In this document: positions 1 to 64,000 of the stretch, piece by piece
Layout of the letters: each line of letters opens with the position of its first letter
Numbering within the stretch: the first letter of the stretch is position 1
DNA from: Bacteroidaceae bacterium
Lineage (GTDB): Bacteria; Bacteroidota; Bacteroidia; Bacteroidales; Bacteroidaceae
Length of the DNA stretch: 64,000 bases
Reading direction: 5' to 3'
Assembly: GCA_017445925.1 (NCBI GenBank)
Contig: JAFSRW010000043.1
Span: forward strand, 1-64,000
Notes under the pieces: model-generated
What the model was told of the DNA's origin: nothing
Seen by the model: the letters and a program-made list of their open reading frames with translations, nothing else
Database searches by the model: none
Program-made: the position numbers and the translations under genes

Positions 1-115
1 CTCAGTAAGAAGCGTTCTTTGGAAATGTGTATAACGAGACAGAATATGTAATTCAGCTCGTTTCTAAATCGTTACCTGATTACTATTCAAAGCAAGGTAA
101 CGAAATGATTTCTAA

Positions 116-922
116 AGAGTTATAATTTCCCCCGTAACAACAATTGGAAGATGGGCGTTTTTTGGTTGCGATAGCTTAGAATTGGCAAATATACCTGATG
201 GTGTCACAGAAATAAAATTTTCCACCTTCAATAGATGTCACAGTCTAAAGAGTATAGACATTCCTGCCAGTGTAACGAAAATTGACAAGTTTGCATTCTA
301 CTTGAGTGGTATAGAATCACTTGAAGTTCCTGATGCTGTAACGGAAATTGGTGACTCTGCATTTATGGGTTGTTGGTTTCTCTCCACAATCAAAATTCCC
401 AATGGAATAATCAAATTTAGCAATTCCTTATTTCACGAGTGTATAAGATTAAATAATATACACATACCAAGCAGCGTAACAGAACTAGGAAATGAAGTGT
501 TCTCCTGGTGTTCGAGTCTTTCAAGAATTGAGATACCCGAAGGGGTGACTAAAATTGGCAATTTAGCATTCTTTCGATGTAAAAAACTGTCAGATGTGTA
601 TTGTTTTGCTAAAGACATTCCTTTAACTGGCGATAGTGTATTTGTCGATTATAACGATTCGTGGCCTGTTGATTTTGTCTTTTCTAATGCTACACTACAT
701 GTGCCGGCAGTTTCTCTTGAAGCATACAAGATGACTGAGCCATGGTGCAATTTCAAAAACATTGTGGCCATTACCGATGATGACATAACGTCAGTTAAAA
801 CAATCAATGGTGAGGAACAATCATCGGACAGGCCCATTTTTTATGATTTGAGTGGACGTCGGGTACAACAGCCAAGCAACGGTCTCTTCATAAAGAATGG
901 GAAAAAGGTGATGATGAAATGA
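116..922 (+). pseudogene. 5'-truncated BspA-like leucine-rich repeat protein fragment
   Basis: The frame is open from the codon after a stop at 113-115 and reads as BspA-like LRR_5 repeats from its first residues (VTTIGRWAFFGC, then repeats of the form IPxxVTxIGxxAFxxC). No signal peptide and no ATG precede the first repeat. A TTG at 182 would start in the middle of a repeat and is unlikely to be real. The C-terminus has the short tail YDLSGRRV...LFIKNGKKVMMK that ends other secreted proteins in this window. A segment containing TEPWCNFKNIV is closely matched in the next gene, so the two are paralogues. A separate frame ends at 125 upstream (NEMISKEL then stop) and is not an LRR. I infer the 5' end was lost by rearrangement; a frameshift is the alternative. 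Confidence 0.6.
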
Positions 923-971
923 GCGGATTATCTAACACAACAAGAATACTAACCAAATAAACTTATAAATC

Positions 972-3900
972 ATGAAAAGAATTAACTTTTCTGGTCGTAA
1001 AATTCTATGGATGTTGTTTTTCCCTTTGACAACAATATTCATGACTGACAATGCTTTTGCAGCAGACCCTCCACAAGCAGAGTATGAAGCAGCATTGGCT
1101 GAAATAACAGACGGTTCATACTATCTTGTCACGGAGGTGAATGGAACCAAATTTTATATAACCCAAAACGGCTATTTGACAGATGATAAGGAAATGGCCT
1201 ATTTGTTTGACATCTCAAAGGTAAATGCATCCTCGGCAAAAGATAAGCTCTTTGATGTTGCATTTAATATTGATCCTCGTAACGGAGCACATTTTTCAAA
1301 TACTTCTTTGATTAATGGTAAGGCTGTTTTGTCCTATGGGGCATACCGACAAGATCGTGGAAACAATCGTGATGACTGGGAAAGGCAGATTTTCTACATG
1401 AATATTGAAGGAAAATATGCAATCCGTTCTTGTAATGTTGTCTATGGGGAAAGTAGTTGGAATGATGCTGGTAGAGCCTTTTGGACATGGGAGATTGAAG
1501 ATGCCGATGCATATTATCCTATTCCTTGTTACAGTTACGAACCTGCTTACATTTGGTCTTTGGAAATGCCAGCTGATAGTAAGAATGAGATATATATGGT
1601 GCTGTTCGGTATCTATGAAATTTATGAAAATCAAGTATATGATGATGTAAACAATCCTTCGTCTGTAAATATGATTATGGGAAATGGACCAGGTTATGGG
1701 CAACTCGCCGATTGGGAGACTTGGCGCAAGTTCAAGTCTGAATTAGAACGACTTGAAGTTCTCGTATGGAAGTTTTTTGATGAAGACTATAATCCTCTCT
1801 CAGATCCTAATTGCCCCAATTTGGAGGGTGCTAATGCATGGAAGGTAAAAATAGATTCAATGTGGCAGAAAATACAAGATTCAGAGATTCCTTATAAGAT
1901 TCCCCGAGATGGCTACTATCGTATTATGACCCGTATGCGTTATTATACAGATATGGATGTTAAGGATGAGGGAACTGGTGAGGTTATTGATATCGAACGC
2001 TCGTACGCAGATAAAGCTCTCTTGGCTTCATGTGATAAAAATTTTCCTAATGAGGCTATGTGGGGTACACTCGAAAAAGAGAGCGCTAACTTTATCTGGA
2101 AACTTACTCAAAAGGGTGACAGCATATTAATACAAAATGTTGGAATGGAGAATTATGTCAGCTTGGAAAGCTCTGACCATTTATTGCTAACGACAGATAA
2201 TGCACAAATAAGCCACGTTGTGTTTGACTATGCTGCGAATGCCATTATTTACCTTGATAATGATGACGTAGAACGTAGAGACATCTTCTACATTCGTCTT
2301 GCCAACCAACCAAGACATAGTGGCAGATATGTTCATCAACTTGACCACAACCGTGGAAAAGACTCTCACATGAATATGGAATTATGTTTCTGGAAAGAAA
2401 CCTATGGTTATGGAGAACCCTATGAAACTGACGGCGGTACCAGTGAGTGGTATTTGGAGCCTGTTTCTGAAGAGGAGGCTGCAAAGCTCGCAGAAAAATT
2501 CACACCTATTAGGGACCAAGCAATATTAATTCGACAGAACCAAGAACTACGTGATAAAGTTCATCAGGCTATTTTTACAAATATGCTTACCGCGACAACG
2601 TTATCAAGTCCTCACAGCGATTCATTAGAAGGAAATATTAATAATTTGATAGATGGTAACAAGAGTACTTTCTGGCATAGTGATTGGCATGGTGAAAAAC
2701 CTGAAGGTATGCACATTGGCCTTGTTGATGAAGAAAGTGGTTATCACTATCTGCTACTCTCCGGAATGGAAAAGATGGTAGGCGAGTGCGAACTGTATCT
2801 TTGCCAGAGAAATTCAAAAAACGATCATCCTAAGACAATTTATCTGTTTGGCTCAAATGATGCTTATGCGGCTGATGATGTATGGACACAAATGGCTGTT
2901 ATAGAAGTTCCTAATGTAGGCCCTGGTGAGGAGAACACGATTCCTTTCACCATTGAGAATGCTTATCCCTATGTTCGTTTCGTCGTTACAGATTGCGTAG
3001 GTGCAAGTTACCCATTCCGTGTTATTTGGCACGCAGCAGAAATTCAAATAGTAGCTAAGAATGATAAGTTTTATTTTCTTGGTGAGATAGCAACTAATCT
3101 GGAGAGAATATACAACGAGAACTGTGCTGTAACAGATGAAGATGTCACAACACAGCTGTATGAGGAACTTGAAGCTGCTTTTAAACTTTATCTGAATAAA
3201 ATAAAAGAAACGATGAGTATGTCGTTTATTGATGCAAATGTTAAGGCTCTCTGTGTTTCAAATTGGGATATTAATGGAGATGGAGAACTAAGTTATGGAG
3301 AATCTGCTATAGTTAAAACTCTTGGCGGTGTGTTCAAAGGAAATACAACTATAAAGTCATTTGATGAACTGCAATATTTTACAAATCTCACTTATATTGA
3401 TGAATATGCATTCAATGATTGTCGTGGTCTAACCTCTATCTCAATCCCTGAGAATGTGACAAAAATAGGCGATTTCGCATTCTCAGGTTGTAACAATCTG
3501 GTTGATTTATATTGTTATGCAATAGATATCCCCTCAACGGGCGTTGATGTTTTCTCAGATTTATTGTCTGTCGATGATGAGATAACAAAAAAAGGGGTGT
3601 ATAACGCTACGTTGCACGTACCACATAATTCTTTTCACTTATACAAAATAACCGAACCCTGGTGCAATTTCAAAAATATCGTGCCTATCACGGATGAAGA
3701 GAATACAATAATAGCAGGAATTTGTGGAGTAAATGCTTTTTTTAGTCTTAATAAATCTGGAGTACTTGCGATTGAAGGAATTGGTCCAATGTCAGACTAC
3801 AACTATGACTTTTCAATAGATAAACCAACAACTCCATGGGCTTCAAATCGTGAGCAAATTAAAAAGATTCTGATTGCAAATGGCATCACTAGTATAGGAG

Positions 3901-6011
3901 AATGGGCTTTTTCTGATTTAATCAATTTAACAGATGTAGACCTTCCAAATACAGTTAATACAATCGGAAAACAAGCGTTTACATACTGTTACAACTTGAA
4001 ATCGATAAGGATTCCCGAGCATGTTACAATCATAGATGAAGGAGTGTTTGCTGGTTGCGGATTAACTTCTATAATTCTTCCTAATTCAGTCACAGACATC
4101 GCTCAGGGTGCATTTGCTAGTTGTGCGGATTTAATCTCTTTGGAAATCCCAACTACTGTAATATCTATTGGAGCTAGTGCGTTTTGGGGGTGTTACAAGC
4201 TTACTACCCTGAATCTGCCAAATTCCGTTTCATACATTAATAGTGCAGCTTTCTCTGGCTGTACCTCTTTGACATCTGTATATATTCCTGAGTCTGTCAT
4301 AACTATCGGAATACATGCATTTGATGGTTGTCGTAGGTTAACAAATATAACAAGCAATGCAGTGATTCCACCAGTTTGTGGAGATGATGTTTTTAAAGGT
4401 GTTAATATGCTAAGATGTATTCTTTCAGTACCAAAAGAAAGTGAAAATGCGTATAGGCAGGCAGTCCAATGGAGAGACTTCTTTAATATAAAATGTAACA
4501 ACGATATATATATTAGTCAGTATATAGAATATAAAGATAGCCTTATAGGTAACGACCCCCTGTTTGCTTCAAGACCAGACATAAAACTACATTATTTCTC
4601 GGACGATGTAAACGTTCGTGGTCATCTAACCATAGATGCAGGAACAACGCTATCATTAGGTAAGTTCGTCCAGTCTGCTAACTGGGGAAGCAAGAACGAC
4701 GGAAGTAAATACACCAAGGCAGGTGTAGAATACTATCATCCAACGACGTTACAGAACGATGGTTTTATGCGTGCTGACAGTGTTATCGTTAAGCAAAGTC
4801 TTTATCGAGACCGGTGGCATTTCATATCATTTCCATTCAATGTGAATGTTAGTGAAATCAAAGCACCTAACGGAACCTATTGGGCATTGCGCCGATATGA
4901 TGGCGAAGCACGAGCAACGGGTCAGATGAATGATACATGGCAGAATTTGCGACAAGGCGAGCAGATGGAGGCTGGATGTGGTTATATCATTCAGTTAACG
5001 AGAGAAGGTGCCGACAAGACCTCCGAGTTAATCTTCAAGGCACAGAACGATCCTAAGAAAAACAACATCTTCACAACTGATGATGTTACTACACCTTTGG
5101 AGGAACACCCATCTGAGTTTGCTCATAACCGTAGTTGGAACCTTGTGGGCAATCCATATCCAAGTTTCTTTGATTCTCGTTGCTTAGAACAAGATGGTAC
5201 CATTATCGTATGGAACGGAAACGGTTATACAGCCTATTCACTGGTTGATGACAACTACATCCTTATGCCATTTGAGGCATTCTTCATCCAAAAGCCGTTG
5301 AATGACAATACTTTGATATTTAGCAAGGATGGTCGCCAGCATACTCATGAAATTTTGCCAAGGGCTGCAAGTCGCAATCGAGCTAATTCTCTACAAAATC
5401 GCCGCATCTTGAACTTTGCAATTTCAGATGGCGTTGACACAGACCGTAGCCGTGTGGTTATCAATGGGCAGGCTTCAATAGGCTATGAAACAGATAAAGA
5501 TGCTCCGAAGTTCATGGAAGCAAGGCCACAAATACCACAGTTGTTTAGCGTTGAAAGTGGTGTGCAGTATGCTATCAACGAACGGCCCATCGGTGATGGC
5601 CAGATAGTATTCTCGTTCTATGCTCCGGTTGATGGTGAGTATCATTTCTCTACTGATGGCGATGTTACCAACATGATAGTGCTTGACACAGAGACTGGTA
5701 CATCGTGGGCAATGGCCGATGGCGACTATGTGTTTACTGCTACAGAAGGAATGCATAATGCTCGTCTGGTTGTATCATTAACTGGCAAACCAACAGCTAT
5801 TGCACAGATCAATGCTTATGATGATGGAGAAATTAAAGTTGCAGATGGGAGACTTTCTTTAAGTTTTATAAACGATAAATACATCAAGGTGTTCAGCCTT
5901 GATGGTAGATTATTATATAATGATACGACAAGCCACATAACTATAAATGTAACACATGGTGTATATCTGATAGATATTGATGGCAAGACTATAAAAATAA
6001 TGGTAAAATAA
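972..6011 (+). CDS. Large secreted BspA-like LRR protein with F5/8-type C domain
   Basis: A 1679-residue exported protein. A signal peptide covers about residues 1-30, with cleavage after AFA. Residues about 537-695 look like a discoidin (F5/8 type C) domain, with the NLIDGNKSTFWHSDW signature. A calcium-loop-like motif DINGDGELSYGE, as in dockerins and EF-hands, lies near 766-777. BspA-type LRR_5 repeats fill about 800-860 and 964-1135. The last 45 residues (KVFSLDGRLLYN...GVYLIDIDGKTIKIMVK) resemble a type IX secretion system type A sorting domain, so I infer surface display. BspA-like proteins are known adhesins, but the ligand here cannot be read from sequence. The next gene starts 8 bases downstream, so the two are probably co-transcribed. 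Confidence 0.75.
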   Translation: MKRINFSGRKILWMLFFPLTTIFMTDNAFAADPPQAEYEAALAEITDGSYYLVTEVNGTKFYITQNGYLTDDKEMAYLFDISKVNASSAKDKLFDVAFNIDPRNGAHFSNTSLINGKAVLSYGAYRQDRGNNRDDWERQIFYMNIEGKYAIRSCNVVYGESSWNDAGRAFWTWEIEDADAYYPIPCYSYEPAYIWSLEMPADSKNEIYMVLFGIYEIYENQVYDDVNNPSSVNMIMGNGPGYGQLADWETWRKFKSELERLEVLVWKFFDEDYNPLSDPNCPNLEGANAWKVKIDSMWQKIQDSEIPYKIPRDGYYRIMTRMRYYTDMDVKDEGTGEVIDIERSYADKALLASCDKNFPNEAMWGTLEKESANFIWKLTQKGDSILIQNVGMENYVSLESSDHLLLTTDNAQISHVVFDYAANAIIYLDNDDVERRDIFYIRLANQPRHSGRYVHQLDHNRGKDSHMNMELCFWKETYGYGEPYETDGGTSEWYLEPVSEEEAAKLAEKFTPIRDQAILIRQNQELRDKVHQAIFTNMLTATTLSSPHSDSLEGNINNLIDGNKSTFWHSDWHGEKPEGMHIGLVDEESGYHYLLLSGMEKMVGECELYLCQRNSKNDHPKTIYLFGSNDAYAADDVWTQMAVIEVPNVGPGEENTIPFTIENAYPYVRFVVTDCVGASYPFRVIWHAAEIQIVAKNDKFYFLGEIATNLERIYNENCAVTDEDVTTQLYEELEAAFKLYLNKIKETMSMSFIDANVKALCVSNWDINGDGELSYGESAIVKTLGGVFKGNTTIKSFDELQYFTNLTYIDEYAFNDCRGLTSISIPENVTKIGDFAFSGCNNLVDLYCYAIDIPSTGVDVFSDLLSVDDEITKKGVYNATLHVPHNSFHLYKITEPWCNFKNIVPITDEENTIIAGICGVNAFFSLNKSGVLAIEGIGPMSDYNYDFSIDKPTTPWASNREQIKKILIANGITSIGEWAFSDLINLTDVDLPNTVNTIGKQAFTYCYNLKSIRIPEHVTIIDEGVFAGCGLTSIILPNSVTDIAQGAFASCADLISLEIPTTVISIGASAFWGCYKLTTLNLPNSVSYINSAAFSGCTSLTSVYIPESVITIGIHAFDGCRRLTNITSNAVIPPVCGDDVFKGVNMLRCILSVPKESENAYRQAVQWRDFFNIKCNNDIYISQYIEYKDSLIGNDPLFASRPDIKLHYFSDDVNVRGHLTIDAGTTLSLGKFVQSANWGSKNDGSKYTKAGVEYYHPTTLQNDGFMRADSVIVKQSLYRDRWHFISFPFNVNVSEIKAPNGTYWALRRYDGEARATGQMNDTWQNLRQGEQMEAGCGYIIQLTREGADKTSELIFKAQNDPKKNNIFTTDDVTTPLEEHPSEFAHNRSWNLVGNPYPSFFDSRCLEQDGTIIVWNGNGYTAYSLVDDNYILMPFEAFFIQKPLNDNTLIFSKDGRQHTHEILPRAASRNRANSLQNRRILNFAISDGVDTDRSRVVINGQASIGYETDKDAPKFMEARPQIPQLFSVESGVQYAINERPIGDGQIVFSFYAPVDGEYHFSTDGDVTNMIVLDTETGTSWAMADGDYVFTATEGMHNARLVVSLTGKPTAIAQINAYDDGEIKVADGRLSLSFINDKYIKVFSLDGRLLYNDTTSHITINVTHGVYLIDIDGKTIKIMVK

Positions 6012-6019
6012 GAAATACA

Positions 6020-9000
6020 ATGAAACATATAGAATCAAAACTATGGGTTATCATGCTATTTGTTATAAGCATGTTGATTTCCTCTTCATCTTGGGGGCAC
6101 AAACTTACAGTAACGGCAAAGCCCACAATGGCAGGAACATTCAATACAGATGTAGTAGAATTGACGACCGGTGAAACCATTCAGCTCCATTCTTATTCCA
6201 ATGCCAACTTCACTTTTTTGCGATGGGTAGATGACAATGGTGATATAGTGTCACAGCAAATTGGCTTCATCTACGTGATGCCAGCCCATGATGTGACGCT
6301 CACTGCTGAGTATGAGTATAATCCAGCTAACCCCGCTAATCCAGCACAAAACTACTGGAACAAATTATTGGGTGAAGTCATTGTTGATTACTTCACAACT
6401 GGTTCACTCCAGTATTATGTGCAAAATGTTATTGGCGACAACAAGGCAACTGATGTAAAGATGATAACCGTTGCAGGAGTAATGAACGAAAATGATTTTG
6501 GTATTATCAACACCTATTCTGCCTGCGCACTTCTTGACCTTAGCCGTGCGACGGGGGTTACACAAATACCATGGTATGCTTTCGACAATACTAAATTGGA
6601 ATCGATATATCTTCCTGCTACAATTGAGAATATTGGAACTCAGGCGTTTTATGGCTGTAAGCAATTAACATCCATGATTATTTATGCAATGTCTCCACCT
6701 TCGTTAGGTAGCAATGTATTTACCAATGTGCCAGAAGGTTTAGTAGTTTATGTGCCTGCTTCCGCTATTTCCCTATATCAGGATGCAGCAGGATGGAAGA
6801 ATTTTACCATCCTTCCCATTCAAGAGGACATCCGCAGTATTTCTATCTCCCTGCCAGAAGGGGCAAATGCTGCTGACTATACCCAGATGTGGTTGGAGTT
6901 GACCAATACCAAGAGCGGTCAGCGTATGCACTATGTGATGACCGACCGTCAGACTTACACCTTTGCCAACATCATCCGCAACACATCATGGAACGTTACG
7001 CTGCGCAATGAGCGGGGCGACATCTTCGGACAGATTGACAATGTGGAAGTAAAGGACGAGGATGTGAGCGTTGCGTTCAGTTCTTTGTCAAAGCCACAGT
7101 CTGTTGTTCTGTCTGTGCTTACACCTGATGGCCAAGATGTAACGGCTCAGACACAGGTGACATGGACGGATGCCCAAGGCAGTTATCTTGCCCAAGGCGT
7201 ATCGCTTACAGGTCTGCCCACTGGCTATCAAACTACTTATCGCGTTGTGCTTTCACAAGAATTGGCAATGGCATACAACACGCCACAGCCTGTAGATTAT
7301 GCCCTTACTGATGGCGACAACAGTATCACTTGCAGGCTCAATGCCATCCCACAGGTAAAGATTTCCGGCAAGGTGAAGGATGCATCAACTGGACTTCCAC
7401 TCAGCGGAGCCGTTATCAGCGCATCACAAACATTTGGTGGAAAGTATAGCAAAACACTCAATGCTAAGACTGATGCCAATGGTGTGTTCACGCTTGACAT
7501 CGCCAATGTGCCCACGTCCGTAGCCTTTGCCGCTTCCGATTACGTCAGCCAGACAGTCAATTGTGATTCTCTATTGACAGGAACAGGAGAAGTCACTTTG
7601 CCTGACGTGTCGCTGAAAACTATCACGGGTGCCACTATTACTTTGGGGTTCACCTACACGCCATGCGACGGCGAGACACAGAACTGGTACAGCGACTATC
7701 AAAACGTGAGCTACGAGCTTTTCAATGTCACAAAGAACAAGGCCATCAGCCAGTATAACGTTCAGTACCCACAGATTGTACTCTTGGAGGAAGTGGCAGA
7801 TGGTGACGTGTTACGTCTGACCGCCACAAGCCGCACCAAAGCCTTTATGCCTGTGACGGCAACAACTACCATTGCAGAACAGAAGGCAGAGGCCACGTTT
7901 GCCGTTGTGGAATTGGGAAAGATTCAGTCCTCCTTTACTTCCACAGGCAATGCAGCCGTAGTTGGCTCACTCTATGATGCAGCTGGTAAATTGCTGAAGA
8001 CGTACAACTACTCTGAGGCATTGTTGACTATCAGTGACCTTGCCGACGGACAGTACACTTTGGTCTCGATGGGCAGCAGCCGTCTGTTCAACACCATCTA
8101 CGACCTCTCGCAATTGCCGCAAACGGGACTTGCAGAAGGAACGGACTATGTGCAGAACAGCGTTGAAGTGAAGAGCGGTCAGGTTTCAGCCATCAGTATC
8201 AGCGAGGTGCCTACACTTGACGAAAGCAAGCTTTACTACACGGGTGACAACACATCGTTCACCGTAAACAAGCCAAGCATCGTTGCAGGTAACTATCTTA
8301 CCTTGACAGGGCGCATCGATTTCAAACCAACCTACGCTACCAATGTCAGCAACGTGCAGATGATTATCGACCTGCCTGAGTCGTGCGAATTTGTTGAGAA
8401 CTCCGTCATGGTGGGCAACTCGACCAGTAGCTACACGCTTAACGGCAACCGCATCACCATTCCGATGGTACGATACACCGACCGTGTGCGCTTCTGCATC
8501 ATCCCCACCCTCGGCGGTGAGTATGCTCCCAGCGCTTTCGCTCAGTTCGATTTGAACGGTGAGACGGTGACGCAACCTATTGGCTCTGCCAACTACACAG
8601 CCAAGGATTTATCTATCTCTGTGCCTTCAACGGTAGCAAAAACAACTATCCCTGTAAGCGGCACGGCAATTGGAAGGTCGGATGTTGAGATTTACGATAA
8701 CGATGTGCTGATAGGTCAAACCATATCATTAGCCAATGGAACATGGGCAACTGAATGTGATTTGGGAACACCATACAATCTTTCTGTACACGATATTAAG
8801 GCTAGGGTGTTAACTTCTAATGGATTGGAATTGTGGAGCAACGTAGAATCTGTAACTTATGACAAAGATGCCATAGAATTGTCTGTAGTTCACATGTATC
8901 ATTATAATCCAGAGATGCATACTACATATGATGTTGTTTTTGACTATCAAACTCCGTCCCCACAAGCACAACAATATACATATTATATATACAACAAAGA

Positions 9001-11809
9001 GTTTTCTTTTACTATTGACTTTACCGTAAATGATACGACAAGAGTTAAAGATGTTGTTTTGTATGTTCAAACTGGCGATGGCTCCTGGACTGCTTTGGAA
9101 ACTCAATTTGACAAGACGAAGAAATGTTGGTTTGCCATAGGAAACTTTGGGAATATGTACGATGGAAATATTCCTAAAAATGTCGGTGTTGGTTATCGGG
9201 TTATTTCAGATGTAACAATTGATACTCGTTATCTAAAGGAATATCAAGAGACAAATGATATGGAAGGAACAACATTCTTGAATAACATCAAAACCATTGA
9301 TTCATTATATGAAAACATAATGGCACTTGATATTCAATCATCGACATATACAGAGGATTTTAACAGTTATTTGAATAGCATTCTTCAAACAGATAACTGG
9401 CAAGAAACCATTCCTGATATTGATGTCTTTTTGGAAGAGCAAATTATTCAAGAGCGTATAGATGCTATAAGAGACTCTTTGGCTATAGATGAGAGTTTCT
9501 TCGAAGAACTACAAAACAGCTTCAATTTAGAGGGCATGTCAGAGTTCAACTTTGATATATATACATTGATTTATGACAATTGTGATAATGTACGACCAGA
9601 AGATTTGACGGAGTATATCAAATATGCTACAATGGAAGGTAACGAAGTATATGTATTAGTTTCTGGCAACAACTTTGATTATATTGATTTTCATAATAAT
9701 CAAAGAATAAGGCTCGTCATAAAAGAAGATGCTATGTCACGTATGCTTGCAAGGGTCTCCGATGAAGGTGGTATAAAGGATATTAGAGCATGGATAGCAA
9801 AATTATACGAGATAGGTCTTTCCATAGGTCAAAAACTTAAGCCAATTGAAGATGTAATAACATCGGCTGCAACTAAGGTTTCGAATTTAAGTTCTCGACT
9901 TGGAGAATTAAATAAGTATGCTGATTTTTACCTAAAGAATGGCCAAATGGCTTCATATGAAGGAGTACAGAAGGAAATCGCGAAAGTTGCTAAAGATTTA
10001 GGTAAAGCACAGAAATATCTGTCATGGCTTAAATGGCTACAAAGGACGCTGCCAATTCTTAATGCTGTACAATTCATCAATCAGATGCAGGCAGATTTAA
10101 ACGATTTAATAAACTTGTATTTTTCTGTTCCTGATCCATGTCCCAACGACCAAGCAGCAGCTGATGCTATCAAAAGGGATATTATTGGATTCGGAATTGG
10201 TGCTGGAGCATATGGGGTAGGACAAGCGGCATTAATTGCCACTTCAATAGGAGCTTTAATACCTGCTGTAGTTGCAGCAACAGAAACAATGGGAACTTCT
10301 CTATTGGCAGAGGCAGCACTTATTGTTGCCCAAGTGGCATCAGCATGGGCTTATGAGCGTACTATGCTTCATAAAAAAGAAGAATTCCAGTCAAGGATTA
10401 GAGAATTGAGATGTAAAAAGAAGGATAATCCCGACCCAATTCCTAATCCCCATCCTGGTGGAGGAACGAATCCACGTATTGATCCGTCCGGGTACGTTTA
10501 CGAAGGAGTTTCTACTAATCGAATTGAGGGTGCTACCGCTACCATTTACTACAAAGAGAATGTGGAAGATATGTACGGCGACGTACACGAGAATATTGTG
10601 AAGTGGAATGCCGAAGAGTATGCTCAGGAGAATCCGCTCTTCACCGACGAGAATGGTATGTACCGTTGGGATGTGCCGCAGGGCCTCTGGCAGGTGAAGT
10701 TCGAGAAGGAAGGCTACGAGACGACCTATTCGGACTGGCTGCCCGTGCCTCCGCCACAGCTTGACGTGAACATTGCCATGAAGCAGAACATCCAGCCTAT
10801 GATTAAGAATGCACGTGCATTCGAGGAAGGCGTGGAAGTGGAGTTCGACAAGTATATGATGCCCGAACTGCTGACTGCCGAGAATATCATGGTGATGCAG
10901 AAGGGAACGCCTGTCGAGGGTACAGTGGAACTGCTGAACGAAGAAGTGAGCAACGAGGGAGAGGCTGAGACCTTTGCCTCGAAGGTGCGCTTCAATGCCG
11001 AACAACCATTCACGGAACAAGAGATTACGCTGATGGTGAACAACCGCGTAAAGAGCTATGCCGGCATACGGATGCAGGATGATTTCTCACAGACATTCAA
11101 AGTTGAACAGGAAATCAAGCAGATTGTCAGCGATTCTGTCGTAACTGTCGATTATGGTGGCACATCTACGCTCATGGTTTCAGTTCTCCCTGCATCGGCA
11201 TCTAAAGGAAAGACGCTGAACATCAAGACCTCTTCGCAAATGATTCTAGGTGTAGAAACAGAAGACGTTACTATCAATGATAACGGAATGGCTGAAATTG
11301 TAGTATCGGGCGAACTGCCAGGCACAGCAGCCTTGACATTCTCCGTAGAAGGTACGGACAAAACAGCTATGACTATTGCAAATGTTGAGCAGAAAGTCTA
11401 TACGATTGTTGCAACTCCAACAGCAAACATTGCCTCTGGTTCTGTTGTTGACACAGGTACACAGATTACTCTTTCATGTGAGACTGATGGTGTTACCATA
11501 TATTACACTATAGATGGCTCTTGCCCTTGTGACAATGCTTCCCGCATAAAATATGATGGTACTCCCATAGTCATCAACGAGGGTGTTACCATAAAGGTAA
11601 TTGCTGTAGCTCCAAACGGAATTGAAAGCGATGTTGCAGAATATGTTTACACCACAAAGGATGAAGAGGATGCTGTAATCGAGGTTCCTACCACAACCAC
11701 AAACACAAAAGATGAATACGACATATCAGGTCGTAAGGTGGAACGAAAGACCAAAGGAATAATCATCCGCAACAATAATGGAACTAACCGAATGGTCTTG
11801 GTTAAGTGA
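6020..11809 (+). CDS. Giant secreted multidomain protein (LRR, carboxypeptidase-regulatory-like, CHB_HEX_C)
   Basis: A 1929-residue protein with a signal peptide at about 1-26. In order: a bacterial repeat-like segment (27-100, LTVTAKPTMAG...), a short LRR_5 stretch (175-240), a carboxypeptidase-regulatory-like fold (about 448-510), beta-rich repeats, then a middle region (about 945-1485) with helices, a likely coiled coil and a glycine/alanine-rich hydrophobic stretch (about 1385-1445). A second carboxypeptidase-regulatory-like domain (1493-1590) and a chitobiase C-terminal-like domain (about 1795-1880, with TIYYTIDGS) follow. The tail YDISGRKV...GIIIRNNNG resembles those of neighbouring secreted proteins. 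The DNA of the middle region looks visibly more AT-rich than its flanks, suggesting a mosaic origin. I assign no catalytic function; a surface or effector-like role is only a guess. Confidence 0.65.
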   Translation: MKHIESKLWVIMLFVISMLISSSSWGHKLTVTAKPTMAGTFNTDVVELTTGETIQLHSYSNANFTFLRWVDDNGDIVSQQIGFIYVMPAHDVTLTAEYEYNPANPANPAQNYWNKLLGEVIVDYFTTGSLQYYVQNVIGDNKATDVKMITVAGVMNENDFGIINTYSACALLDLSRATGVTQIPWYAFDNTKLESIYLPATIENIGTQAFYGCKQLTSMIIYAMSPPSLGSNVFTNVPEGLVVYVPASAISLYQDAAGWKNFTILPIQEDIRSISISLPEGANAADYTQMWLELTNTKSGQRMHYVMTDRQTYTFANIIRNTSWNVTLRNERGDIFGQIDNVEVKDEDVSVAFSSLSKPQSVVLSVLTPDGQDVTAQTQVTWTDAQGSYLAQGVSLTGLPTGYQTTYRVVLSQELAMAYNTPQPVDYALTDGDNSITCRLNAIPQVKISGKVKDASTGLPLSGAVISASQTFGGKYSKTLNAKTDANGVFTLDIANVPTSVAFAASDYVSQTVNCDSLLTGTGEVTLPDVSLKTITGATITLGFTYTPCDGETQNWYSDYQNVSYELFNVTKNKAISQYNVQYPQIVLLEEVADGDVLRLTATSRTKAFMPVTATTTIAEQKAEATFAVVELGKIQSSFTSTGNAAVVGSLYDAAGKLLKTYNYSEALLTISDLADGQYTLVSMGSSRLFNTIYDLSQLPQTGLAEGTDYVQNSVEVKSGQVSAISISEVPTLDESKLYYTGDNTSFTVNKPSIVAGNYLTLTGRIDFKPTYATNVSNVQMIIDLPESCEFVENSVMVGNSTSSYTLNGNRITIPMVRYTDRVRFCIIPTLGGEYAPSAFAQFDLNGETVTQPIGSANYTAKDLSISVPSTVAKTTIPVSGTAIGRSDVEIYDNDVLIGQTISLANGTWATECDLGTPYNLSVHDIKARVLTSNGLELWSNVESVTYDKDAIELSVVHMYHYNPEMHTTYDVVFDYQTPSPQAQQYTYYIYNKEFSFTIDFTVNDTTRVKDVVLYVQTGDGSWTALETQFDKTKKCWFAIGNFGNMYDGNIPKNVGVGYRVISDVTIDTRYLKEYQETNDMEGTTFLNNIKTIDSLYENIMALDIQSSTYTEDFNSYLNSILQTDNWQETIPDIDVFLEEQIIQERIDAIRDSLAIDESFFEELQNSFNLEGMSEFNFDIYTLIYDNCDNVRPEDLTEYIKYATMEGNEVYVLVSGNNFDYIDFHNNQRIRLVIKEDAMSRMLARVSDEGGIKDIRAWIAKLYEIGLSIGQKLKPIEDVITSAATKVSNLSSRLGELNKYADFYLKNGQMASYEGVQKEIAKVAKDLGKAQKYLSWLKWLQRTLPILNAVQFINQMQADLNDLINLYFSVPDPCPNDQAAADAIKRDIIGFGIGAGAYGVGQAALIATSIGALIPAVVAATETMGTSLLAEAALIVAQVASAWAYERTMLHKKEEFQSRIRELRCKKKDNPDPIPNPHPGGGTNPRIDPSGYVYEGVSTNRIEGATATIYYKENVEDMYGDVHENIVKWNAEEYAQENPLFTDENGMYRWDVPQGLWQVKFEKEGYETTYSDWLPVPPPQLDVNIAMKQNIQPMIKNARAFEEGVEVEFDKYMMPELLTAENIMVMQKGTPVEGTVELLNEEVSNEGEAETFASKVRFNAEQPFTEQEITLMVNNRVKSYAGIRMQDDFSQTFKVEQEIKQIVSDSVVTVDYGGTSTLMVSVLPASASKGKTLNIKTSSQMILGVETEDVTINDNGMAEIVVSGELPGTAALTFSVEGTDKTAMTIANVEQKVYTIVATPTANIASGSVVDTGTQITLSCETDGVTIYYTIDGSCPCDNASRIKYDGTPIVINEGVTIKVIAVAPNGIESDVAEYVYTTKDEEDAVIEVPTTTTNTKDEYDISGRKVERKTKGIIIRNNNGTNRMVLVK

Positions 11810-11945
11810 GGGAAGATTTGAACTTGTTCAAGTTCTTCCGAACGTGATAGAGCAATAACGAAGTTAAAGGTCTTGATTAAGTAACAACTATCGTGCATAA
11901 TATGAATAAGGTGGAGCCTTTTCAGGGTTTCACCTTATTCTTATT

Positions 11946-12036
11946 AGCTTATTTGTGATAATTTTCTAACTTGTTTCCGTGCAAAAAGTAGCTTAAATAA
12001 AAATTTTTCTAAGTTAATTATTCCTCCTCCTGAATT
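11946..12036. repeat. Direct repeat, copy 1 (about 90 bp)
   Basis: It starts AGCTTATTTGTGATAATTTT and ends near CCTCCTCCTGAATTA. It matches 12440-12533 with only scattered differences, 494 bases away in the same direction. Both copies are followed by related GAGGGAAGA sequence. No open frame is seen. Confidence 0.8.
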
Positions 12037-12100
12037 AGATGATGTAAGATGTAAGAGGGAAGAAGTAAGATGTTTTTAGTGCCTTTTAGGGTATGCCCAA

Positions 12101-12136
12101 AATGGCTCGAGCCATTGCCCCTTTTGGCTCGAGCCA
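12101..12136. repeat. Paired TGGCTCGAGCCA palindromes
   Basis: AATGGCTCGAGCCATT (12101-12116) is a perfect 16-base palindrome. TGGCTCGAGCCA recurs at 12125-12136. The centres are about 22 bases apart, roughly two helical turns. The role is unknown; a dimeric protein site or a hairpin pair are both possible. Confidence 0.6.
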
Positions 12137-12154
12137 GCTTTTTGGGGCCTTAAT

Positions 12155-12211
12155 GACAATTGATAATTGACAATTGACAATTGATAATGAATAATTAATA
12201 ATTGGCAACTG
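12155..12211. repeat. Period-7 tandem array (CAATTGA type)
   Basis: About eight degenerate heptamers (CAATTGA, TAATTGA, CAATTGA, CAATTGA, TAATGAA, TAATTAA, TAATTGG, CAACTGA). Thirty bases are the exact reverse complement of sequence inside the sugar symporter gene near 25048-25077. Confidence 0.8.
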
Positions 12212-12293
12212 AAAATCGTTATTGAATAACGTGATGGAAGCGAAAATTCTTTCCAAAAATCAAGTCACCAAAATTGGAGTCAAAAACAGGGAC

Positions 12294-12344
12294 TTAACTC
12301 GATACATGTCATGAGTTAATTCGTTACATGTTTTGAATTAACTC
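12294..12344. repeat. Overlapping inverted repeats with TACATG loops
   Basis: TTAACTC (12294-12300) pairs with GAGTTAA (12313-12319). GAGTTAATTC (12313-12322) alternatively pairs over 10 bases with GAATTAACTC (12335-12344). Both loops contain TACATG, and the unit TTAAYTCGWTACATG repeats at a 22-base period. The pairings are mutually exclusive. There is no U-tract, so it is not an obvious terminator. Confidence 0.6.
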
Positions 12345-12439
12345 ATCGCATTATACACGTAAATTCACATTACGCGGAGATAGGGGATAAATCATGAAGA
12401 TTATCTGGATGAAGAATAGGTGATTAAGCCAATTTTTGA

Positions 12440-12533
12440 AGCTTATTTGTGATAATTTTCTAACTTGATTTTGAGCAAAAAGTAGCTTAAATATAAATTT
12501 TTCCAAGTTGATTTTTTCCCTCCTCCTGAATAA
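12440..12533. repeat. Direct repeat, copy 2 (about 90 bp)
   Basis: Second copy of the repeat at 11946-12036. It starts AGCTTATTTGTGATAATTTT and ends near CCTCCTCCTGAATAA, with small differences in the middle. Confidence 0.8.
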
Positions 12534-12561
12534 AGCTGAATTGACTGATTAAGAGGGAAGA

Positions 12562-12669
12562 TGCCTATATTTCGACGATAACGTTAACGACAACCAGACT
12601 TCGTACGATAACGTTAACCTTAACGCTAACCAGACTTCGTACCTTAACCTTACCCCTAACCTTAACCAG
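12562..12669. repeat. Three 36-bp units built of NNTAAC hexamers
   Basis: CCAG recurs exactly every 36 bases (12594, 12630, 12666). Two units share CCAGACTTCGTAC. Inside the units the sequence is a hexamer run of the form GATAAC, GTTAAC, CTTAAC. No reading frame of interest is present. Confidence 0.75.
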
Positions 12670-12854
12670 TTTGAGTGGTTCAAGGAGTTTAAGCCTTGGA
12701 ATTGTTGACAGAATGATTTAAAGCTAAAGCTTAAACGTTTTTAGATACACTCATGTTGTGTATATTAATGGCAAAGATGAGCTTTTTTTAGCAAATGATG
12801 AGCGAATAAGGTAATTATTCATGCTTGGAATACTCATTCTGCATCTTTTATTCC

Positions 12855-12862
12855 TATATTTG
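12855..12862 (+). promoter_or_regulatory. Bacteroidota -7 element for the epimerase gene
   Basis: TATATTTG fits the Bacteroidota -7 consensus TAnnTTTG and lies 31 bases before the ATG at 12893. No clear -33 TTTG is at standard spacing; the nearest TTGG is 26 bases upstream. The element supports the 12893 start over an in-frame ATG at 12821, which lies upstream of it. Confidence 0.5.
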
Positions 12863-12892
12863 TCCCTTGGAATAAAGAAAAATCGTATCACT

Positions 12893-14149
12893 ATGCCTGC
12901 AAAAAGTCACCTTTTTCTTTCAAATGAGACATTATTGCGCACTCTATGCCGTGAAGTCCACGAATGTCTTATACAAAATATCCTGTCTTTCTGGCTCAAC
13001 AATATGCTTGACGCAAAACAGGGCGGCTGGTATGGACGGATGACGGGAAAGGGCCTGATAGAGGAGAATGCCCCACGCGGTGCCATCCTCTATGCCCGGT
13101 TGCTTTGGACAATGAGCGCAGCATACAGAGTGCTTTCTGACCGCTCCTACCTGGATGCTGCCACTATGACAAAAGATTATATCATTGAACATTTCATGGA
13201 CAAGGAATATGGTGGCACGTTCTGGAGTGTTACGGCAGATGGACAGCCACTTGATACCAAGAAACAGTTTTACGCTCAAGGGTTCATGCTTTACGGCTTT
13301 TCGGAATACGTCCGGGCAACAGGTGACGAGGAGGCTTTGCAAATTGCCGTCCATCTCTTCGACATCATTGAACGCCACGCTTGGGACGATGACTACGGGG
13401 GCTATATCGAGGCTTGTTCGCACGACTGGCAACCCATCGCGGACATGCGTCTCTCCGCCAAGGACGAGAACTATCCGAAAAGCCAGAACACGCATTTGCA
13501 TATCATTGAACCATACACCAACCTGCTTCGTCTGCTTCAAGAAACTGACCCGGAAAGCGAGTATGCCAGAAAGGTCTCAGCGGCAGTCGGGCGTTTGGTC
13601 TCCCTTTTCATTGACCACATTCTTAACTCCAAGACACATCATCTCGACCTCTTCTTCGATATGGACTGGACACGCCGCAGCACTACCGAAAGCTATGGCC
13701 ACGACATAGAATGTTCATGGCTCTTGCACGAAGCTGCCCTTGTGCTTGCCGACAAAGCTATATTAAATAAGGTAGAACCTATAGTAAGAGAGGTGGCATT
13801 GGCGAGCGAGAAGGGGCTGCAGCCCGACGGATCCATGATTTATGAAGGAGAGCCCGACGGCTCGCACTTCGACCGCGACCGCCACTGGTGGGTGCAGGCA
13901 GAGGCCGTCGTGGGGTTCTTCAATCTCTATCAGCATTTTGGCGATGAGAAGGCACTGGATAAGGCAATACGATTGTGGCACTACATCAAGGACCGACTCA
14001 TCGACTACGAGCATGGCGAATGGTACTGGAGCATTCACGAGGATGGCAGTGTGAACCTCGACGACGACCATGCCGGCTTCTGGAAATGCCCATACCACAA
14101 TGGCCGCATGTGCCTGGAACTTATAGAGCGCATAGGAACAATGCTCTGA
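12893..14149 (+). CDS. Cellobiose/mannobiose 2-epimerase (AGE family)
   Basis: 418 residues, no signal peptide, so cytoplasmic. It matches the N-acylglucosamine 2-epimerase/cellobiose 2-epimerase family, an (alpha/alpha)6 barrel, and has the expected family length. Histidines typical of the active site are visible: H201 and H203 in THLHIIEPY, H270 in GHDIECSW and H402 in CPYHNGR. The family converts beta-1,4-mannobiose to mannosylglucose, which is the substrate of the GH130 enzyme encoded 9 kb downstream, so that role is strongly implied here. I chose the ATG at 12893 because the -7 element lies just upstream and the family-like sequence begins there. Confidence 0.88.
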   Translation: MPAKSHLFLSNETLLRTLCREVHECLIQNILSFWLNNMLDAKQGGWYGRMTGKGLIEENAPRGAILYARLLWTMSAAYRVLSDRSYLDAATMTKDYIIEHFMDKEYGGTFWSVTADGQPLDTKKQFYAQGFMLYGFSEYVRATGDEEALQIAVHLFDIIERHAWDDDYGGYIEACSHDWQPIADMRLSAKDENYPKSQNTHLHIIEPYTNLLRLLQETDPESEYARKVSAAVGRLVSLFIDHILNSKTHHLDLFFDMDWTRRSTTESYGHDIECSWLLHEAALVLADKAILNKVEPIVREVALASEKGLQPDGSMIYEGEPDGSHFDRDRHWWVQAEAVVGFFNLYQHFGDEKALDKAIRLWHYIKDRLIDYEHGEWYWSIHEDGSVNLDDDHAGFWKCPYHNGRMCLELIERIGTML

Positions 14150-14172
14150 TACACATAAAACACATAATCGTT

Positions 14173-15072
14173 ATGACTCAGCAAGATTTCACTACAGCAC
14201 CTGTGATGCGAGAAATTACACCGCTTTCTGACAGCGACTGCTTCTACTTGGCCGACCGCCACAAGTCGTCATTCGACTTCCCCATCCATAGCCACCCCGA
14301 ATTCGAACTTAATTTTATCGGCAACGCCGTGGGAGTGCGTCGAACGGTTGGGGATAACAGTGAGACGATTGGGGAGTATGACTTGGTTCTCATCGCCAGT
14401 CCAAATCTGGAACACGTTTGGGAACAAGGGAATTGTCATAGCAGGGACATCAGAGAGATTACCATACAGTTCACCTCAGACGTGCTGCCCGAGAGTTTGC
14501 TCAATAAAAACCAGTTCCATTCCATCCGGCAGATGCTGGAGCGTGCCCGCCTTGGCCTCGCCTTTTCACAACTTACCATTATGAAGATTTATGGGAGATT
14601 AGACGAATTGACATGTCAGCAACACGGATTCCATGCGGTGCTGAGCTTCCTTGAACTGCTTTACGACTTGTCACAGGCTGACGACAGCCGCACCTTATCC
14701 AGTTCCTCGTTTGCACGCATCAAGGCAAGCAGTGAGAGCCGTCGCGTCAATAACGTACAGCAATACATAGCGAGTCATTTCCGCGAAGAAGTGCGTCTTG
14801 AACAAGTTGCAGAGTTGGTAGGGATGACACCTGTAGCTTTTTCCCGCTTCTTCCATCAACGTACAGGTCGTACCTTGTCGGACTATATCATTGAGATTCG
14901 CCTGGGATTTGCTTCACGAATGCTGATAGATACCACAATGACGGCTGCTGAAATATGTTATGACTCTGGCTTCAATACGCTCTCTAATTTCAACCGCTTG
15001 TTCCGCAAACATAAAGGATGTACCCCTACAGAGTTCCGTGAGAATTACAACAAGAAGAAAATCATCATTTAG
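14173..15072 (+). CDS. AraC-family transcriptional regulator of the mannan locus
   Basis: 299 residues from the ATG at 14173. The N-terminal half contains a cupin-like sugar-sensing domain (HSHPEFELNFI). The C-terminal 100 residues are an AraC double helix-turn-helix (VNNVQQYIASHF..., VAELVGMTPVAFSRFFHQ, then AAEICYDSGFNTLSNFNRLF). It lies 23 bases after the epimerase gene and just before the hydrolase genes, so it probably activates the locus in response to manno-oligosaccharides; the inducer is inferred. An upstream in-frame extension overlapping the epimerase gene is not supported by family length. Confidence 0.88.
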   Translation: MTQQDFTTAPVMREITPLSDSDCFYLADRHKSSFDFPIHSHPEFELNFIGNAVGVRRTVGDNSETIGEYDLVLIASPNLEHVWEQGNCHSRDIREITIQFTSDVLPESLLNKNQFHSIRQMLERARLGLAFSQLTIMKIYGRLDELTCQQHGFHAVLSFLELLYDLSQADDSRTLSSSSFARIKASSESRRVNNVQQYIASHFREEVRLEQVAELVGMTPVAFSRFFHQRTGRTLSDYIIEIRLGFASRMLIDTTMTAAEICYDSGFNTLSNFNRLFRKHKGCTPTEFRENYNKKKIII

Positions 15073-15127
15073 AAGGGCTGTGCCATCAATGGTTAAGAAA
15101 GAGTCAGCCAATTCCAATAATAGTCAG

Positions 15128-15135
15128 TATTTTTG
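15128..15135 (+). promoter_or_regulatory. Possible -7 element before the GH26-esterase gene
   Basis: TATTTTTG followed by CAG fits TAnnTTTG and lies 32 bases before the ATG at 15168. A matching TTTG at -33 is not obvious, as would be expected of an activator-dependent promoter. Confidence 0.4.
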
Positions 15136-15167
15136 CAGCCGTATAATAATATTAAAGAAATGAGGCT

Positions 15168-17438
15168 ATGAGACGTTACAAGTTTTTCGTATTTCTTGCC
15201 GTAGTGTCAATTTCCATGCAAGGCCAAATATCCCCGCAACCCGTTGACAGCGAGGCTACAGGGCCAGCGCAGCAACTTTATCGCTACTTGCGCGATAAAG
15301 TGTGGGACAAACAGGTACTCTCGGGCTGTCAGGCACGATGGGACTATAACACAATGGATGCTGATGGCATCTATGAGCGTACAGGCAAGTATCCTGCGAT
15401 CAATATCTTCGACTTCCAACACTTTCGTCAGCATAACCTTAATTATATGGGTCCTACGGCCAAGGCTTGGCACGATGCTGGTGGTATCGTTGGATTTATC
15501 TGGCACTGGAGTGTACCCATAGCTGCCGACCTGTCAGCCAAGGAGGGTTTTGCCTTCTACTCCCCCACGGGTTCCCAAGGTCGTCTCGGTACGCTCTTCT
15601 CACCACGTAGAGCTGTTCAGGTCGGCACTCCTGAACACTGCATCATCAATGAGAACCTGGACACCATCGTCAGCTACTTTCTCCATTACCAGAGGCAGGG
15701 AATACCCATCCTTTGGCGACCTTTCCATGAAGCAGCAGGCAATATCAACCGAGGCGGCAAGGCCTGGTTCTGGTGGGGTAACGATGGGGCTGAGGCCTTC
15801 AAACAGCTTTACCTTTATACCCAACGTTATCTGATGGAACATGGTGTACATAACCTTATTTATATCTGGACATCGGAACTGGATGATGACGACTGGTATC
15901 CTGGTGACGAATATGTTGATATCGTGGCACGAGACCAGTACCATGCGCCCTCGCAACATGGTTCATTCAAGCAGCAGTTCAATCTCTTGCGCAACAAATA
16001 TCCCTCAAAGATGCTTGCTTTGGCGGAATGCGATTGTGTTCCAAGTGCCGAGGCAATGGAGAAGGACAATGCCCGTTGGCTCTTTGTGGCACCGTGGACT
16101 ACACCCTTCGTCTTCAGCCAGCAAAACGATGATGCTTTCTGGCGACAATTTCTCAACGAGAAGCTAATACTGACCCGCGATGAGGTCAATCGCGCAGGAA
16201 CCTACCGCCTCGGCATCAACAAGGAAAGCGGAATCTACGAGAAAGGTGAGCAGGCTGTAGTTACCTGCCATGCAGATCCCGTGCCGCTGGACTCCCTCCT
16301 CGTGCGTGTGTCATATAATAATAAGGTATGCCGCGAGTTTCGCTTGCTGCCTGCTACAGCTGATTTTATCGTTCTGGATCAGGCACTGGACAGCACTTGC
16401 GCCGTCAGTGTGCAGGTGCAGGAGCGTACAGGCAAGCCAGAAGCAATTGGCTATGTGGTGGACCCGGAAGGCTTTCGTTCTGGCTACGAAGAACCCGCAG
16501 ATTTGATGTCCTATTGGAACGACTTAAAAAAACAACTCAAGGCATTGCCCATGCAGATAAAGACAACACCATTGGACGTGCCGGAGCAGTATCAAGGCAA
16601 ATACACCTGTCAGAATTTGGAAATTAACTGTCTAGGCCCTGCACCCGTACGAGCATACATGGCCAAGCCTGTCAACGCAAAAAAGAAATCCCTGCCTATT
16701 ATCATTCTCTGCCGCGCTGCAGGCGTCAGTGGCAACTGGTGCCGATGCTCGGAATGGGAGTGTGTACACAATGCTGCTTTGGGCAATGGCGCTCTCAGCC
16801 TTGACATCAATGCGCATGGAATGTTGAACGGTCAGTCAGACGATTATTATAAAATGCTCGAAGATGGGCTCTTGCACAATTACTATGAATACAATGCTGC
16901 CGACCGAGAAACCTATTACTTCCGCGGCATGTACTTACGTCTGTTGCGTGCCATAGAATATATGACTCAACAGCCCGAGTGGGATGGCAAACGCATTATC
17001 GTTATTGGCGAGAGCCAGGGTGGTGGACAGGCTGTTGCTGCAGCAGGACTCGACCCGCGTGTCAGCTGTGTGGTGCTCAACGTACCTGCGATGCAGGATT
17101 TGGGTGGAGCCAGAAGAGGACGCCGCAGCGGCTGGCCACAACCCATAGAGAACCATCAGCATCTCTCACAATCCCAACTGGATGCCACACTTCCCTATTT
17201 CGATGGGGCACAGCTTATTCGTCATTCCAAGGCCGAGATCTACTGCGAGATAGGACTGATAGATACCACTTGCCCACCCTCTGCCGTATGGTCGTCGCTC
17301 AACAATGCAAAGGGCAAGAAGACCGTCAACTGTGTGCCCTTCCGCACCCACGCATGGCCTTCTGGAGCATTCCGTCAGCCGTGGGAACAGAAATACCTTC
17401 GCCCACGTGAGGCATTCATCAACGAATATCTGAAGTAA
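15168..17438 (+). CDS. Secreted bifunctional GH26 beta-mannanase / CE7-type acetylesterase
   Basis: 756 residues with a signal peptide at about 1-20. Residues 25-345 form a GH26 domain: acid/base E188 in WRPFHEA and nucleophile E287 in LALAECD. Residues about 345-422 look like a small Ig-like domain, and 425-756 match the AXE1 (acetyl xylan esterase, CE7) alpha/beta-hydrolase: S616 in GESQGG, D699 in IDTTCPP and H728 in THAWPSG form the expected triad. I infer that it cuts the backbone and removes acetyl groups from acetylated mannan. It lacks the YDLSGR-type tail of its neighbours. GH5 starts 3 bases after its stop, so they share an operon. Confidence 0.88.
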   Translation: MRRYKFFVFLAVVSISMQGQISPQPVDSEATGPAQQLYRYLRDKVWDKQVLSGCQARWDYNTMDADGIYERTGKYPAINIFDFQHFRQHNLNYMGPTAKAWHDAGGIVGFIWHWSVPIAADLSAKEGFAFYSPTGSQGRLGTLFSPRRAVQVGTPEHCIINENLDTIVSYFLHYQRQGIPILWRPFHEAAGNINRGGKAWFWWGNDGAEAFKQLYLYTQRYLMEHGVHNLIYIWTSELDDDDWYPGDEYVDIVARDQYHAPSQHGSFKQQFNLLRNKYPSKMLALAECDCVPSAEAMEKDNARWLFVAPWTTPFVFSQQNDDAFWRQFLNEKLILTRDEVNRAGTYRLGINKESGIYEKGEQAVVTCHADPVPLDSLLVRVSYNNKVCREFRLLPATADFIVLDQALDSTCAVSVQVQERTGKPEAIGYVVDPEGFRSGYEEPADLMSYWNDLKKQLKALPMQIKTTPLDVPEQYQGKYTCQNLEINCLGPAPVRAYMAKPVNAKKKSLPIIILCRAAGVSGNWCRCSEWECVHNAALGNGALSLDINAHGMLNGQSDDYYKMLEDGLLHNYYEYNAADRETYYFRGMYLRLLRAIEYMTQQPEWDGKRIIVIGESQGGGQAVAAAGLDPRVSCVVLNVPAMQDLGGARRGRRSGWPQPIENHQHLSQSQLDATLPYFDGAQLIRHSKAEIYCEIGLIDTTCPPSAVWSSLNNAKGKKTVNCVPFRTHAWPSGAFRQPWEQKYLRPREAFINEYLK

Positions 17439-17441
17439 AAT

Positions 17442-18815
17442 ATGAAACGATTCATCTTATCTTTAACATTCATATCTGTATGTGTCTGCATTTGCGCGCA
17501 GAACATGACTTCTTTTGAATCATCCTACGAGGCAGTAGAGCATATGCGACTAGGATGGAACCTAGGCAATACGCTGGATAGCAATTCGGGCGACACGCTG
17601 AACATGTGGATTGAACACTGGACCGATTGCACGCCTGCAGTTTACGAGAAAGCTTGGGGACAGACCGTGGTGAAACCGGAACTTTTCAGATTATTCAAGG
17701 AAGCAGGCTTTAATGCTATCCGCGTACCCGTGACCTGGTACCCTCATATGGAAGCCAAGTTCAAATTCAACACAAGTAGCAATAGCATCTGGTACCCATC
17801 GAAAGACGATATCGGTACTAAGGTGCAGACTGCATGGATGCAACGTGTGAAGGAAATCGTTGATTACGTCATCGGCCAAGGAATGTATTGTATTCTTAAC
17901 ATCCACCATGATACAGGTGCCTCCAACACTGCATGGCTGGTAGCTGATGAAGCCACCTATACCAGCCAGCATGAACGTTTCGAAGCGATATGGCAGCAGA
18001 TAGCCGAGACATTCCGCGACTATGACGAACACCTGCTGTTCGAAGCCTACAACGAGATGTTAGACGGTGACCGTTCGTGGTGTTTTGCCTCGTTTGGTGC
18101 ACCAGGAAACTATAACGCCGCCAAAGCCAAGGCGGCCTACACTGCCATCAACAATTATGCCCAGAATTTCGTAGATGCAGTCCGTGCCACCGGAGGCAAC
18201 AACGCACAGAGAAATCTCGTCGTCTCCACATACGGGGCATGCAACGGAGGGGGAAACTGGAGTTCCCATCTGCAAGACCCACTCAAGGAAATGCTATTGC
18301 CCAACGATCCTGCCGGCGAAGGACACATTATCTTCGAGGTGCATAGTTATCCCGAAGTCAAGAATCTCAACAATGCCAAGAACGAGCTACAAAACAACAT
18401 TAATGACCTCAAGAAGTATCTGGTGAAGAAAGGTGCACCTGTCATCTTCGGTGAATGGGGAACAAGTACAGAAAAAGCTTACGAGAACTACCGCAACAAC
18501 ATGCTTGAATTTGCTCGCTATTTTGTACAGCAGACCAAGCAAGCAGGGATGGGCACCTTCTACTGGATGGGGCTCTCAGACGGAGCCGACCGTGATAATC
18601 CAGTCTTCACCCAACCTGACCTTGTAGATGCCATCACCAAGGGCTACTATGGTGACGGCGGTTATGCCGATGGCATTAGATCAACCTCCAATTCCACTGG
18701 AAAAGATAAGAGGAAGGATGACAGATGCTATGACCTGAGCGGTCGCCGTATCACAAATTCAACCGAGCAATCTGGTATAATTATTAGAAATGGTAAGAAA
18801 GTAATCAGGCAATAA
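17442..18815 (+). CDS. Secreted GH5 endo-glycanase
   Basis: 457 residues with a signal peptide at about 1-19. GH5 hallmarks are clear: GWNLGNTLD near residue 39, the IRVPVTW strand, LNIHHD, acid/base E205 in EAYNEM and nucleophile E338 in VIFGEWG. Subfamily cannot be fixed by eye, so endo-mannanase, glucomannanase and endo-glucanase are all possible. The locus favours glucomannan or mannan. The C-terminus carries YDLSGRRI...GIIIRNGKKVIRQ, a short type IX-like tail. The gene is packed 3 bases after one stop and 1 base before the next start. Confidence 0.87.
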   Translation: MKRFILSLTFISVCVCICAQNMTSFESSYEAVEHMRLGWNLGNTLDSNSGDTLNMWIEHWTDCTPAVYEKAWGQTVVKPELFRLFKEAGFNAIRVPVTWYPHMEAKFKFNTSSNSIWYPSKDDIGTKVQTAWMQRVKEIVDYVIGQGMYCILNIHHDTGASNTAWLVADEATYTSQHERFEAIWQQIAETFRDYDEHLLFEAYNEMLDGDRSWCFASFGAPGNYNAAKAKAAYTAINNYAQNFVDAVRATGGNNAQRNLVVSTYGACNGGGNWSSHLQDPLKEMLLPNDPAGEGHIIFEVHSYPEVKNLNNAKNELQNNINDLKKYLVKKGAPVIFGEWGTSTEKAYENYRNNMLEFARYFVQQTKQAGMGTFYWMGLSDGADRDNPVFTQPDLVDAITKGYYGDGGYADGIRSTSNSTGKDKRKDDRCYDLSGRRITNSTEQSGIIIRNGKKVIRQ

Positions 18816-18816
18816 G

Positions 18817-19998
18817 ATGAGAAAGACATCATTTATACATATCTTGCTGATGCTGTTCATGGTGAGTGGCATTTCGGCACAGGAGTCCCGGCAGTTGTCG
18901 CCAGAGGCTGAGGCTCTGCTGCAGTATCTGAAGGAGATTGAAGGCGAGAAAACACTTTCGGGAACTACTGCCAACGTAAACTGGAACATCAACGAGGCCA
19001 AGTGGGTAAACAAGCACACAGGCAAATGGCCGGCGCTGAATTTCTTTGATTTCATCCACCTTCCTTTCTCGCCATCCAACTGGATTGACTACAGTAATAT
19101 CACCGAAGTCTATAACTGGCATAAGAATGGTGGCATCGTAGGTTGTATGTGGCATTGGAACATGCCAACCAACGATGGTCAGGACTGGACCTGCACGCCA
19201 GGTACGGGTAACAAAGAAACCGGCTTTGATGTCCGAAAGATCTTCGAGCCCGAGTCGGCTGAGTATAAGCAGATGATGAATGACATTGATAAGGTAGCCT
19301 CTACTCTTAAAAAACTCAAACAACGGAAAATTCCCGTGTTGTGGCGTCCATTACACGAGGCAGGTGGCCAATGGTTCTGGTGGGGACTTGATGCAGAGGC
19401 TTGTAACGAACTGTGGCGAGTGATGTACGACCGGTTCACCAATCGCCATGGTCTCAACAACCTCATCTGGGTGTGGACATCAGCAGCAGAGTGGAACAAG
19501 CCTTATAGCGACGGCTACAAATGGTATCCTGGCGACGAATATGTGGACATCGTGGGTATTGACATCTACAACAATAGCAGCGCCAGTAACATCAATTCCA
19601 CCTGTTTCAAAATGCTGAAACAGCACTCCCCCGACAAGTTAATAGCTCTTACTGAGTGTGGCAATCTGGCAACCATCAGTCAACAATGGAAAGCAGGGGC
19701 TAGATGGCTCTATTTCGCGCCATGGTATGATTATGAACGCACCAACAAACCCGATAGTGAGGCGTTCAAGAGCACGGAGCACACCCATTGCAACGCAGCC
19801 TGGTGGACAGAGGCTTTCTCCAACGACTATGTCCTCTCGCGTGAAGATTTCAAACAAGAATTGCAAACAAGTTTAAAAGCTGTTCAGGCTGAGCAAACAC
19901 TCGCGCCCTCCGGCAGCTATGACCTTTTTGGACACCCTTGGACGGAGGGCCGCCGTGGAATCTTTATTAAGAACGGAAAGAAATATATTAGAAAATGA
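18817..19998 (+). CDS. Secreted GH26 beta-mannanase
   Basis: 393 residues with a signal peptide at about 1-21. A single GH26 domain fills the mature protein: WRPLHEAGG with acid/base E181, TECG with nucleophile E280, plus the GGIVGCMWHWNMP and WYPGDEYVDIVG motifs. It should hydrolyse beta-1,4-mannan, probably to mannobiose as related Bacteroidota GH26 enzymes do. The C-terminal tail YDLFGHP...[13 protein letters not shown] suggests surface export. Its stop overlaps the ATG of the next gene (ATGA). Confidence 0.9.
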   Translation: MRKTSFIHILLMLFMVSGISAQESRQLSPEAEALLQYLKEIEGEKTLSGTTANVNWNINEAKWVNKHTGKWPALNFFDFIHLPFSPSNWIDYSNITEVYNWHKNGGIVGCMWHWNMPTNDGQDWTCTPGTGNKETGFDVRKIFEPESAEYKQMMNDIDKVASTLKKLKQRKIPVLWRPLHEAGGQWFWWGLDAEACNELWRVMYDRFTNRHGLNNLIWVWTSAAEWNKPYSDGYKWYPGDEYVDIVGIDIYNNSSASNINSTCFKMLKQHSPDKLIALTECGNLATISQQWKAGARWLYFAPWYDYERTNKPDSEAFKSTEHTHCNAAWWTEAFSNDYVLSREDFKQELQTSLKAVQAEQTLAPSGSYDLFGHPWTEGRRGIFIKNGKKYIRK

Positions 19999-22900
19999 TG
20001 AAACGATATTTACTTATTGGATGGCTGTTGACCATCGCGTGGATTGGAGCAACGGCACAAACTATTCGTTTAAGCTCCGAAGCTTCTGGAAAACAGTTTG
20101 ACGGCATTGGTGCCGTAAATGGTGGCGGTGCCACTTCTGTATTATTGAAGGACTACCCAGAGCCTCAGCGCTCACAGATTATGGATATGGTATACAAACC
20201 AATGTTCGGAGCTAGTGTCAGCGCACTTCTTGTGGAAATTCCTGGTGACGGCAACAGTACACAAGGTTCTATGCCCTCACATAGCCACTATCAGGGCGAC
20301 CATAACTACCTGCGCGGCTATATGTGGTGGGTGATGCAGGAGGCGAAACGGCGTAATCCGGCTCTTGCCATTGATGCTACTTCGTGGAGTGCCCCAGCCT
20401 GGGTGGGTAATTACTGGTCAGACAATATGGTGGACTACTGCATCGATTGGCTTCAGGGACTCCGTGAGGTACACGGTCTGGAACTGGATGCTTTGGGCTG
20501 TCACAACGAAAAGGGATGGAACGCCGATTTCGCCAAGCACCTGCGCAGAGCCATGAACGAAAGCGGATTCCAAGACGTGAAACTGCACGGCTTCGGCAAC
20601 TGGGGCAAACAGAAAATGGATTTCCTGAAGTACATGCAGGATGACAAGGAACTGCGCGATGCCCTTGATGCCGTCTGCGCCCATACTTTCAGCGAGATAC
20701 AATTGACTCCTGAAGAACGCAAGATAGCAGAGGATATGGACAAGCCTATCTGGAACAGCGAAGACCACGTGTATCTGCCAGGCTTTGATTGCCTCATCAG
20801 TATCGTCCACTGCTTTAACCAGAATTATATCGTCAGCGGCGCCACCAAGGTCATCAACTGGTATGACATCGGAGCTACCTATCCATTGGAGCCATATAGC
20901 AAGGAACCACCCATGCTGCTGGCCCAGGAACCCTGGAGCGGACATTACACAGTCCGTGATGCGCTATGGGGATATGCTCACTACGGACAGTTCACACGTT
21001 TGGGCTGGCGTTATATCGACGACGGTTGTATGAATTTGTCTGGTGGCGGTTCGATGGTGACGATGCGCGACCCGCAGACTGGTGACTATAGTATCATAGC
21101 CGAGACCAAAGGAGCTAAGAAGCCACAGACAATCAAAGTAAAAATAGCGTACGGCCTATCTACAGATAAACTATGTGTGTGGTACAGCGATTCCCAACAA
21201 CAGTTTGTTCGTCTGAAAGACATTACGCCCAAGGGAGGAAGTTTCTCTATTACCCTGAAACCAGATGCTGTCTATTCCATTTCCACTACTACGGGACAGC
21301 AGAAAGGTTCATTCTCAAACATTCCTTCATCTAAGCCTTTCCCTATACCATACGAAGATAACTTTGAGCAATACACGAATGCTTCGGAGTGGGGCTTTTT
21401 ACCTCACTATCTGGCAGATTTGATCGGATGCTTTGAGTTAAGACCCACTCCCGCTCCAAACCCTAAACTCTCAACTCTCAACTCCAATACCTGTATCCAG
21501 CAGGTAGTTGGTTCCCATACACTCAGTTGGGCTCCAGAATGGCATCACTATACCATCCTGGGAGATGCCAATTGGACTGATTATGAGATAAGTGCCGATG
21601 TCTATCTGAATCCTGGCGACCAGGCTGGAGTAATGGGACGCCTCTGCGATGTAGGTTCTGGATACGGTATTTGGGCCAAAGGATACTACCTGAAGATGGA
21701 CGACAAAGGGAAGGTAACACTTATCCTGACTCGTGGAAAACGTGACCAGAAGGAACTTATTGGCGACAAAGAACAGCAGGCAATCATTCTGGCACGAAAG
21801 GATGTGGAGATTGGCGGTGAATATACACTCGACGAAACACTGGTAAACGGCATTGCTCCATGTCAGTGGCATAACCTGAAATTAAGCTTCGAGAATGACC
21901 GGATAACGGGATTCGTTGATGGCATGGAAGTGGTACGTGCTAAATCTGATCATTACGGTAAGGGAATGGCCGGACTTATTGCCCCGCTTTTGGAAAGAAG
22001 TGTATCTACACCTTACTTCGACAACTTGCGTATCGTTCCTCTTGGACGCACACATGCTACAGAGACCGCCATTCCGTCTATACAGCCTATTTACCCTGCG
22101 TCAGCTAACTATAATGGGCGGCAAGCTTTATTACAAAGATTAAGACATCTTAGCAAAAAGGGTATTATGTTCGGTCACCAAGACGATCCTTTCTACGGTC
22201 TTGGTTGGCAGTGGGAACGCGGCAGAAGCGATGTGCTTGAAGTCTGTGGCGACTATCCAGCTGTTATGGGCTTCGAACTGGGAGGTATCGAGTTGGGCGA
22301 TGTCAAGAGTTTGGACAGCGTACCTTTTTCCCGTCTTCGTGAAGAATTGTTAGCCCACGTACGTCGTGGTGGTATCGCAACCATCTCATGGCATCCGCGC
22401 AACCCGCTGACTGGTGGTACGGCGTGGGACAATAAAAACAATACCGTTGTCAAGAGCATTCTTCCTGGTGGAAGTAGGTACCAGATGTTTCAAACGTGGA
22501 TGCAACGGCTATCGGCATTCCTTCTGTCGCTGAGTGATGAGCACGGGAAGCCCGTACCTGTCATCTTCCGTCCCTGGCATGAGAATAGCGGAGGTTGGTT
22601 CTGGTGGGGAAAAGGACTTTGTACAGCCGACGAATACAAGACGCTGTGGAATATGCTGCAGGACAAGCTATTGGCCGATGGGTTGACAAATATCGTATGG
22701 AGTTGGAGTCCCAATTTTGGAATGAAGGAGGATGATATGAATTCTTACCCCGGTAACAGCCGTGTAGATATCATAGGTCTGGATGCTTACCAGAATCCTG
22801 ACGGCGAGAAAGATTTTATCAGTACCCTCAACAAGGACCTTACTATGCTGTGCCGATATGCATCGGAGAAAGGTAAGATGGTTGCCCTCACGGAATGTGG

Positions 22901-23102
22901 TTATCAGAACCTGCCCGACCCGACTTGGTGGACACGCGTGCTGAAGCCTCAGATAGAGAAGTTCCCCATCAGCTACTTCCTCGTCTGGCGCAACTTCAAT
23001 AGCAAACATTACTTTGCTCCAGCGCCATCGACCAAGGATGCACCCGACTTTCGTAAGATGGTCGAAGATAACAGAATTCTCATGCTTAACGATATAAAGT
23101 AG
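19995..23102 (+). CDS. Secreted fusion: GH59 galactocerebrosidase-like domain + GH26 mannanase
   Basis: 1035 residues with a signal peptide at about 1-21. Residues 22-690 follow the galactocerebrosidase (GH59) plan: [14 protein letters not shown] at the N-terminus, a barrel with acid/base E172 in CHNEKGWN and nucleophile E256 in [13 protein letters not shown], a beta-sandwich, then a lectin-like domain (about 451-690). Residues 700-1030 are a complete GH26: E863 in FRPWHEN and E967 in ALTECG. GH59 enzymes remove terminal beta-galactose; with the mannanase I infer action on beta-galactosylated (gluco)mannan. A short period-7 repeat is translated inside the lectin-like domain (about residues 489-497). 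There is no YDLSGR-type tail. GH30 was considered for the first domain but fits the motifs less well. Confidence 0.85.
21459..21486. repeat. Period-7 array inside the GH59-GH26 gene
   Basis: Four heptamers (AACCCTA, AACTCTC, AACTCTC, AACTCCA) are translated as part of a low-complexity loop ([11 protein letters not shown]). They are of the same type as the intergenic array at 35503-35567. Confidence 0.7.
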
Positions 23103-23106
23103 TAAT

Positions 23107-24276
23107 ATGGATTTTAAGGAAAGAATGATAGAACTACGCCAGCGCCACGAGGATTTGCTGGCAAGAGAGAACAAACCTATAGAACGCTTTGGCAATGGAA
23201 TATATCGAAAGTACCAGTTCCCCATACTCACCGCCGAGCACACGCCCCTCGAGTGGCGCTACGACTTCTCGCCCGAGGACAACCCCTATCTGATGCAGCG
23301 CATCATGATGAATGCCGTGCTGAATGCAGGCGCCATCAAGCTGGAGGGGCGCTACCTGCTGGTATGTCGTGTAGAGGGTGCAGACCGCAAGAGTTTCTTT
23401 GCTGTGGCCGAGAGTCCTAATGGCATCGACAACTTCCGCTTTTGGGACGAACCCATCACGATGCCCGAAGACCTCATCCCCGCCACTAATATATATGATA
23501 TGCGCCTGACACAGCACGAGGACGGTTGGATTTACGGCGTGTTCTGTGCAGAGCGTCACGACGACTCACAGCCCGGCAATCTCAGTGCCGCTACAGCAAC
23601 TGCTGCCATTGCTCGCACGAAAGACCTCAAGGACTGGGAACGTCTGCCCGACCTCAAAAGCCGTAGCCAGCAACGCAATGTGGTGCTTCATCCTGAGTTC
23701 GTGGATGGCAAGTATGCTTTCTACACCCGTCCGCAGGATGGATTCATAGACACCGGCAGCGGAGGAGGCATTGGTTGGGCACTGGTGGAAGACATCACAC
23801 ATGCAGAGGTCAAAGAGGAAATCATTATCAATCCGCGGCACTATCACACCATCCAGGAGGTGAAGAACGGAGAAGGACCTGCACCGCTGAAGACGCCGAA
23901 GGGCTGGCTGCATCTGGCTCATGGGGTGCGCGGCACTGCCGACGGACTGCGCTACGTATTATATATATATATGACAGCCCTCGATGACCCCACACGTGTG
24001 ATAGCCCAACCTGGTGGTTGGTTCTTGGTACCCGAGGGAGAGGAATACGTGGGCGATGTGATGAACGTAGCCTTCTCCAATGGCTGGATAGTCGATGACG
24101 ACGGTCGCGTCCTCATCTATTACGCCACAGCCGACACCCGTCTCCACGTGGCTGTCAGTTCCCTCGACCGCCTCATTGACTATTGCATGAACACGCCCGA
24201 GGACGGACTGACGACGGGAGCAAGCGTGGAAACCATCAAACAACTCATCCGCAAGAATCATGGTACGCTTAAGTGA
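23107..24276 (+). CDS. mgp: GH130 4-O-beta-D-mannosyl-D-glucose phosphorylase
   Basis: 389 residues, no signal peptide, cytoplasmic. It is a five-bladed beta-propeller of family GH130, subfamily 1 type. The catalytic acid D131 lies in [14 protein letters not shown], at the same position and in the same motif as known mannosylglucose phosphorylases. It converts beta-Man-1,4-Glc and phosphate to mannose 1-phosphate and glucose, the step after the 2-epimerase. It begins 4 bases after the GH59-GH26 stop, and its own 3' end overlaps the start of the symporter by 17 bases, so the genes are translationally linked. Confidence 0.92.
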
Positions 24277-25669
24277 AAAAATAGGTTACGGCTTCGGCGA
24301 CATGTCATCGTCGATGTTTTGGAAGGTGTTTTCTTACTATCTGCCCTTCTTCTACTCCAATGTCTTTGGGCTGAGCCTTGTAGATGCAGGCGTGTTGGTA
24401 CTCGTCACCCGCATCTGGGATGCCGTCAGCGACCCCATGATGGGCATTGTTGCAGACCGCACACAGACCCGCTGGGGAAAGTACCGTCCCTATCTGCTCT
24501 GGGTGGCACCATTGTTCAGCATCGCCGGCATCCTGCTGTTCACCACGCCCGACTGGTCGTATGGTGCCAAACTCATCTATGCCTATATAACCTACATCCT
24601 CATGATGACCATCTACACGGCCATCAATGTGCCATACGGAGCTATGCTGGGAGTGATGACCGACGACTCGCAGGAGAAGACAGTCTTTTCCTCCTTCCGT
24701 ATGTTCTTTGCCTATGGTGGCTCATTTGTCGCTTTGGCAGCATGGGAACCGCTGGTGAATTTCTTCAAGGCTGGAGGTGGGCCTACCTCTCTCGCTTGGC
24801 AGCACGCCATGATGGTCATTGCTGCCGCATGCCTAGTGCTCTTCCTGCTCACTTTTGCCCTCACACGTGAGCGCCTGAAATCCATCTCCACTGTCAGCAT
24901 AGGCAAGGACTTCCGTTCGCTCCTTTCCAATCGTCCGTGGTGGCTGCTCATAGGTGCTGCCCTCTGTTTTAATCTCTTTTGTACCGTCCGAGGAGCCACA
25001 GTCGCCTATTACTTTGCCGACATTATCGGTTTTGACAGGGTTCTCAAATTATCAATTGTCAATTGTCAATTATCAATTCTCTTCTATGCGGGCCTTTTCC
25101 TCAGCGTAGGCGAAGTCTCGAACATGGTGGGTGTGGCTTGTACCGTTCCCCTCGCTCGTCGTCTTGGCAAGAAGTCGCTGTTCATGGCTGTCAATGCCTT
25201 CCTCTTGGTGTTGAGTGTCGCCTTCTTCTTCATCCCTGTTTCGCCCACAGGTTTCTGGCTTATGATCCTTTTCCAGGTTCTCATTAGCATCCTCACGGGT
25301 ATGATGTCGCCTCTCGTCTGGTCGATGTATGCAGACGTCAGCGACTACGCCGAATTGCGATACAAGACAGCCTCCACAGGCCTCATTTTCTCATCCAGTT
25401 CGATGGCGCAGAAATTTGGTGGTGCTATTGGTGGTGCTGCTGTTCTATGGCTCCTCTCAGCCTGTGGCTACGTACCGCGTACCGATGAACAGTTGGCAGC
25501 CCAAGCCCTCATCACCCAGCCCGAGTCCGCCCTTCTCTGTCTCCGCTACCTGATGTCCTTCATCCCCGCCACTGTAGCACTCATAGCTATTCTTACCTGT
25601 CACTTTTATCCCCTGACAGCAGAACGCATGACAGACATCAGCCGACAACTGAAAGAAGCCCGTTCGTAA
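24260..25669 (+). CDS. GPH-family sugar:cation symporter (manno-oligosaccharide uptake)
   Basis: 469 residues with about 12 hydrophobic segments. The sequence is MFS_2/GPH-like: [17 protein letters not shown] at the N-terminus, then [24 protein letters not shown], the conserved loop after the second helix. In comparable Bacteroidota loci this gene imports mannobiose across the inner membrane, which fits its neighbours. A period-7 repeat at 25047-25081 is translated in frame as [12 protein letters not shown] (about 263-274), near the central loop between the two six-helix halves. The helices on both sides are intact, so the protein may still work; whether it does is not shown. Confidence 0.85.
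25047..25081. repeat. Period-7 array inside the symporter gene
   Basis: Five heptamers (AATTATC, AATTGTC, AATTGTC, AATTATC, AATTCTC). Thirty bases are the exact reverse complement of the intergenic array at 12155-12211. Confidence 0.85.
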
Positions 25670-25679
25670 CAAACCATAG

Positions 25680-25720
25680 TTCGAAAGGTCTCCGAAAGAT
25701 GTCCGAAAGAAATCGGAAGT
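25680..25720. repeat. Period-11 array between convergent genes
   Basis: TTCGAAAGGTC, TCCGAAAGATG and TCCGAAAGAAA follow each other at 11-base spacing, then a degenerate unit TCGGAAGTGAG. They lie between the converging symporter and GH71/99-like genes. I see no clear terminator hairpin here. Confidence 0.6.
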
Positions 25721-25749
25721 GAGTCTAGTTGAACTCTAATCAATCTTAG

Positions 25750-27594
25750 TTAGCGTTCCCACTGGAAGTGGTAGCGGAAGCGACGATTGGGTGCGGTGTC
25801 TCCTGTGGTGGAGACGGAGATGATGTCTGATGGGTCTGTGGGATTATCTGCCCACTTGAAATCTAAACTGAAGGCGTTGCCCTTCAGATGGAGTTTATTT
25901 CTGGGAACCTTAATGGTAAGGCGGTTGCCTTCGGTACTCATAACTACTGGGGCTATGGCTTGCCATTGTTGGGTGGCGACATCATAACGCTGAAGCTGAC
26001 CTCCGCTCACCAAGTAGTCATAACCTTCCCAACCCATAGAACGGGTATCTGTATCAATGTACAAGAGCATCCAGTTCCGGTCTGTAGCAGGGGTAAGGTT
26101 TTCTGCTGTTATGGCCTCAAAGATAATCTCTTTTTTGGTTACGCTGACACGGGCTTCTATGATGTCATTACGACCTGTGTTGTCAGTGTAATGCAGACCT
26201 CCGTAGCCGTTATGGTCGCGATGGATAACGTCCCCACGGGTATCAAAATAGGTAGCTGGGGTATTGTAGCCTATGGTTGCAGGTTGTGGCCTTACACCCT
26301 TATAACGACGGATGTTCTGCACCATCTGGTAGTAGTAGTTGTCGGTATATCCGCCTTTCATGGGTTGGATGCTGCGATTGAACTCGGCATTGTACTGGTC
26401 TACAAAATAGAATGGATTCTCGCGACCCAGGAAAGTTGTGGGGCCAGGAACGGTTTCACTTCCTGGAGCAAGGCCAGAACGGTATTTGCCTGCTGTCCAT
26501 TCGTTCCAGTCGTTGATATAAATGAAATCAGGGTCTACACTGAGTGCCTCATCCCAACGGTCTTGGAAGTATATGCCGTAACCCTCAGGGTTTGCTACAG
26601 TCTTGCCTAACCAAGGAACGTAAGCTGAATCGGGTAGGTCATACTGGTTGAGGGTAGGCTCTTTTGTCTCACGACGCCAACTTTTTCCTGTAATACTGAT
26701 GGGGTGTTGAGCTGGTGTGACGGCCATTTCCTCCAATCGTCCCTGATGGCGTGAAGCAAGGTCGCGTGGCTGCATGTCGGCCACACGCTTGTCGTTCATC
26801 TCATAGCCAAAGCTCCAACTGTCCTCTGTACCCACATAGCGGTGGCCGCCCCATTCGTAATAGCCCCACCACATGTTGCGCAGGGTGAAGAAGTTATAAA
26901 TCTCCTGTGGGTAGGAGCCTGCATTGTAGCCGCCTCCGTTGGCATCGTGGTCGGGCTCAGCATTGTAAAGCAAGAGCGGCTTACCTTGCCACTGGAACCA
27001 GAAATCTTGTGCTATACCTTTTTTATATATACGCTCAAACAATTGGGTGACTACGCTGACAACATTTCCGTTGAAGGCCCAAAAGCAGAACAGGGGAACG
27101 GGGTTACCCAGGGAACGCATCTTCTGCATTTCATCAAACAGAACATTCCATTCATCCCAATACAGGACGGCATTGGTAACATCCAGTATCAGTACATCAA
27201 CGCCGGCATCGGCCAACATGGAAAGGTCTCGACGGATAAGCCAACGATCCTGACTGAGGAAATAGCCTGCTTCTGGTTCTCCCCAGTGAAGGCTCCATTC
27301 CTTCCAGGCTGGGTGATAGGCATCTAATCGGGCTTCAGGAGCTTCCTGAAGGGTACGGGTAACATCGCCTCCATAGGGAGAGCGGAGTCCGAACTTACCT
27401 TCATCGTGCCAAGTGATATAGAAAATGCCTACGGTGCGAGGTCTATCGGTACGCAATGGAGCCTCTGAGGCTGTAGGCATAACGCGCCCTAATGCATCAG
27501 ATGCTACCCATGTATCTGCCTTTAGGTCAATGCTTTGCGCATAAGTTGGCAGATAAAGAAACAGCGTGAATAGGAGTGCGACGTGTTTTCTCAT
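25750..27594 (-). CDS. Secreted GH71/GH99-like putative glycoside hydrolase
   Basis: 614 residues with a signal peptide at about 1-19. The body resembles the GH99/GH71-like group of Bacteroidota secreted proteins: VGIFYITWHDEGKFG near the N-terminus, DVLILDVTNAV, LLYNAEPDHDANGGG and FIYINDWNEWTAGKY. The C-terminal third (about 450-614) is a beta-rich region, possibly carbohydrate-binding. By analogy it may be an endo-acting mannosidase, but I cannot verify catalytic residues, so the substrate is open. It converges on the mannan locus. Its ATG overlaps the stop of the lipoprotein gene by 4 bases, so it is the last gene of a Maf-lipoprotein-hydrolase transcript. Confidence 0.6.
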   Translation of the reverse strand: MRKHVALLFTLFLYLPTYAQSIDLKADTWVASDALGRVMPTASEAPLRTDRPRTVGIFYITWHDEGKFGLRSPYGGDVTRTLQEAPEARLDAYHPAWKEWSLHWGEPEAGYFLSQDRWLIRRDLSMLADAGVDVLILDVTNAVLYWDEWNVLFDEMQKMRSLGNPVPLFCFWAFNGNVVSVVTQLFERIYKKGIAQDFWFQWQGKPLLLYNAEPDHDANGGGYNAGSYPQEIYNFFTLRNMWWGYYEWGGHRYVGTEDSWSFGYEMNDKRVADMQPRDLASRHQGRLEEMAVTPAQHPISITGKSWRRETKEPTLNQYDLPDSAYVPWLGKTVANPEGYGIYFQDRWDEALSVDPDFIYINDWNEWTAGKYRSGLAPGSETVPGPTTFLGRENPFYFVDQYNAEFNRSIQPMKGGYTDNYYYQMVQNIRRYKGVRPQPATIGYNTPATYFDTRGDVIHRDHNGYGGLHYTDNTGRNDIIEARVSVTKKEIIFEAITAENLTPATDRNWMLLYIDTDTRSMGWEGYDYLVSGGQLQRYDVATQQWQAIAPVVMSTEGNRLTIKVPRNKLHLKGNAFSLDFKWADNPTDPSDIISVSTTGDTAPNRRFRYHFQWER

Positions 27595-28139
27595 TTAGCA
27601 TTCACAGTAAAGCGTGCACTGCCATTAGCCTTGCCGTATGCAACACTTGAGGTGGAGTATATGTAGCCTGATGCGCTACCAGATTCATAATTGCCTCCGT
27701 CTTCTACCTGAATACCCTCGCCACTAAAAGCATAGGTTGCGCTGAACTTGATGGTGGAAAGACCCAAGGCATTAGCCGGAATGGTGAATGTAATAGTAGG
27801 ATCGTAACTGCCATCAAGGTAACCATCATAGTTGGTGTGGACGGATTTTGTAAAGAATACAGAATCTTTATACGTTAGGCCATCTTCCAACAAAATGGGG
27901 GCTGTAACTTCCCAATTGTAAGTGGTTGCGTTTATAAGGTGTCCTTTCTGATCCTGGAGAGCAGTAACGGTTATCGGATCTCCTGCATGAATGCCTGTTC
28001 TGGGGTTTACTTCCTGGCCGTTATTGGTAAACAGGAAACCTTTCCAGGTGGGAGGGTAAGAAGAATAGTCTTTCTTCTCACAGGATGATAAGGATACCAA
28101 TAAACATGTAATTACAATAAATAATGAATAATGTCTCAT
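27591..28139 (-). CDS. Small lipoprotein of unknown function
   Basis: 182 residues. The N-terminus MRHYSLFIVITCLLVSLSSC is a lipoprotein signal peptide with the lipobox cysteine at residue 20. The mature part is beta-rich and resembles a PKD/Ig-like fold (AGDPITVTALQD, then YNWEVTAP). It overlaps its neighbours by 4 bases on each side. The link to the secreted hydrolase suggests a surface partner, perhaps glycan-binding, but no family was recognised. Confidence 0.65.
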   Translation of the reverse strand: MRHYSLFIVITCLLVSLSSCEKKDYSSYPPTWKGFLFTNNGQEVNPRTGIHAGDPITVTALQDQKGHLINATTYNWEVTAPILLEDGLTYKDSVFFTKSVHTNYDGYLDGSYDPTITFTIPANALGLSTIKFSATYAFSGEGIQVEDGGNYESGSASGYIYSTSSVAYGKANGSARFTVNAK

Positions 28140-28690
28140 ATCTTTATATTTAATTTTTTCAGTTCTGAATATAAACGTTGTACGGGCAAGCCCATTACAT
28201 TAAAGTAGGAACCCTCGAGACGTGTAACTCCAATATAGCCTATCCACTCCTGAATGCCGTAGGCTCCAGCTTTGTCCAGCGGATGGTAGGTCTTTACATA
28301 ATGGTCTATTTCCTGTTCTGTCAGTTGTGCAAAAGTGACGTCACTGGTACACGAGAAGGAATGTGCCCATTCTGTAGTCTTTATGGTAACACCGGTTATA
28401 ACCTGATGGGTGCGTCCTGAAAGCATGGTGAGCATTTGGCAGGCCTCTGCATCATCTTTGGGCTTGCCCAGTACCTGATTGTCCAAGCAGACAATGGTGT
28501 CTGCTGTAATAAGCAGTTCTGAATCGGCAAGTATATAAGGCTCTGCTTTCTTTTGGCTAATGAAAACAGGAATTTCTGCAACGGGGAGGTTGTGGGGGTA
28601 TGATTCGTCGATGCCGTCAATAATGCGAACCTCGTACGATACTCCTAAACCAGCAAGCAACTCGCGCCGTCTGGGCGAGTTGCTTGCCAA
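28136..28690 (-). CDS. maf: Maf-like nucleoside triphosphate pyrophosphatase
   Basis: Maf family: ASNSPRRRELL (phosphate-binding loop), ITADTIVCLDNQVLGKP, LSGRTHQVITGV and DKAGAYGIQEWIGYI are all present. It hydrolyses non-canonical or pyrimidine nucleoside triphosphates and acts in the cytoplasm. The 28690 start is a TTG giving ASNSPRR directly. The first beta strand (TYNIILASNS) is encoded upstream in the same frame, but no ATG, GTG or further TTG occurs before the frame runs into the neighbouring gene. The true start is therefore uncertain and may be a rare codon further upstream. The stop overlaps the lipoprotein start. Confidence 0.85.
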   Translation of the reverse strand: MASNSPRRRELLAGLGVSYEVRIIDGIDESYPHNLPVAEIPVFISQKKAEPYILADSELLITADTIVCLDNQVLGKPKDDAEACQMLTMLSGRTHQVITGVTIKTTEWAHSFSCTSDVTFAQLTEQEIDHYVKTYHPLDKAGAYGIQEWIGYIGVTRLEGSYFNVMGLPVQRLYSELKKLNIKI

Positions 28691-28722
28691 TATGATATTA
28701 TAAGTTTTCGTGGAAGTCTTTT

Positions 28723-29532
28723 TTATTTGTTTACAGCAACCTTCATTCCCTTGATAACATAGATACCGCTGGGGAGGGTCTTCATAGCCTTGTTTATGTT
28801 GGCCTTAGACTGTACCATAGCACCCTGAACGTTGTAGATGTCAACCTCTGCGTCCTGAGACTGCAAATCCTTGATGCAGGTTTCCTCGCCAGCAACATCT
28901 GTGATGTGCTTAATCTCCAGTGCCTGTGCTGTTACGCTCTTTGCATCCCATGTGAATCCACAACGGGTGGGTAGGAATGTCTTGTCACCATTTGTGCAGA
29001 TGAGGATGCTCTGTAACTCGTCAGTCTCCTGCATAGCGGGAATACCATAACGACCTTCAACCTGAATGCTTTCCCAACTGCTGCCAAAGGTTATCTGGTT
29101 ACCTTCTGAATCAGTCTTTGTTACACACTTGAGGGCTGTGCTTACGGCTTCAGCATCTGTGCTGTTGGCACGTAATGTCTGAAGAGTAGGAGAGTAAATG
29201 AGGTAGGGAACACCAGCCTCGATACCTTCGTTAGTGCAATCCAGGAAGTACAGATTGAGGGTGCTTCCTTCTTGGCCGATAGAAATAAGACGCTCTACCT
29301 GAACTCCCTTTGCTGCTGCCTGCAACTGATCGGCAGAAAGACTCATAGGAAGGCAGATACTGTTATAACCGGCAAACAGGGTACGGTTAATCTGTACGGG
29401 CTGTTCCTCGTTATTAAGCAGACTTACATTCAGGGTAGTACCTGATGTGTACAAATTCTTAACTTTATTCTGTGCAAATGCCTGAGAACAGAAGGCGGCT
29501 GCAGCCACCAATGCGAGTGTAAAATGTTTCAT
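28723..29532 (-). CDS. Secreted protein with type IX-like C-terminal domain
   Basis: 269 residues with a signal peptide at about 1-20 (cleavage after AFA). The body is beta-rich and unassigned. The end (VDIYNVQGAMVQ...LPSGIYVIKGMKVAVNK) matches the general pattern of type IX secretion sorting domains, so I infer export to the surface or medium. It has its own promoter and lies just upstream of maf. No enzyme motif was recognised. Confidence 0.7.
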   Translation of the reverse strand: MKHFTLALVAAAAFCSQAFAQNKVKNLYTSGTTLNVSLLNNEEQPVQINRTLFAGYNSICLPMSLSADQLQAAAKGVQVERLISIGQEGSTLNLYFLDCTNEGIEAGVPYLIYSPTLQTLRANSTDAEAVSTALKCVTKTDSEGNQITFGSSWESIQVEGRYGIPAMQETDELQSILICTNGDKTFLPTRCGFTWDAKSVTAQALEIKHITDVAGEETCIKDLQSQDAEVDIYNVQGAMVQSKANINKAMKTLPSGIYVIKGMKVAVNK

Positions 29533-29571
29533 ATCTCTTGAATTTTATGTTATTTTTATTGTTTACGAGTG

Positions 29572-29602
29572 CAATATTACAAATTCTCTTTTGAATAACA
29601 AA
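29572..29602 (-). promoter_or_regulatory. Promoter of the secreted protein gene
   Basis: On the minus strand, TTTG (29602-29599) and TAATATTG (29579-29572) are separated by 19 bases, close to the Bacteroidota TTTG-N19-TAnnTTTG arrangement. The ATG lies about 40 bases downstream. Confidence 0.55.
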
Positions 29603-29652
29603 ATGTTATTCCCTCTTTTTTGCACGTTTTTAACATCTTTAATAATTATTCC

Positions 29653-30282
29653 TTATTTTTTGAGTGCTTGAATGCTGGAAACATGGTGTAAAATGTACGA
29701 ACGCATGATGTGAATGGCATTCTTGTTGGTTCCGCCAAGAGGAATGATAAGGTCGGCATACCTTTTGGTGGGTTCAATGAACTCTTCGTGCATGGGTTTC
29801 AGCACGTCTCTGTAACGGTCTATTACCATTTGTACGGTGCGTCCGCGTTCAATGATATCACGCTGAATAACACGTATCAGTCGCTCGTCGGGGTCCGCGT
29901 CGACAAAGATTTTAAGGTCCATAAGGTCGCGCAATTCCTTCTTCCACAGCGCCATAATACCTTCGATGATAATAACCTCGCAAGGCTCGATGTGTATGGT
30001 CTCAGGCAATCGGTTGCTGATAAGATAACTGTATGTAGGTTGTTCAATGCTTTTATGTTCACGCAGCGTCTGAATTTGCTGGGTTAACAGTTTCCAGTCA
30101 AAAGCATTGGGGTGGTCAAAGTTGATTTTCTTGCGTTCCTCCATGCTGAGGTGGGAGGTGTCATTATAATATGAATCCAATGGTATTACGGCAACCTTAT
30201 CTGTGGGTAATGCCTCGATAATCTTCTTTACAACAGTGGTCTTACCAGATCCTGTTCCGCCTGCAATTCCTATTATGTACAT
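29653..30282 (-). CDS. udk: Uridine kinase
   Basis: 209 residues, cytoplasmic. The P-loop GIAGGTGSGKTT is at the N-terminus. PLDSYYND, FDHPNAFDW, IIIEGIMAL and DLKIFVDADPDERLIRVIQRD follow, all typical of uridine/cytidine kinase. It phosphorylates uridine and cytidine in pyrimidine salvage. The length is normal for the family. A period-7 array (30292-30330) lies directly upstream of its start. Confidence 0.93.
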   Translation of the reverse strand: MYIIGIAGGTGSGKTTVVKKIIEALPTDKVAVIPLDSYYNDTSHLSMEERKKINFDHPNAFDWKLLTQQIQTLREHKSIEQPTYSYLISNRLPETIHIEPCEVIIIEGIMALWKKELRDLMDLKIFVDADPDERLIRVIQRDIIERGRTVQMVIDRYRDVLKPMHEEFIEPTKRYADLIIPLGGTNKNAIHIMRSYILHHVSSIQALKK

Positions 30283-30291
30283 TTTTGTAAA

Positions 30292-30330
30292 GTTTATAGT
30301 TTAAAGTTGAAAGTTTATAGTCAGTTTAAT
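30292..30330. repeat. Period-7 array upstream of udk
   Basis: On the udk sense strand it reads as AACTTTC, AACTTTA, AACTATA, AACTTTA with related units. It begins 10 bases upstream of the udk ATG. Confidence 0.7.
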
Positions 30331-30376
30331 TAGTTTGAAGTTTTCGGTTTTATATGTGGTCACATCCGTTATTATG

Positions 30377-33300
30377 TTATTTCGTTATTTCGACACTTTT
30401 TGCGGCCCGTTTTTTGTTTTTGTCTTTGTTTTTGTTATTGTTATTGTTTTTGTTTTCGTCTTTGTTATTCTTTTGCCTTCTGAATGCTTCTTTCCAGTTA
30501 TTAAAGTCTCTCTTGAACTGAATACCCAGGCCTTGTGTCGTAAGAGATGACTGAACGAAATACCTGTCGTTTGTCTGGTTGTATGCTTTCAGTGAGAAAT
30601 CTCCGTTGCGAGTGAGAATATACTGGATATCGAAGTCGCCAATAAAATTGTTGGTGCTGTAGTAACTTTCGCGATAACCAAAGTTTCCGTTAATCAATAG
30701 CCTGTTGTTCAGCATCTTTCCACTAAGCATTCCCTCCACATCCAGTTGGTCCCAACCGGTTTCTCCTGTGCGTAGGTTGGTGCCGAAGGTCCAGTTGTTG
30801 GAACCAACGGCATTGGAAAGAATCTGGTTGAACTGACTGGACAAAGTACTGCTCAGGAAGGAATTTATGGCCATGCTGCTTTGTCCGCCGCTATTCTGCT
30901 GATACTGAGCACCATAGCTGTAGAAACGTCCTATTCCTAGTAGATAGATTATCTGCATATTGCGTTCTTCTTCTGTATTGACCATAGAACGAACCATCTT
31001 TTTCTCATCCTCGTTGGCGTTGGGTAGGTCGAAATCGAATGTCACTTCAGGTGCTCCAGCAATGCCGCCGATATTCATGATACAGTCTACACGGGTGTTG
31101 GCAAGTCCAAGTCCCGTAGCAGAGAGGTCATCTAAGGAAACATTGGGCACAGTATATTTTGCTTTCAGGTTTAGGGATGCCTGCATGGGGTTACCTCCGA
31201 AAATAATGCTTCCGTCGCGCTGGAATGTAAAATCCTTACGGATAACATCTTGCATAGACATTTTATAGATGCCGTTATCTACTCTGTAGGTACCGTACAT
31301 CTGAAATTTGCCTTTGTTATAAAAGTTGGCAAGTATGTGGCCATTCCCTGCAATGTTAATGTGATCGCCGGTGCGCTGATCCATTATAAGCTTGAGTGTG
31401 GCTTTAGGGTTGATGTCAAGGTCGAAGTTGATATGAATATCTGTCTTTGGCTTTTCTGCTTGGATGGCTTCCGGCTGTAAGGTTGACGTAGAATCCTTAT
31501 GCGATACATAGGTAATAAAGGCAGCGTCTGTAAGTGTTTCGGGAGATGCCACCTTATATACTAAGGTTGTTTTTTCGCGAGGTGTAACATTGACATCAAC
31601 ATTCAGGATGCCAGGTTGGCCTGTGAGTTTCAACTGGCCGTCTGCAAAGACTGTTCCATAGAAATTGGCATCGCCGAAATCACGGGAGTCGTACCCCAAG
31701 ATGTTGTTTGCCGTAGCACTGAATTCGTATCTCATATTAGTGAAACGGTCATAAAGCAGATGTCCATCGAGAATAGCTGTATGTTCCGCATCGGCATTGT
31801 TGCTGTATGAGTCGTGAATGGTGATATCCTTAAGCCAGATATTGCCAGGACGCATGATAACACTGTCTCCTGCTGCGTGATAGTCGACTCCAAGAGAGAG
31901 GACGTGCATAGAAGCCTCATTCAGCATAAGATCCCCCTCCATGGCAAAAATCTTAAAAGGACCATGCAGGCGAGTCCATCCGCTAACGCTACCCTGAAGA
32001 TTGCTGAAAATGCCTTTTGTCCATTTGTCAAGGAATGCAATGTTAGTGTGGTCGGCACGAATGTACAAATCAAGGCCGCTTCCTTCCTCCTTTCCTGGCG
32101 TTACGGTTCCGCTGACACTTGTCTGATGCTTGGTGGCGAGGTCTCTCATGTGTGCATCGATAGTAATGGTTTTTCCCTTGCTTCCCCAATTGCAGTAGGC
32201 ATCACAGTCGCCCATAGGAGCACCGTTTAAGAGGAAATCATATATGTGCATGTAGCCGTCTATTACGGGTTTCTTTAATACAGACGTGGCATAGACGAGC
32301 CCTGTGGCTTTACCGTCAAAATCAACTGAATGGAAGTTTACCATATCGAAGATGTAGGCAAGATCAATCTGGTTGAGGTCGGCGGTGAGTGTGTCGGTAC
32401 TTTCTTTAGAAATTCTTCCGCTTACGGCTATATGTCTGTTCTCACATTCCAGTTTAATATTTTCAACATCTATAACGTTATCATGGAAATTAACATGAGC
32501 CGGTAAAAGGGTCCATGTGGTGTCGTTAATAATAATGTTGGATTTGTTGATGACTCCTTCAATGGCTTGATGACCTGACAGGTCGCGATGGAAATATCCG
32601 ATCAGGTTGATACTGCCGTTCATGGAAGGACTCTTATGGTTGTCCCAGTCAAGGCGAGTGATAAGTTTATCCTGGTTGGCGTATGAATTAAGAATCAGTT
32701 CTGTAGCTCTTCCTTTCATTATTCTTTCAGTTTTTAAGCTGGTTTGAATGATGTTTTTGTAGCTTTCAAGATGCAGTTCAGTGTGCCTGAGGTCGTTGTT
32801 TGCATAATTCAACTGGGGTATGTTGGCATTGAGGATGATTCTTTGCGTAGTATTGTTCATTTCTCCTTGAATAACGGCTGTTTCCGGAATCTTAATTTCT
32901 TTCCCGGTCATGGAACTGAGCAAGGTTGTGTCCTTTGCGGCGATAGCAAAGGTAATGTCGTTTTCAGAAGATACCTTATGCTGAGGTTCTGGAAAAATGC
33001 TAGGCAAAGCCTGATGGGTAATATTCAGGAATGCCGGAGCCAGATCTTTCCATTTGAAACGTCCAATGGCATTGGCAATTATAAAAGGACTGGAAATGGA
33101 AATAATTTGCTGATCCTCTTCGTTACATCGACTGCTAATTTGAATACTGTCTATCACGGTAGGACCGTTCTGCTCCGAGAATATCGTAGCATCTGTAATA
33201 CTGATGTTTCCTGTTAGATGTTCTAAGTCGACGAAATCCATATCGACATTTAAATTGGCACTATAGCTAATTCCTTCCTGTGATTTTGTAAGGTTCAATT

Positions 33301-34852
33301 GATGGGGTGACAGGTTTGATAGTGTGCCTGAGCATTGAATAGATTTCCTGTTTTGTTGTAAATCAGCGAATGTCTTTAATTGCAAAGATCCGTTAAGGTC
33401 GGCTATGTCAACATTAGCATTATATGTGTTTCCCTTTGTGGCTCCGTTGATATCAATGCCTTTGTACTCATGATTACGGAAGACTAGATGGTTTATCAGA
33501 CTTTCAAATGAAATCTCAGGCTTGTTGTCCTGCCCATGTAAACGTCCGTTAGCCTCAGCAGAGAAGGCAACATTTCCCAATTCATTTGGTTTCCCTGTAG
33601 AAAGCAACTGCCCAAGATTTAACTTAGATGATGAAATCTTAGCCAGAATCTTATCCTTGTCAATAAGTTTTCCTTGCAGCGTTAAAGCACCCAGTTGAGT
33701 TGTTGTGGTTAAGTTTGCATCTATCGTGTTGTTTTGGTAACTGACATCACCCTCTGTTAATGTGTTGCCTATGTTTGAGAGATAGGGACTAAGTTCAGTC
33801 TCTTCTCCTCGTATGTTCTTGGTGAAAAACTGCTGAATATTTTTGCTGGTTTTTAGCTGCAAAGAGTTTACGTTGACAGATGGGTTAGAGGTAAAATCTT
33901 GCACTTTTGCATTAGCTTCAAGTTGTATGTTCTGTCTGGTATCTGATAGCGTAAAAGCAGGCAGCAGTATATTATCTCCTTGAGTGATGCATTTGCCCTC
34001 AATGTGAATAGGGTCGTTAAAATTCTGTAGCTTATTGGTGAAACATTTGAAATCGGAAGGTATGACTTTTGCTTCAACCTCTCCGTTTATGTTAGTTTCC
34101 TTCAGCCATTGCTTAATATCGCCTTCTAAAGGAATGTATGGATAGTTTGCACATAATTGGTCAATCTTCAAAGCAGAATTGTCTGTTTGTAGAATAAATT
34201 CGGACAATTTGGCTTGCTTACTGTTGGCTTCCAATAGGAAAGATAATTGGTTCATAGCCAATCCACTTCCTTCAATAAAACTGAGTCTTTTTAGGGCTAT
34301 TCCAAGCGTGTCAGGCAGATTGACAAGAACTTTGGCGTTTACGTCTATGTCGCTGACACTTAAATGACTAAGGTTAAATTGTAGCGGTGTTACTGGGGCA
34401 CTCCACATGTCGTAATGCACAGAACTGCGTCTGGCCAGCAATGTGCCTATCTGAATATTCGCCTTGTTTTTCTTGTCTTTATCTTTCTTGCTGAATTTGT
34501 CTATTAGGAACTGACAGTTCAGGGGAGCTTCTGCATTTGCTTTGTATAGTTTTATATCTGCTCCGATAATTTGGGCATTGTCTATTTGAACTTTTTTATC
34601 CAGCAGAGGCAACAGGCTTATTTTTGCTGCTATACGGGAAGCGTTCAACATAAGCGAATCATTCCGATCGTATATTTTTATATTGTCTATAATAACTCGG
34701 TTGAAAAGTCCGGGACTGACATCTTTTATAATAACTTTTGTTTCAAGATAATCTGAAAGCGATTTGGATAATACATCAGCCGTCCAACTTTGAACAGCCG
34801 GAATCTTTGAAAGGGAAAGTCCAATCAAATAGATGATGAAAACAAGTCCCAC
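30377..34852 (-). CDS. tamB: TamB-type translocation/assembly module protein (DUF490)
   Basis: 1491 residues. An N-terminal membrane helix (GLVFIIYLIGLSLS) is followed by a long series of beta-rich repeats. The C-terminal TamB domain is visible: LDINPKATLKLIMDQRTGDH, GNGHILANFYNKG, MYGTYRVDNGIYKMSMQ and the end region with LNLKAKYTVPNVSLDDL. TamB spans the periplasm and is thought to carry lipids or help outer membrane protein assembly. The start is a GTG at 34852; no ATG precedes it in frame. The last 35 residues are an Asn/Lys/Asp-rich run translated from a period-6 DNA repeat. It is divergent from blaI. Confidence 0.87.
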   Translation of the reverse strand: MGLVFIIYLIGLSLSKIPAVQSWTADVLSKSLSDYLETKVIIKDVSPGLFNRVIIDNIKIYDRNDSLMLNASRIAAKISLLPLLDKKVQIDNAQIIGADIKLYKANAEAPLNCQFLIDKFSKKDKDKKNKANIQIGTLLARRSSVHYDMWSAPVTPLQFNLSHLSVSDIDVNAKVLVNLPDTLGIALKRLSFIEGSGLAMNQLSFLLEANSKQAKLSEFILQTDNSALKIDQLCANYPYIPLEGDIKQWLKETNINGEVEAKVIPSDFKCFTNKLQNFNDPIHIEGKCITQGDNILLPAFTLSDTRQNIQLEANAKVQDFTSNPSVNVNSLQLKTSKNIQQFFTKNIRGEETELSPYLSNIGNTLTEGDVSYQNNTIDANLTTTTQLGALTLQGKLIDKDKILAKISSSKLNLGQLLSTGKPNELGNVAFSAEANGRLHGQDNKPEISFESLINHLVFRNHEYKGIDINGATKGNTYNANVDIADLNGSLQLKTFADLQQNRKSIQCSGTLSNLSPHQLNLTKSQEGISYSANLNVDMDFVDLEHLTGNISITDATIFSEQNGPTVIDSIQISSRCNEEDQQIISISSPFIIANAIGRFKWKDLAPAFLNITHQALPSIFPEPQHKVSSENDITFAIAAKDTTLLSSMTGKEIKIPETAVIQGEMNNTTQRIILNANIPQLNYANNDLRHTELHLESYKNIIQTSLKTERIMKGRATELILNSYANQDKLITRLDWDNHKSPSMNGSINLIGYFHRDLSGHQAIEGVINKSNIIINDTTWTLLPAHVNFHDNVIDVENIKLECENRHIAVSGRISKESTDTLTADLNQIDLAYIFDMVNFHSVDFDGKATGLVYATSVLKKPVIDGYMHIYDFLLNGAPMGDCDAYCNWGSKGKTITIDAHMRDLATKHQTSVSGTVTPGKEEGSGLDLYIRADHTNIAFLDKWTKGIFSNLQGSVSGWTRLHGPFKIFAMEGDLMLNEASMHVLSLGVDYHAAGDSVIMRPGNIWLKDITIHDSYSNNADAEHTAILDGHLLYDRFTNMRYEFSATANNILGYDSRDFGDANFYGTVFADGQLKLTGQPGILNVDVNVTPREKTTLVYKVASPETLTDAAFITYVSHKDSTSTLQPEAIQAEKPKTDIHINFDLDINPKATLKLIMDQRTGDHINIAGNGHILANFYNKGKFQMYGTYRVDNGIYKMSMQDVIRKDFTFQRDGSIIFGGNPMQASLNLKAKYTVPNVSLDDLSATGLGLANTRVDCIMNIGGIAGAPEVTFDFDLPNANEDEKKMVRSMVNTEEERNMQIIYLLGIGRFYSYGAQYQQNSGGQSSMAINSFLSSTLSSQFNQILSNAVGSNNWTFGTNLRTGETGWDQLDVEGMLSGKMLNNRLLINGNFGYRESYYSTNNFIGDFDIQYILTRNGDFSLKAYNQTNDRYFVQSSLTTQGLGIQFKRDFNNWKEAFRRQKNNKDENKNNNNNKNKDKNKKRAAKSVEITK
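30409..30477. repeat. Period-6 array coding the TamB tail
   Basis: On the minus strand the hexamers read AATAAC, AAAAAC, AAAGAC, GAAAAC. They are translated into the Asn/Lys-rich C-terminus of TamB. A short octamer run (GAAATAAC) overlaps the stop codon at 30377. Confidence 0.7.
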
Positions 34853-34984
34853 AAAGCATCTTATTATGAATTTTAGTGCTTTTATCCTTCCTTTTTCTCT
34901 TGTTTATTATACCCCAATGTAATTATCGAGAACAAAAGTACAAAATATTTTTGGAAATGTGTCAGATCCAAGTTTTTTTTTCCG

Positions 34985-35019
34985 ATTACTACGAATAAGT
35001 GTTCTATTACTACAAATAA
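34985..35019. promoter_or_regulatory. Putative BlaI operator, two direct repeats
   Basis: ATTACTACGAATAA (34985-34998) and ATTACTACAAATAA (35006-35019) match at 13 of 14 positions. They are 21 bases apart, two helical turns, on the same face of the DNA. The TACTAC core resembles BlaI/MecI binding sites. They lie about 100 bases before blaI, so autoregulation is inferred. Confidence 0.45.
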
Positions 35020-35063
35020 AAGTTAAATATGCGCGAATATCGTAAGTTTTCGATATCGAAACA

Positions 35064-35094
35064 TTGCGAGATTCGGAATACCCTTTTAAATTTG
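35064..35094 (+). promoter_or_regulatory. Promoter of blaI
   Basis: TTG at 35064-35066 and TAAATTTG at 35087-35094 are separated by 20 bases, fitting the Bacteroidota promoter. The blaI ATG is 27 bases downstream. Confidence 0.55.
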
Positions 35095-35121
35095 CCCTCA
35101 GAAAACTAATCTGAGAATAAT

Positions 35122-35502
35122 ATGAAACGTAAGGACAATACACTGACCAAAGTAGAATTTGAGGTAATGAACATACTTTGGGATATTAACGGCGGAGCCT
35201 GTGCTTGGGATATACTGGAGCACTATGAGGATCCGAAACCTGCCTACACAACAATAGCCACATACCTGAAGGTACTTTACGAAAAAGGCTTTTTGGACTT
35301 TCATAAAGTTGGGGGACAGGGAAAGACGCACCGCTTTGTGCCTTTGGTAACTCGTGCGGAATATACACGCCGCACAATGCAGGAAGTCAAGAAAAACTTC
35401 TTTGGCGGCAGTGTTAAGTCAATGCTCAACTATTTCGTCAGCGAGGAAAAACTCTCCGAGGATGAAATAAAGGAACTTTTGGAATCTGTAAGCAAATCAT
35501 AA
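35122..35502 (+). CDS. BlaI/MecI-family transcriptional repressor
   Basis: 126 residues, the usual family length. A winged helix is visible (LTKVEFEVMNILWDINGG, then YTTIATYLKVLYEKGFL), followed by a dimerisation region. BlaI-type repressors are released by cleavage triggered by the membrane sensor protease encoded next. In Bacteroidota such pairs are common and often do not control a beta-lactamase; no beta-lactamase gene is in the window. A period-7 array begins at its stop codon. Confidence 0.9.
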   Translation: MKRKDNTLTKVEFEVMNILWDINGGACAWDILEHYEDPKPAYTTIATYLKVLYEKGFLDFHKVGGQGKTHRFVPLVTRAEYTRRTMQEVKKNFFGGSVKSMLNYFVSEEKLSEDEIKELLESVSKS

Positions 35503-35567
35503 TTGACAACTCTAAACTCTCAACTCTAAGCTATCAACTACTCTAAACTCTACACTCTACACTCATC
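35503..35567. repeat. Period-7 array between blaI and blaR1
   Basis: Units such as AATTGAC, AACTCTA, AACTCTC, AACTCTA, AGCTATC and then TACACTC fill the whole 65-base gap from the blaI stop to the blaR1 start. Confidence 0.8.
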
Positions 35568-37433
35568 ATGATGTCTTCCATACTTCTATACTCTATAAAG
35601 TCTGCGATTGTACTGGCAATGCTTTATCTGCCGTATATGCTGATGCTAAGACGTGAGAGTTTCTTCCGTTTCAATCGCATGATGCTGTTGGGCATTCTGT
35701 TCCTGTCGCTCGTTTTGCCGCTGTGCAACGTGTCCTGGATGTCCCTTGACCACCAGCCCGTTGTGCAAGCAGCCCAGTTGCAGATGCTCGAGTTGGGAAT
35801 CCCTGTTCATGTGTTGCCCGAGGTGTTGGTGTCGCCCGATGGAGTAGGACAACCCGAACCTTCACGTTTCAGCGTCTTCCTGCTTGTCAGTATTATATAT
35901 TTAATTGGTATGGTGGTGCTGCTGATACTGAGGTTCTGGCAAGTGGGTCGCCTCCAACTCGGATTGCATCGTGGCGTCTTATGGGAACAGGAAGAGCAGG
36001 GTATCCGTATCTATTGTCATGCCGACGATGTGGCTCCTTTTAGTTGGATGCATAGCATCGTCATCAGTAAGCAGGACTACGACGAGGCGGGTCGCGAGAT
36101 TATGCTTCACGAGATGGGACACATACAGAACCATCACTCGTGGGATGTCATTCTGCTTACGCTTGTACAGATGCTGCAGTGGTGGAATCCCCTTGTCTAT
36201 GCGTTGGGCATTAGCCTACGCGACGTGCATGAGTACGAGGCCGACGACTATGTACTGCGTCAGGGGGTTTCGGCTCAGGCATACCAGTTATTGATAATAA
36301 AGAAAGCTGTTGGCTCAGGTTCCTACGCTTTCGCCAACAGCTTTAAACATAGTTTAACTAAAAAACGTATCACTATGATGCAGAAAATCAAGTCAAATCC
36401 GTGGATGCGGAGCAAGGCTCTCTATGTCATCCCGGTGGCTGCGTTGGCACTCAGTGCTTTCGCTACGCCTAAGTTTGTCGCTCCCATTGAGGAGACAGTA
36501 GCTAAACTTGGGGGCAAAGTTACGGAGAATTCTTCAAACTTGCAAGCTTCTGAGGGAAAAAGAAAGGTCGTTGAGCTAAAGGAGGCTCCACGTGTCGTTG
36601 TGGATGGCAAGGAAATGACGCCGCAAGAAGCCGTCAAAGCCGTTCAAGGTAAAGAAATCCAGATTAGCAGCGGCACAGAACCCAACGGCGAGACAACACT
36701 TTCGATAAAGACGAAAGAGAAAGTAAAGGTTGAAGAAATCTCTGGTGAAGCTTCTGCAAGTGTTGATGAAGCTCTTGAGAAAGCTACACAGCCCCTGATT
36801 GTCCTCAACGGTAAAGTCTTCGAAGTCCCTAAGGATGCGAAAGACATCAACCTCAAAAGGATGCACGAGGAGCAGCTCACTAAACTGCTTAATATCAATG
36901 TCGAGGATGTCGAGAGCATTTCCGTACTTCAGAAGGATGCCGCCATTAGTGTATGGGGTGAAAAAGGCGCCAATGGTGTTATTGATATTACAACAAAGGA
37001 TGCCAATGACCTCAAAGAGAATCAGCCTGATGACAAAATATTTGACAAGCCAGAGGTGCTTCCCCAGTTTCCTGGTGGTGAGACAGAACTTTATGGTTGG
37101 CTTGCCCGAAACGTGAAGTACCCATCAGAAGCCATAGAATATGGCGTGCAGGGACGCATCTTTGTGCAGTTTGTGGTTGAAAAGGATGGTAACATAAGCG
37201 ACATCAAGATAGCCAAGGTGTCAGATGGAAGAGCAATTGTGGTTACTGCTTACAAAGCAAAGGACGACAGCCCTGAGGAATTGAATAAGGAAAACGAAGA
37301 AAAGGGGCTCAAAGCTCTGCAGGATGAATCAATCCGTGTTGTAAAGGCAATGCCAAAATGGAAGCCTGGAACCAACAAGGGTAAACCTGTTCGTTGCTAC
37401 TTCAGCCTTCCCATTAATTTCCGTCTTAATTGA
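35568..37433 (+). CDS. BlaR1/M56-family sensor metallopeptidase with TonB C-terminal domain
   Basis: 621 residues. Four hydrophobic segments lie in the first 310 residues; between them is the zinc protease motif HEMGH (181-185). A further membrane helix near 287-302 is followed by periplasmic domains: a low-complexity region, a TonB-receptor plug-like segment (VESISVLQKDAAISVWGEKG), and a TonB C-terminal domain (FPGGETELYGWLARNVKYP... to the end). This is the usual Bacteroidota form of the family and differs from true BlaR1, which has a penicillin-binding domain. I infer an envelope-signal protease acting on BlaI; the signal is unknown. Confidence 0.87.
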   Translation: MMSSILLYSIKSAIVLAMLYLPYMLMLRRESFFRFNRMMLLGILFLSLVLPLCNVSWMSLDHQPVVQAAQLQMLELGIPVHVLPEVLVSPDGVGQPEPSRFSVFLLVSIIYLIGMVVLLILRFWQVGRLQLGLHRGVLWEQEEQGIRIYCHADDVAPFSWMHSIVISKQDYDEAGREIMLHEMGHIQNHHSWDVILLTLVQMLQWWNPLVYALGISLRDVHEYEADDYVLRQGVSAQAYQLLIIKKAVGSGSYAFANSFKHSLTKKRITMMQKIKSNPWMRSKALYVIPVAALALSAFATPKFVAPIEETVAKLGGKVTENSSNLQASEGKRKVVELKEAPRVVVDGKEMTPQEAVKAVQGKEIQISSGTEPNGETTLSIKTKEKVKVEEISGEASASVDEALEKATQPLIVLNGKVFEVPKDAKDINLKRMHEEQLTKLLNINVEDVESISVLQKDAAISVWGEKGANGVIDITTKDANDLKENQPDDKIFDKPEVLPQFPGGETELYGWLARNVKYPSEAIEYGVQGRIFVQFVVEKDGNISDIKIAKVSDGRAIVVTAYKAKDDSPEELNKENEEKGLKALQDESIRVVKAMPKWKPGTNKGKPVRCYFSLPINFRLN

Positions 37434-37478
37434 AAAAGTTAGTTTAAGGGTTAAAGTAAATAATATGGTACCACCCAG

Positions 37479-37512
37479 CTCCTGCGTTGCGAAACGTGGG
37501 AGTTTTTCTTTT
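37479..37512 (+). terminator. Rho-independent terminator after blaR1
   Basis: CTCCTGCGTT and AACGTGGGAG pair over 10 bases (two G-T wobbles) around a GCGA loop at 37479-37502. TTTTTCTTTT follows. Confidence 0.8.
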
Positions 37513-37581
37513 GCTAACTCTCTACACAAAACATTTCTGTCCTAAAGATAAAAGTCTTTTTACGGCATTTAAAACTATTTT

Positions 37582-37665
37582 CAAGCTTTGAAAATATATA
37601 ACCAAGCCTTGAAAAAATATTTTCATGCTTTGAAAATAAATTATCAAGCCTTGAAAATAATTTTT
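37582..37665. repeat. Four tandem 21-bp repeats
   Basis: CAAGCYTTGAAAAT-type units start at 37582, 37603, 37624 and 37645, an exact 21-base period. Each contains a near-palindromic TTCAAGCTTTGAA-like core. It is too regular to be chance; the function is unknown. Confidence 0.8.
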
Positions 37666-37754
37666 CCCGCTAGGAAGAAGAACTTTATGTATGCTGAGCG
37701 AAAACTTTTCCTCTTGAATAAAAAAAACTTTATTTTCATTTAGTATTCCGCTCG

Positions 37755-37878
37755 CTTATTCGTAACATTGAGGCTACGCCTCGAAGATACTCCCGTTCGG
37801 ATTATCTCAAATAAATTTGGATAATCTCTCACTTATTCGTAACATTGAGGCTATTGCCTCGAAGTTACTCTCGCTCGG
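37755..37878. repeat. Two copies of a hairpin-bearing 46-47 bp unit
   Basis: CTTATTCGTAACATTGAGGC begins copies at 37755-37800 and 37832-37878. Each has a GAGGC/GCCTC hairpin followed by CGAAG and a CTCGG-like end. The first 15 bases resemble the sequence around the nqrA -7 box at 37919-37935. Confidence 0.75.
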
Positions 37879-37904
37879 GAATAAAAATAAAAACAGGCTT
37901 TTAT

Positions 37905-37935
37905 TTTGTATTCCGCTCACTTATTTGTACCTTTG
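37905..37935 (+). promoter_or_regulatory. Promoter of the nqr operon
   Basis: TTTG (37905-37908), 19 bases, then TACCTTTG (37928-37935), a near-perfect Bacteroidota promoter. The nqrA ATG is at 37971. It supports that start over upstream in-frame codons. Confidence 0.8.
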
Positions 37936-37970
37936 CACCCGCAAATAAAATATATTTTATTATTTTTAAT

Positions 37971-39299
37971 ATGGCAAGAGTAATCAAATTACGTAAAGGC
38001 CTGGATATCAACCTGAAAGGCAAAGCCGCAAAGGAAACTGTTAGCACCAGTTGCCCCGGAGAGTATGCACTTGTTCCGGACGACTTCTGCGGATTGAAGC
38101 CCAAAGTGGTAGTCAAAGAAGGTGATGCCGTAAAGGTCGGGGATGCGCTGTTTGTTGATAAACTGCATCCCGAGGTTAAGTTTGTAAGCCCTGTCAGCGG
38201 TACTGTTTCTCTTGTTGAACGTGGAGACAGGCGTAAGCTAATGAGTATCCGCGTTCAATCTGATGGCAAACAGGATGCTCGTCAGTTTGACGTAAAGGGC
38301 GATGTTAAGTCTTTGCTTTTGGAGAGTGGCTTGTTCGGATTCTTCCGCCAGCGTCCTTACGATGTGGTGGCCAATCCCGAAGACGCTCCAAAGGCAATTT
38401 TTGTAAGTGCATTCAACAGTATGCCTCTGAGTCAGGATTTTGAGTATATCCTGACAGGCCGGGAAGATGATTTCCAGGCAGGTATTACGGCACTGAGCAA
38501 ATTAGCTAAGGTTTATCTGGGTGTAAGCGCTAAGCAGAGCAATCCGGCTTTAACGGCTGCCAAGGACTGTGAGGTTAATGTTTTCGATGGTCCTGCTCCC
38601 GCTGGTAATGTAGGTGTACAGATTAATCATGTTTCTCCCATCAACAAGGGTGAGGTGGTTTGGACGCTGGGTGCCGAAGAGGTAATCTTCGTTGGTCGTC
38701 TGATGAAGAATGGCACAGTTGACTTTACCCGTACCATAGCACTTGCCGGTAGTGAGGTGAATGCTCCCAAGTATTACAAGATGCTTGTTGGTCAGAAACT
38801 CACAACGCTGATTGAGGGTAATGTTAAGGTTGAGGGCAGTCGTATTATTAACGGTAATGTGATGACCGGTGTCAAGACCACAGCCGACGGTTTCCTCGGC
38901 GCACATGCTACTGAGGTAAATGTTATCCCCGAAGGTGATCATGCTGACGAGATGTTGGGATGGATTATGCCTCGTTTCAACACCTTCAGCACCCATCGAA
39001 GCTACTTCTCATGGCTTTTCGGTAAGAAGAAGGAATATGTTTTGGATGCCCGTATCAAGGGTGGTGAACGTCACATGATTATGAGTGGTGAGTATGACAA
39101 GGTGTTCCCTATGGATATCTTTGCCGGTTATCTTGTAAAGGCTATCATTTCGGGCGATATTGACCGCCAGGAAGCTTTGGGCATTTATGAGGTTGCTCCA
39201 GAGGATTTCGCCATTGCAGAGTTTGTTGACAGCTCTAAACTTGAGTTGCAGCGCATCGTTCGCGAAGGATTAGACATCCTCAGAAAGGAAAATGCTTAA
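37971..39299 (+). CDS. nqrA: Na+-translocating NADH:quinone reductase subunit A
   Basis: 442 residues, the normal length for NqrA, from the ATG at 37971. It begins VIKLRKGLDINLKGKA, followed by a lipoyl-like segment (VKEGDAVKVGDALFVDK, VKFVSPVSGTV). It is the peripheral cytoplasmic subunit of the six-subunit sodium pump, associated with quinone binding. It is the first gene of nqrABCDEF and follows the operon promoter. Codon use and context are ordinary. Confidence 0.95.
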   Translation: MARVIKLRKGLDINLKGKAAKETVSTSCPGEYALVPDDFCGLKPKVVVKEGDAVKVGDALFVDKLHPEVKFVSPVSGTVSLVERGDRRKLMSIRVQSDGKQDARQFDVKGDVKSLLLESGLFGFFRQRPYDVVANPEDAPKAIFVSAFNSMPLSQDFEYILTGREDDFQAGITALSKLAKVYLGVSAKQSNPALTAAKDCEVNVFDGPAPAGNVGVQINHVSPINKGEVVWTLGAEEVIFVGRLMKNGTVDFTRTIALAGSEVNAPKYYKMLVGQKLTTLIEGNVKVEGSRIINGNVMTGVKTTADGFLGAHATEVNVIPEGDHADEMLGWIMPRFNTFSTHRSYFSWLFGKKKEYVLDARIKGGERHMIMSGEYDKVFPMDIFAGYLVKAIISGDIDRQEALGIYEVAPEDFAIAEFVDSSKLELQRIVREGLDILRKENA

Positions 39300-39317
39300 T
39301 ACATTATTTATATAGTT

Positions 39318-40493
39318 ATGAATCCAATAAAGAAACTATTCGATAACATTCATCCCTACGTTGAGGAAGGTGGTAAGTTCCATGCCTTCCGTTCGTTGGT
39401 TGACGGTTTCGAAACGTTTGCTTTCGTTCCGAATACCACCAGTCGCGTAGGTAGCGTGAATATCCACGATGCTATCGACAGCAAGCGCATCATGAGTCTT
39501 GTGGTAATTGCCTTGATTCCAGCTTTGCTCTTCGGTATGTACAACGTGGGTTATCAGAACGCTTTGGCAACAGGCCATTTGGCCGATGCAACGTTCTGGG
39601 GTATGTTCTGGTACGGCTTTCTGGCCGTTCTGCCAAAGATTGTTGTCAGCTACGTAGTTGGTCTCGGTATCGAGTTCGTAGTTGCTCAGTGGAAGAATGA
39701 GGAAATCCAGGAAGGTTTCCTGGTATCAGGTATCCTCATTCCCATGATTGTACCTGTCACTTGTCCTCTTTGGATGCTTGCCATTGCCGTTGCTTTCAGT
39801 GTTATTCTTGCAAAGGAAATTTTCGGCGGCACAGGTATGAACATCTTCAACCCTGCTCTTATTACTCGTGCTTTCCTGTTCTTCAGCTATCCTTCAGCTA
39901 TGACAGGTGATGCAACCGTTTGGGTGGCTCAGGACACAATCTTTGGTCTTGGTTACAAAGCTACTGATGCCTATACCGCAGCAACACCTCTTGGCGAGGC
40001 TGCTCAGGCAGGCTTCTCCGGTTTTACTCCCGAAACCATTCAGAATGCTGTCACAGGTCTCATTCCTGGTTGTATTGGTGAAACCAGTGTTATTGCCATT
40101 GCTCTTGGTGGTTTGCTGCTGCTTTGGACAGGCGTTGCAAGTTGGAAGACCATGCTGAGCGTCTTCGTTGGCGGTGCTGCAACAGGTTATCTGATGCAGT
40201 CTCTCGGTCTGACTGAGATTCAGTGGTACGAGCAATTGGTTCTCGGCGGCTTTGCTTTCGGTGCTGTATTCATGGCAACTGATCCCGTTACAAGCTGTCG
40301 TACAGAGTGTGGCAAGTATGTCTATGGCTTGCTTATCGGTTTCATTGCTGTTATGGTACGTGTCCTCAATCCTGGTTATCCCGAGGGTATGATGCTTGCC
40401 ATTCTGTTGATGAACCTTTTTGCAAGTCTTATCGACTACTGCTTCGTTCAGAGCAACATTAACATGCGTGCTAAGCGCGCTAAAATAAAGTAA
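39318..40493 (+). CDS. nqrB: Na+-NQR subunit B
   Basis: 391 residues with about ten membrane helices; RnfD/NqrB family. The TAAT motif ending at T223 (AYTAATPLGEA) is the likely site of covalent FMN attachment through a phosphoester bond, as known for NqrB. The subunit also carries riboflavin and quinone sites in characterised complexes. Attachment of FMN requires an ApbE enzyme; one is encoded at 59633-60694. Confidence 0.95.
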   Translation: MNPIKKLFDNIHPYVEEGGKFHAFRSLVDGFETFAFVPNTTSRVGSVNIHDAIDSKRIMSLVVIALIPALLFGMYNVGYQNALATGHLADATFWGMFWYGFLAVLPKIVVSYVVGLGIEFVVAQWKNEEIQEGFLVSGILIPMIVPVTCPLWMLAIAVAFSVILAKEIFGGTGMNIFNPALITRAFLFFSYPSAMTGDATVWVAQDTIFGLGYKATDAYTAATPLGEAAQAGFSGFTPETIQNAVTGLIPGCIGETSVIAIALGGLLLLWTGVASWKTMLSVFVGGAATGYLMQSLGLTEIQWYEQLVLGGFAFGAVFMATDPVTSCRTECGKYVYGLLIGFIAVMVRVLNPGYPEGMMLAILLMNLFASLIDYCFVQSNINMRAKRAKIK

Positions 40494-40506
40494 GGAGGAC
40501 GACGAT

Positions 40507-41343
40507 ATGAAACTGAATACAAATAGTAATGTATATACCATCTGCTATGCGGCAGTAATGGTTATCATCGTTGCCTTCCTGCTGGCTTTTGTGGCTTCTG
40601 CCCTGAAAAAGACACAGGATGCTAACGTGGCAAACGATACTAAGGGACAGATTCTTACTGCTCTTGGTTATGATAAGGCCGCTATCAATGTGGCTGATGT
40701 CTATGCCGAGAAGGTGCAAGACATGGTTTTTGTAGATGGTGAACTCAAGCCTTACGAGGGCAGTTTCAATACCACCTATGGCAGTCTCATCAAGAATGGT
40801 GAGCTTCACGTCTTTACAGCCACAACGGCTAAGGGCGAGCAGGCTTATGTGATTCCTGTTGTAGGTCGTGGTCTTTGGGGCGGTCTTTGGGGCTATATAG
40901 CTGTGAACGAGACGAAGGATAAGGTGCTTGGCACTTATTTCTATCACGAGAGCGAGACTGCCGGTCTTGGCGCACGTATCAGTGAGAAGTGGTTCCAAGA
41001 CCAGTTTATCGGAAAGCCCATCTTCGGAGAGGGTGGCGAGGTTGTCCTCACAGTAGTGAAGGCAGGTGCTGCTCATGCAGAGAACGAGGTGGACGGTGTG
41101 ACAGGTGCAACCCTTACCAGCAATGGTGTGGCTGCAATGGTCAAGGACGGCCTGACTGCCTACAAGGAATTCCTAGGAGGAGCTAAGTGTGCATTCGATA
41201 AGGAATGCGAACACTCATGTGAGGCTGAATGCCCCAATAAAGGCAACTGCCCTCACATGGACGAGTGCCAAGGTGAGTGCCCCAATAAGGCAGAGTGCCA
41301 GTGCCCTGAAAAGCCGTGTGAAAAAACCGATGTTGAACAATAA
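40507..41343 (+). CDS. nqrC: Na+-NQR subunit C with cysteine-rich C-terminal tail
   Basis: 278 residues. One N-terminal membrane helix (TICYAAVMVIIVAFLLAFVAS) is followed by the periplasmic FMN-binding domain. The flavinylation motif is TGATLTS with T204 as the likely FMN-bearing threonine. After about residue 226 comes a 50-residue tail with ten cysteines (228, 234, 238, 242, 248, 254, 258, 264, 266, 271) and two copies of ECPNK(G/A)xC. This tail is absent from the NqrC proteins I know and looks metal-binding or disulfide-rich. The ATG is preceded by AAGGAGG, a strong Shine-Dalgarno sequence. Confidence 0.92.
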   Translation: MKLNTNSNVYTICYAAVMVIIVAFLLAFVASALKKTQDANVANDTKGQILTALGYDKAAINVADVYAEKVQDMVFVDGELKPYEGSFNTTYGSLIKNGELHVFTATTAKGEQAYVIPVVGRGLWGGLWGYIAVNETKDKVLGTYFYHESETAGLGARISEKWFQDQFIGKPIFGEGGEVVLTVVKAGAAHAENEVDGVTGATLTSNGVAAMVKDGLTAYKEFLGGAKCAFDKECEHSCEAECPNKGNCPHMDECQGECPNKAECQCPEKPCEKTDVEQ

Positions 41344-41363
41344 GATAAAAGGAGGAAAAGAAT

Positions 41364-41990
41364 ATGAGTAAATTGTTTTCTGACGAGAATAAAGCCGCAT
41401 TCACCAGCCCCCTTAACGTGAATAATCCCGTCGCCGTTCAGGTGCTCGGTATCTGTTCGGCATTGGCTGTGACCAGTCAGCTGAAGCCCGCCATCGTGAT
41501 GGGTCTGAGCGTGACGGTCATTACGGCATTCTCAAATGTAATTATATCTTTGTTACGCAAGACTATTCCCAACCGCATTCGTATTATCGTACAGTTGGTG
41601 GTTGTGGCAGCTCTCGTAACAATTGTTAGTCAACTGCTTAAGGCTTACGTCTATGATGTTAGCGTTCAGTTGAGCGTATATGTAGGTCTTATCATCACCA
41701 ACTGTATCCTGATGGGTCGTCTTGAGGCTTTCGCTATGCAGAACAGTCCTTGGCCCTCATTCCTGGATGGTATAGGCAATGGTCTCGGCTATGCTGCCAT
41801 TCTGGTCATCGTGGGCTTTGTTCGCGAACTCTTTGGCTTTGGAACACTCTTCGGCTACAATGTTATTCCACAGTTCATGTACGACGCAGGTTATAAGAAT
41901 AATGGTATGATGGTGATGCCAGCTATGAGTCTGATTATCGTAGGTTGTGTAATCTGGGCACATCGTGCTTATAATAAGGAGGAGAAGTAA
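41364..41990 (+). CDS. nqrD: Na+-NQR subunit D
   Basis: 208 residues with six membrane helices, RnfE/NqrD family. The conserved stretch [20 protein letters not shown] lies near the N-terminus. NqrD and NqrE together form the membrane core that holds a 2Fe-2S or Fe centre between them. The start is preceded by AAAGGAGG. The last codons (KEEK) double as the Shine-Dalgarno sequence for nqrE. Confidence 0.95.
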
Positions 41991-41991
41991 T

Positions 41992-42618
41992 ATGGAACAC
42001 ATGATTAGTCTCTTTGTCCGCTCTATTTTTGTGGACAACATGATATTTGCTTTCTTCCTGGGTATGTGCTCTTATCTGGCCGTATCCAAGAATGTGAAGA
42101 CAGCTCTTGGTCTGGGTATTGCAGTAACCTTTGTGCTGCTTGTTACGGTGCCTGTTGATTATGCCCTGCAAACTTATGTGTTGGGGCCTGATGCAATTGT
42201 GGCAGGTGTAGATTTAACCTTCCTCGCCTTCATCCTGTTCATTGCCGTTATTGCCGGTATGGTACAGTTGGTGGAGATGATAGTGGAGCGTTTCAGCCCT
42301 TCTCTCTATGCATCTCTCGGTATCTTCCTTCCCCTTATCGCAGTTAACTGTGCCATCATGGGTGCCAGCCTGTTCATGCAACAGCGTATCACAATGGAAC
42401 CCACCAATGCACAGTTCATTGGCGGTTTTGGTGATGCAATTGCTTATGCTCTTGGTTCTGGTATCGGCTGGCTGCTGGCTATTGTTGGTCTGGCTGCCAT
42501 TCGCGAGAAGATGGCTTACACGGATGTTCCCAAGCCTTTGCAGGGTCTGGGTATCACCTTTATTACTGTAGGTCTGATGGCTCTTGCCTTCATGTGCTTC
42601 TCTGGTCTTAACATCTAA
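41992..42618 (+). CDS. nqrE: Na+-NQR subunit E
   Basis: 208 residues from the ATG at 41992, one base after the nqrD stop. Six membrane helices; family motif [20 protein letters not shown]. It pairs with NqrD in the membrane. AAGGAGGAG within the end of nqrD serves as its ribosome-binding site, so the two are translationally coupled. An earlier in-frame start inside nqrD would be ahead of this site and is rejected. Confidence 0.95.
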
Positions 42619-42635
42619 AAGTAGGAGGAATAACA

Positions 42636-43925
42636 ATGGATATGAATTTGATTTTAGCGAGCATTGGCGTATTCCTGGTGGTCATCATTGCATTGGTCAT
42701 CATCCTGCTCGTAGCAAAGGCTTATTTGTCACCCAGTGGCAATGTGAATATTACAATCAACGGGAAAGACACGCTCTCTGTTGGTCAGGGAAGTTCTCTG
42801 CTGAGCACTCTTTCACAGGAAGGTATCTTCCTGCCCAGTGCCTGTGGCGGAAAGGGTTCTTGCGGACAGTGCAAACTTCAGGTTCCTGCCGGTGGAGGCG
42901 AAATTCTTGATTCTGAGAAAGGTCACTTTACCCGTAAGCAAATTAAGGATCACTGGCGCTTAGGCTGCCAGTGTAAGGTAAAGGGTGATCTTCAGGTTAA
43001 GATTGATGACTCTGTAATGGGTGTTAAGGAATGGGAGTGCACCGTTATTGGTAACAAGAACGTGGCAACCTTCATTAAGGAGTACAAGGTGGCTTTGCCT
43101 GCTGGCGAGCACATGGACTTCGAACCTGGTTCTTATGCACAGATTAAGATTCCTGCATTTGACTGCATCGATTACGACAAGGACTTTGATAAGAGCCTTA
43201 TCGGTGACACCTATCTGCCAGCATGGGAGAAGTTTGGTCTGTTCCCCTTGAAGTGTACCAATCCTCAGGAGACCATCCGTGCGTACTCTATGGCTAACTA
43301 TCCTGACGAGGGTGATATTATTACCCTGAACGTGCGTATAGCTACTCCTCCTTTCAAGCCAAAGGATCAGGGTACAGGTTTCATGGATGTTAATCCAGGT
43401 ATTGCATCCTCATACATCTTTAGTCTGAAGCCAGGCGACAAGGTTATTATGAGTGGCCCTTACGGAGAATTCCGTCCTGTATACGGCTCTGGCCGTGAGA
43501 TGATTTGGGTTGGCGGTGGTGCCGGTATGGCTCCTCTGCGTGCTCAGATTATGCACATGCTTAAGGGTCATGGTGTTAGCGACGAAGACCGTCAGCGCCC
43601 CATGCACTACTTCTATGGTGCACGTGCTTTGGAGGAGATCCCATTCTTGGACGATTTCCTGCAGTTGGAGAAAGACTTCCCCAATTTCCACTTCCACCTG
43701 GCTTTGGACCGTCCCGATCCCAAGGCAGATGCTGCAGGCATCAAGTATACTCCAGGCTTCGTAGCTCCTGTAATGGGCGACACCTACCTCAAGGCACACG
43801 AGGCACCGGAAGACTGCGAGTACTACCTCTGTGGACCTCCAATGATGGCAAAGACTGTTCTCGACCTGCTGCATAGTCTGGGTGTTGAGGACGATATGAT
43901 TCGCTTCGATAACTTCGGTGGCTAA
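42636..43925 (+). CDS. nqrF: Na+-NQR subunit F, NADH dehydrogenase
   Basis: 429 residues. One N-terminal helix, then a 2Fe-2S ferredoxin domain with cysteines 70, 76, 79 and 111 (CGGKGSCGQC, then LGCQC), then FAD- and NADH-binding domains (RAYSMANYP, GGGAGMAPLRAQ, YLCGPPMM). It takes electrons from NADH and starts the chain through NqrB and NqrC that drives Na+ export. GTAGGAGG precedes the ATG. It ends the operon. Confidence 0.95.
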   Translation: MDMNLILASIGVFLVVIIALVIILLVAKAYLSPSGNVNITINGKDTLSVGQGSSLLSTLSQEGIFLPSACGGKGSCGQCKLQVPAGGGEILDSEKGHFTRKQIKDHWRLGCQCKVKGDLQVKIDDSVMGVKEWECTVIGNKNVATFIKEYKVALPAGEHMDFEPGSYAQIKIPAFDCIDYDKDFDKSLIGDTYLPAWEKFGLFPLKCTNPQETIRAYSMANYPDEGDIITLNVRIATPPFKPKDQGTGFMDVNPGIASSYIFSLKPGDKVIMSGPYGEFRPVYGSGREMIWVGGGAGMAPLRAQIMHMLKGHGVSDEDRQRPMHYFYGARALEEIPFLDDFLQLEKDFPNFHFHLALDRPDPKADAAGIKYTPGFVAPVMGDTYLKAHEAPEDCEYYLCGPPMMAKTVLDLLHSLGVEDDMIRFDNFGG

Positions 43926-43961
43926 TTTCCCCGATTCATTCATAAATAATGGCATATTCCG

Positions 43962-43992
43962 TTTGGGATGTGCCATTATTTGTATATATTTG
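43962..43992 (+). promoter_or_regulatory. Promoter abutting the HD-domain gene
   Basis: TTTG (43962-43965), 19 bases, then TATATTTG (43985-43992), a very good match to the Bacteroidota promoter. The ATG at 43997 begins only 4 bases after the -7 box, so transcription should begin at or very near the start codon. Confidence 0.7.
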
Positions 43993-43996
43993 CACC

Positions 43997-44533
43997 ATGA
44001 AACCAGAAGAGTTAATACACCGTTATTGTGAGGGAAATCCTGCACTTGAAAATGTCCTGCTCAAGCATAGTAGTGATGTTGCGAATCGTGCATTAAAAAT
44101 TGCCGACAAACATCCGGAATTTAAGATTGACAGGCAGTTCCTTTTTGAAGCAGCAATGTTGCATGATATTGGCATTGTAAAAGTTGATGCTCCATCTATT
44201 TTTTGTTTAGGAAAAGAACCATATTTAAAACATGGCCTGTTGGGTGGCGAGATTCTACGTAAAGAGGGATTCCCGGCTCATGCACGCGTGGCAGAACGCC
44301 ATACAGGCACAGGACTTACACGACAGGCAATTTTGCAGCAGTCTTTGCCTCTTCCGCTAGCTGATTATGTGCCGGAGACATTGGAGGAACAGATAATCTG
44401 TTATGCTGACAAATTCTACTCTAAAACCCGTCTCAACGAAGAGAAATCATTTGAACAGGCACTTGCCAGCTTACGCAAGTTTGGAGAGGATGGACTTGTT
44501 GTATTTGAGGACTGGAAACATCGTTTCGAGTGA
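43997..44533 (+). CDS. HD-domain phosphohydrolase family protein
   Basis: 178 residues from the ATG at 43997, cytoplasmic. The HD metal motif lies in AAMLHDIGIVK, with a further histidine cluster at KHGLLGGEIL and AERHTGTGL. It resembles the small HDIG-type proteins common in Bacteroidota, probably acting on nucleotides or other phosphate esters; the substrate is unknown. Its promoter ends 4 bases before the ATG, suggesting a leaderless message. Starting further downstream would remove the N-terminal helix but not the HD motif. Confidence 0.8.
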   Translation: MKPEELIHRYCEGNPALENVLLKHSSDVANRALKIADKHPEFKIDRQFLFEAAMLHDIGIVKVDAPSIFCLGKEPYLKHGLLGGEILRKEGFPAHARVAERHTGTGLTRQAILQQSLPLPLADYVPETLEEQIICYADKFYSKTRLNEEKSFEQALASLRKFGEDGLVVFEDWKHRFE

Positions 44534-44582
44534 AAAAACTTTAATATTCTTCCAACCTTCATGGAGTGTCAGTATTATTTTG

Positions 44583-44590
44583 TATCTTTG
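44583..44590 (+). promoter_or_regulatory. -7 element for lptD
   Basis: TATCTTTG, a canonical Bacteroidota -7 box, lies 26 bases before the TTG start at 44617. A -33 TTTG is not clear. Confidence 0.55.
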
Positions 44591-44616
44591 CAAATTGAAT
44601 TAAACAGTTTGGGAAG

Positions 44617-47505
44617 TTGAAGACCAAGATACTGACTTTTTTAATAGCGTGCATAGCCGTAATGGCCTTTGCATCAGGTCCGTATTATCATTTCCCTGGT
44701 AACATGGAAGATGAGGATTCTGATACGCTGTCAGTTCCTGATTCTGTGGATCCCAATCAGCCAGACACATTAAAGCATCCCGTTCATTCTTTAAAAGGTG
44801 GACGTTATATCAGCAAGGAGGAACTTGATTCTTTGCTTAAGGATACCATGCCAGAGCATTCTTTCATTATTCTGCCTGATACAACTCAAAAAGATACAGT
44901 TCCTGTTGACACCTCGGCAAACGATAACGTCCTAGATTCGCCAGTTAAATACGAAGCCAAGGACTCTATCGTGTTTGACTACCGTAATTCTCGTGCTCAT
45001 CTTTATGGCGATAGTAAGGTTAACTACCAAAATCTGGAGTTGGATGCCGAAGAGATTGATATCAGTATTGACAGTAGTCTGGTTTATGCGGCAGGACGTA
45101 AGGACTCTACTGGTGTTGTACAGGGGAAGCCTTTGTTCAAGCAGGGAACGGATGAATACGAGCCGGATAAGATTGCATATAATTTTAAAACACGTAAAGC
45201 TTTCGTTTCTAATGTCTATACGCAGGAGGGTGAGGGCTTTATGCAGACTACAGATGGTAAACGTGACAGTTCTGGCGTTATGTATATCCGTCATGGAAAA
45301 TATACCACTTGTGATGCAGAGCATCCTCATTTCTATTTGGCGTTATCCCGTGCCAAGATGCATCCGGGCAAGAGCGTAATTTTTGGACCAGCGCATGTCG
45401 TGGTTGAGGATGTCCCCCTTCCGTTGGCCCTTCCATACGGATTTTTCCCTTTCAAGCCAAAGTACAGCAGCGGATTTATTATGCCTACTTATGGAGATGA
45501 AACAAGCCGAGGGTTTTATCTTCGTGATGGAGGTTATTATTTCGCCATTAATGATTACGTTGATGTCAAGTTGTTGGGTGACATCTATACAAAGGGATCC
45601 TGGTCGCTTTCTGCCCAGAGTACTTACAAGAAACGTTATAAGTTTAATGGTAGCTTGTATGTTAGCTATCAGTATACCCACGAGGGAGAAAAGAATTTCC
45701 CCGACGAGATAACCAGTAAAAGTTTCAAGGTTACATGGACTCATCGTCAGGATGCTAAAGCTAATCCTTCTCAGAGTTTCTCTGCCAGCGTGAACTTTGC
45801 TACAAGTAGCTACGAGCGTAACAACCTCACCAGTATGTACAATCCTGAGAGTTATACACAGAGCACCAGAACCAGTAGCCTTTCGTACAGCAAATCTTTC
45901 CAGAATATCGGTCTTACTCTTAGCGGTTCTTTCAACTTGAGTCAGAATGTTCGCGACAGTTCAATATCTGTTACGCTTCCTAACCTTACCATCTCACTGA
46001 ATCGTTTCTACCCTTTCAAACGTAAAAAGATGGTAGGAGCAGAGCGCTGGTATGAAAAGATTGCCATGAGTTACACGGGTAATCTTACCAATAGTATTAA
46101 TACAAAGGAGAATCTTCTTTTTAAGAGTAGCCTTATCAAGGATTGGCGTAATGGTATGCGTCACCAGATTCCCATAAGTGCCTCGTTCAGTCTCTTTAAG
46201 TACATTAATGTTACGCCTTCGTTCAACTTTACTGACCGTATGTATTCTAATAAGGTTATGCAATCTTGGGATCAAGAGAAACAGGCTGTAAAAAGAGACA
46301 CCCTGTATGGCTTTTACAATGTTTATAATTTCAATATGGCCGTAAGTGCCAATACCAAGATATACGGTATGTTCTATCCTTTGCCTTGGGCAGGAGGTAA
46401 GAAAATCTATGCTATCCGTCATGTCTTTACGCCTACTATTAGTTTCTCTTATGCGCCAGACTTTAGCAAGCCTGCTTTTGGTTTTTATGACTCATACGTT
46501 AAGACTGATGCTAACGGAAACGTCTCTACTGTTACCTATTCTCCCTTCAGCGGAGGAGTATACGGAACCGTGGGTACAGGTATGACAGGCAATGTGTCAG
46601 TTGATATATCCAATAACGTGGAGATGAAGTTGAGAGCCAAAAGCGATTCTGCAAACTCCTTTAAGAAGATAAGCCTTATTGATGAGTTCGGACTGAATAT
46701 GTCATACAATATGGCGGCAAAGGTTCGCCCTCTGAGCGACTTGAATATGCGTGTCCGTTTGAAATTGACAAAATCCTACACCTTCTCTATGAATGCAGTT
46801 TTTGCTACGTATGCATACGAGTTTGATGAAAACGGAAATGTACGTGTGGGTGAAAAAACAGAATATAGTCAAGGACGATTCGGACGCTTCCAGGGTATGT
46901 CGCAAAACCTTTCGTATACATTTAACAATCAGTCATTTAAAAAACTGCTTGGACTGTTTAACAAGTCGAAAAGTATGAACGTAAATCAGGATAACGATGA
47001 CGTGGCAGATGATGAAGAAGAGGACGAGGAAGAGATGGATATGCCGAATGTCGATCCCGACCGAAGGAAGGGTAGAATGGGGGGAAAGGAAGGTAAAAGT
47101 TCGGGGGAAATCGACGAGGATGGTTATCTGAAATTTAGTATGCCATGGAACCTTACAGTCAGTTATGGTATTTCTATGCGTGAGGATACATCGGCTCCTA
47201 TTAATCCCAAAAGAATGCGATATCCATATAAATTTAGTCAGACACTCAACTTCTCTGGTAATCTGACCATTTCTGCAGGATGGAATATCAATTTCTCCTC
47301 AGGGTACGATTTTAATTACAAGAAACTGAGTATGACAACCGCCAGCTTGAGTAGGGATCTTCATTGTTTCTCTATGTCGGCCAGTATGGTTATATTCCCA
47401 TACACAAGTTATAACTTTACCTTCGCTTGTAAAGCTGGAACGTTGGCTGATGCCTTAAGATGGAAGAAACAGAGTTCGTATAGTGGCAATATTCAATGGT
47501 ATTAA
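44617..47505 (+). CDS. lptD: LptD-like LPS assembly outer membrane protein
   Basis: 962 residues starting at a TTG. The signal peptide is about 1-19. An OstA-like jellyroll segment (IVFDYRNSRAHLYGDSKVNY, LELDAEEIDISID, then FVSNVYTQEGEGFMQ) is followed by a long beta-barrel rich in alternating aromatic strands. An acidic low-complexity insert (DDVADDEEEDEEEMD) lies near 790-810. This is the Bacteroidota LptD family, which inserts lipopolysaccharide into the outer leaflet of the outer membrane. The rhamnose genes that follow on the same strand make a precursor for surface polysaccharide. Confidence 0.85.
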   Translation: MKTKILTFLIACIAVMAFASGPYYHFPGNMEDEDSDTLSVPDSVDPNQPDTLKHPVHSLKGGRYISKEELDSLLKDTMPEHSFIILPDTTQKDTVPVDTSANDNVLDSPVKYEAKDSIVFDYRNSRAHLYGDSKVNYQNLELDAEEIDISIDSSLVYAAGRKDSTGVVQGKPLFKQGTDEYEPDKIAYNFKTRKAFVSNVYTQEGEGFMQTTDGKRDSSGVMYIRHGKYTTCDAEHPHFYLALSRAKMHPGKSVIFGPAHVVVEDVPLPLALPYGFFPFKPKYSSGFIMPTYGDETSRGFYLRDGGYYFAINDYVDVKLLGDIYTKGSWSLSAQSTYKKRYKFNGSLYVSYQYTHEGEKNFPDEITSKSFKVTWTHRQDAKANPSQSFSASVNFATSSYERNNLTSMYNPESYTQSTRTSSLSYSKSFQNIGLTLSGSFNLSQNVRDSSISVTLPNLTISLNRFYPFKRKKMVGAERWYEKIAMSYTGNLTNSINTKENLLFKSSLIKDWRNGMRHQIPISASFSLFKYINVTPSFNFTDRMYSNKVMQSWDQEKQAVKRDTLYGFYNVYNFNMAVSANTKIYGMFYPLPWAGGKKIYAIRHVFTPTISFSYAPDFSKPAFGFYDSYVKTDANGNVSTVTYSPFSGGVYGTVGTGMTGNVSVDISNNVEMKLRAKSDSANSFKKISLIDEFGLNMSYNMAAKVRPLSDLNMRVRLKLTKSYTFSMNAVFATYAYEFDENGNVRVGEKTEYSQGRFGRFQGMSQNLSYTFNNQSFKKLLGLFNKSKSMNVNQDNDDVADDEEEDEEEMDMPNVDPDRRKGRMGGKEGKSSGEIDEDGYLKFSMPWNLTVSYGISMREDTSAPINPKRMRYPYKFSQTLNFSGNLTISAGWNINFSSGYDFNYKKLSMTTASLSRDLHCFSMSASMVIFPYTSYNFTFACKAGTLADALRWKKQSSYSGNIQWY

Positions 47506-47541
47506 TAACAAGAATAACAATAATTTAAACAATTATATATC

Positions 47542-48450
47542 ATGAAAGGAATAGTTTTAGCCGGAGGATCCGGAACACGTCTTTACCCCATTACAAAGGG
47601 TATTAGTAAGCAGTTGATGCCCATATATGACAAGCCTATGGTTTATTACCCCATATCTGTGCTCATGTTAGCAGGTATCAGGGATATTCTTATTATCTCC
47701 ACACCCTTTGACCTTCCTGGCTTCAAGCGTCTATTGGGTGATGGCTCGGATTATGGGGTGCATTTCTCGTATGCCGAGCAACCTTCGCCTGATGGTCTTG
47801 CACAGGCATTCGTTATTGGTAAGGATTTCATCGGAGACGATTCCGTTTGCCTTGTTCTGGGTGATAATATCTTTCATGGGTCAGGATTTACCGGTATGCT
47901 TAAGGAGGCTGTCCGTACAGCCGAAGAAGAACATAAGGCAACAGTCTTTGGTTATTGGGTGAGTGATCCCGAGCGTTATGGAGTGGCTGAGTTTGATGCA
48001 CAGGGCAACTGTCTCTCTATCGAGGAGAAACCGGCCAATCCCAAGAGTAATTATGCTGTTGTAGGTTTGTATTTCTATCCCAACCGTGTTGTTGATGTCG
48101 CATCAAATATCCAACCATCAGCACGAGGAGAGTATGAGATTACCACCGTTAACCAAGAGTTCCTTTCTGCTGGTGAACTTAAGGTGCTTACTTTAGGCAG
48201 AGGGTTCGCTTGGCTGGATACGGGAACACATGATTCGTTAAGCGAAGCATCCACTTACATCGAGGTTCTTGAGAAACGTCAAGGTCTTAAGGTGGCATGT
48301 CTTGAGGGTATTGCCTATCGTCAAGGGTGGATAACAGAGGAGCGTATGCGCCAGTTGGCCCAACCCATGATTAAGAATCAGTATGGGCAGTATTTGTTAA
48401 AGGTTATTGATGAGGTGAAGGAGACAGGTCTCCCTAATATTGATTTTTAA
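47542..48450 (+). CDS. rfbA: Glucose-1-phosphate thymidylyltransferase
   Basis: 302 residues. The nucleotidyltransferase signature [22 protein letters not shown] is at the N-terminus, with [10 protein letters not shown] and [15 protein letters not shown] further on. It makes dTDP-glucose, the first step of dTDP-L-rhamnose synthesis in the cytoplasm. It heads rfbACBD. It lies 36 bases after lptD and may be in the same transcript. Confidence 0.95.
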
Positions 48451-48459
48451 TATATTGAG

Positions 48460-49038
48460 ATGGAAGTAATTAAAACAGCTATAGAAGGACTTCTGGTTAT
48501 TAAACCACGAGTATTTGAGGATGCGCGGGGATATTTCTTCGAATCATTCTCCCAGCGAGAGTTTGATGAGAAGGTGGCACCTATTCGTTTTGTCCAAGAC
48601 AACGAGAGCATGAGCTCATACGGAGTGATGCGCGGACTTCATTTCCAATGTCCGCCTTATACACAAAGTAAACTGGTACGTTGTGTTAAAGGGGCTGTTC
48701 TGGATGTCGCTGTGGACATTCGTAAAGGATCTCCAACTTACGGGCAGCATGTAGCTATAGAACTCTCTGAGCAAAACCGACTTCAGTTCTTTATTCCTCA
48801 TGGCTTTGCCCATGGTTTTTCTGTTCTTTCTGAAACAGCAGTCTTTCAGTATAAGTGCGATAATTTCTATGCTCCTCAGGCTGATGGGGGAATCTCTATT
48901 TTAGACCAGTCTCTTGGTATAGATTGGCGTATACCTGTAGAAAGTGCCATTCTGAGCGAGAAAGATACAAAACACCAGTTGCTTAGGGATTTCGATAGTC
49001 CTTTCGAATATAATGTTGAATCAAATAAAATGATATAA
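48460..49038 (+). CDS. rfbC: dTDP-4-dehydrorhamnose 3,5-epimerase
   Basis: 192 residues, cupin fold. Signature sequences ARGYFFESFSQREF, QDNESMSSYGVMRGLHFQ (catalytic histidine in RGLHFQ), LDVAVDIRKGSPTYG and IPHGFAHGF are all present. It catalyses the third step of dTDP-L-rhamnose synthesis. The gene is 9 bases after rfbA and 2 before rfbB. In this operon the order is A, C, B, D. Confidence 0.95.
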   Translation: MEVIKTAIEGLLVIKPRVFEDARGYFFESFSQREFDEKVAPIRFVQDNESMSSYGVMRGLHFQCPPYTQSKLVRCVKGAVLDVAVDIRKGSPTYGQHVAIELSEQNRLQFFIPHGFAHGFSVLSETAVFQYKCDNFYAPQADGGISILDQSLGIDWRIPVESAILSEKDTKHQLLRDFDSPFEYNVESNKMI

Positions 49039-49040
49039 TC

Positions 49041-50174
49041 ATGAAAAATATTGTTATCACAGGAGGAGCCGGTTTTATCGGTAGCCACGTAGTAAGACTT
49101 TTTGTCAACAAATATCCCCAGTACAACATTATCAACCTGGACAAGTTGACTTATGCAGGAAATTTGGCTAATCTCAAGGATATAGAGGACAAGCCTAATT
49201 ATAAGTTTGTTAAGATGGACATCTGCAACTTTGATGCTTTCTATCAACTTATGCAGGACGAGAAAGTAGATGGAATTATTCACTTGGCTGCAGAGTCACA
49301 CGTTGACCGTTCTATTAAGGATCCCTTTACCTTTGCACGTACCAATGTGATGGGAACACTCAGCCTTCTTCAGGCAGCCAAGCTTTATTGGGAATCGCTT
49401 CCAGAAAAATATGAGGGAAAACGTTTCTATCACATTTCAACTGATGAGGTATATGGTGCTCTTGAGATGACAAATCCAGAGGGAATAGAACCTCCATTTA
49501 CCACCAAGGCTTCTTCTGGCGAACATCACCTGGCTTATGGTAAGGATTTCTTCTATGAGACTACCAAGTACAATCCTCACTCTCCCTATTCTGCTTCCAA
49601 GGCCAGCTCTGACCACTTTGTCCGTGCATTCCATGATACATACGGAATGCCTACCATTGTTACTAACTGTAGTAACAACTATGGCCCTTACCAGTTTCCT
49701 GAGAAGCTGATTCCTCTCTTCATCAATAACATTCGTCATCGCAAACCCCTTCCTGTATATGGCAAGGGTGAGAATGTTCGTGATTGGCTTTATGTTGTAG
49801 ACCATGCTCGTGCCATTGATACCATCTTCCATAATGGCACCATTGCAGAGACATACAATATCGGTGGTTTCAACGAGTGGAAAAATATAGATATCATAAA
49901 GACTGTAATTGCTACTGTTGACCGTCTGCTGGGGCGTCCTGAGGGAGCCGACCTCGACCTCATCACTTATGTTACAGACCGTCTGGGTCATGACGCACGT
50001 TATGCCATTGACTCAACCAAATTGCAGAAAGAGTTAGGTTGGGAGCCTTCACTCCAGTTCGAGGAAGGTATAGAGAAGACAGTTAAGTGGTATCTCGACA
50101 ACGAAGAGTGGCTGGATAATGTCACCTCAGGTGACTATCAGTCATATTACGAAAATATGTACAAAGGCCGTTAA
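49041..50174 (+). CDS. rfbB: dTDP-glucose 4,6-dehydratase
   Basis: 377 residues, extended SDR family. The NAD-binding GGAGFIGSHVVR is at the start, STDEVYG carries the active-site Thr-Asp-Glu, and YSASKASSDHFVRAF gives the Tyr-x-x-x-Lys pair. It converts dTDP-glucose to the 4-keto-6-deoxy sugar. It is slightly longer than the usual 350-360 residues because of an insert around SLPEKYEGKRF and SGEHHLAYGKDFF, common in Bacteroidota. Confidence 0.95.
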   Translation: MKNIVITGGAGFIGSHVVRLFVNKYPQYNIINLDKLTYAGNLANLKDIEDKPNYKFVKMDICNFDAFYQLMQDEKVDGIIHLAAESHVDRSIKDPFTFARTNVMGTLSLLQAAKLYWESLPEKYEGKRFYHISTDEVYGALEMTNPEGIEPPFTTKASSGEHHLAYGKDFFYETTKYNPHSPYSASKASSDHFVRAFHDTYGMPTIVTNCSNNYGPYQFPEKLIPLFINNIRHRKPLPVYGKGENVRDWLYVVDHARAIDTIFHNGTIAETYNIGGFNEWKNIDIIKTVIATVDRLLGRPEGADLDLITYVTDRLGHDARYAIDSTKLQKELGWEPSLQFEEGIEKTVKWYLDNEEWLDNVTSGDYQSYYENMYKGR

Positions 50175-50180
50175 ACGCGT

Positions 50181-51128
50181 ATGAATATTCTTGTAACAGG
50201 AGCAAATGGGCAGTTGGGCAACGAAATGCGAATCGTTGCACAGGGTTCCATTCATCATTTTTTCTATACAGATGTCTGTGATGCCAGTTCTGAAGCTGTC
50301 TCTATGCTTCATAAACTGGCAGGTCAGAATGTCAGTACGGAAACTTCTATGCTGGATATAACAGACCTGACCGCTATTCGCAATATGGTTGAGCAGAACA
50401 ATATTCAGGTTATTATCAATTGTGCTGCTTATACCAATGTGGATGCTGCAGAAGAGAATCAGGAACTTGCCATGAAACTTAATGCTAAGGCACCAGAGAA
50501 TCTGGCTTTGGCTATGAAAGAAGTTAATGGCCTGTTGATACACATATCTACAGATTATGTTTTTGGCAAGGAACCTTATAATGTTCCCTGCAGAGAAGAT
50601 CAACAGGGAACTCCAACGGGTGTTTATGGTCAGACCAAACTGTGTGGCGAACAGGCTATTCAGGCTGTTGGCTGCCAACATGTTATCATTCGTACAGCAT
50701 GGCTTTATAGCGAGTTTGGCAAGAACTTCTGCAAGACGATGCTCAACCTCACTGCGTCTAAGCCTCAGCTAAAGGTCGTTTTCGACCAAGTTGGTACTCC
50801 CACCTACGCCTATGACCTTGCCAATGCCATCTCCGTAGTCCTTGAAGACTATAACAAAGAAATGTCCAATGTTCAATGGGAGAAAGGTGGGGTTTATCAT
50901 TTTTCGAACGAGGGTGTCTGCAGTTGGTATGATTTTGCCAAACAGATTCAATCGTATGCAGGTCAGTCTGATTGTGATATTCAGCCTTGTCATTCTGATG
51001 AGTTCCCCAGTCCGGTTAAACGCCCTTCATACAGTGTTTTGGACAAGACAAAGATAAAGCAGACTTTTTCCGTTGTCATTCCTTATTGGACGGACAGCTT
51101 AAGGCATTGCATAAGCAATCTGAAATAA
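50181..51128 (+). CDS. rfbD: dTDP-4-dehydrorhamnose reductase
   Basis: 315 residues, SDR fold. The NADPH-binding NILVTGANGQLGNEMR is followed by NCAAYTNVDAAEENQELA, ISTDYVFG and YGQTKLCGEQA. It makes dTDP-L-rhamnose in the final step. It begins 6 bases after rfbB and closes the operon; the next gene has its own promoter. Confidence 0.95.
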   Translation: MNILVTGANGQLGNEMRIVAQGSIHHFFYTDVCDASSEAVSMLHKLAGQNVSTETSMLDITDLTAIRNMVEQNNIQVIINCAAYTNVDAAEENQELAMKLNAKAPENLALAMKEVNGLLIHISTDYVFGKEPYNVPCREDQQGTPTGVYGQTKLCGEQAIQAVGCQHVIIRTAWLYSEFGKNFCKTMLNLTASKPQLKVVFDQVGTPTYAYDLANAISVVLEDYNKEMSNVQWEKGGVYHFSNEGVCSWYDFAKQIQSYAGQSDCDIQPCHSDEFPSPVKRPSYSVLDKTKIKQTFSVVIPYWTDSLRHCISNLK

Positions 51129-51132
51129 AAGT

Positions 51133-51164
51133 TTTGCCAATTAGGAGAAAAAGTTGTACCTTTG
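51133..51164 (+). promoter_or_regulatory. Promoter of the YqiA-like esterase gene
   Basis: TTTG (51133-51136), 20 bases, then TACCTTTG (51157-51164). The ATG at 51189 follows 24 bases later. Confidence 0.7.
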
Positions 51165-51188
51165 TCGGCAAATTCAGAATTACCAAGG

Positions 51189-51788
51189 ATGAAGAAAGTT
51201 ATATATTTGCACGGATTTGCATCGGCTGGCAGCACAGGGACTGCTACTACAATGCGCAACCTGCTGTATGGCCGTGATGTCTCTGTGGTTAGTCCGGATA
51301 TACCGGTTATGCCACTCGAGGCTCAGCAAATGCTTTCTTCGTTTGTGCAGGCAGAACAGCCTGACCTCATCGTGGGTACCAGTATGGGTGCGATGTATGC
51401 CGAGCAACTTAGGGGTATTCCTCGCATTTTGGTGAATCCATCTTTCCACATGGCTCGTCTGCTAACATTTCGTGGTATGGGCAGGCGTGAGTTTAGAAAT
51501 AAGCGGCAAGATGGCGCTCGTGATTTCAAGGTCGACAAAGAACTTATCCAGCAATTCCAGCAGGTAGAGAAGTGTTCTTTTCAGGGCATTACTCCTGAGG
51601 AGAAGAAACTGGTGTGGGGCCTTTTCGGAACACAGGATAAGTTGGTAAACTGCCAACCGGATTTTAAGAAGAATTACGGCACAGAGCAGATGAGGTTTTT
51701 CGAGGGGGAGCATTTCCTTAATGATAAGATACTTTCCCGTGTGGTTCTTCCTCTTGTAGAGCAGATTCTGCAGTTGCCACCACAATAG
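51189..51788 (+). CDS. YqiA-like alpha/beta-hydrolase esterase
   Basis: 199 residues from the ATG at 51189. The YqiA/UPF0227-type motifs KKVIYLHGFASA and VGTSMGAMYAEQL (nucleophile serine in GTSMG) are present, with an acidic residue in GTQDKLV and a histidine in EGEHFLNDK completing the triad. It is cytoplasmic and the substrate is unknown. A start at 51162 was rejected because it would begin at or before the expected transcription start. Confidence 0.85.
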   Translation: MKKVIYLHGFASAGSTGTATTMRNLLYGRDVSVVSPDIPVMPLEAQQMLSSFVQAEQPDLIVGTSMGAMYAEQLRGIPRILVNPSFHMARLLTFRGMGRREFRNKRQDGARDFKVDKELIQQFQQVEKCSFQGITPEEKKLVWGLFGTQDKLVNCQPDFKKNYGTEQMRFFEGEHFLNDKILSRVVLPLVEQILQLPPQ

Positions 51789-51826
51789 TAAAAGAAATAG
51801 CATATATAAATAAGGTATAGAAGAAT

Positions 51827-53167
51827 ATGTTTGAAAATTTAAGCGAAAGACTCGAAAGGTCGTTCAAGATACTCAAGGGTGAAGGTAAAATTACCGAAAT
51901 CAATGTGGCTGAAACCCTCAAGGATGTGCGCCGTGCACTCCTGGATGCCGATGTCAACTACAAGGTCGCCAAGAACTTTACCGATACCGTTAAGCAGAAA
52001 GCACTTGGCCAGAATGTGCTCACGGCTGTTAAGCCGCAGCAGTTGATGGTTAAGATTGTGCACGATGAGTTGGCTGCCCTAATGGGAGGCGAGACTACCG
52101 ACATGCAGCTCAAAGGCCATCCTGCCATTATCCTTATGGCTGGTCTGAACGGTGCTGGTAAGACCACCATGAGCGGCAAGTTGGCTAAAATGCTTAAGGA
52201 GAAGCGTCACATGAATCCCTTGCTTGCTGCCTGTGATACCTTCCGTCCTGCTGCTATGGAGCAGTTGCGTGTCTTGGGTGAGCAGGTGGGCGTTCCTGTT
52301 TATATGGAACTGGGAGCCACCAATCCAGTAGAGGTGGCACTTCATGCTATTCAGGAGGCTAAGGCTAAGGCACATGATGTGTTGATTGTGGATACCGCTG
52401 GTCGTCAGGCCATCGATGAGGAACTGATGCAGCAGATTCAGGATATCCGCGATGCTGTTCAACCCGACGAGATACTCTTCGTAGTTGATGCAATGACCGG
52501 TCAGGATGCTGTAAACACAGCCAAGGAATTTAACGACCGCCTCGACTATACTGGTGTTATCCTTACCAAACTGGATGGTGATACACGTGGTGGTGCTGCT
52601 CTCAGTATCCGTACTGTAGTAGATAAACCCATCAAGTTTGTGGGTACAGGCGAGAAGATGGAGGCCATTGACGCCTTCCATCCCAGTCGTATGGCAGACC
52701 GTATTCTGGGAATGGGCGATATCGTATCACTCGTAGAACGTGCTCAGGAGCAGTACGACGAGGAAGAGGCACGTCGCCTACAGAAGAAGATTCAGAAGAA
52801 CCAGTTCGACTTCAACGATTTCTATTCCCAGATTCAGCAGATCAAGAAGATGGGTAATCTCAAGGATCTTGCTAGCATGATTCCTGGTGTGGGCAAGGCA
52901 CTCAAGGATGTTGATATTGATGATAACGCCTTCAAGAACATTGAGGCTATCATTCTTTCAATGACTCCTAAGGAGCGTGTTAATCCAGAATGTTTGAATA
53001 CCAGTCGTCGTATGCGTCTGGCCAAGGGTTCTGGTACCAATATTCAGGAGGTAAATAAGCTCATCAAGCAGTTCGACCAGACGCGTAAAATGATGAAGCT
53101 TGTTACCAACAACAGCAAGATGGCCCAGATGGCCCAGATGATGAAAGGTAAGATGCCCAAAATGTAA
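51827..53167 (+). CDS. ffh: Signal recognition particle protein Ffh
   Basis: 446 residues. The N domain is followed by the GTPase domain with [31 protein letters not shown] and [13 protein letters not shown], and the C-terminal M domain ends in methionine-rich [15 protein letters not shown]. It binds signal sequences on ribosomes together with 4.5S RNA and targets membrane proteins. The 4.5S RNA gene is not in this window. It is followed 14 bases later by folD. Confidence 0.97.
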
Positions 53168-53181
53168 AATCAAGAACCTAT

Positions 53182-54054
53182 ATGACACTTATTGACGGAA
53201 AACAGACTGCCGCTACTATTAAGGCAGAGATAAAGGAGAAGGTTGAAGCTATCGTTGCTGCAGGTGGCAAACGTCCTCATCTGGCTGCTGTTCTGGTAGG
53301 CCATGATGGTGGAAGTGAAACCTATGTAAAAAATAAGGTACTTGCGTGCGAGGCATGTGGCTTTAAGAGTACCCTTCTTCGTTTCGAGGATGATATTACA
53401 GAGACAGAACTTCTGGGGCATGTGCAAAGCCTTAATGAAGATGCTGATGTAGATGGTTTTATTGTCCAGCTACCTTTACCTAAGCATATTGATGAGCAGA
53501 AGGTGATAGAGGCTATCGACTACCGTAAGGATGTTGACGGCTTCCATCCTATCAATGTGGGACGTGTAGCTATTGGTCTGCCTGCCTTTATTTCAGCTAC
53601 GCCAAAGGGTATTCTGGAGTTGCTGCGTCGCTACAATGTAGAGACCAGCGGAAAGAAGTGTGTTATTCTGGGGCGTAGCAATATTGTGGGCAAGCCCATG
53701 TCGCAACTGATGATGCAGAAGGGCGTAGATGCTACCGTTACCGTTTGTCACAGTCGTTCCAAGACACTCAAGGAAGAGTGCCTGCAGGCAGACATTATCG
53801 TTGCTGCCATAGGAAAACCCGGTTTTGTGACAGCTGATATGGTAAAGCCTGGGGCTACTATTATTGACGTGGGTACTACCCGTGTTCCGGATGCTACGCG
53901 TAAGAGTGGTTTCCGTCTGAGTGGAGATGTTGATTTCGAAAATGTTGCTCCTCTCTGCTCTTACATTACGCCTGTTCCTGGTGGAGTAGGGCCTATGACC
54001 ATCTGTATGCTTATGCAGAATACCCTTGCAGCCGGACAAAAGTTATATTATTGA
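53182..54054 (+). CDS. folD: Methylenetetrahydrofolate dehydrogenase/cyclohydrolase
   Basis: 290 residues. Family motifs include [10 protein letters not shown] (substrate-binding Tyr and catalytic Lys), [32 protein letters not shown] (NADP site) and [11 protein letters not shown]. It interconverts one-carbon forms of tetrahydrofolate in the cytoplasm. Its length and sequence are typical. Confidence 0.97.
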
Positions 54055-54072
54055 AAAAAAGGTAGCCAATCG

Positions 54073-54104
54073 TTTGGCAGAATCAAAATATTGTACTACC
54101 TTTG
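54073..54104 (+). promoter_or_regulatory. Promoter of tRNA-His
   Basis: TTTG (54073-54076), 20 bases, TACCTTTG (54097-54104). The tRNA begins about 42 bases downstream. Confidence 0.75.
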
Positions 54105-54146
54105 CACTCGCAATTGAGAGATACCTCTCAAGCGCTCTATTAGATG

Positions 54147-54220
54147 GTGACTATAGTTCAGTTGGTTAGAGCGTCAGATTGTGGTTCTGAATGTCGTGGG
54201 TTCGAGTCCCACTAGTCACC
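54147..54220 (+). tRNA. tRNA-His (GTG)
   Basis: A cloverleaf is formed: acceptor GTGACTA pairs with TAGTCAC, the D arm has AGTTCAGTTGGTTAGAGC, the anticodon stem TCAGA/TCTGA flanks the loop TTGTGGT with anticodon GTG at 54181-54183, and the T arm has GGTTCGAGTCC. A G at 54146 opposite the discriminator C at 54220 is the extra G(-1) typical of tRNA-His. The CCA end is not encoded. A terminator follows. Confidence 0.95.
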
Positions 54221-54221
54221 C

Positions 54222-54252
54222 AAAAGCCTTGGAAAAATCCAAGGCTTTTTTT
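54222..54252. terminator. Strong terminator between tRNA-His and luxS
   Basis: A 12-base-pair stem (AAAAGCCTTGGA/TCCAAGGCTTTT) with an AAAA loop runs into seven T residues. The A-rich left flank allows it to work for both strands, ending the tRNA and the convergent luxS. Confidence 0.9.
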
Positions 54253-54274
54253 CTACTCACTATGCAGATTCTAC

Positions 54275-54769
54275 TTATGCATCTGCAAATATGCGTCCAT
54301 CGTTGAGCGTAATCTGGAGTTTTGTATATTCAGAATGGAAATCATTCTTCAGTCGATCTATGTAACGACGGCACTCCCAGTGGCACATGGGAAGGTCGTG
54401 GAGCAGGTAGTTGCCACAGGTTTCTGGTGTTGTTGCGGGCACCTCTGTCTGTGTGAGTATCCACTCCAGGCACTTGATGGTAAGTTGGCGCATATCCTCA
54501 ACGGTGTAGGAGCCAGTCATGATGATATACATACCAGTGAGACAACCCATTGGGCCTATATATACAACATCGTCCTTAACCTGCGAGTTTCGGAACCATG
54601 TGGCCATCAGGTGTTCCATGCTATGAATGGCAGCAGGAGCTACAGCAGGTTCTTTGTTGGGCTCGGTGATTCGCAGGTCAAACGTTGTAAGTCCTTTGTC
54701 TTCACGCGACACATAGATGCCGGGTTTCAAATGTGTGTGATCGATGGTAAAACTCTGTATGACTTCCAT
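54275..54769 (-). CDS. luxS: S-ribosylhomocysteine lyase
   Basis: 164 residues. The metal site is complete: H49 and H53 in HSMEH and C118 in ETCGNY. C76 in GPMGCLTG is the catalytic cysteine. It cleaves S-ribosylhomocysteine to homocysteine and the AI-2 precursor. Its first 68 bases overlap the 3' end of the upstream protease gene in another frame, so its translation may be coupled to it. Confidence 0.95.
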   Translation of the reverse strand: MEVIQSFTIDHTHLKPGIYVSREDKGLTTFDLRITEPNKEPAVAPAAIHSMEHLMATWFRNSQVKDDVVYIGPMGCLTGMYIIMTGSYTVEDMRQLTIKCLEWILTQTEVPATTPETCGNYLLHDLPMCHWECRRYIDRLKNDFHSEYTKLQITLNDGRIFADA

Positions 54770-56429
54770 ATTCTTGTTTTGTTAATGATAATTCTTTTTT
54801 TGCAGTTTCTTCCTCCTCTGCATCTGGAGCCTTAGGGTAGGAGAGGCCATCGGTAAGTACCTGTATGGCACGTTGTACGGTTGGGTCGCTTTCGTTGAGG
54901 AATTCCAGATAGTCTTGCATCTCTTTGGCATTATAGATGATTAGGCCATAGATGTTCCGTTCGAATAGCGTACGGCTCTTTTGTAGCATCAGGTTGCGGC
55001 GCTTTAGGTCATGTTCTTCTCCAAAGCGTGCAAAACGCTCCAGCAGATTCTCTTTGCGTAAGAACTTCTCCATTGCCTCTACATTTGGAAGGGCATTCAG
55101 GCGCGTTCTGTTCTCGTCGGTATAGGCAAAGGCAAACTGCCTGATAAGGCCTGTATAAGCAGCCTCTTTATAGTAAGAGGTAAGGGCTGTTGTGTCCTCT
55201 GGGATGAAGATGTCAGGCGTGATACCACCGCCGCCATATACCACACGTCCTAAGTTTGTATAGTATTTTTCCCCGTCTTGGCGGATGCTGTCCTGATAGA
55301 AGTATTCGCCACGTTCATAACGGGCAATCAGTTCGTTCAGATACTCCTCACCGCGTCCCTTTTCGTAAGGTTTCTGAATACAGCGTCCACTTGGGGTATA
55401 GTAACGTGCTATGGTCAGACGTATCATGCTGCCGTCATGGAGAGCCCAGGGCTGTTGTACTAATCCCTTTCCGAAACTCCTTCGCCCAATGATGGTACCG
55501 CGGTCATTATCTTGGATGGCACCTGCAAATATTTCGCTGGCACTGGCACTGATTTCGTCCACCAGCACCACAATAGGCAGTTTCTGGAAGGTTCCTCTCC
55601 CGTCAGAGCGGAACTCCTCACGAGGGCTCTTTCTACCCTGAGTATAAACAATCAGTTGGTTTTTGCTCAGGAATTCATTAGCCATCTGTATGGCTATATG
55701 CATGTAGCCTCCCTGATTGCCTCTTAGGTCCAGAATAAGGTTCTTCATTCCGTTTATGTTCAGGTTGGCAAGAGCTACCAGCATCTCGGCATAGGTTTGT
55801 TCACCAAAGTTCTTAATATGAAGGTAGCCTGTTTTCTCGTTAATCATGTAAGAGGCATCCACACTTATTACTGGAATATCGCCACGTGTAACGGTGAAAT
55901 ACTTTATCTGCTTTGAACCATGCCTACGGATACCCAGTTTAACGTCAGTGCCTTTTTCACCTTTGAGATGTTTCATAACTTCGTTACTTTCCATACCCAC
56001 AAGCGAGATTTTGTCGGCTGTTACAATACGGTCTCCTGCCAATATTCCTACTTTTTCTGCCGGACCGCCATGAATAACAGACATCACGTTCACGGTGTCT
56101 TTCTCCATGGAGAAACTTACACCTATTCCGCTAAAACTGCCTTTGAGTTCCTCTGCTGCTTCCTCAGCGTCCTTAGCACTGATATATTTGCTGTGAGGGT
56201 CCAACTCGGATAGAATTTGGGGCATGGCATCCTCCACAAGCGATGCCATATCTACCGTGTCAACATAATGGTTGTCTATAAGCTGAAGCAGATAGTTTAG
56301 CTTATTGGTGCCCGTGTTGATAATGTTCAGGCGGTTACCTGAATAGTGGCTGGCATAAAATGTGCCGATAACGATACCCACGACCAAACTGATGGCCATT
56401 AAAAGGGGAGTAAGACGATGCTTATTCAT
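54702..56429 (-). CDS. S41-family C-terminal processing peptidase
   Basis: 575 residues from the ATG at 56429. An N-terminal membrane anchor (LLMAISLVVGIVIGTFY) is followed by a PDZ domain (about 80-170) and the S41 catalytic domain with SASASEIFAGAIQ (S298 region) and GRRSFGKGLVQ (K321), the Ser/Lys dyad. It acts in the periplasm. The last ~23 codons (to LCVA) run over the beginning of luxS, giving a C-terminal tail that looks recently acquired. Its 5' end overlaps the dCMP deaminase coding region by 8 bases. Confidence 0.9.
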   Translation of the reverse strand: MNKHRLTPLLMAISLVVGIVIGTFYASHYSGNRLNIINTGTNKLNYLLQLIDNHYVDTVDMASLVEDAMPQILSELDPHSKYISAKDAEEAAEELKGSFSGIGVSFSMEKDTVNVMSVIHGGPAEKVGILAGDRIVTADKISLVGMESNEVMKHLKGEKGTDVKLGIRRHGSKQIKYFTVTRGDIPVISVDASYMINEKTGYLHIKNFGEQTYAEMLVALANLNINGMKNLILDLRGNQGGYMHIAIQMANEFLSKNQLIVYTQGRKSPREEFRSDGRGTFQKLPIVVLVDEISASASEIFAGAIQDNDRGTIIGRRSFGKGLVQQPWALHDGSMIRLTIARYYTPSGRCIQKPYEKGRGEEYLNELIARYERGEYFYQDSIRQDGEKYYTNLGRVVYGGGGITPDIFIPEDTTALTSYYKEAAYTGLIRQFAFAYTDENRTRLNALPNVEAMEKFLRKENLLERFARFGEEHDLKRRNLMLQKSRTLFERNIYGLIIYNAKEMQDYLEFLNESDPTVQRAIQVLTDGLSYPKAPDAEEEETAKKELSLTKQEYGSHTEFYHRSHTFETRHLCVA

Positions 56430-58878
56430 TGTCTTTTTCAGAAATAGGTAAATTAATAACTTCAATTCCGGCACGGCGAAGCAGATCTACGCCGTCCATT
56501 ATTCTGTATTCTCGATCATAGATAACTCGCTTTATGCCTGCCTGAATGATGAGTTTGGAACACTCAATGCAGGGCGAGTCGGTAACATAAAGGGTGGAAC
56601 CGTCGCTGTTGTTGCCACTTCTGGCAATCTTGGTGATGGCATTGGCTTCAGCATGTAGTACATAGGGTTTGCTTACATTGTTTTCATCTTCACAAACGTT
56701 CTCAAATCCCTGCGGGGTGCCATTGTAGCCATCGCTGATAATCATTTTGTCTTTTACCACCAAGGCGCCCACCTGTCGGCGTTGGCAATAACTGTTCTCG
56801 CTCCAGATTCGGGCCATTCTCAGGTAACGGATATCCAGATCGTGCTGTTTGGTATCAGGCAGACCGTTGCGACGCAACAAAGCGTCTATCGTAGGCTCCT
56901 GACCGCGGAAGCGCTTGTACAGCGTAAGAGGTGGCTCTGTACCGCCTTTCGAGAGCACTTCATCGCGGAAACGCTGTGCTGTCTGGCGGTCCATAATACC
57001 ATTCTTGAGGAAAAGGCTGAAGGCATCGGCATCTAGCACCTCAGCCCATTTATAACTGTAATAGCCTGCTGAGTAGCCTCCGCTCATGATGTGGCTAAAC
57101 TGAACGCTCATACATGTTCCTTCTATGCTGGGGAGCAGTTGGGCTCGTTTCCATGCCTGCTGTTCAAACTGTATGATGTCTTCCTGCAACGATTCTTGGC
57201 GTGTATAATAGGCCATATCCAGCAGACAGAAGCTAAGCTGACGCACACAGGCATATCCGCATTGGAAGTTCCTGCTCTTACGGATACGCTCAATGAGGGC
57301 CGTTGGAATGGGTTCTCCTGTCTGGTAATGGAAGGCAAAGGTATGCAGGAACTCAGGTTCTACGGCATAGTTTTCCATAAACTGGGAGGGAAGTTCCACA
57401 AAGTCCCAGAATACGTTTGTGCCGCCTAAGCTCTGGTATTTCACTTTCGAGAACATACCATGCAGTGCGTGTCCGAACTCATGCAGGAAAGTCTCCACTT
57501 CCCCCAGCGTGAGCAGTGACGGACGCTCAGCTGTTGGCTTGGTAAAGTTGGTGACAATGCTCACATGGGGGCGAACATCATTTCCGTTTCCATCAGTGTA
57601 CTGTTCCAGATAGCTTGTCATCCAGGCACCGCTCTGCTTGCTTTCACGAGGGAAGAAGTCTGCATAGAGGACAGCCAGGAAGGAACCGTCTTGATCAAAG
57701 ACCTCAAAGGCTTCCACGTCAGGGTGATAAACCTCTATCTCTTCATTCTTCTTAAAGGTGATGCCATACAGTTTGGTGGCTAAGGAGAAGATGCCCTCGC
57801 GTACTTTCTGTAAAGGGAAGTAGGGACGTAGCATCTCAGCATCCAGATTGTAACGCTCCAACTTTAGCTTGTGGCTATAGTATGCCCAGTCCCAAGGCAT
57901 AAGGGCGAAGTCTGGGCCTTCCATCTTGCGTGCCTTCTGTTCCAACTCACGTAGTTCTCCGCGTGCTACAGGCATATAGGCCTTCAGCAGTTGGTCTATA
58001 AGCTGGTTTACATGTTGGGTGTCCTGTGCCATCCGGCGTGTCAGCACATAGTCGGCATAACTTTGGTATCCCAACAACTGAGCTATTTCCTGACGCAGAT
58101 TCACTATACGTTGCACAATCTGACGATTATCGAACTCATCGCCATGAGCACAGATGGTCATCTTAGCCATATAGAGCTGCTGACGCAGTTCGCGATTGTC
58201 GGCATACGTCATGAAGGGTTGATAGCTGGGGAAGTGCAGTGTAATGAGCCATCCCTGCAGTTGTTTTTCCTCAGCTGCCTGTGCTGCAGCCTCGATAGCT
58301 GTTTGGGGAAGACCAGACAATTGTACCTTGTCGGTTATATGAAGTTGGAAGGCGTTGGTTTGCTTCAACTCATTCTGGCTGAACTGCAAGGTTAGGGTAG
58401 CGAGTTCCACTTGAAGGGCAGAGAAGCGTTCCTTGTCCTTAGGGCTGAGGCAGGCTCCGTGACGCAGGAACCCTTGATATACGTTTTCCAGAAGGGTCTT
58501 TTCTTCGGCAGTAAGATCGCCAGGGTTTTCGTACACATGTTTTACACGCTTAAACAGATCCTCGTTCAGCAGAATGCGGTTAGCGTGTTCAGTAAGCAAT
58601 GGACTTAGTTTCTGAGCCAAAGCATCCATCTCATCGTTTGTGTTTGCACTAGTCAGGTTGAAGAAGATGGTGGTGGCTGTGTCCAGCAGCTCGCTGGTAC
58701 GCGGAGCTATGGTGTTCTGGAATGTAGGCTCCTCGGGATTGGATATAATAGTCTGAATGGCTTCATCTTCCAGTCTCATGCCTTCCATAATGGCAGGCTC
58801 AAAGTGCTCCAGTTTAATCTGACTGAAAGGAGCAGTATTATGCAGTGTACTGAATTTGTTGTTGAACAATGGGTTCAT
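56422..58878 (-). CDS. M3 metallopeptidase fused to dCMP deaminase
   Basis: 818 residues. Residues 1 to about 685 are an M3-family oligopeptidase (Dcp/OpdA type) with zinc motif HEFGH at 466-470 and a downstream glutamate in FVELPSQFMEN. Residues about 690-818 are a complete deoxycytidylate deaminase: H742 and E744 in LHAEANAI, and PCIEC in TDSPCIECSKL, the zinc ligands and proton shuttle. The two domains join at TIDALLRRNGLPDTKQHDLD with no stop codon. I know these as separate adjacent genes in relatives, so loss of a stop codon is the likely origin. Both active sites look intact. Confidence 0.88.
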   Translation of the reverse strand: MNPLFNNKFSTLHNTAPFSQIKLEHFEPAIMEGMRLEDEAIQTIISNPEEPTFQNTIAPRTSELLDTATTIFFNLTSANTNDEMDALAQKLSPLLTEHANRILLNEDLFKRVKHVYENPGDLTAEEKTLLENVYQGFLRHGACLSPKDKERFSALQVELATLTLQFSQNELKQTNAFQLHITDKVQLSGLPQTAIEAAAQAAEEKQLQGWLITLHFPSYQPFMTYADNRELRQQLYMAKMTICAHGDEFDNRQIVQRIVNLRQEIAQLLGYQSYADYVLTRRMAQDTQHVNQLIDQLLKAYMPVARGELRELEQKARKMEGPDFALMPWDWAYYSHKLKLERYNLDAEMLRPYFPLQKVREGIFSLATKLYGITFKKNEEIEVYHPDVEAFEVFDQDGSFLAVLYADFFPRESKQSGAWMTSYLEQYTDGNGNDVRPHVSIVTNFTKPTAERPSLLTLGEVETFLHEFGHALHGMFSKVKYQSLGGTNVFWDFVELPSQFMENYAVEPEFLHTFAFHYQTGEPIPTALIERIRKSRNFQCGYACVRQLSFCLLDMAYYTRQESLQEDIIQFEQQAWKRAQLLPSIEGTCMSVQFSHIMSGGYSAGYYSYKWAEVLDADAFSLFLKNGIMDRQTAQRFRDEVLSKGGTEPPLTLYKRFRGQEPTIDALLRRNGLPDTKQHDLDIRYLRMARIWSENSYCQRRQVGALVVKDKMIISDGYNGTPQGFENVCEDENNVSKPYVLHAEANAITKIARSGNNSDGSTLYVTDSPCIECSKLIIQAGIKRVIYDREYRIMDGVDLLRRAGIEVINLPISEKDNE

Positions 58879-58899
58879 ATCTTGCTTTTTCTATTTCTA

Positions 58900-58972
58900 T
58901 TTTCGTTTTCGTTTTCGTTATCGTTATCGTCTTATCCCTAACCTCTAACCCCTAACCTCTAACCCCTAACCA
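58900..58972. repeat. Adjoining period-6 and period-7 arrays at the crp-like 3' end
   Basis: Five hexamers (TTTTCG x3, TTATCG x2; 58900-58929) are followed by five heptamers CTAACCT/CTAACCC (58938-58972). The stop codon and last codons of the Crp/Fnr gene fall inside the heptamer run. Confidence 0.85.
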
Positions 58973-59636
58973 GTTTCACCTCTGGTATAACAATTAGCGA
59001 GCGTTTCAACTCTATGATATGTTCCTTTTCCAGTTGGTTCAGCGCCCGTGATGTATTCAAGCGTGTTTCGCCAATGTAGTCGGCAAGGTCAGTCATCTTA
59101 ATGGCAATCTCGCCTTGTCCTTCGCAATCGGCAAACTGCCTTTGCAGGAACGTCAAAATTTTCTGGTTTACCGTAAGGTTACGCATGGGTTGCAGTAACG
59201 CATCCTTTTTGTGTATGATGGCAGAAAGCAGATTAAAGTAATTGATTCTGAAGATTTCTGCCTTCATAAGGTGCTGCATTACGTCTTTCTTTTTTACGGT
59301 GATGTAGGATACGTTCTGAAGCGGCGTGTATGAACACCTGAAGTTACAGTCCAGTCCATACAGATTATACGGTTCCAGCAGGGCAGGGGCTTGAATAATG
59401 GATTTTGTTATAAATAGCCCGTCGTCCGATTGGTATTCGCGTATCAGTGTTCCCGTAGCCAAAAATATGAGATGCGTACAAGGGTCGTTTTGGCAAATCA
59501 GAGGCCTTCTCATGGAAGGTGCCTCATTCACCTCCAGACCAATCACACTTTCTAAGTGTGCCAGTTCCTTCCCGCTCAGTCCTTGCAGCAGCGGAAGTTT
59601 GGTCAACAGCTCATATTTTTGTGTTAGGGTTATCAT
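58959..59636 (-). CDS. Crp/Fnr-family transcriptional regulator
   Basis: 225 residues. The N-terminal half is a cyclic-nucleotide-binding-type beta-roll (LPLLQGLSGKELAHLESV..., LIFLATGTLIREY). The C-terminal part is a winged helix (KMTDLADYIGETRLNTSRALNQLEKEHI). No cysteine cluster for an Fnr-type iron-sulfur centre is seen. The last residues VRG and the stop codon are encoded by a heptamer repeat, so the C-terminus may differ between strains. It overlaps apbE by 4 bases, so they are co-transcribed. Confidence 0.87.
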   Translation of the reverse strand: MITLTQKYELLTKLPLLQGLSGKELAHLESVIGLEVNEAPSMRRPLICQNDPCTHLIFLATGTLIREYQSDDGLFITKSIIQAPALLEPYNLYGLDCNFRCSYTPLQNVSYITVKKKDVMQHLMKAEIFRINYFNLLSAIIHKKDALLQPMRNLTVNQKILTFLQRQFADCEGQGEIAIKMTDLADYIGETRLNTSRALNQLEKEHIIELKRSLIVIPEVKLVRG

Positions 59637-60694
59637 TTCTCTTTTTCTGTTTCGTAGAATAAGGGGGTGTGCCAGGTCTGATACTGACCGTTCTCATCGG
59701 CGTAGATGAAGTAAGCCTGAAGCTGAGGATGTTTCTTCAGGAAATCCTGTGCGCGCTCCATTCCCATTACCATGAAGGCTGTGGCGTATCCGTCAGCCAT
59801 AGCGCATGAGGGAGCCTTAACGGTGCTACTCAGGATGCTTTGCTGGGCAGGATAACCAGTCTTGGGATCTATGGTATGAGCAATCTTACGTCCGTCTTCC
59901 ACATAGAAGTTCCTGTAGTTGCCACTGGTAGCAAGGGCACCGTTGTGTACTTCTATCACCTCCTGTAATTCATTATTTGTTCCAGTACTGTCATCGTCAG
60001 GTTTGCTGATGCCTATACGCCAGGCATCGCCTTTAGGATTGGTTCCCTGTGCCACTATTTCACCGCCTATCTCCACCATGAAATTCTGAATACCCATGTT
60101 GCGGAAAAGGTTGGCCACATGATCTACGCCAAAGCCTTTGGCTACGGCACTGAAGTCAATCACCATTCTGGGGTCTTCTTTGCAGAAACGGCCATTCTGA
60201 ATGGATATGCGCTGCCAACCCACCAACTCACGCAGACTGTCTATGATAGCTTTGTCAGGAATCTGTCTTTTCTTAAAACCAAAGCCCCAGATATTAACAA
60301 GCGGAGCTACTGTTGGGTCGAATGCGCCCTCTGTTTCCTCACTGATAGACTGCGACATGTTCCAAACGCAAGTAATGAGCGAGTCAGCCTCCATACTCTC
60401 TCCTCTGTTTATACATGAGACGGTACTCGAGGGATTGAACATTGACAGCGAATGGTCTATGGCCTTTAGTCTCGCTTGGATACTGTCGTGCAAGTCCTTG
60501 TCGCATTGGTATTTTATGTGATAGGTGGTGCCGAATACAGAGCCTTCCTCCATCTGGAACGGTATCTCGTTCTTTGACCCGTGTTCACGTCGTGCTATTA
60601 CAAAAGTACCCACAATTAACAACGCCAGTATGGCAATGTGATAGGGTCGGAACCGGTTCTCAGCCGGTTTTTCGGATACGTTGTTAGTTTTCAT
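59633..60694 (-). CDS. apbE: FAD:protein FMN transferase
   Basis: 353 residues with an N-terminal membrane anchor (IAILALLIVGTFVIA). ApbE motifs are complete: MFNPSSTVSCINRG, GAFDPTVAPLV, DFSAVAKGFGVD, MVEIGGEIVAQG, DPKTGYP and AMADGYATAFMVMG with the Mg-binding Asp. It transfers FMN from FAD to threonines in NqrB and NqrC on the outer face of the membrane, so it is functionally linked to the nqr operon in this window. It overlaps both its neighbours. Confidence 0.93.
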   Translation of the reverse strand: MKTNNVSEKPAENRFRPYHIAILALLIVGTFVIARREHGSKNEIPFQMEEGSVFGTTYHIKYQCDKDLHDSIQARLKAIDHSLSMFNPSSTVSCINRGESMEADSLITCVWNMSQSISEETEGAFDPTVAPLVNIWGFGFKKRQIPDKAIIDSLRELVGWQRISIQNGRFCKEDPRMVIDFSAVAKGFGVDHVANLFRNMGIQNFMVEIGGEIVAQGTNPKGDAWRIGISKPDDDSTGTNNELQEVIEVHNGALATSGNYRNFYVEDGRKIAHTIDPKTGYPAQQSILSSTVKAPSCAMADGYATAFMVMGMERAQDFLKKHPQLQAYFIYADENGQYQTWHTPLFYETEKEK

Positions 60695-61256
60695 ATAGGT
60701 GTTCTATTAATATTTTTAATCCTATGCATATGAGGATAATACCTCCTAATAATTCGCTTTTGATGTATAAATGCTGACTGGCTTTGATGCCAAGCCACAG
60801 GCCTGCAATACTGAATAGGGTAGAGCATAAGCCAATGATGCCAGAGGCCTGCAGGACAGCAGATGTTGTAACTTCCTGCAGACAGGCAAAGGAGATGCCT
60901 ACAGCCAGTGCGTCTATGCTGGTAGCTACGGAAAGTGTTATAATATTCAGTGGCTTTAGCATATTGATGGTTTCTTCCTCTTTTTTTCGGCAGCTTTCCC
61001 AAATCATTTTCGCTCCCAGATAAAATAGCAGTCCAACGGCCAGATAGTCTAAGTGCCGGAAGTGATGACTGAAAACCGATGTGCCCATATAGCCCAGCAG
61101 TGTCATGCCGCCCTGGAATATGCCAAAGGAGAGAACCAAGGCAGTCATAGGGGGCCAAACTATCCGTTTTGCCGCTAAGCCTTGGGCAATGCTTACCGAG
61201 AAGCAATCCATAGCCAAAGCTATTCCTAAAAGCCATATTTCCAGTAATGATATCAC
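60684..61256 (-). CDS. mntP: Manganese efflux pump MntP
   Basis: 190 residues with six membrane helices (DUF204/MntP). The conserved AMDCFSVSIAQGLA and SIDALAVGISFACLQ carry the aspartates thought to bind Mn2+. It lowers cytoplasmic manganese. Its 3' end overlaps the apbE start by 11 bases. No riboswitch was seen upstream, where the DNA is a repeat region. Confidence 0.92.
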   Translation of the reverse strand: MISLLEIWLLGIALAMDCFSVSIAQGLAAKRIVWPPMTALVLSFGIFQGGMTLLGYMGTSVFSHHFRHLDYLAVGLLFYLGAKMIWESCRKKEEETINMLKPLNIITLSVATSIDALAVGISFACLQEVTTSAVLQASGIIGLCSTLFSIAGLWLGIKASQHLYIKSELLGGIILICIGLKILIEHLYEN

Positions 61257-61277
61257 TTTGTTTACTGTTTTGTTTTA

Positions 61278-61379
61278 GAAGTTATCGCTTCGCTTAGAAG
61301 TTATTGGGCTTTCAGCCCTTGGAAGTTATCGGCCTTTCGGCCTTGGAAGTTATCGCCAGCTAAGCTGGCTTGGACGTTA
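61278..61379. repeat. Tandem hairpin modules separated by GAAGTTAT
   Basis: GAAGTTA occurs at 61278, 61297, 61322 and 61346, and GACGTTA at 61373. Between them are different self-complementary hairpins: GGGCTTTCAGCCC, GGCCTTTCGGCC and GCCAGCTAAGCTGGC. The stem sequences differ while pairing is kept. Confidence 0.8.
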
Positions 61380-61415
61380 CTTAAGACTTCTTGTTTGCAC
61401 GTGTATAACTATCGT

Positions 61416-61482
61416 CCCTTTAACTTCCCTTTAACTTCCCTTTAACTTCCCTTTAACTTCCCTTTAACTTCTCTTTAACTCC
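61416..61482. repeat. Period-11 array (CCTTTAACTTC)
   Basis: TAACTTC occurs at 61421, 61432, 61443, 61454 and 61465, followed by a partial unit, an exact 11-base period. TAACTTC is the reverse complement of GAAGTTA in the neighbouring hairpin array. Confidence 0.85.
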
Positions 61483-61491
61483 AGAAAATAA

Positions 61492-61547
61492 TTTTCAACT
61501 TTCAACTTTCAATTTTCAACTTTCAATTTTCAACTTTCAACTCTCAG
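61492..61547. repeat. Period-7 array ending at the DUF6048 stop codon
   Basis: TTTCAAC/TTTCAAT heptamers fill this stretch. On the minus strand the array begins TGAGAGT TGAAAGT, and its first TGA is the stop codon of the DUF6048 gene. Confidence 0.85.
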
Positions 61548-62344
61548 TTTCCTCTTCTTTTTGCTGCTCTTGGAGCTGTTTCTGCAGGTGGCGTTTCAGC
61601 CTCCTGGTTAGTATTTCCTTCTTTATTCTTTCGTTTGCCAAAGAGGGACTTCAGCCCCTTTGTGTTGGCAGATTTTCCAATGTCAAATGTTACGTACACT
61701 GATCCGCCAAAGGTGTTGTTGTCGTTCTTTCCGAAGCCAGGTACAAAGTATGGCTCACCCAGTTCAGATACACTTTGCAGCGTACGTGTCTTGTAGCGGA
61801 TGTCCCATCCCAGACGTACAATGCTCCACAAACGGGTTTCAAAACCCAAGCAGAGTTCCAGCCACTGATTATTACCTTTCAGACCTTCCAGTTCCAGAGG
61901 CATAGGCGTATCGTAAACAGGGTCGGCAAAATCCGGGGCATAGAAGTTGTATTTGTAACTGGTGAATCCATATCGGAAGCCCACCAGAAAGCGGTTACCG
62001 TTTATCTTTTTGTTTACGTTGTAATCCATACCTATACGCCAGTATGGTGCGCTGGTACTGAACACGTTTGTTGTTTCACCTCCGTTGCGTGTACAGTCGC
62101 CTATACCCATCTCAAAGATGGGGAAGAACTTCTCCTTCAGACCCACTCTTCCGCAAATCTCCATATTGGCAAAACGGGCACCCACACCTTTCATAGCCAG
62201 TCCGCAGAGGTCTATGCCCACACCCACGCCGCTCAGCAGGGGAGCTTTCTCCTTAGGCGTGTTGTTTTTCCTGTTCTGACCCCAAACACCAGGGGAAACA
62301 AGACTAATCAGCAGAAGAAAAGAGATGAATCTGAAGATTTTCAT
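61544..62344 (-). CDS. DUF6048-like outer membrane beta-barrel protein
   Basis: 266 residues with a signal peptide at about 1-22. The mature part has alternating strands typical of a small outer membrane barrel (WRIGMDYNVNKKING, FLVGFRYGFTSYKYNFY, RLGWDIRYKTRTL, FGGSVYVTFDIG). I recognise it as DUF6048-like from its pairing with a DUF6452-like lipoprotein. The C-terminal 40 residues are low-complexity and basic. Its stop codon is the first triplet of a period-7 repeat. Its start overlaps the upstream gene by 41 bases. Confidence 0.7.
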   Translation of the reverse strand: MKIFRFISFLLLISLVSPGVWGQNRKNNTPKEKAPLLSGVGVGIDLCGLAMKGVGARFANMEICGRVGLKEKFFPIFEMGIGDCTRNGGETTNVFSTSAPYWRIGMDYNVNKKINGNRFLVGFRYGFTSYKYNFYAPDFADPVYDTPMPLELEGLKGNNQWLELCLGFETRLWSIVRLGWDIRYKTRTLQSVSELGEPYFVPGFGKNDNNTFGGSVYVTFDIGKSANTKGLKSLFGKRKNKEGNTNQEAETPPAETAPRAAKRRGN

Positions 62345-62786
62345 GTTCTGCGAAGTTGACGTCGGGTTGGGTTATGGTTACAGAATCTATAAACAGATGC
62401 GTACTTCTGATATCCGTAATGTGGTGAAACATGTTCACAGGGCAGTCGGGACTCTCAAAGTGGTTATAGGATGTCTTCTCTATCCACATCGTATCGGTAA
62501 TGTTGTAGTCTGGGCCCGAGATGTTCAGCAGTAGGGTATCTACGGGGTGAAAGTAGCTCAGGTATAGTTTAAGTTTACTTACATTAAGTTCGCGGTTCAG
62601 CAGCACTACCGATCCATCCGCGTTTGTAATGGTAAGTGTATCGCTGATAGCTACAGCCTTTCCATCCTGGTAAATGTTGGATATCATCACCACCGTATTC
62701 TCCAGTGTACAGTCTATGGTATCGCAACTGCTCAAACCGGTCAGCGTGATCATAAATGCCAGTAAGAACCCTTTGCTCTGCTTCAT
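62304..62786 (-). CDS. DUF6452-like lipoprotein
   Basis: 160 residues. MKQSKGFLLAFMITLTGLSSC is a lipoprotein signal with the lipobox cysteine at 21. The mature protein begins DTIDCTLENTV and is beta-rich, with no catalytic motif. It is found next to the DUF6048-like gene and overlaps it by 41 bases, so the products probably act together in the envelope. Function unknown. Confidence 0.75.
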   Translation of the reverse strand: MKQSKGFLLAFMITLTGLSSCDTIDCTLENTVVMISNIYQDGKAVAISDTLTITNADGSVVLLNRELNVSKLKLYLSYFHPVDTLLLNISGPDYNITDTMWIEKTSYNHFESPDCPVNMFHHITDIRSTHLFIDSVTITQPDVNFAEHENLQIHLFSSAD

Positions 62787-63748
62787 TATAACTCTTTCTC
62801 TATTTGATAGTTGTTCCGTTCAGGCGCATTCCTGCTGATAAGTTCACCCAAGAATCCTGCCACAAAGAGCTGAGTACCCAGAATCATAGTGGTAAGGGCA
62901 ATGTAGAAGTAGGGACTGTCCGTTACCAGCGGATGTGCTATGCCGTTGCTTAAGTAGTATAGCTTAGTGGCACCCACCACTATTATAGCAATAAAACCTA
63001 TCATAAACATCAGCGTGCCTACAAAGCCGAATACGTGCATGGGCTTCAGTCCGAAGCTGTCCAGGAACCAGAGGCTCAGCAGATCCAGGTATCCGTTTAC
63101 AAAGCGGTTCCAACCCATGAACTTCGACTTACCGAACTTTCTCTTCTGATGGTGAACGCGCTTCTCTCCAATTTTGCTGAAACCGGCATTCTTGGCCAGG
63201 TAAGGGATGTAGCGGTGCATCTCGCCATACACCTCAATGTTCTTTACCACATCACGGCGGTAAGCTTTCAGGCCGCAGTTAAAGTCGTGCAGATTGTGTA
63301 TACCGCTCACCTTGCGTGCCGTAGCATTGAAAAGTTTTGTCGGTATGGTCTTTGACAGCGGATCACCCTTGCTGCGGTTCATCTTGTAGCCGCTAACCAA
63401 GTCGTACCCGTCCTCCTTAATCATGCGGTAGAGTTCAGGAATCTCATCGGGTGAATCCTGCAGGTCGGCATCCATGGTTATTACCACATCGCCTTGCACA
63501 CGGTCGAATCCGCAGTACAGGGCAGGACTTTTTCCATAGTTACGGCGGAACTTAATGCCGTGCACCACTTCAGGGTTTTCTTTGCGTAACTGTTCAATTA
63601 CTTGCCAGGAGTTGTCAGTGCTACCATCGTTTACAAAGTATACTTCGTAACTGAAATGGTTCTCGTCCATTACTCTCTTTATCCAGCTAAAGAGCTCGGG
63701 CAACGATTCCTCCTCATTAAAAAGGGGTATTACAACAGATATATCCAT
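62786..63748 (-). CDS. Family 2 glycosyltransferase (polyprenyl-phosphate type)
   Basis: 320 residues. The GT2 catalytic domain includes SVVIPLFNEEESLPELF, VNDGSTDNSW and TMDADLQDSPDEIPEL. Two C-terminal membrane helices (FGFVGTLMFMIGFIAIIVVG and ALTTMILGTQLFVAGFLGEL) follow. This is the plan of DPM1/GtrB-type enzymes that load a sugar onto polyprenyl phosphate at the inner face of the membrane. It begins 5 bases after the DUF4199 gene. Confidence 0.88.
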   Translation of the reverse strand: MDISVVIPLFNEEESLPELFSWIKRVMDENHFSYEVYFVNDGSTDNSWQVIEQLRKENPEVVHGIKFRRNYGKSPALYCGFDRVQGDVVITMDADLQDSPDEIPELYRMIKEDGYDLVSGYKMNRSKGDPLSKTIPTKLFNATARKVSGIHNLHDFNCGLKAYRRDVVKNIEVYGEMHRYIPYLAKNAGFSKIGEKRVHHQKRKFGKSKFMGWNRFVNGYLDLLSLWFLDSFGLKPMHVFGFVGTLMFMIGFIAIIVVGATKLYYLSNGIAHPLVTDSPYFYIALTTMILGTQLFVAGFLGELISRNAPERNNYQIEKEL

Positions 63749-63753
63749 TGTTA

Positions 63754-64000
63754 TTATTCTTTTTCTTTTTCTATTGTTTGTTCAGACTGATTAATGCTCG
63801 TTCTTTTTATGGTAGGGTAGGCTGCCAAAGCCGCAGTTATTAGCGATACAGGTACAGACAGCAACAGATTCATGAAAATAATCTGAGTCATCAGCGTTGG
63901 TACGTTTAACTGCTCGAAGGCTGCGTTCAGTTCGCTCTGTGAGATGCCGGCGAAAACCGACTTAATCATCTGCTGGTATTCTGGCGATTCCATAATGGTT
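63754..64000 (-). CDS. DUF4199 membrane protein, C-terminal part
   Basis: The frame is open through the window edge, so the gene is cut off. The visible part has one clear helix (IIFMNLLLSVPVSLITAALAAYPTI) and a charged tail. DUF4199 proteins are about 170 residues with four helices, so roughly half is missing. An ATG at 63993 is internal rather than the true start. In Bacteroidota this gene commonly precedes a GT2 gene like the one here. Confidence 0.65.
   Translation of the reverse strand, partial: TIMESPEYQQMIKSVFAGISQSELNAAFEQLNVPTLMTQIIFMNLLLSVPVSLITAALAAYPTIKRTSINQSEQTIEKEKE

What the first reader, a model, noticed from the sequence alone, without database searches (positions are those of the whole stretch)
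19995..23102. GH59 galactocerebrosidase-like domain fused to a GH26 mannanase
Both halves carry complete active-site motifs: E172/E256 for GH59 and E863/E967 for GH26. GH59 is best known from animal lysosomal galactocerebrosidase, and I know of no description of this fusion in a mannan locus. A beta-galactosylated glucomannan is known from plant primary walls, and this protein would be suited to strip its terminal beta-galactose and cut the backbone. That substrate is inference.
Basis: partly seen in the sequence, partly recalled or inferred. Interest (0 to 1): 0.85.

Follow-up and report, generated by a model that had tools for sequence, protein, structure and literature searches.

The report
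Galactocerebrosidase-family enzyme fused to mannanase
A gut bacterium carries one enzyme that joins a relative of the human galactocerebrosidase to a mannan-cutting enzyme inside a mannan-digestion operon, which suggests that this animal-disease enzyme family has a second life stripping galactose from plant cell-wall mannan.

Summary
Confirmed. It lies in a tight mannan operon (epimerase, AraC, GH26-CE7, GH5, GH26, this gene, mannosylglucose-phosphorylase-type GH130, symporter). Of 78 named related loci, 25 carry the same fusion, 4 the reverse order, 49 GH59 without GH26 (3 of these cut at the contig end). GH36 lies near 17 of the 25 fusions; in other loci the same GH26 type is fused to a GH27 alpha-galactosidase. 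Two loci differ by a 2.1-kb segment exactly between fused and unfused state. Best reading: GH59 removes the beta-galactose cap of Gal-beta-1,2-Gal-alpha-1,6-Man side chains of eudicot glucomannan, alpha-galactosidases remove the next galactose, and the GH26 (closest to BoMan26A, mannobiose-forming and side-chain-sensitive) cuts the cleared chain. Activity and substrate are inferred. Against: two polar contacts of the animal galactose pocket (S261, R380) are not conserved, GH59 also occurs outside mannan loci, and this operon has no alpha-galactosidase. New variant of known families; not found described in the papers searched.

The parts
19995..23102 (+). GH59-GH26 fusion protein, 1035 aa
19995..20057 (+). 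N-terminal signal-like segment ([21 protein letters not shown]), no lipobox cysteine; export to the periplasm inferred by eye
   Evidence: sequence; no predictor run
20097..20990 (+). GH59 catalytic barrel (aa 35-332), acid/base E172, nucleophile E256
21033..21299 (+). GH59 central beta-sandwich domain (aa 347-435; 27.0 bits, cut-off 28)
21423..21962 (+). GH59 C-terminal lectin-type domain (Pfam GH59_C aa 477-549; 3keto-disac_hyd aa 522-656, below its cut-off), carries W512 = GALC W524
22038..22121 (+). junction (about aa 682-709): GH59 C-terminal tail of the kind that ends stand-alone GH59s, then start of GH26
22122..23012 (+). GH26 domain (aa 710-1006), E863/E967, with a segment aa 761-778 that aligns without gaps to loop 2 of BoMan26A
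12821..14149 (+). cellobiose 2-epimerase type (NCBIfam EpiA 349 bits, below its 800 cut-off)
13975..15072 (+). AraC-type regulator (true start probably later, ORF overlaps the epimerase)
15168..17438 (+). GH26 + AXE1/CE7 acetyl esterase fusion
17442..18815 (+). GH5 (nearest solved: 6xso cellulase, E 4e-117)
18817..19998 (+). GH26, nearest solved 6hf2 (BoMan26B by recall of the code), overlaps the fusion gene by 4 bases
23107..24276 (+). GH130, nearest solved 3was 4-O-beta-D-mannosyl-D-glucose phosphorylase (E 6e-201)
24260..25669 (+). GPH-family sugar:cation symporter

Best explanation
An exported two-headed enzyme for side-chain clearing and backbone trimming of galactosylated glucomannan. 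The GH59 head is a retaining exo-beta-galactosidase (E172 acid/base, E256 nucleophile) that removes the terminal beta-1,2-galactose from Gal-beta-1,2-Gal-alpha-1,6-Man side chains (eudicot beta-galactoglucomannan). Separate GH36/GH27 alpha-galactosidases then remove the exposed alpha-galactose, and the GH26 head, of the side-chain-sensitive BoMan26A/CjMan26C type, releases disaccharides from the cleared chain; these are imported by the GPH symporter and split by the epimerase/GH130 route. Shown here: domains, catalytic residues, operon, recurrent linkage with mannanases and alpha-galactosidases, repeated joining of GH59 with GH26. Inferred: export, beta-galactosidase activity, the 1,2 linkage, the order of steps.
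For: GH59 and GH26 matches over cut-off. GALC pocket residues G48, T93, W135, N181, E182, E258, W291, W524 all invariant in 41 of 41 bacterial GH59s aligned, including W291, named for galactose specificity. Mannan operon with GH130 nearest to mannosylglucose phosphorylase. Of 78 loci: 25 GH59-GH26, 4 GH26-GH59, 49 without GH26 in the frame, of which 29 lie near GH26/GH130 genes. Another GH26 gene lies near 20 of the 25 fusions and GH130 near 21. GH36 near 17 of 25 fusions; GH27 or GH36 near 17 of 29 stand-alone GH59s in mannan loci and 3 of 4 reverse fusions, against 2 of 20 stand-alone GH59s elsewhere. The same GH26 type is fused to GH27 in 8 loci. Acetyl esterases (CE7, SASA, GDSL) and a GH3 recur. 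The GH26 aligns to BoMan26A loop 2 without gaps. In the genus 42 of 56 GH59-positive genomes carry the operon's GH130 against 14 of 83 others; all 21 genomes with the fusion carry it.
Against: S261 (0 of 41 Ser; V in the window) and R380 (K in the window; K 18, R 11 of 41) of the GALC pocket are not conserved, so the sugar in subsite -1 may differ. No GH36/GH27 in this operon, nor near its nearest relative L035; the genome's own best matches to the operon-type GH36 and GH27 are only 54% and 45% identical. GH59 also occurs beside GH115, GH43 and GH98, and 20 of 78 loci show no mannan label in the DNA held, so it is not mannan-only. BoMan26A itself was reported not to act on galactoglucomannan (PMC5217682 abstract). 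Beta-GGM was found only in eudicots (PMC10735049, passages), whereas most hosts named in the record titles are ruminants, many of them grazers. Loci are not independent samples.
Confidence: 0.58

Rival explanations
1. GH59 is a general hemicellulose beta-galactosidase (or acts on another beta-galactose-bearing decoration), recruited to several loci; in the mannan operon it removes beta-galactose that need not be the 1,2-linked cap of beta-GGM.
For: GH59 homologues lie next to GH115 (L076), GH43 (L105) and GH98 (L082); 20 of 78 loci show no mannan label in the DNA held. Ruminiclostridium GH59-1238 sits in a cluster of mostly arabinoxylan enzymes (PMC6556953, passages).
Against: GH59 is joined to GH26 in both orders and with more than one GH26 lineage, and alpha-galactosidases recur in the mannan loci.
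Confidence: 0.25
2. GH59 here acts on a sugar other than beta-D-galactopyranose, for example alpha-L-arabinopyranose (same ring shape without C6), beta-D-fucose or a glucose/mannose at the chain end.
For: Two of the polar contacts of the animal galactose pocket, S261 and R380, are lost.
Against: W291, reported to give galactose specificity near C4, and the other listed pocket residues are invariant, 41 of 41.
Confidence: 0.12
3. Fusion without functional meaning: the genes were neighbours and a deletion joined them; the heads work independently, perhaps on different substrates.
For: L052 and L049 differ by a 2.1-kb segment between the GH59 end and the GH26 domain with 91-94% identical flanks; fused and unfused states alternate on the GH59 tree, at least 7 changes forced by starred branches.
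Against: GH59 is joined to more than one GH26 lineage and in both orders and stays joined over divergent loci; every genus genome with the fusion carries the mannan GH130, 21 of 21.
Confidence: 0.2
4. Assembly chimera or mis-called ORF.
For: The window comes from an incomplete genome (84% complete, 100 contigs).
Against: Same fusion in 25 of 78 named loci from many assemblies and in 21 genus genomes (the two sets overlap).
Confidence: 0.01

Closest known systems
Animal galactocerebrosidase GALC (GH59; PDB 3zr5/4ccc)
   Same: Catalytic barrel, acid/base E182 and nucleophile E258, pocket residues G48, T93, W135, N181, W291, lectin-domain W524
   Different: S261 and R380 not conserved; a short stretch of the central domain missing; bacterial, fused to GH26, no lipid context
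BoMan26A of Bacteroides ovatus (GH26; PDB 4zxo) and CjMan26C
   Same: Nearest solved relatives of the GH26 half; both glutamates and H125, H187, W193, Y259, W323 kept; loop 2 aligned without gaps (numbering worked out by me)
   Different: BoMan26A is a separate protein in a galactomannan PUL with a GH36; here the GH26 is the C-terminal half of a GH59 protein
Bacteroides fragilis-type mannan operon (GH26, symporter, mannosylglucose phosphorylase, cellobiose 2-epimerase; pathway recalled, a 2014 paper on it seen only in a reference list)
   Same: GH130 nearest to 4-O-beta-D-mannosyl-D-glucose phosphorylase, epimerase, GPH symporter, GH26
   Different: Adds GH59-GH26, GH26-CE7, GH5 and an AraC regulator
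Ruminiclostridium cellulolyticum GH59-1238 (S-GH59-UNK-CBM6-DOC)
   Same: Bacterial GH59 in a plant-polysaccharide cluster next to a GH27; the paper says probably galacto(gluco)mannan
   Different: Cellulosomal, CBM6/dockerin, annotated putative alpha-galactosidase; no enzyme assay in the passages seen (PMC6556953)
Bxy_22780, a beta-1,2-galactosidase of Bacteroides xylanisolvens (PMC11739564, passages)
   Same: Gut Bacteroidota enzyme for beta-1,2-linked galactose, the linkage proposed here
   Different: Acts on beta-1,2-galacto-oligosaccharides, no activity of the wild type on the xyloglucan substrates in the passage seen; GH35 by recall, not GH59; galactomannan is not mentioned in that paper (0 occurrences)

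Membership tests
GH59 | Sequence match to the GH59 catalytic domain | tested here: met
   PF02057 280.5 bits, full length 1-294 of 294
GH59 | Catalytic glutamates equivalent to GALC E182 and E258 | tested here: met
   E172 and E256; 41 of 41
GH59 | Three-domain build: barrel, beta-sandwich, lectin domain | tested here: inconclusive
   Lectin domain above cut-off (30.4 vs 27); central domain 27.0 vs 28; aligned to GALC over 27-547
GH59 galactose pocket as in GALC | G48, T93, W135, N181, S261, W291, R380, W524 of GALC | tested here: not met
   6 of these 8 kept in all 41; S261 in 0 of 41, R380 as Arg in 11 of 41; residue list from PMC4445328 passages
GH59 | Beta-galactosidase / galactosylceramidase activity | not testable with these tools
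   needs protein
GH26 | GH26 profile match and catalytic pair | tested here: met
   PF02156 134.3 bits; E863/E967 in 33 of 33 partners
GH26 of BoMan26A/CjMan26C type | Long loop 2 closing the cleft beyond subsite -2 | tested here: met
   18 residues 761-778 aligned without gaps to BoMan26A 86-103; sequence only, no structure
GH26 of BoMan26A/CjMan26C type | Mannobiose as main product | not testable with these tools
   needs protein
Bacteroidota mannan PUL | SusC/SusD pair in the locus | tested here: not met
   None among the operon genes 12821-25669 scanned; TonB-receptor plug and SusD matches in L078 and L080, and by cluster in L073 and L099
Mannosylglucose phosphorylase pathway | GH130 phosphorylase + cellobiose 2-epimerase + transporter | tested here: met
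   (by similarity; the epimerase is below the NCBIfam equivalog cut-off)

The most novel reading that the evidence does not exclude
Bacterial GH59 of this group is a dedicated gut-microbial beta-1,2-galactosidase that uncaps eudicot beta-galactoglucomannan; the galactocerebrosidase family would thus include a hemicellulose-decapping branch, joined to backbone-cutting GH26 some three separate times and in both orders.
Probability: 0.42. Interest if true: 0.74.

Novelty: new variant of a known kind. Interest (0 to 1): 0.62.

Why it matters
Beta-galactoglucomannan was described in 2022 as a widespread eudicot primary-wall polymer (PMC9614514, passages). In the passages seen, the beta-galactosidases used on it or acting on it are Aspergillus niger GH35 and plant MUM2; my searches turned up no gut enzyme assayed on it (of 7,387 papers only 10 were listed). 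This protein gives a concrete, single-gene candidate, and cultured Prevotella/Xylanibacter relatives make it testable soon. It would also give GH59, known mainly through Krabbe disease, a role in fibre digestion, and bacterial comparators for GALC specificity.

Tried and rejected
Assembly chimera: rejected by recurrence. Generic endo-mannanase for the GH26 half: its nearest structures are BoMan26A and CjMan26C, while the neighbouring GH26 at 18817 is nearest 6hf2. 'GH59 is mannan-specific': rejected, 20 of 78 loci lack a mannan label in the DNA held and some lie with GH115, GH43 or GH98. The idea that unfused GH59s descend from fused ones because they share the linker-like tail: not supported, a ...PLY-type tail also ends the reverse fusions and several more distant stand-alone copies. 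A phylum sample looked GH59-rich (71 of 395 genomes), but only 3 hits, the window included, exceed 280 bits; the rest lie at 19.5-60.8 bits, most of them 450-550-aa frames, which I take to be GH30-type cross-matches (inference). In the same call the family rang in 2 of 14 control genomes. The unlinked GH36 regions on C56 and C15 showed no second operon of this kind among the labels used (a GH26 lies on C56 about 22 kb from the GH36).

Limits: trees are 'quick' ones with SH-aLRT only. Near-identical loci (for example L042/L043, L053/L055, L079/L081) were left in the counts; L096, a copy of L095, was dropped. Five of the 78 loci (L101, L102, L106, L109, L112), with under 450 aa of GH59, are not in the GH59 tree. 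Of the 49 loci called stand-alone, L075, L077 and L106 are cut at the contig's 3' end and could be fused. 'Mannan context' means a GH26 or GH130 BLAST label in the DNA held; flanks differ in length, several are short, and L054 was at first missed (28/21, mended to 29/20; the GH59 tree carries the older label). L086, counted as 'other', has a GH59 identical to that of the reverse fusion L088. The 139 genus genomes are mostly incomplete. The weak hit G041 was dropped from the contingency table; the test ignores kinship.
Full report
THE PROTEIN. The ORF 19995-23102 (+) codes 1035 aa without a stop. Pfam gives the GH59 catalytic domain at 35-332 over the whole profile (E 2.1e-83), the GH59 lectin domain at 477-549 (30.4 bits, cut-off 27), the GH59 central domain at 347-435 a bit under its cut-off (27.0 against 28), an overlapping 3keto-disac_hyd match at 522-656 below cut-off, and GH26 at 710-1006 (E 7.6e-39). 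NCBIfam has no family over cut-off. Against solved structures the first part matches galactocerebrosidase over 27-547 (E about 5e-86) and the second matches 4zxo over 711-1033 (E 6.3e-104), then CjMan26C. The N-terminus looks like a signal peptide without a lipobox cysteine (read by eye), so I infer a periplasmic protein.

ACTIVE SITES. PMC4445328 (passages) names for mouse GALC: acid/base E182, nucleophile E258, hydrogen bonds from W135, G48, T93, S261 and R380 to 3-, 4- and 6-OH, bonds with N181 and E258 for groups at the C2 position, W291 near C4 as giving galactose specificity, and W524 of the lectin domain shaping the pocket. A profile of 41 GH59s (40 relatives chosen from the 79 loci, and the window) aligned to GALC (residue numbers worked out by me from the alignment) puts these at W131, G44, T89, V259, K381, N171, E172, E256, W289 and W512. 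All are invariant in 41 of 41 except two: S261 is V 26, I 9, F 3, N 3, never S; R380 is K 18, R 11, others 12. So the galactose-type pocket is largely kept, with two polar contacts changed throughout this bacterial group. For the GH26 half, E863 and E967 and the GH26-wide residues H800, H862, W868, Y932 are present in 33 of 33 GH26 domains that are fused behind GH59 or GH27; W998 in 31, gap in 2.

WHICH KIND OF GH26. 4zxo is BoMan26A (PMC5217682, abstract and passages): similar to the exo-mannobiohydrolase CjMan26C, producing mainly mannobiose although subsite -3 can be occupied, likely periplasmic, sensitive to galactose side groups, and not active on galactoglucomannan. Its loop 2 (86-103) aligns without gaps to residues 761-778 here. 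The separate GH26 at 18817-19998 is nearest to 6hf2 (E 4e-95), by my recall of the code BoMan26B; BoMan26B is described as a cell-surface endo-mannanase (PMC6556568, start of abstract in the listing).

THE OPERON. All on the + strand and tightly packed: epimerase 12821, AraC regulator 13975, GH26-CE7 15168, GH5 17442, GH26 18817, GH59-GH26 19995 (4-base overlap with the gene before), GH130 23107, GPH symporter 24260-25669. The GH130 is nearest to 4-O-beta-D-mannosyl-D-glucose phosphorylase 3was (E 6e-201). There is no SusC/SusD and no alpha-galactosidase among these genes. The genome has three GH36-type and four GH27-type hits over cut-off elsewhere, but its best matches to the operon-type GH36 and GH27 are 54% and 45% identical.

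RELATIVES. In the genus 57 of 139 genomes give a hit with the GH59 part (one at 6e-4 and one tail fragment included). Of 51 genomes with a near-full-length frame (one frame each, fragments left out), 21 have one of 950 aa or longer. In the species-level collection 79 loci came back (capped at 80), mostly ruminant-gut assemblies, also Phocaeicola plebeius DSM 17135, Prevotella sp. P6B1, Xylanibacter ruminicola and a Pelomonas. With one copy dropped (L096), 78 loci fall into 25 GH59-GH26, 4 GH26-GH59 (L073, L078, L088, L099) and 49 stand-alone, 3 of which (L075, L077, L106) are cut at the 3' end; 29 of the 49 have GH26/GH130 labels within the DNA held and 20 do not. Beside the 25 fusions, another GH26 gene lies in 20 and GH130 in 21. 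GH36 labels occur in 17 of the 25; of the 8 without, L050 and L058 end within 300 bases behind the gene. GH27/GH36 labels occur in 17 of the 29 stand-alone mannan-context loci, in 3 of the 4 reverse fusions (the fourth ends 9 bases behind the gene), and in 2 of the 20 others (L065 at 31% identity; L086, whose GH59 is identical to that of the reverse fusion L088). Pfam on cluster representatives names GH36 (19 loci), SASA/esterase (17), GH27 (11), GDSL (9), GH3 (7) and alpha-L-fucosidase (3) (cluster counts include L096). SusD and TonB-receptor plug domains occur in L078 and L080, and by cluster in L073 and L099.

A TELLING SWAP. L049 codes a 743-aa GH27-GH26 protein, and seven more loci carry the same kind of fusion with the GH26 whole (L038, L083, L089, L092, L098, L100, L107), plus one cut by the end of the held DNA in L108. 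In the GH26 tree the GH26 domains fall into a mostly GH27-partner group (SH-aLRT 94) and a GH59-partner group (89; it includes one long CE7-linked row, L075); neither is starred. Two GH59-GH26 proteins, L052 and L056, lie inside the GH27-partner group, L052 with L049 and L098 on a starred branch (95). L052 and L049 match at 91% up to the end of the GH59 gene and at 94% from the GH26 domain on; between them L049 has 2.1 kb more, holding the GDSL gene and the GH27 half. So the fusion can arise (or be lost) by one such change. The reverse fusions use another GH26 lineage, grouped with the one elsewhere joined to CE7 (starred 98). The simplest count is three joinings of GH59 with GH26: two C-terminal ones and the reverse; partner exchange by recombination could replace one of the C-terminal ones, and the tree alone cannot tell gain from loss. 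On the GH59 tree the fused state needs 8 changes, 7 forced by starred branches; recombination is likely, for example L104/L110, which sit with unfused GH59s there but within the GH59-partner GH26 group.

INTERPRETATION. A side-chain-sensitive, disaccharide-forming type of GH26 is fused either to the enzyme expected to take off an outer beta-galactose (GH59) or to the one taking off the inner alpha-galactose (GH27), in loci that often hold the other one too. That is what beta-galactoglucomannan would call for: beta-1,2-Gal on alpha-1,6-Gal on the Man of an alternating Glc-Man chain, whose beta-capped oligosaccharides resisted alpha-galactosidase until beta-galactosidase had acted (PMC9614514, passages). 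I give the beta-galactosidase activity about 0.85 and the whole reading with beta-GGM as substrate 0.58. Points against: the changed S261/R380, the alpha-galactosidase missing from this operon and from that of L035, GH59 in non-mannan loci (GH115, GH43, GH98), BoMan26A's reported inactivity on galactoglucomannan, and beta-GGM seen only in eudicots (PMC10735049, passages) while many hosts graze.

GENUS-WIDE ASSOCIATION. 42 of 56 GH59-positive genomes (weak hit G041 dropped) have the operon's GH130 at E 1e-100 or better, against 14 of 83 others (Fisher p 5e-12, not corrected for kinship); 21 of 21 with the fusion and 18 of 30 with stand-alone GH59.

LITERATURE. Searches in the held open library: GH59+galactosidase 46 papers, 30 listed; GH59+mannan 29, 25 listed; GH59+Prevotella+GH26 7; phrases such as GH59-GH26 none. 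None of the titles or abstract starts listed describes the fusion; subscription papers are mostly missing. One earlier hint: GH59-1238 of Ruminiclostridium cellulolyticum, called a putative alpha-galactosidase probably acting on galacto(gluco)mannan (PMC6556953, passages). Two rumen surveys list GH59 abundances only, in the passages seen (PMC9163818, PMC12335128). A Bacteroides beta-1,2-galactosidase, Bxy_22780 (PMC11739564, passages), is the nearest known activity; it is GH35 by my recall. A mannan-degradation review has no mention of GH59 (PMC10492685, 0 occurrences).

VERDICT. The protein is a new combination of known families with a well-supported place in mannan breakdown; the exact sugar it takes off is the open and easily testable question.

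Noticed in passing
L049:12902-15130: GH27 alpha-galactosidase fused to the same GH26 type that is fused to GH59 elsewhere; seven more loci with it whole.
   Followed up: yes
L078:8948-12019 and L073, L088, L099: Reverse-order GH26-GH59 fusion in Prevotella/Xylanibacter-type genomes, in three of four beside a GH27 and SusC/SusD-type genes.
   Followed up: partly
L109:14364-17426 (also L069, L112): About 1020-aa protein: epimerase domain followed by about 600 aa with only a remote, below-cut-off GH30-type match, beside GH26 genes and, in L069 and L112, a GH27.
   Followed up: partly
L096:1339-4815 and its cluster in 13 loci: 1100-aa protein with an F5/8C domain and otherwise no clear Pfam match, recurrent in mannan loci; may be a glycan binder.
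   Followed up: partly
window 25750-27594 (-): 614-aa protein next to the operon with only a below-cut-off GH99 match (18.8 bits).
   Followed up: partly
window 972-11809: Two giant proteins with BspA-type leucine-rich repeats upstream of the operon.
   Followed up: no
window 15168-17438: GH26-CE7 (acetyl esterase) fusion; the locus pairs a mannanase with a side-group remover twice.
   Followed up: partly
L076:7343-12040: Phocaeicola plebeius DSM 17135 GH59 beside a GH115 and a TonB-type receptor, hinting at a xylan-type role for some bacterial GH59s.
   Followed up: partly
L069:7853-9904: GH97 directly before a stand-alone GH59, in a locus that also has GH27 and GH26 labels.
   Followed up: no
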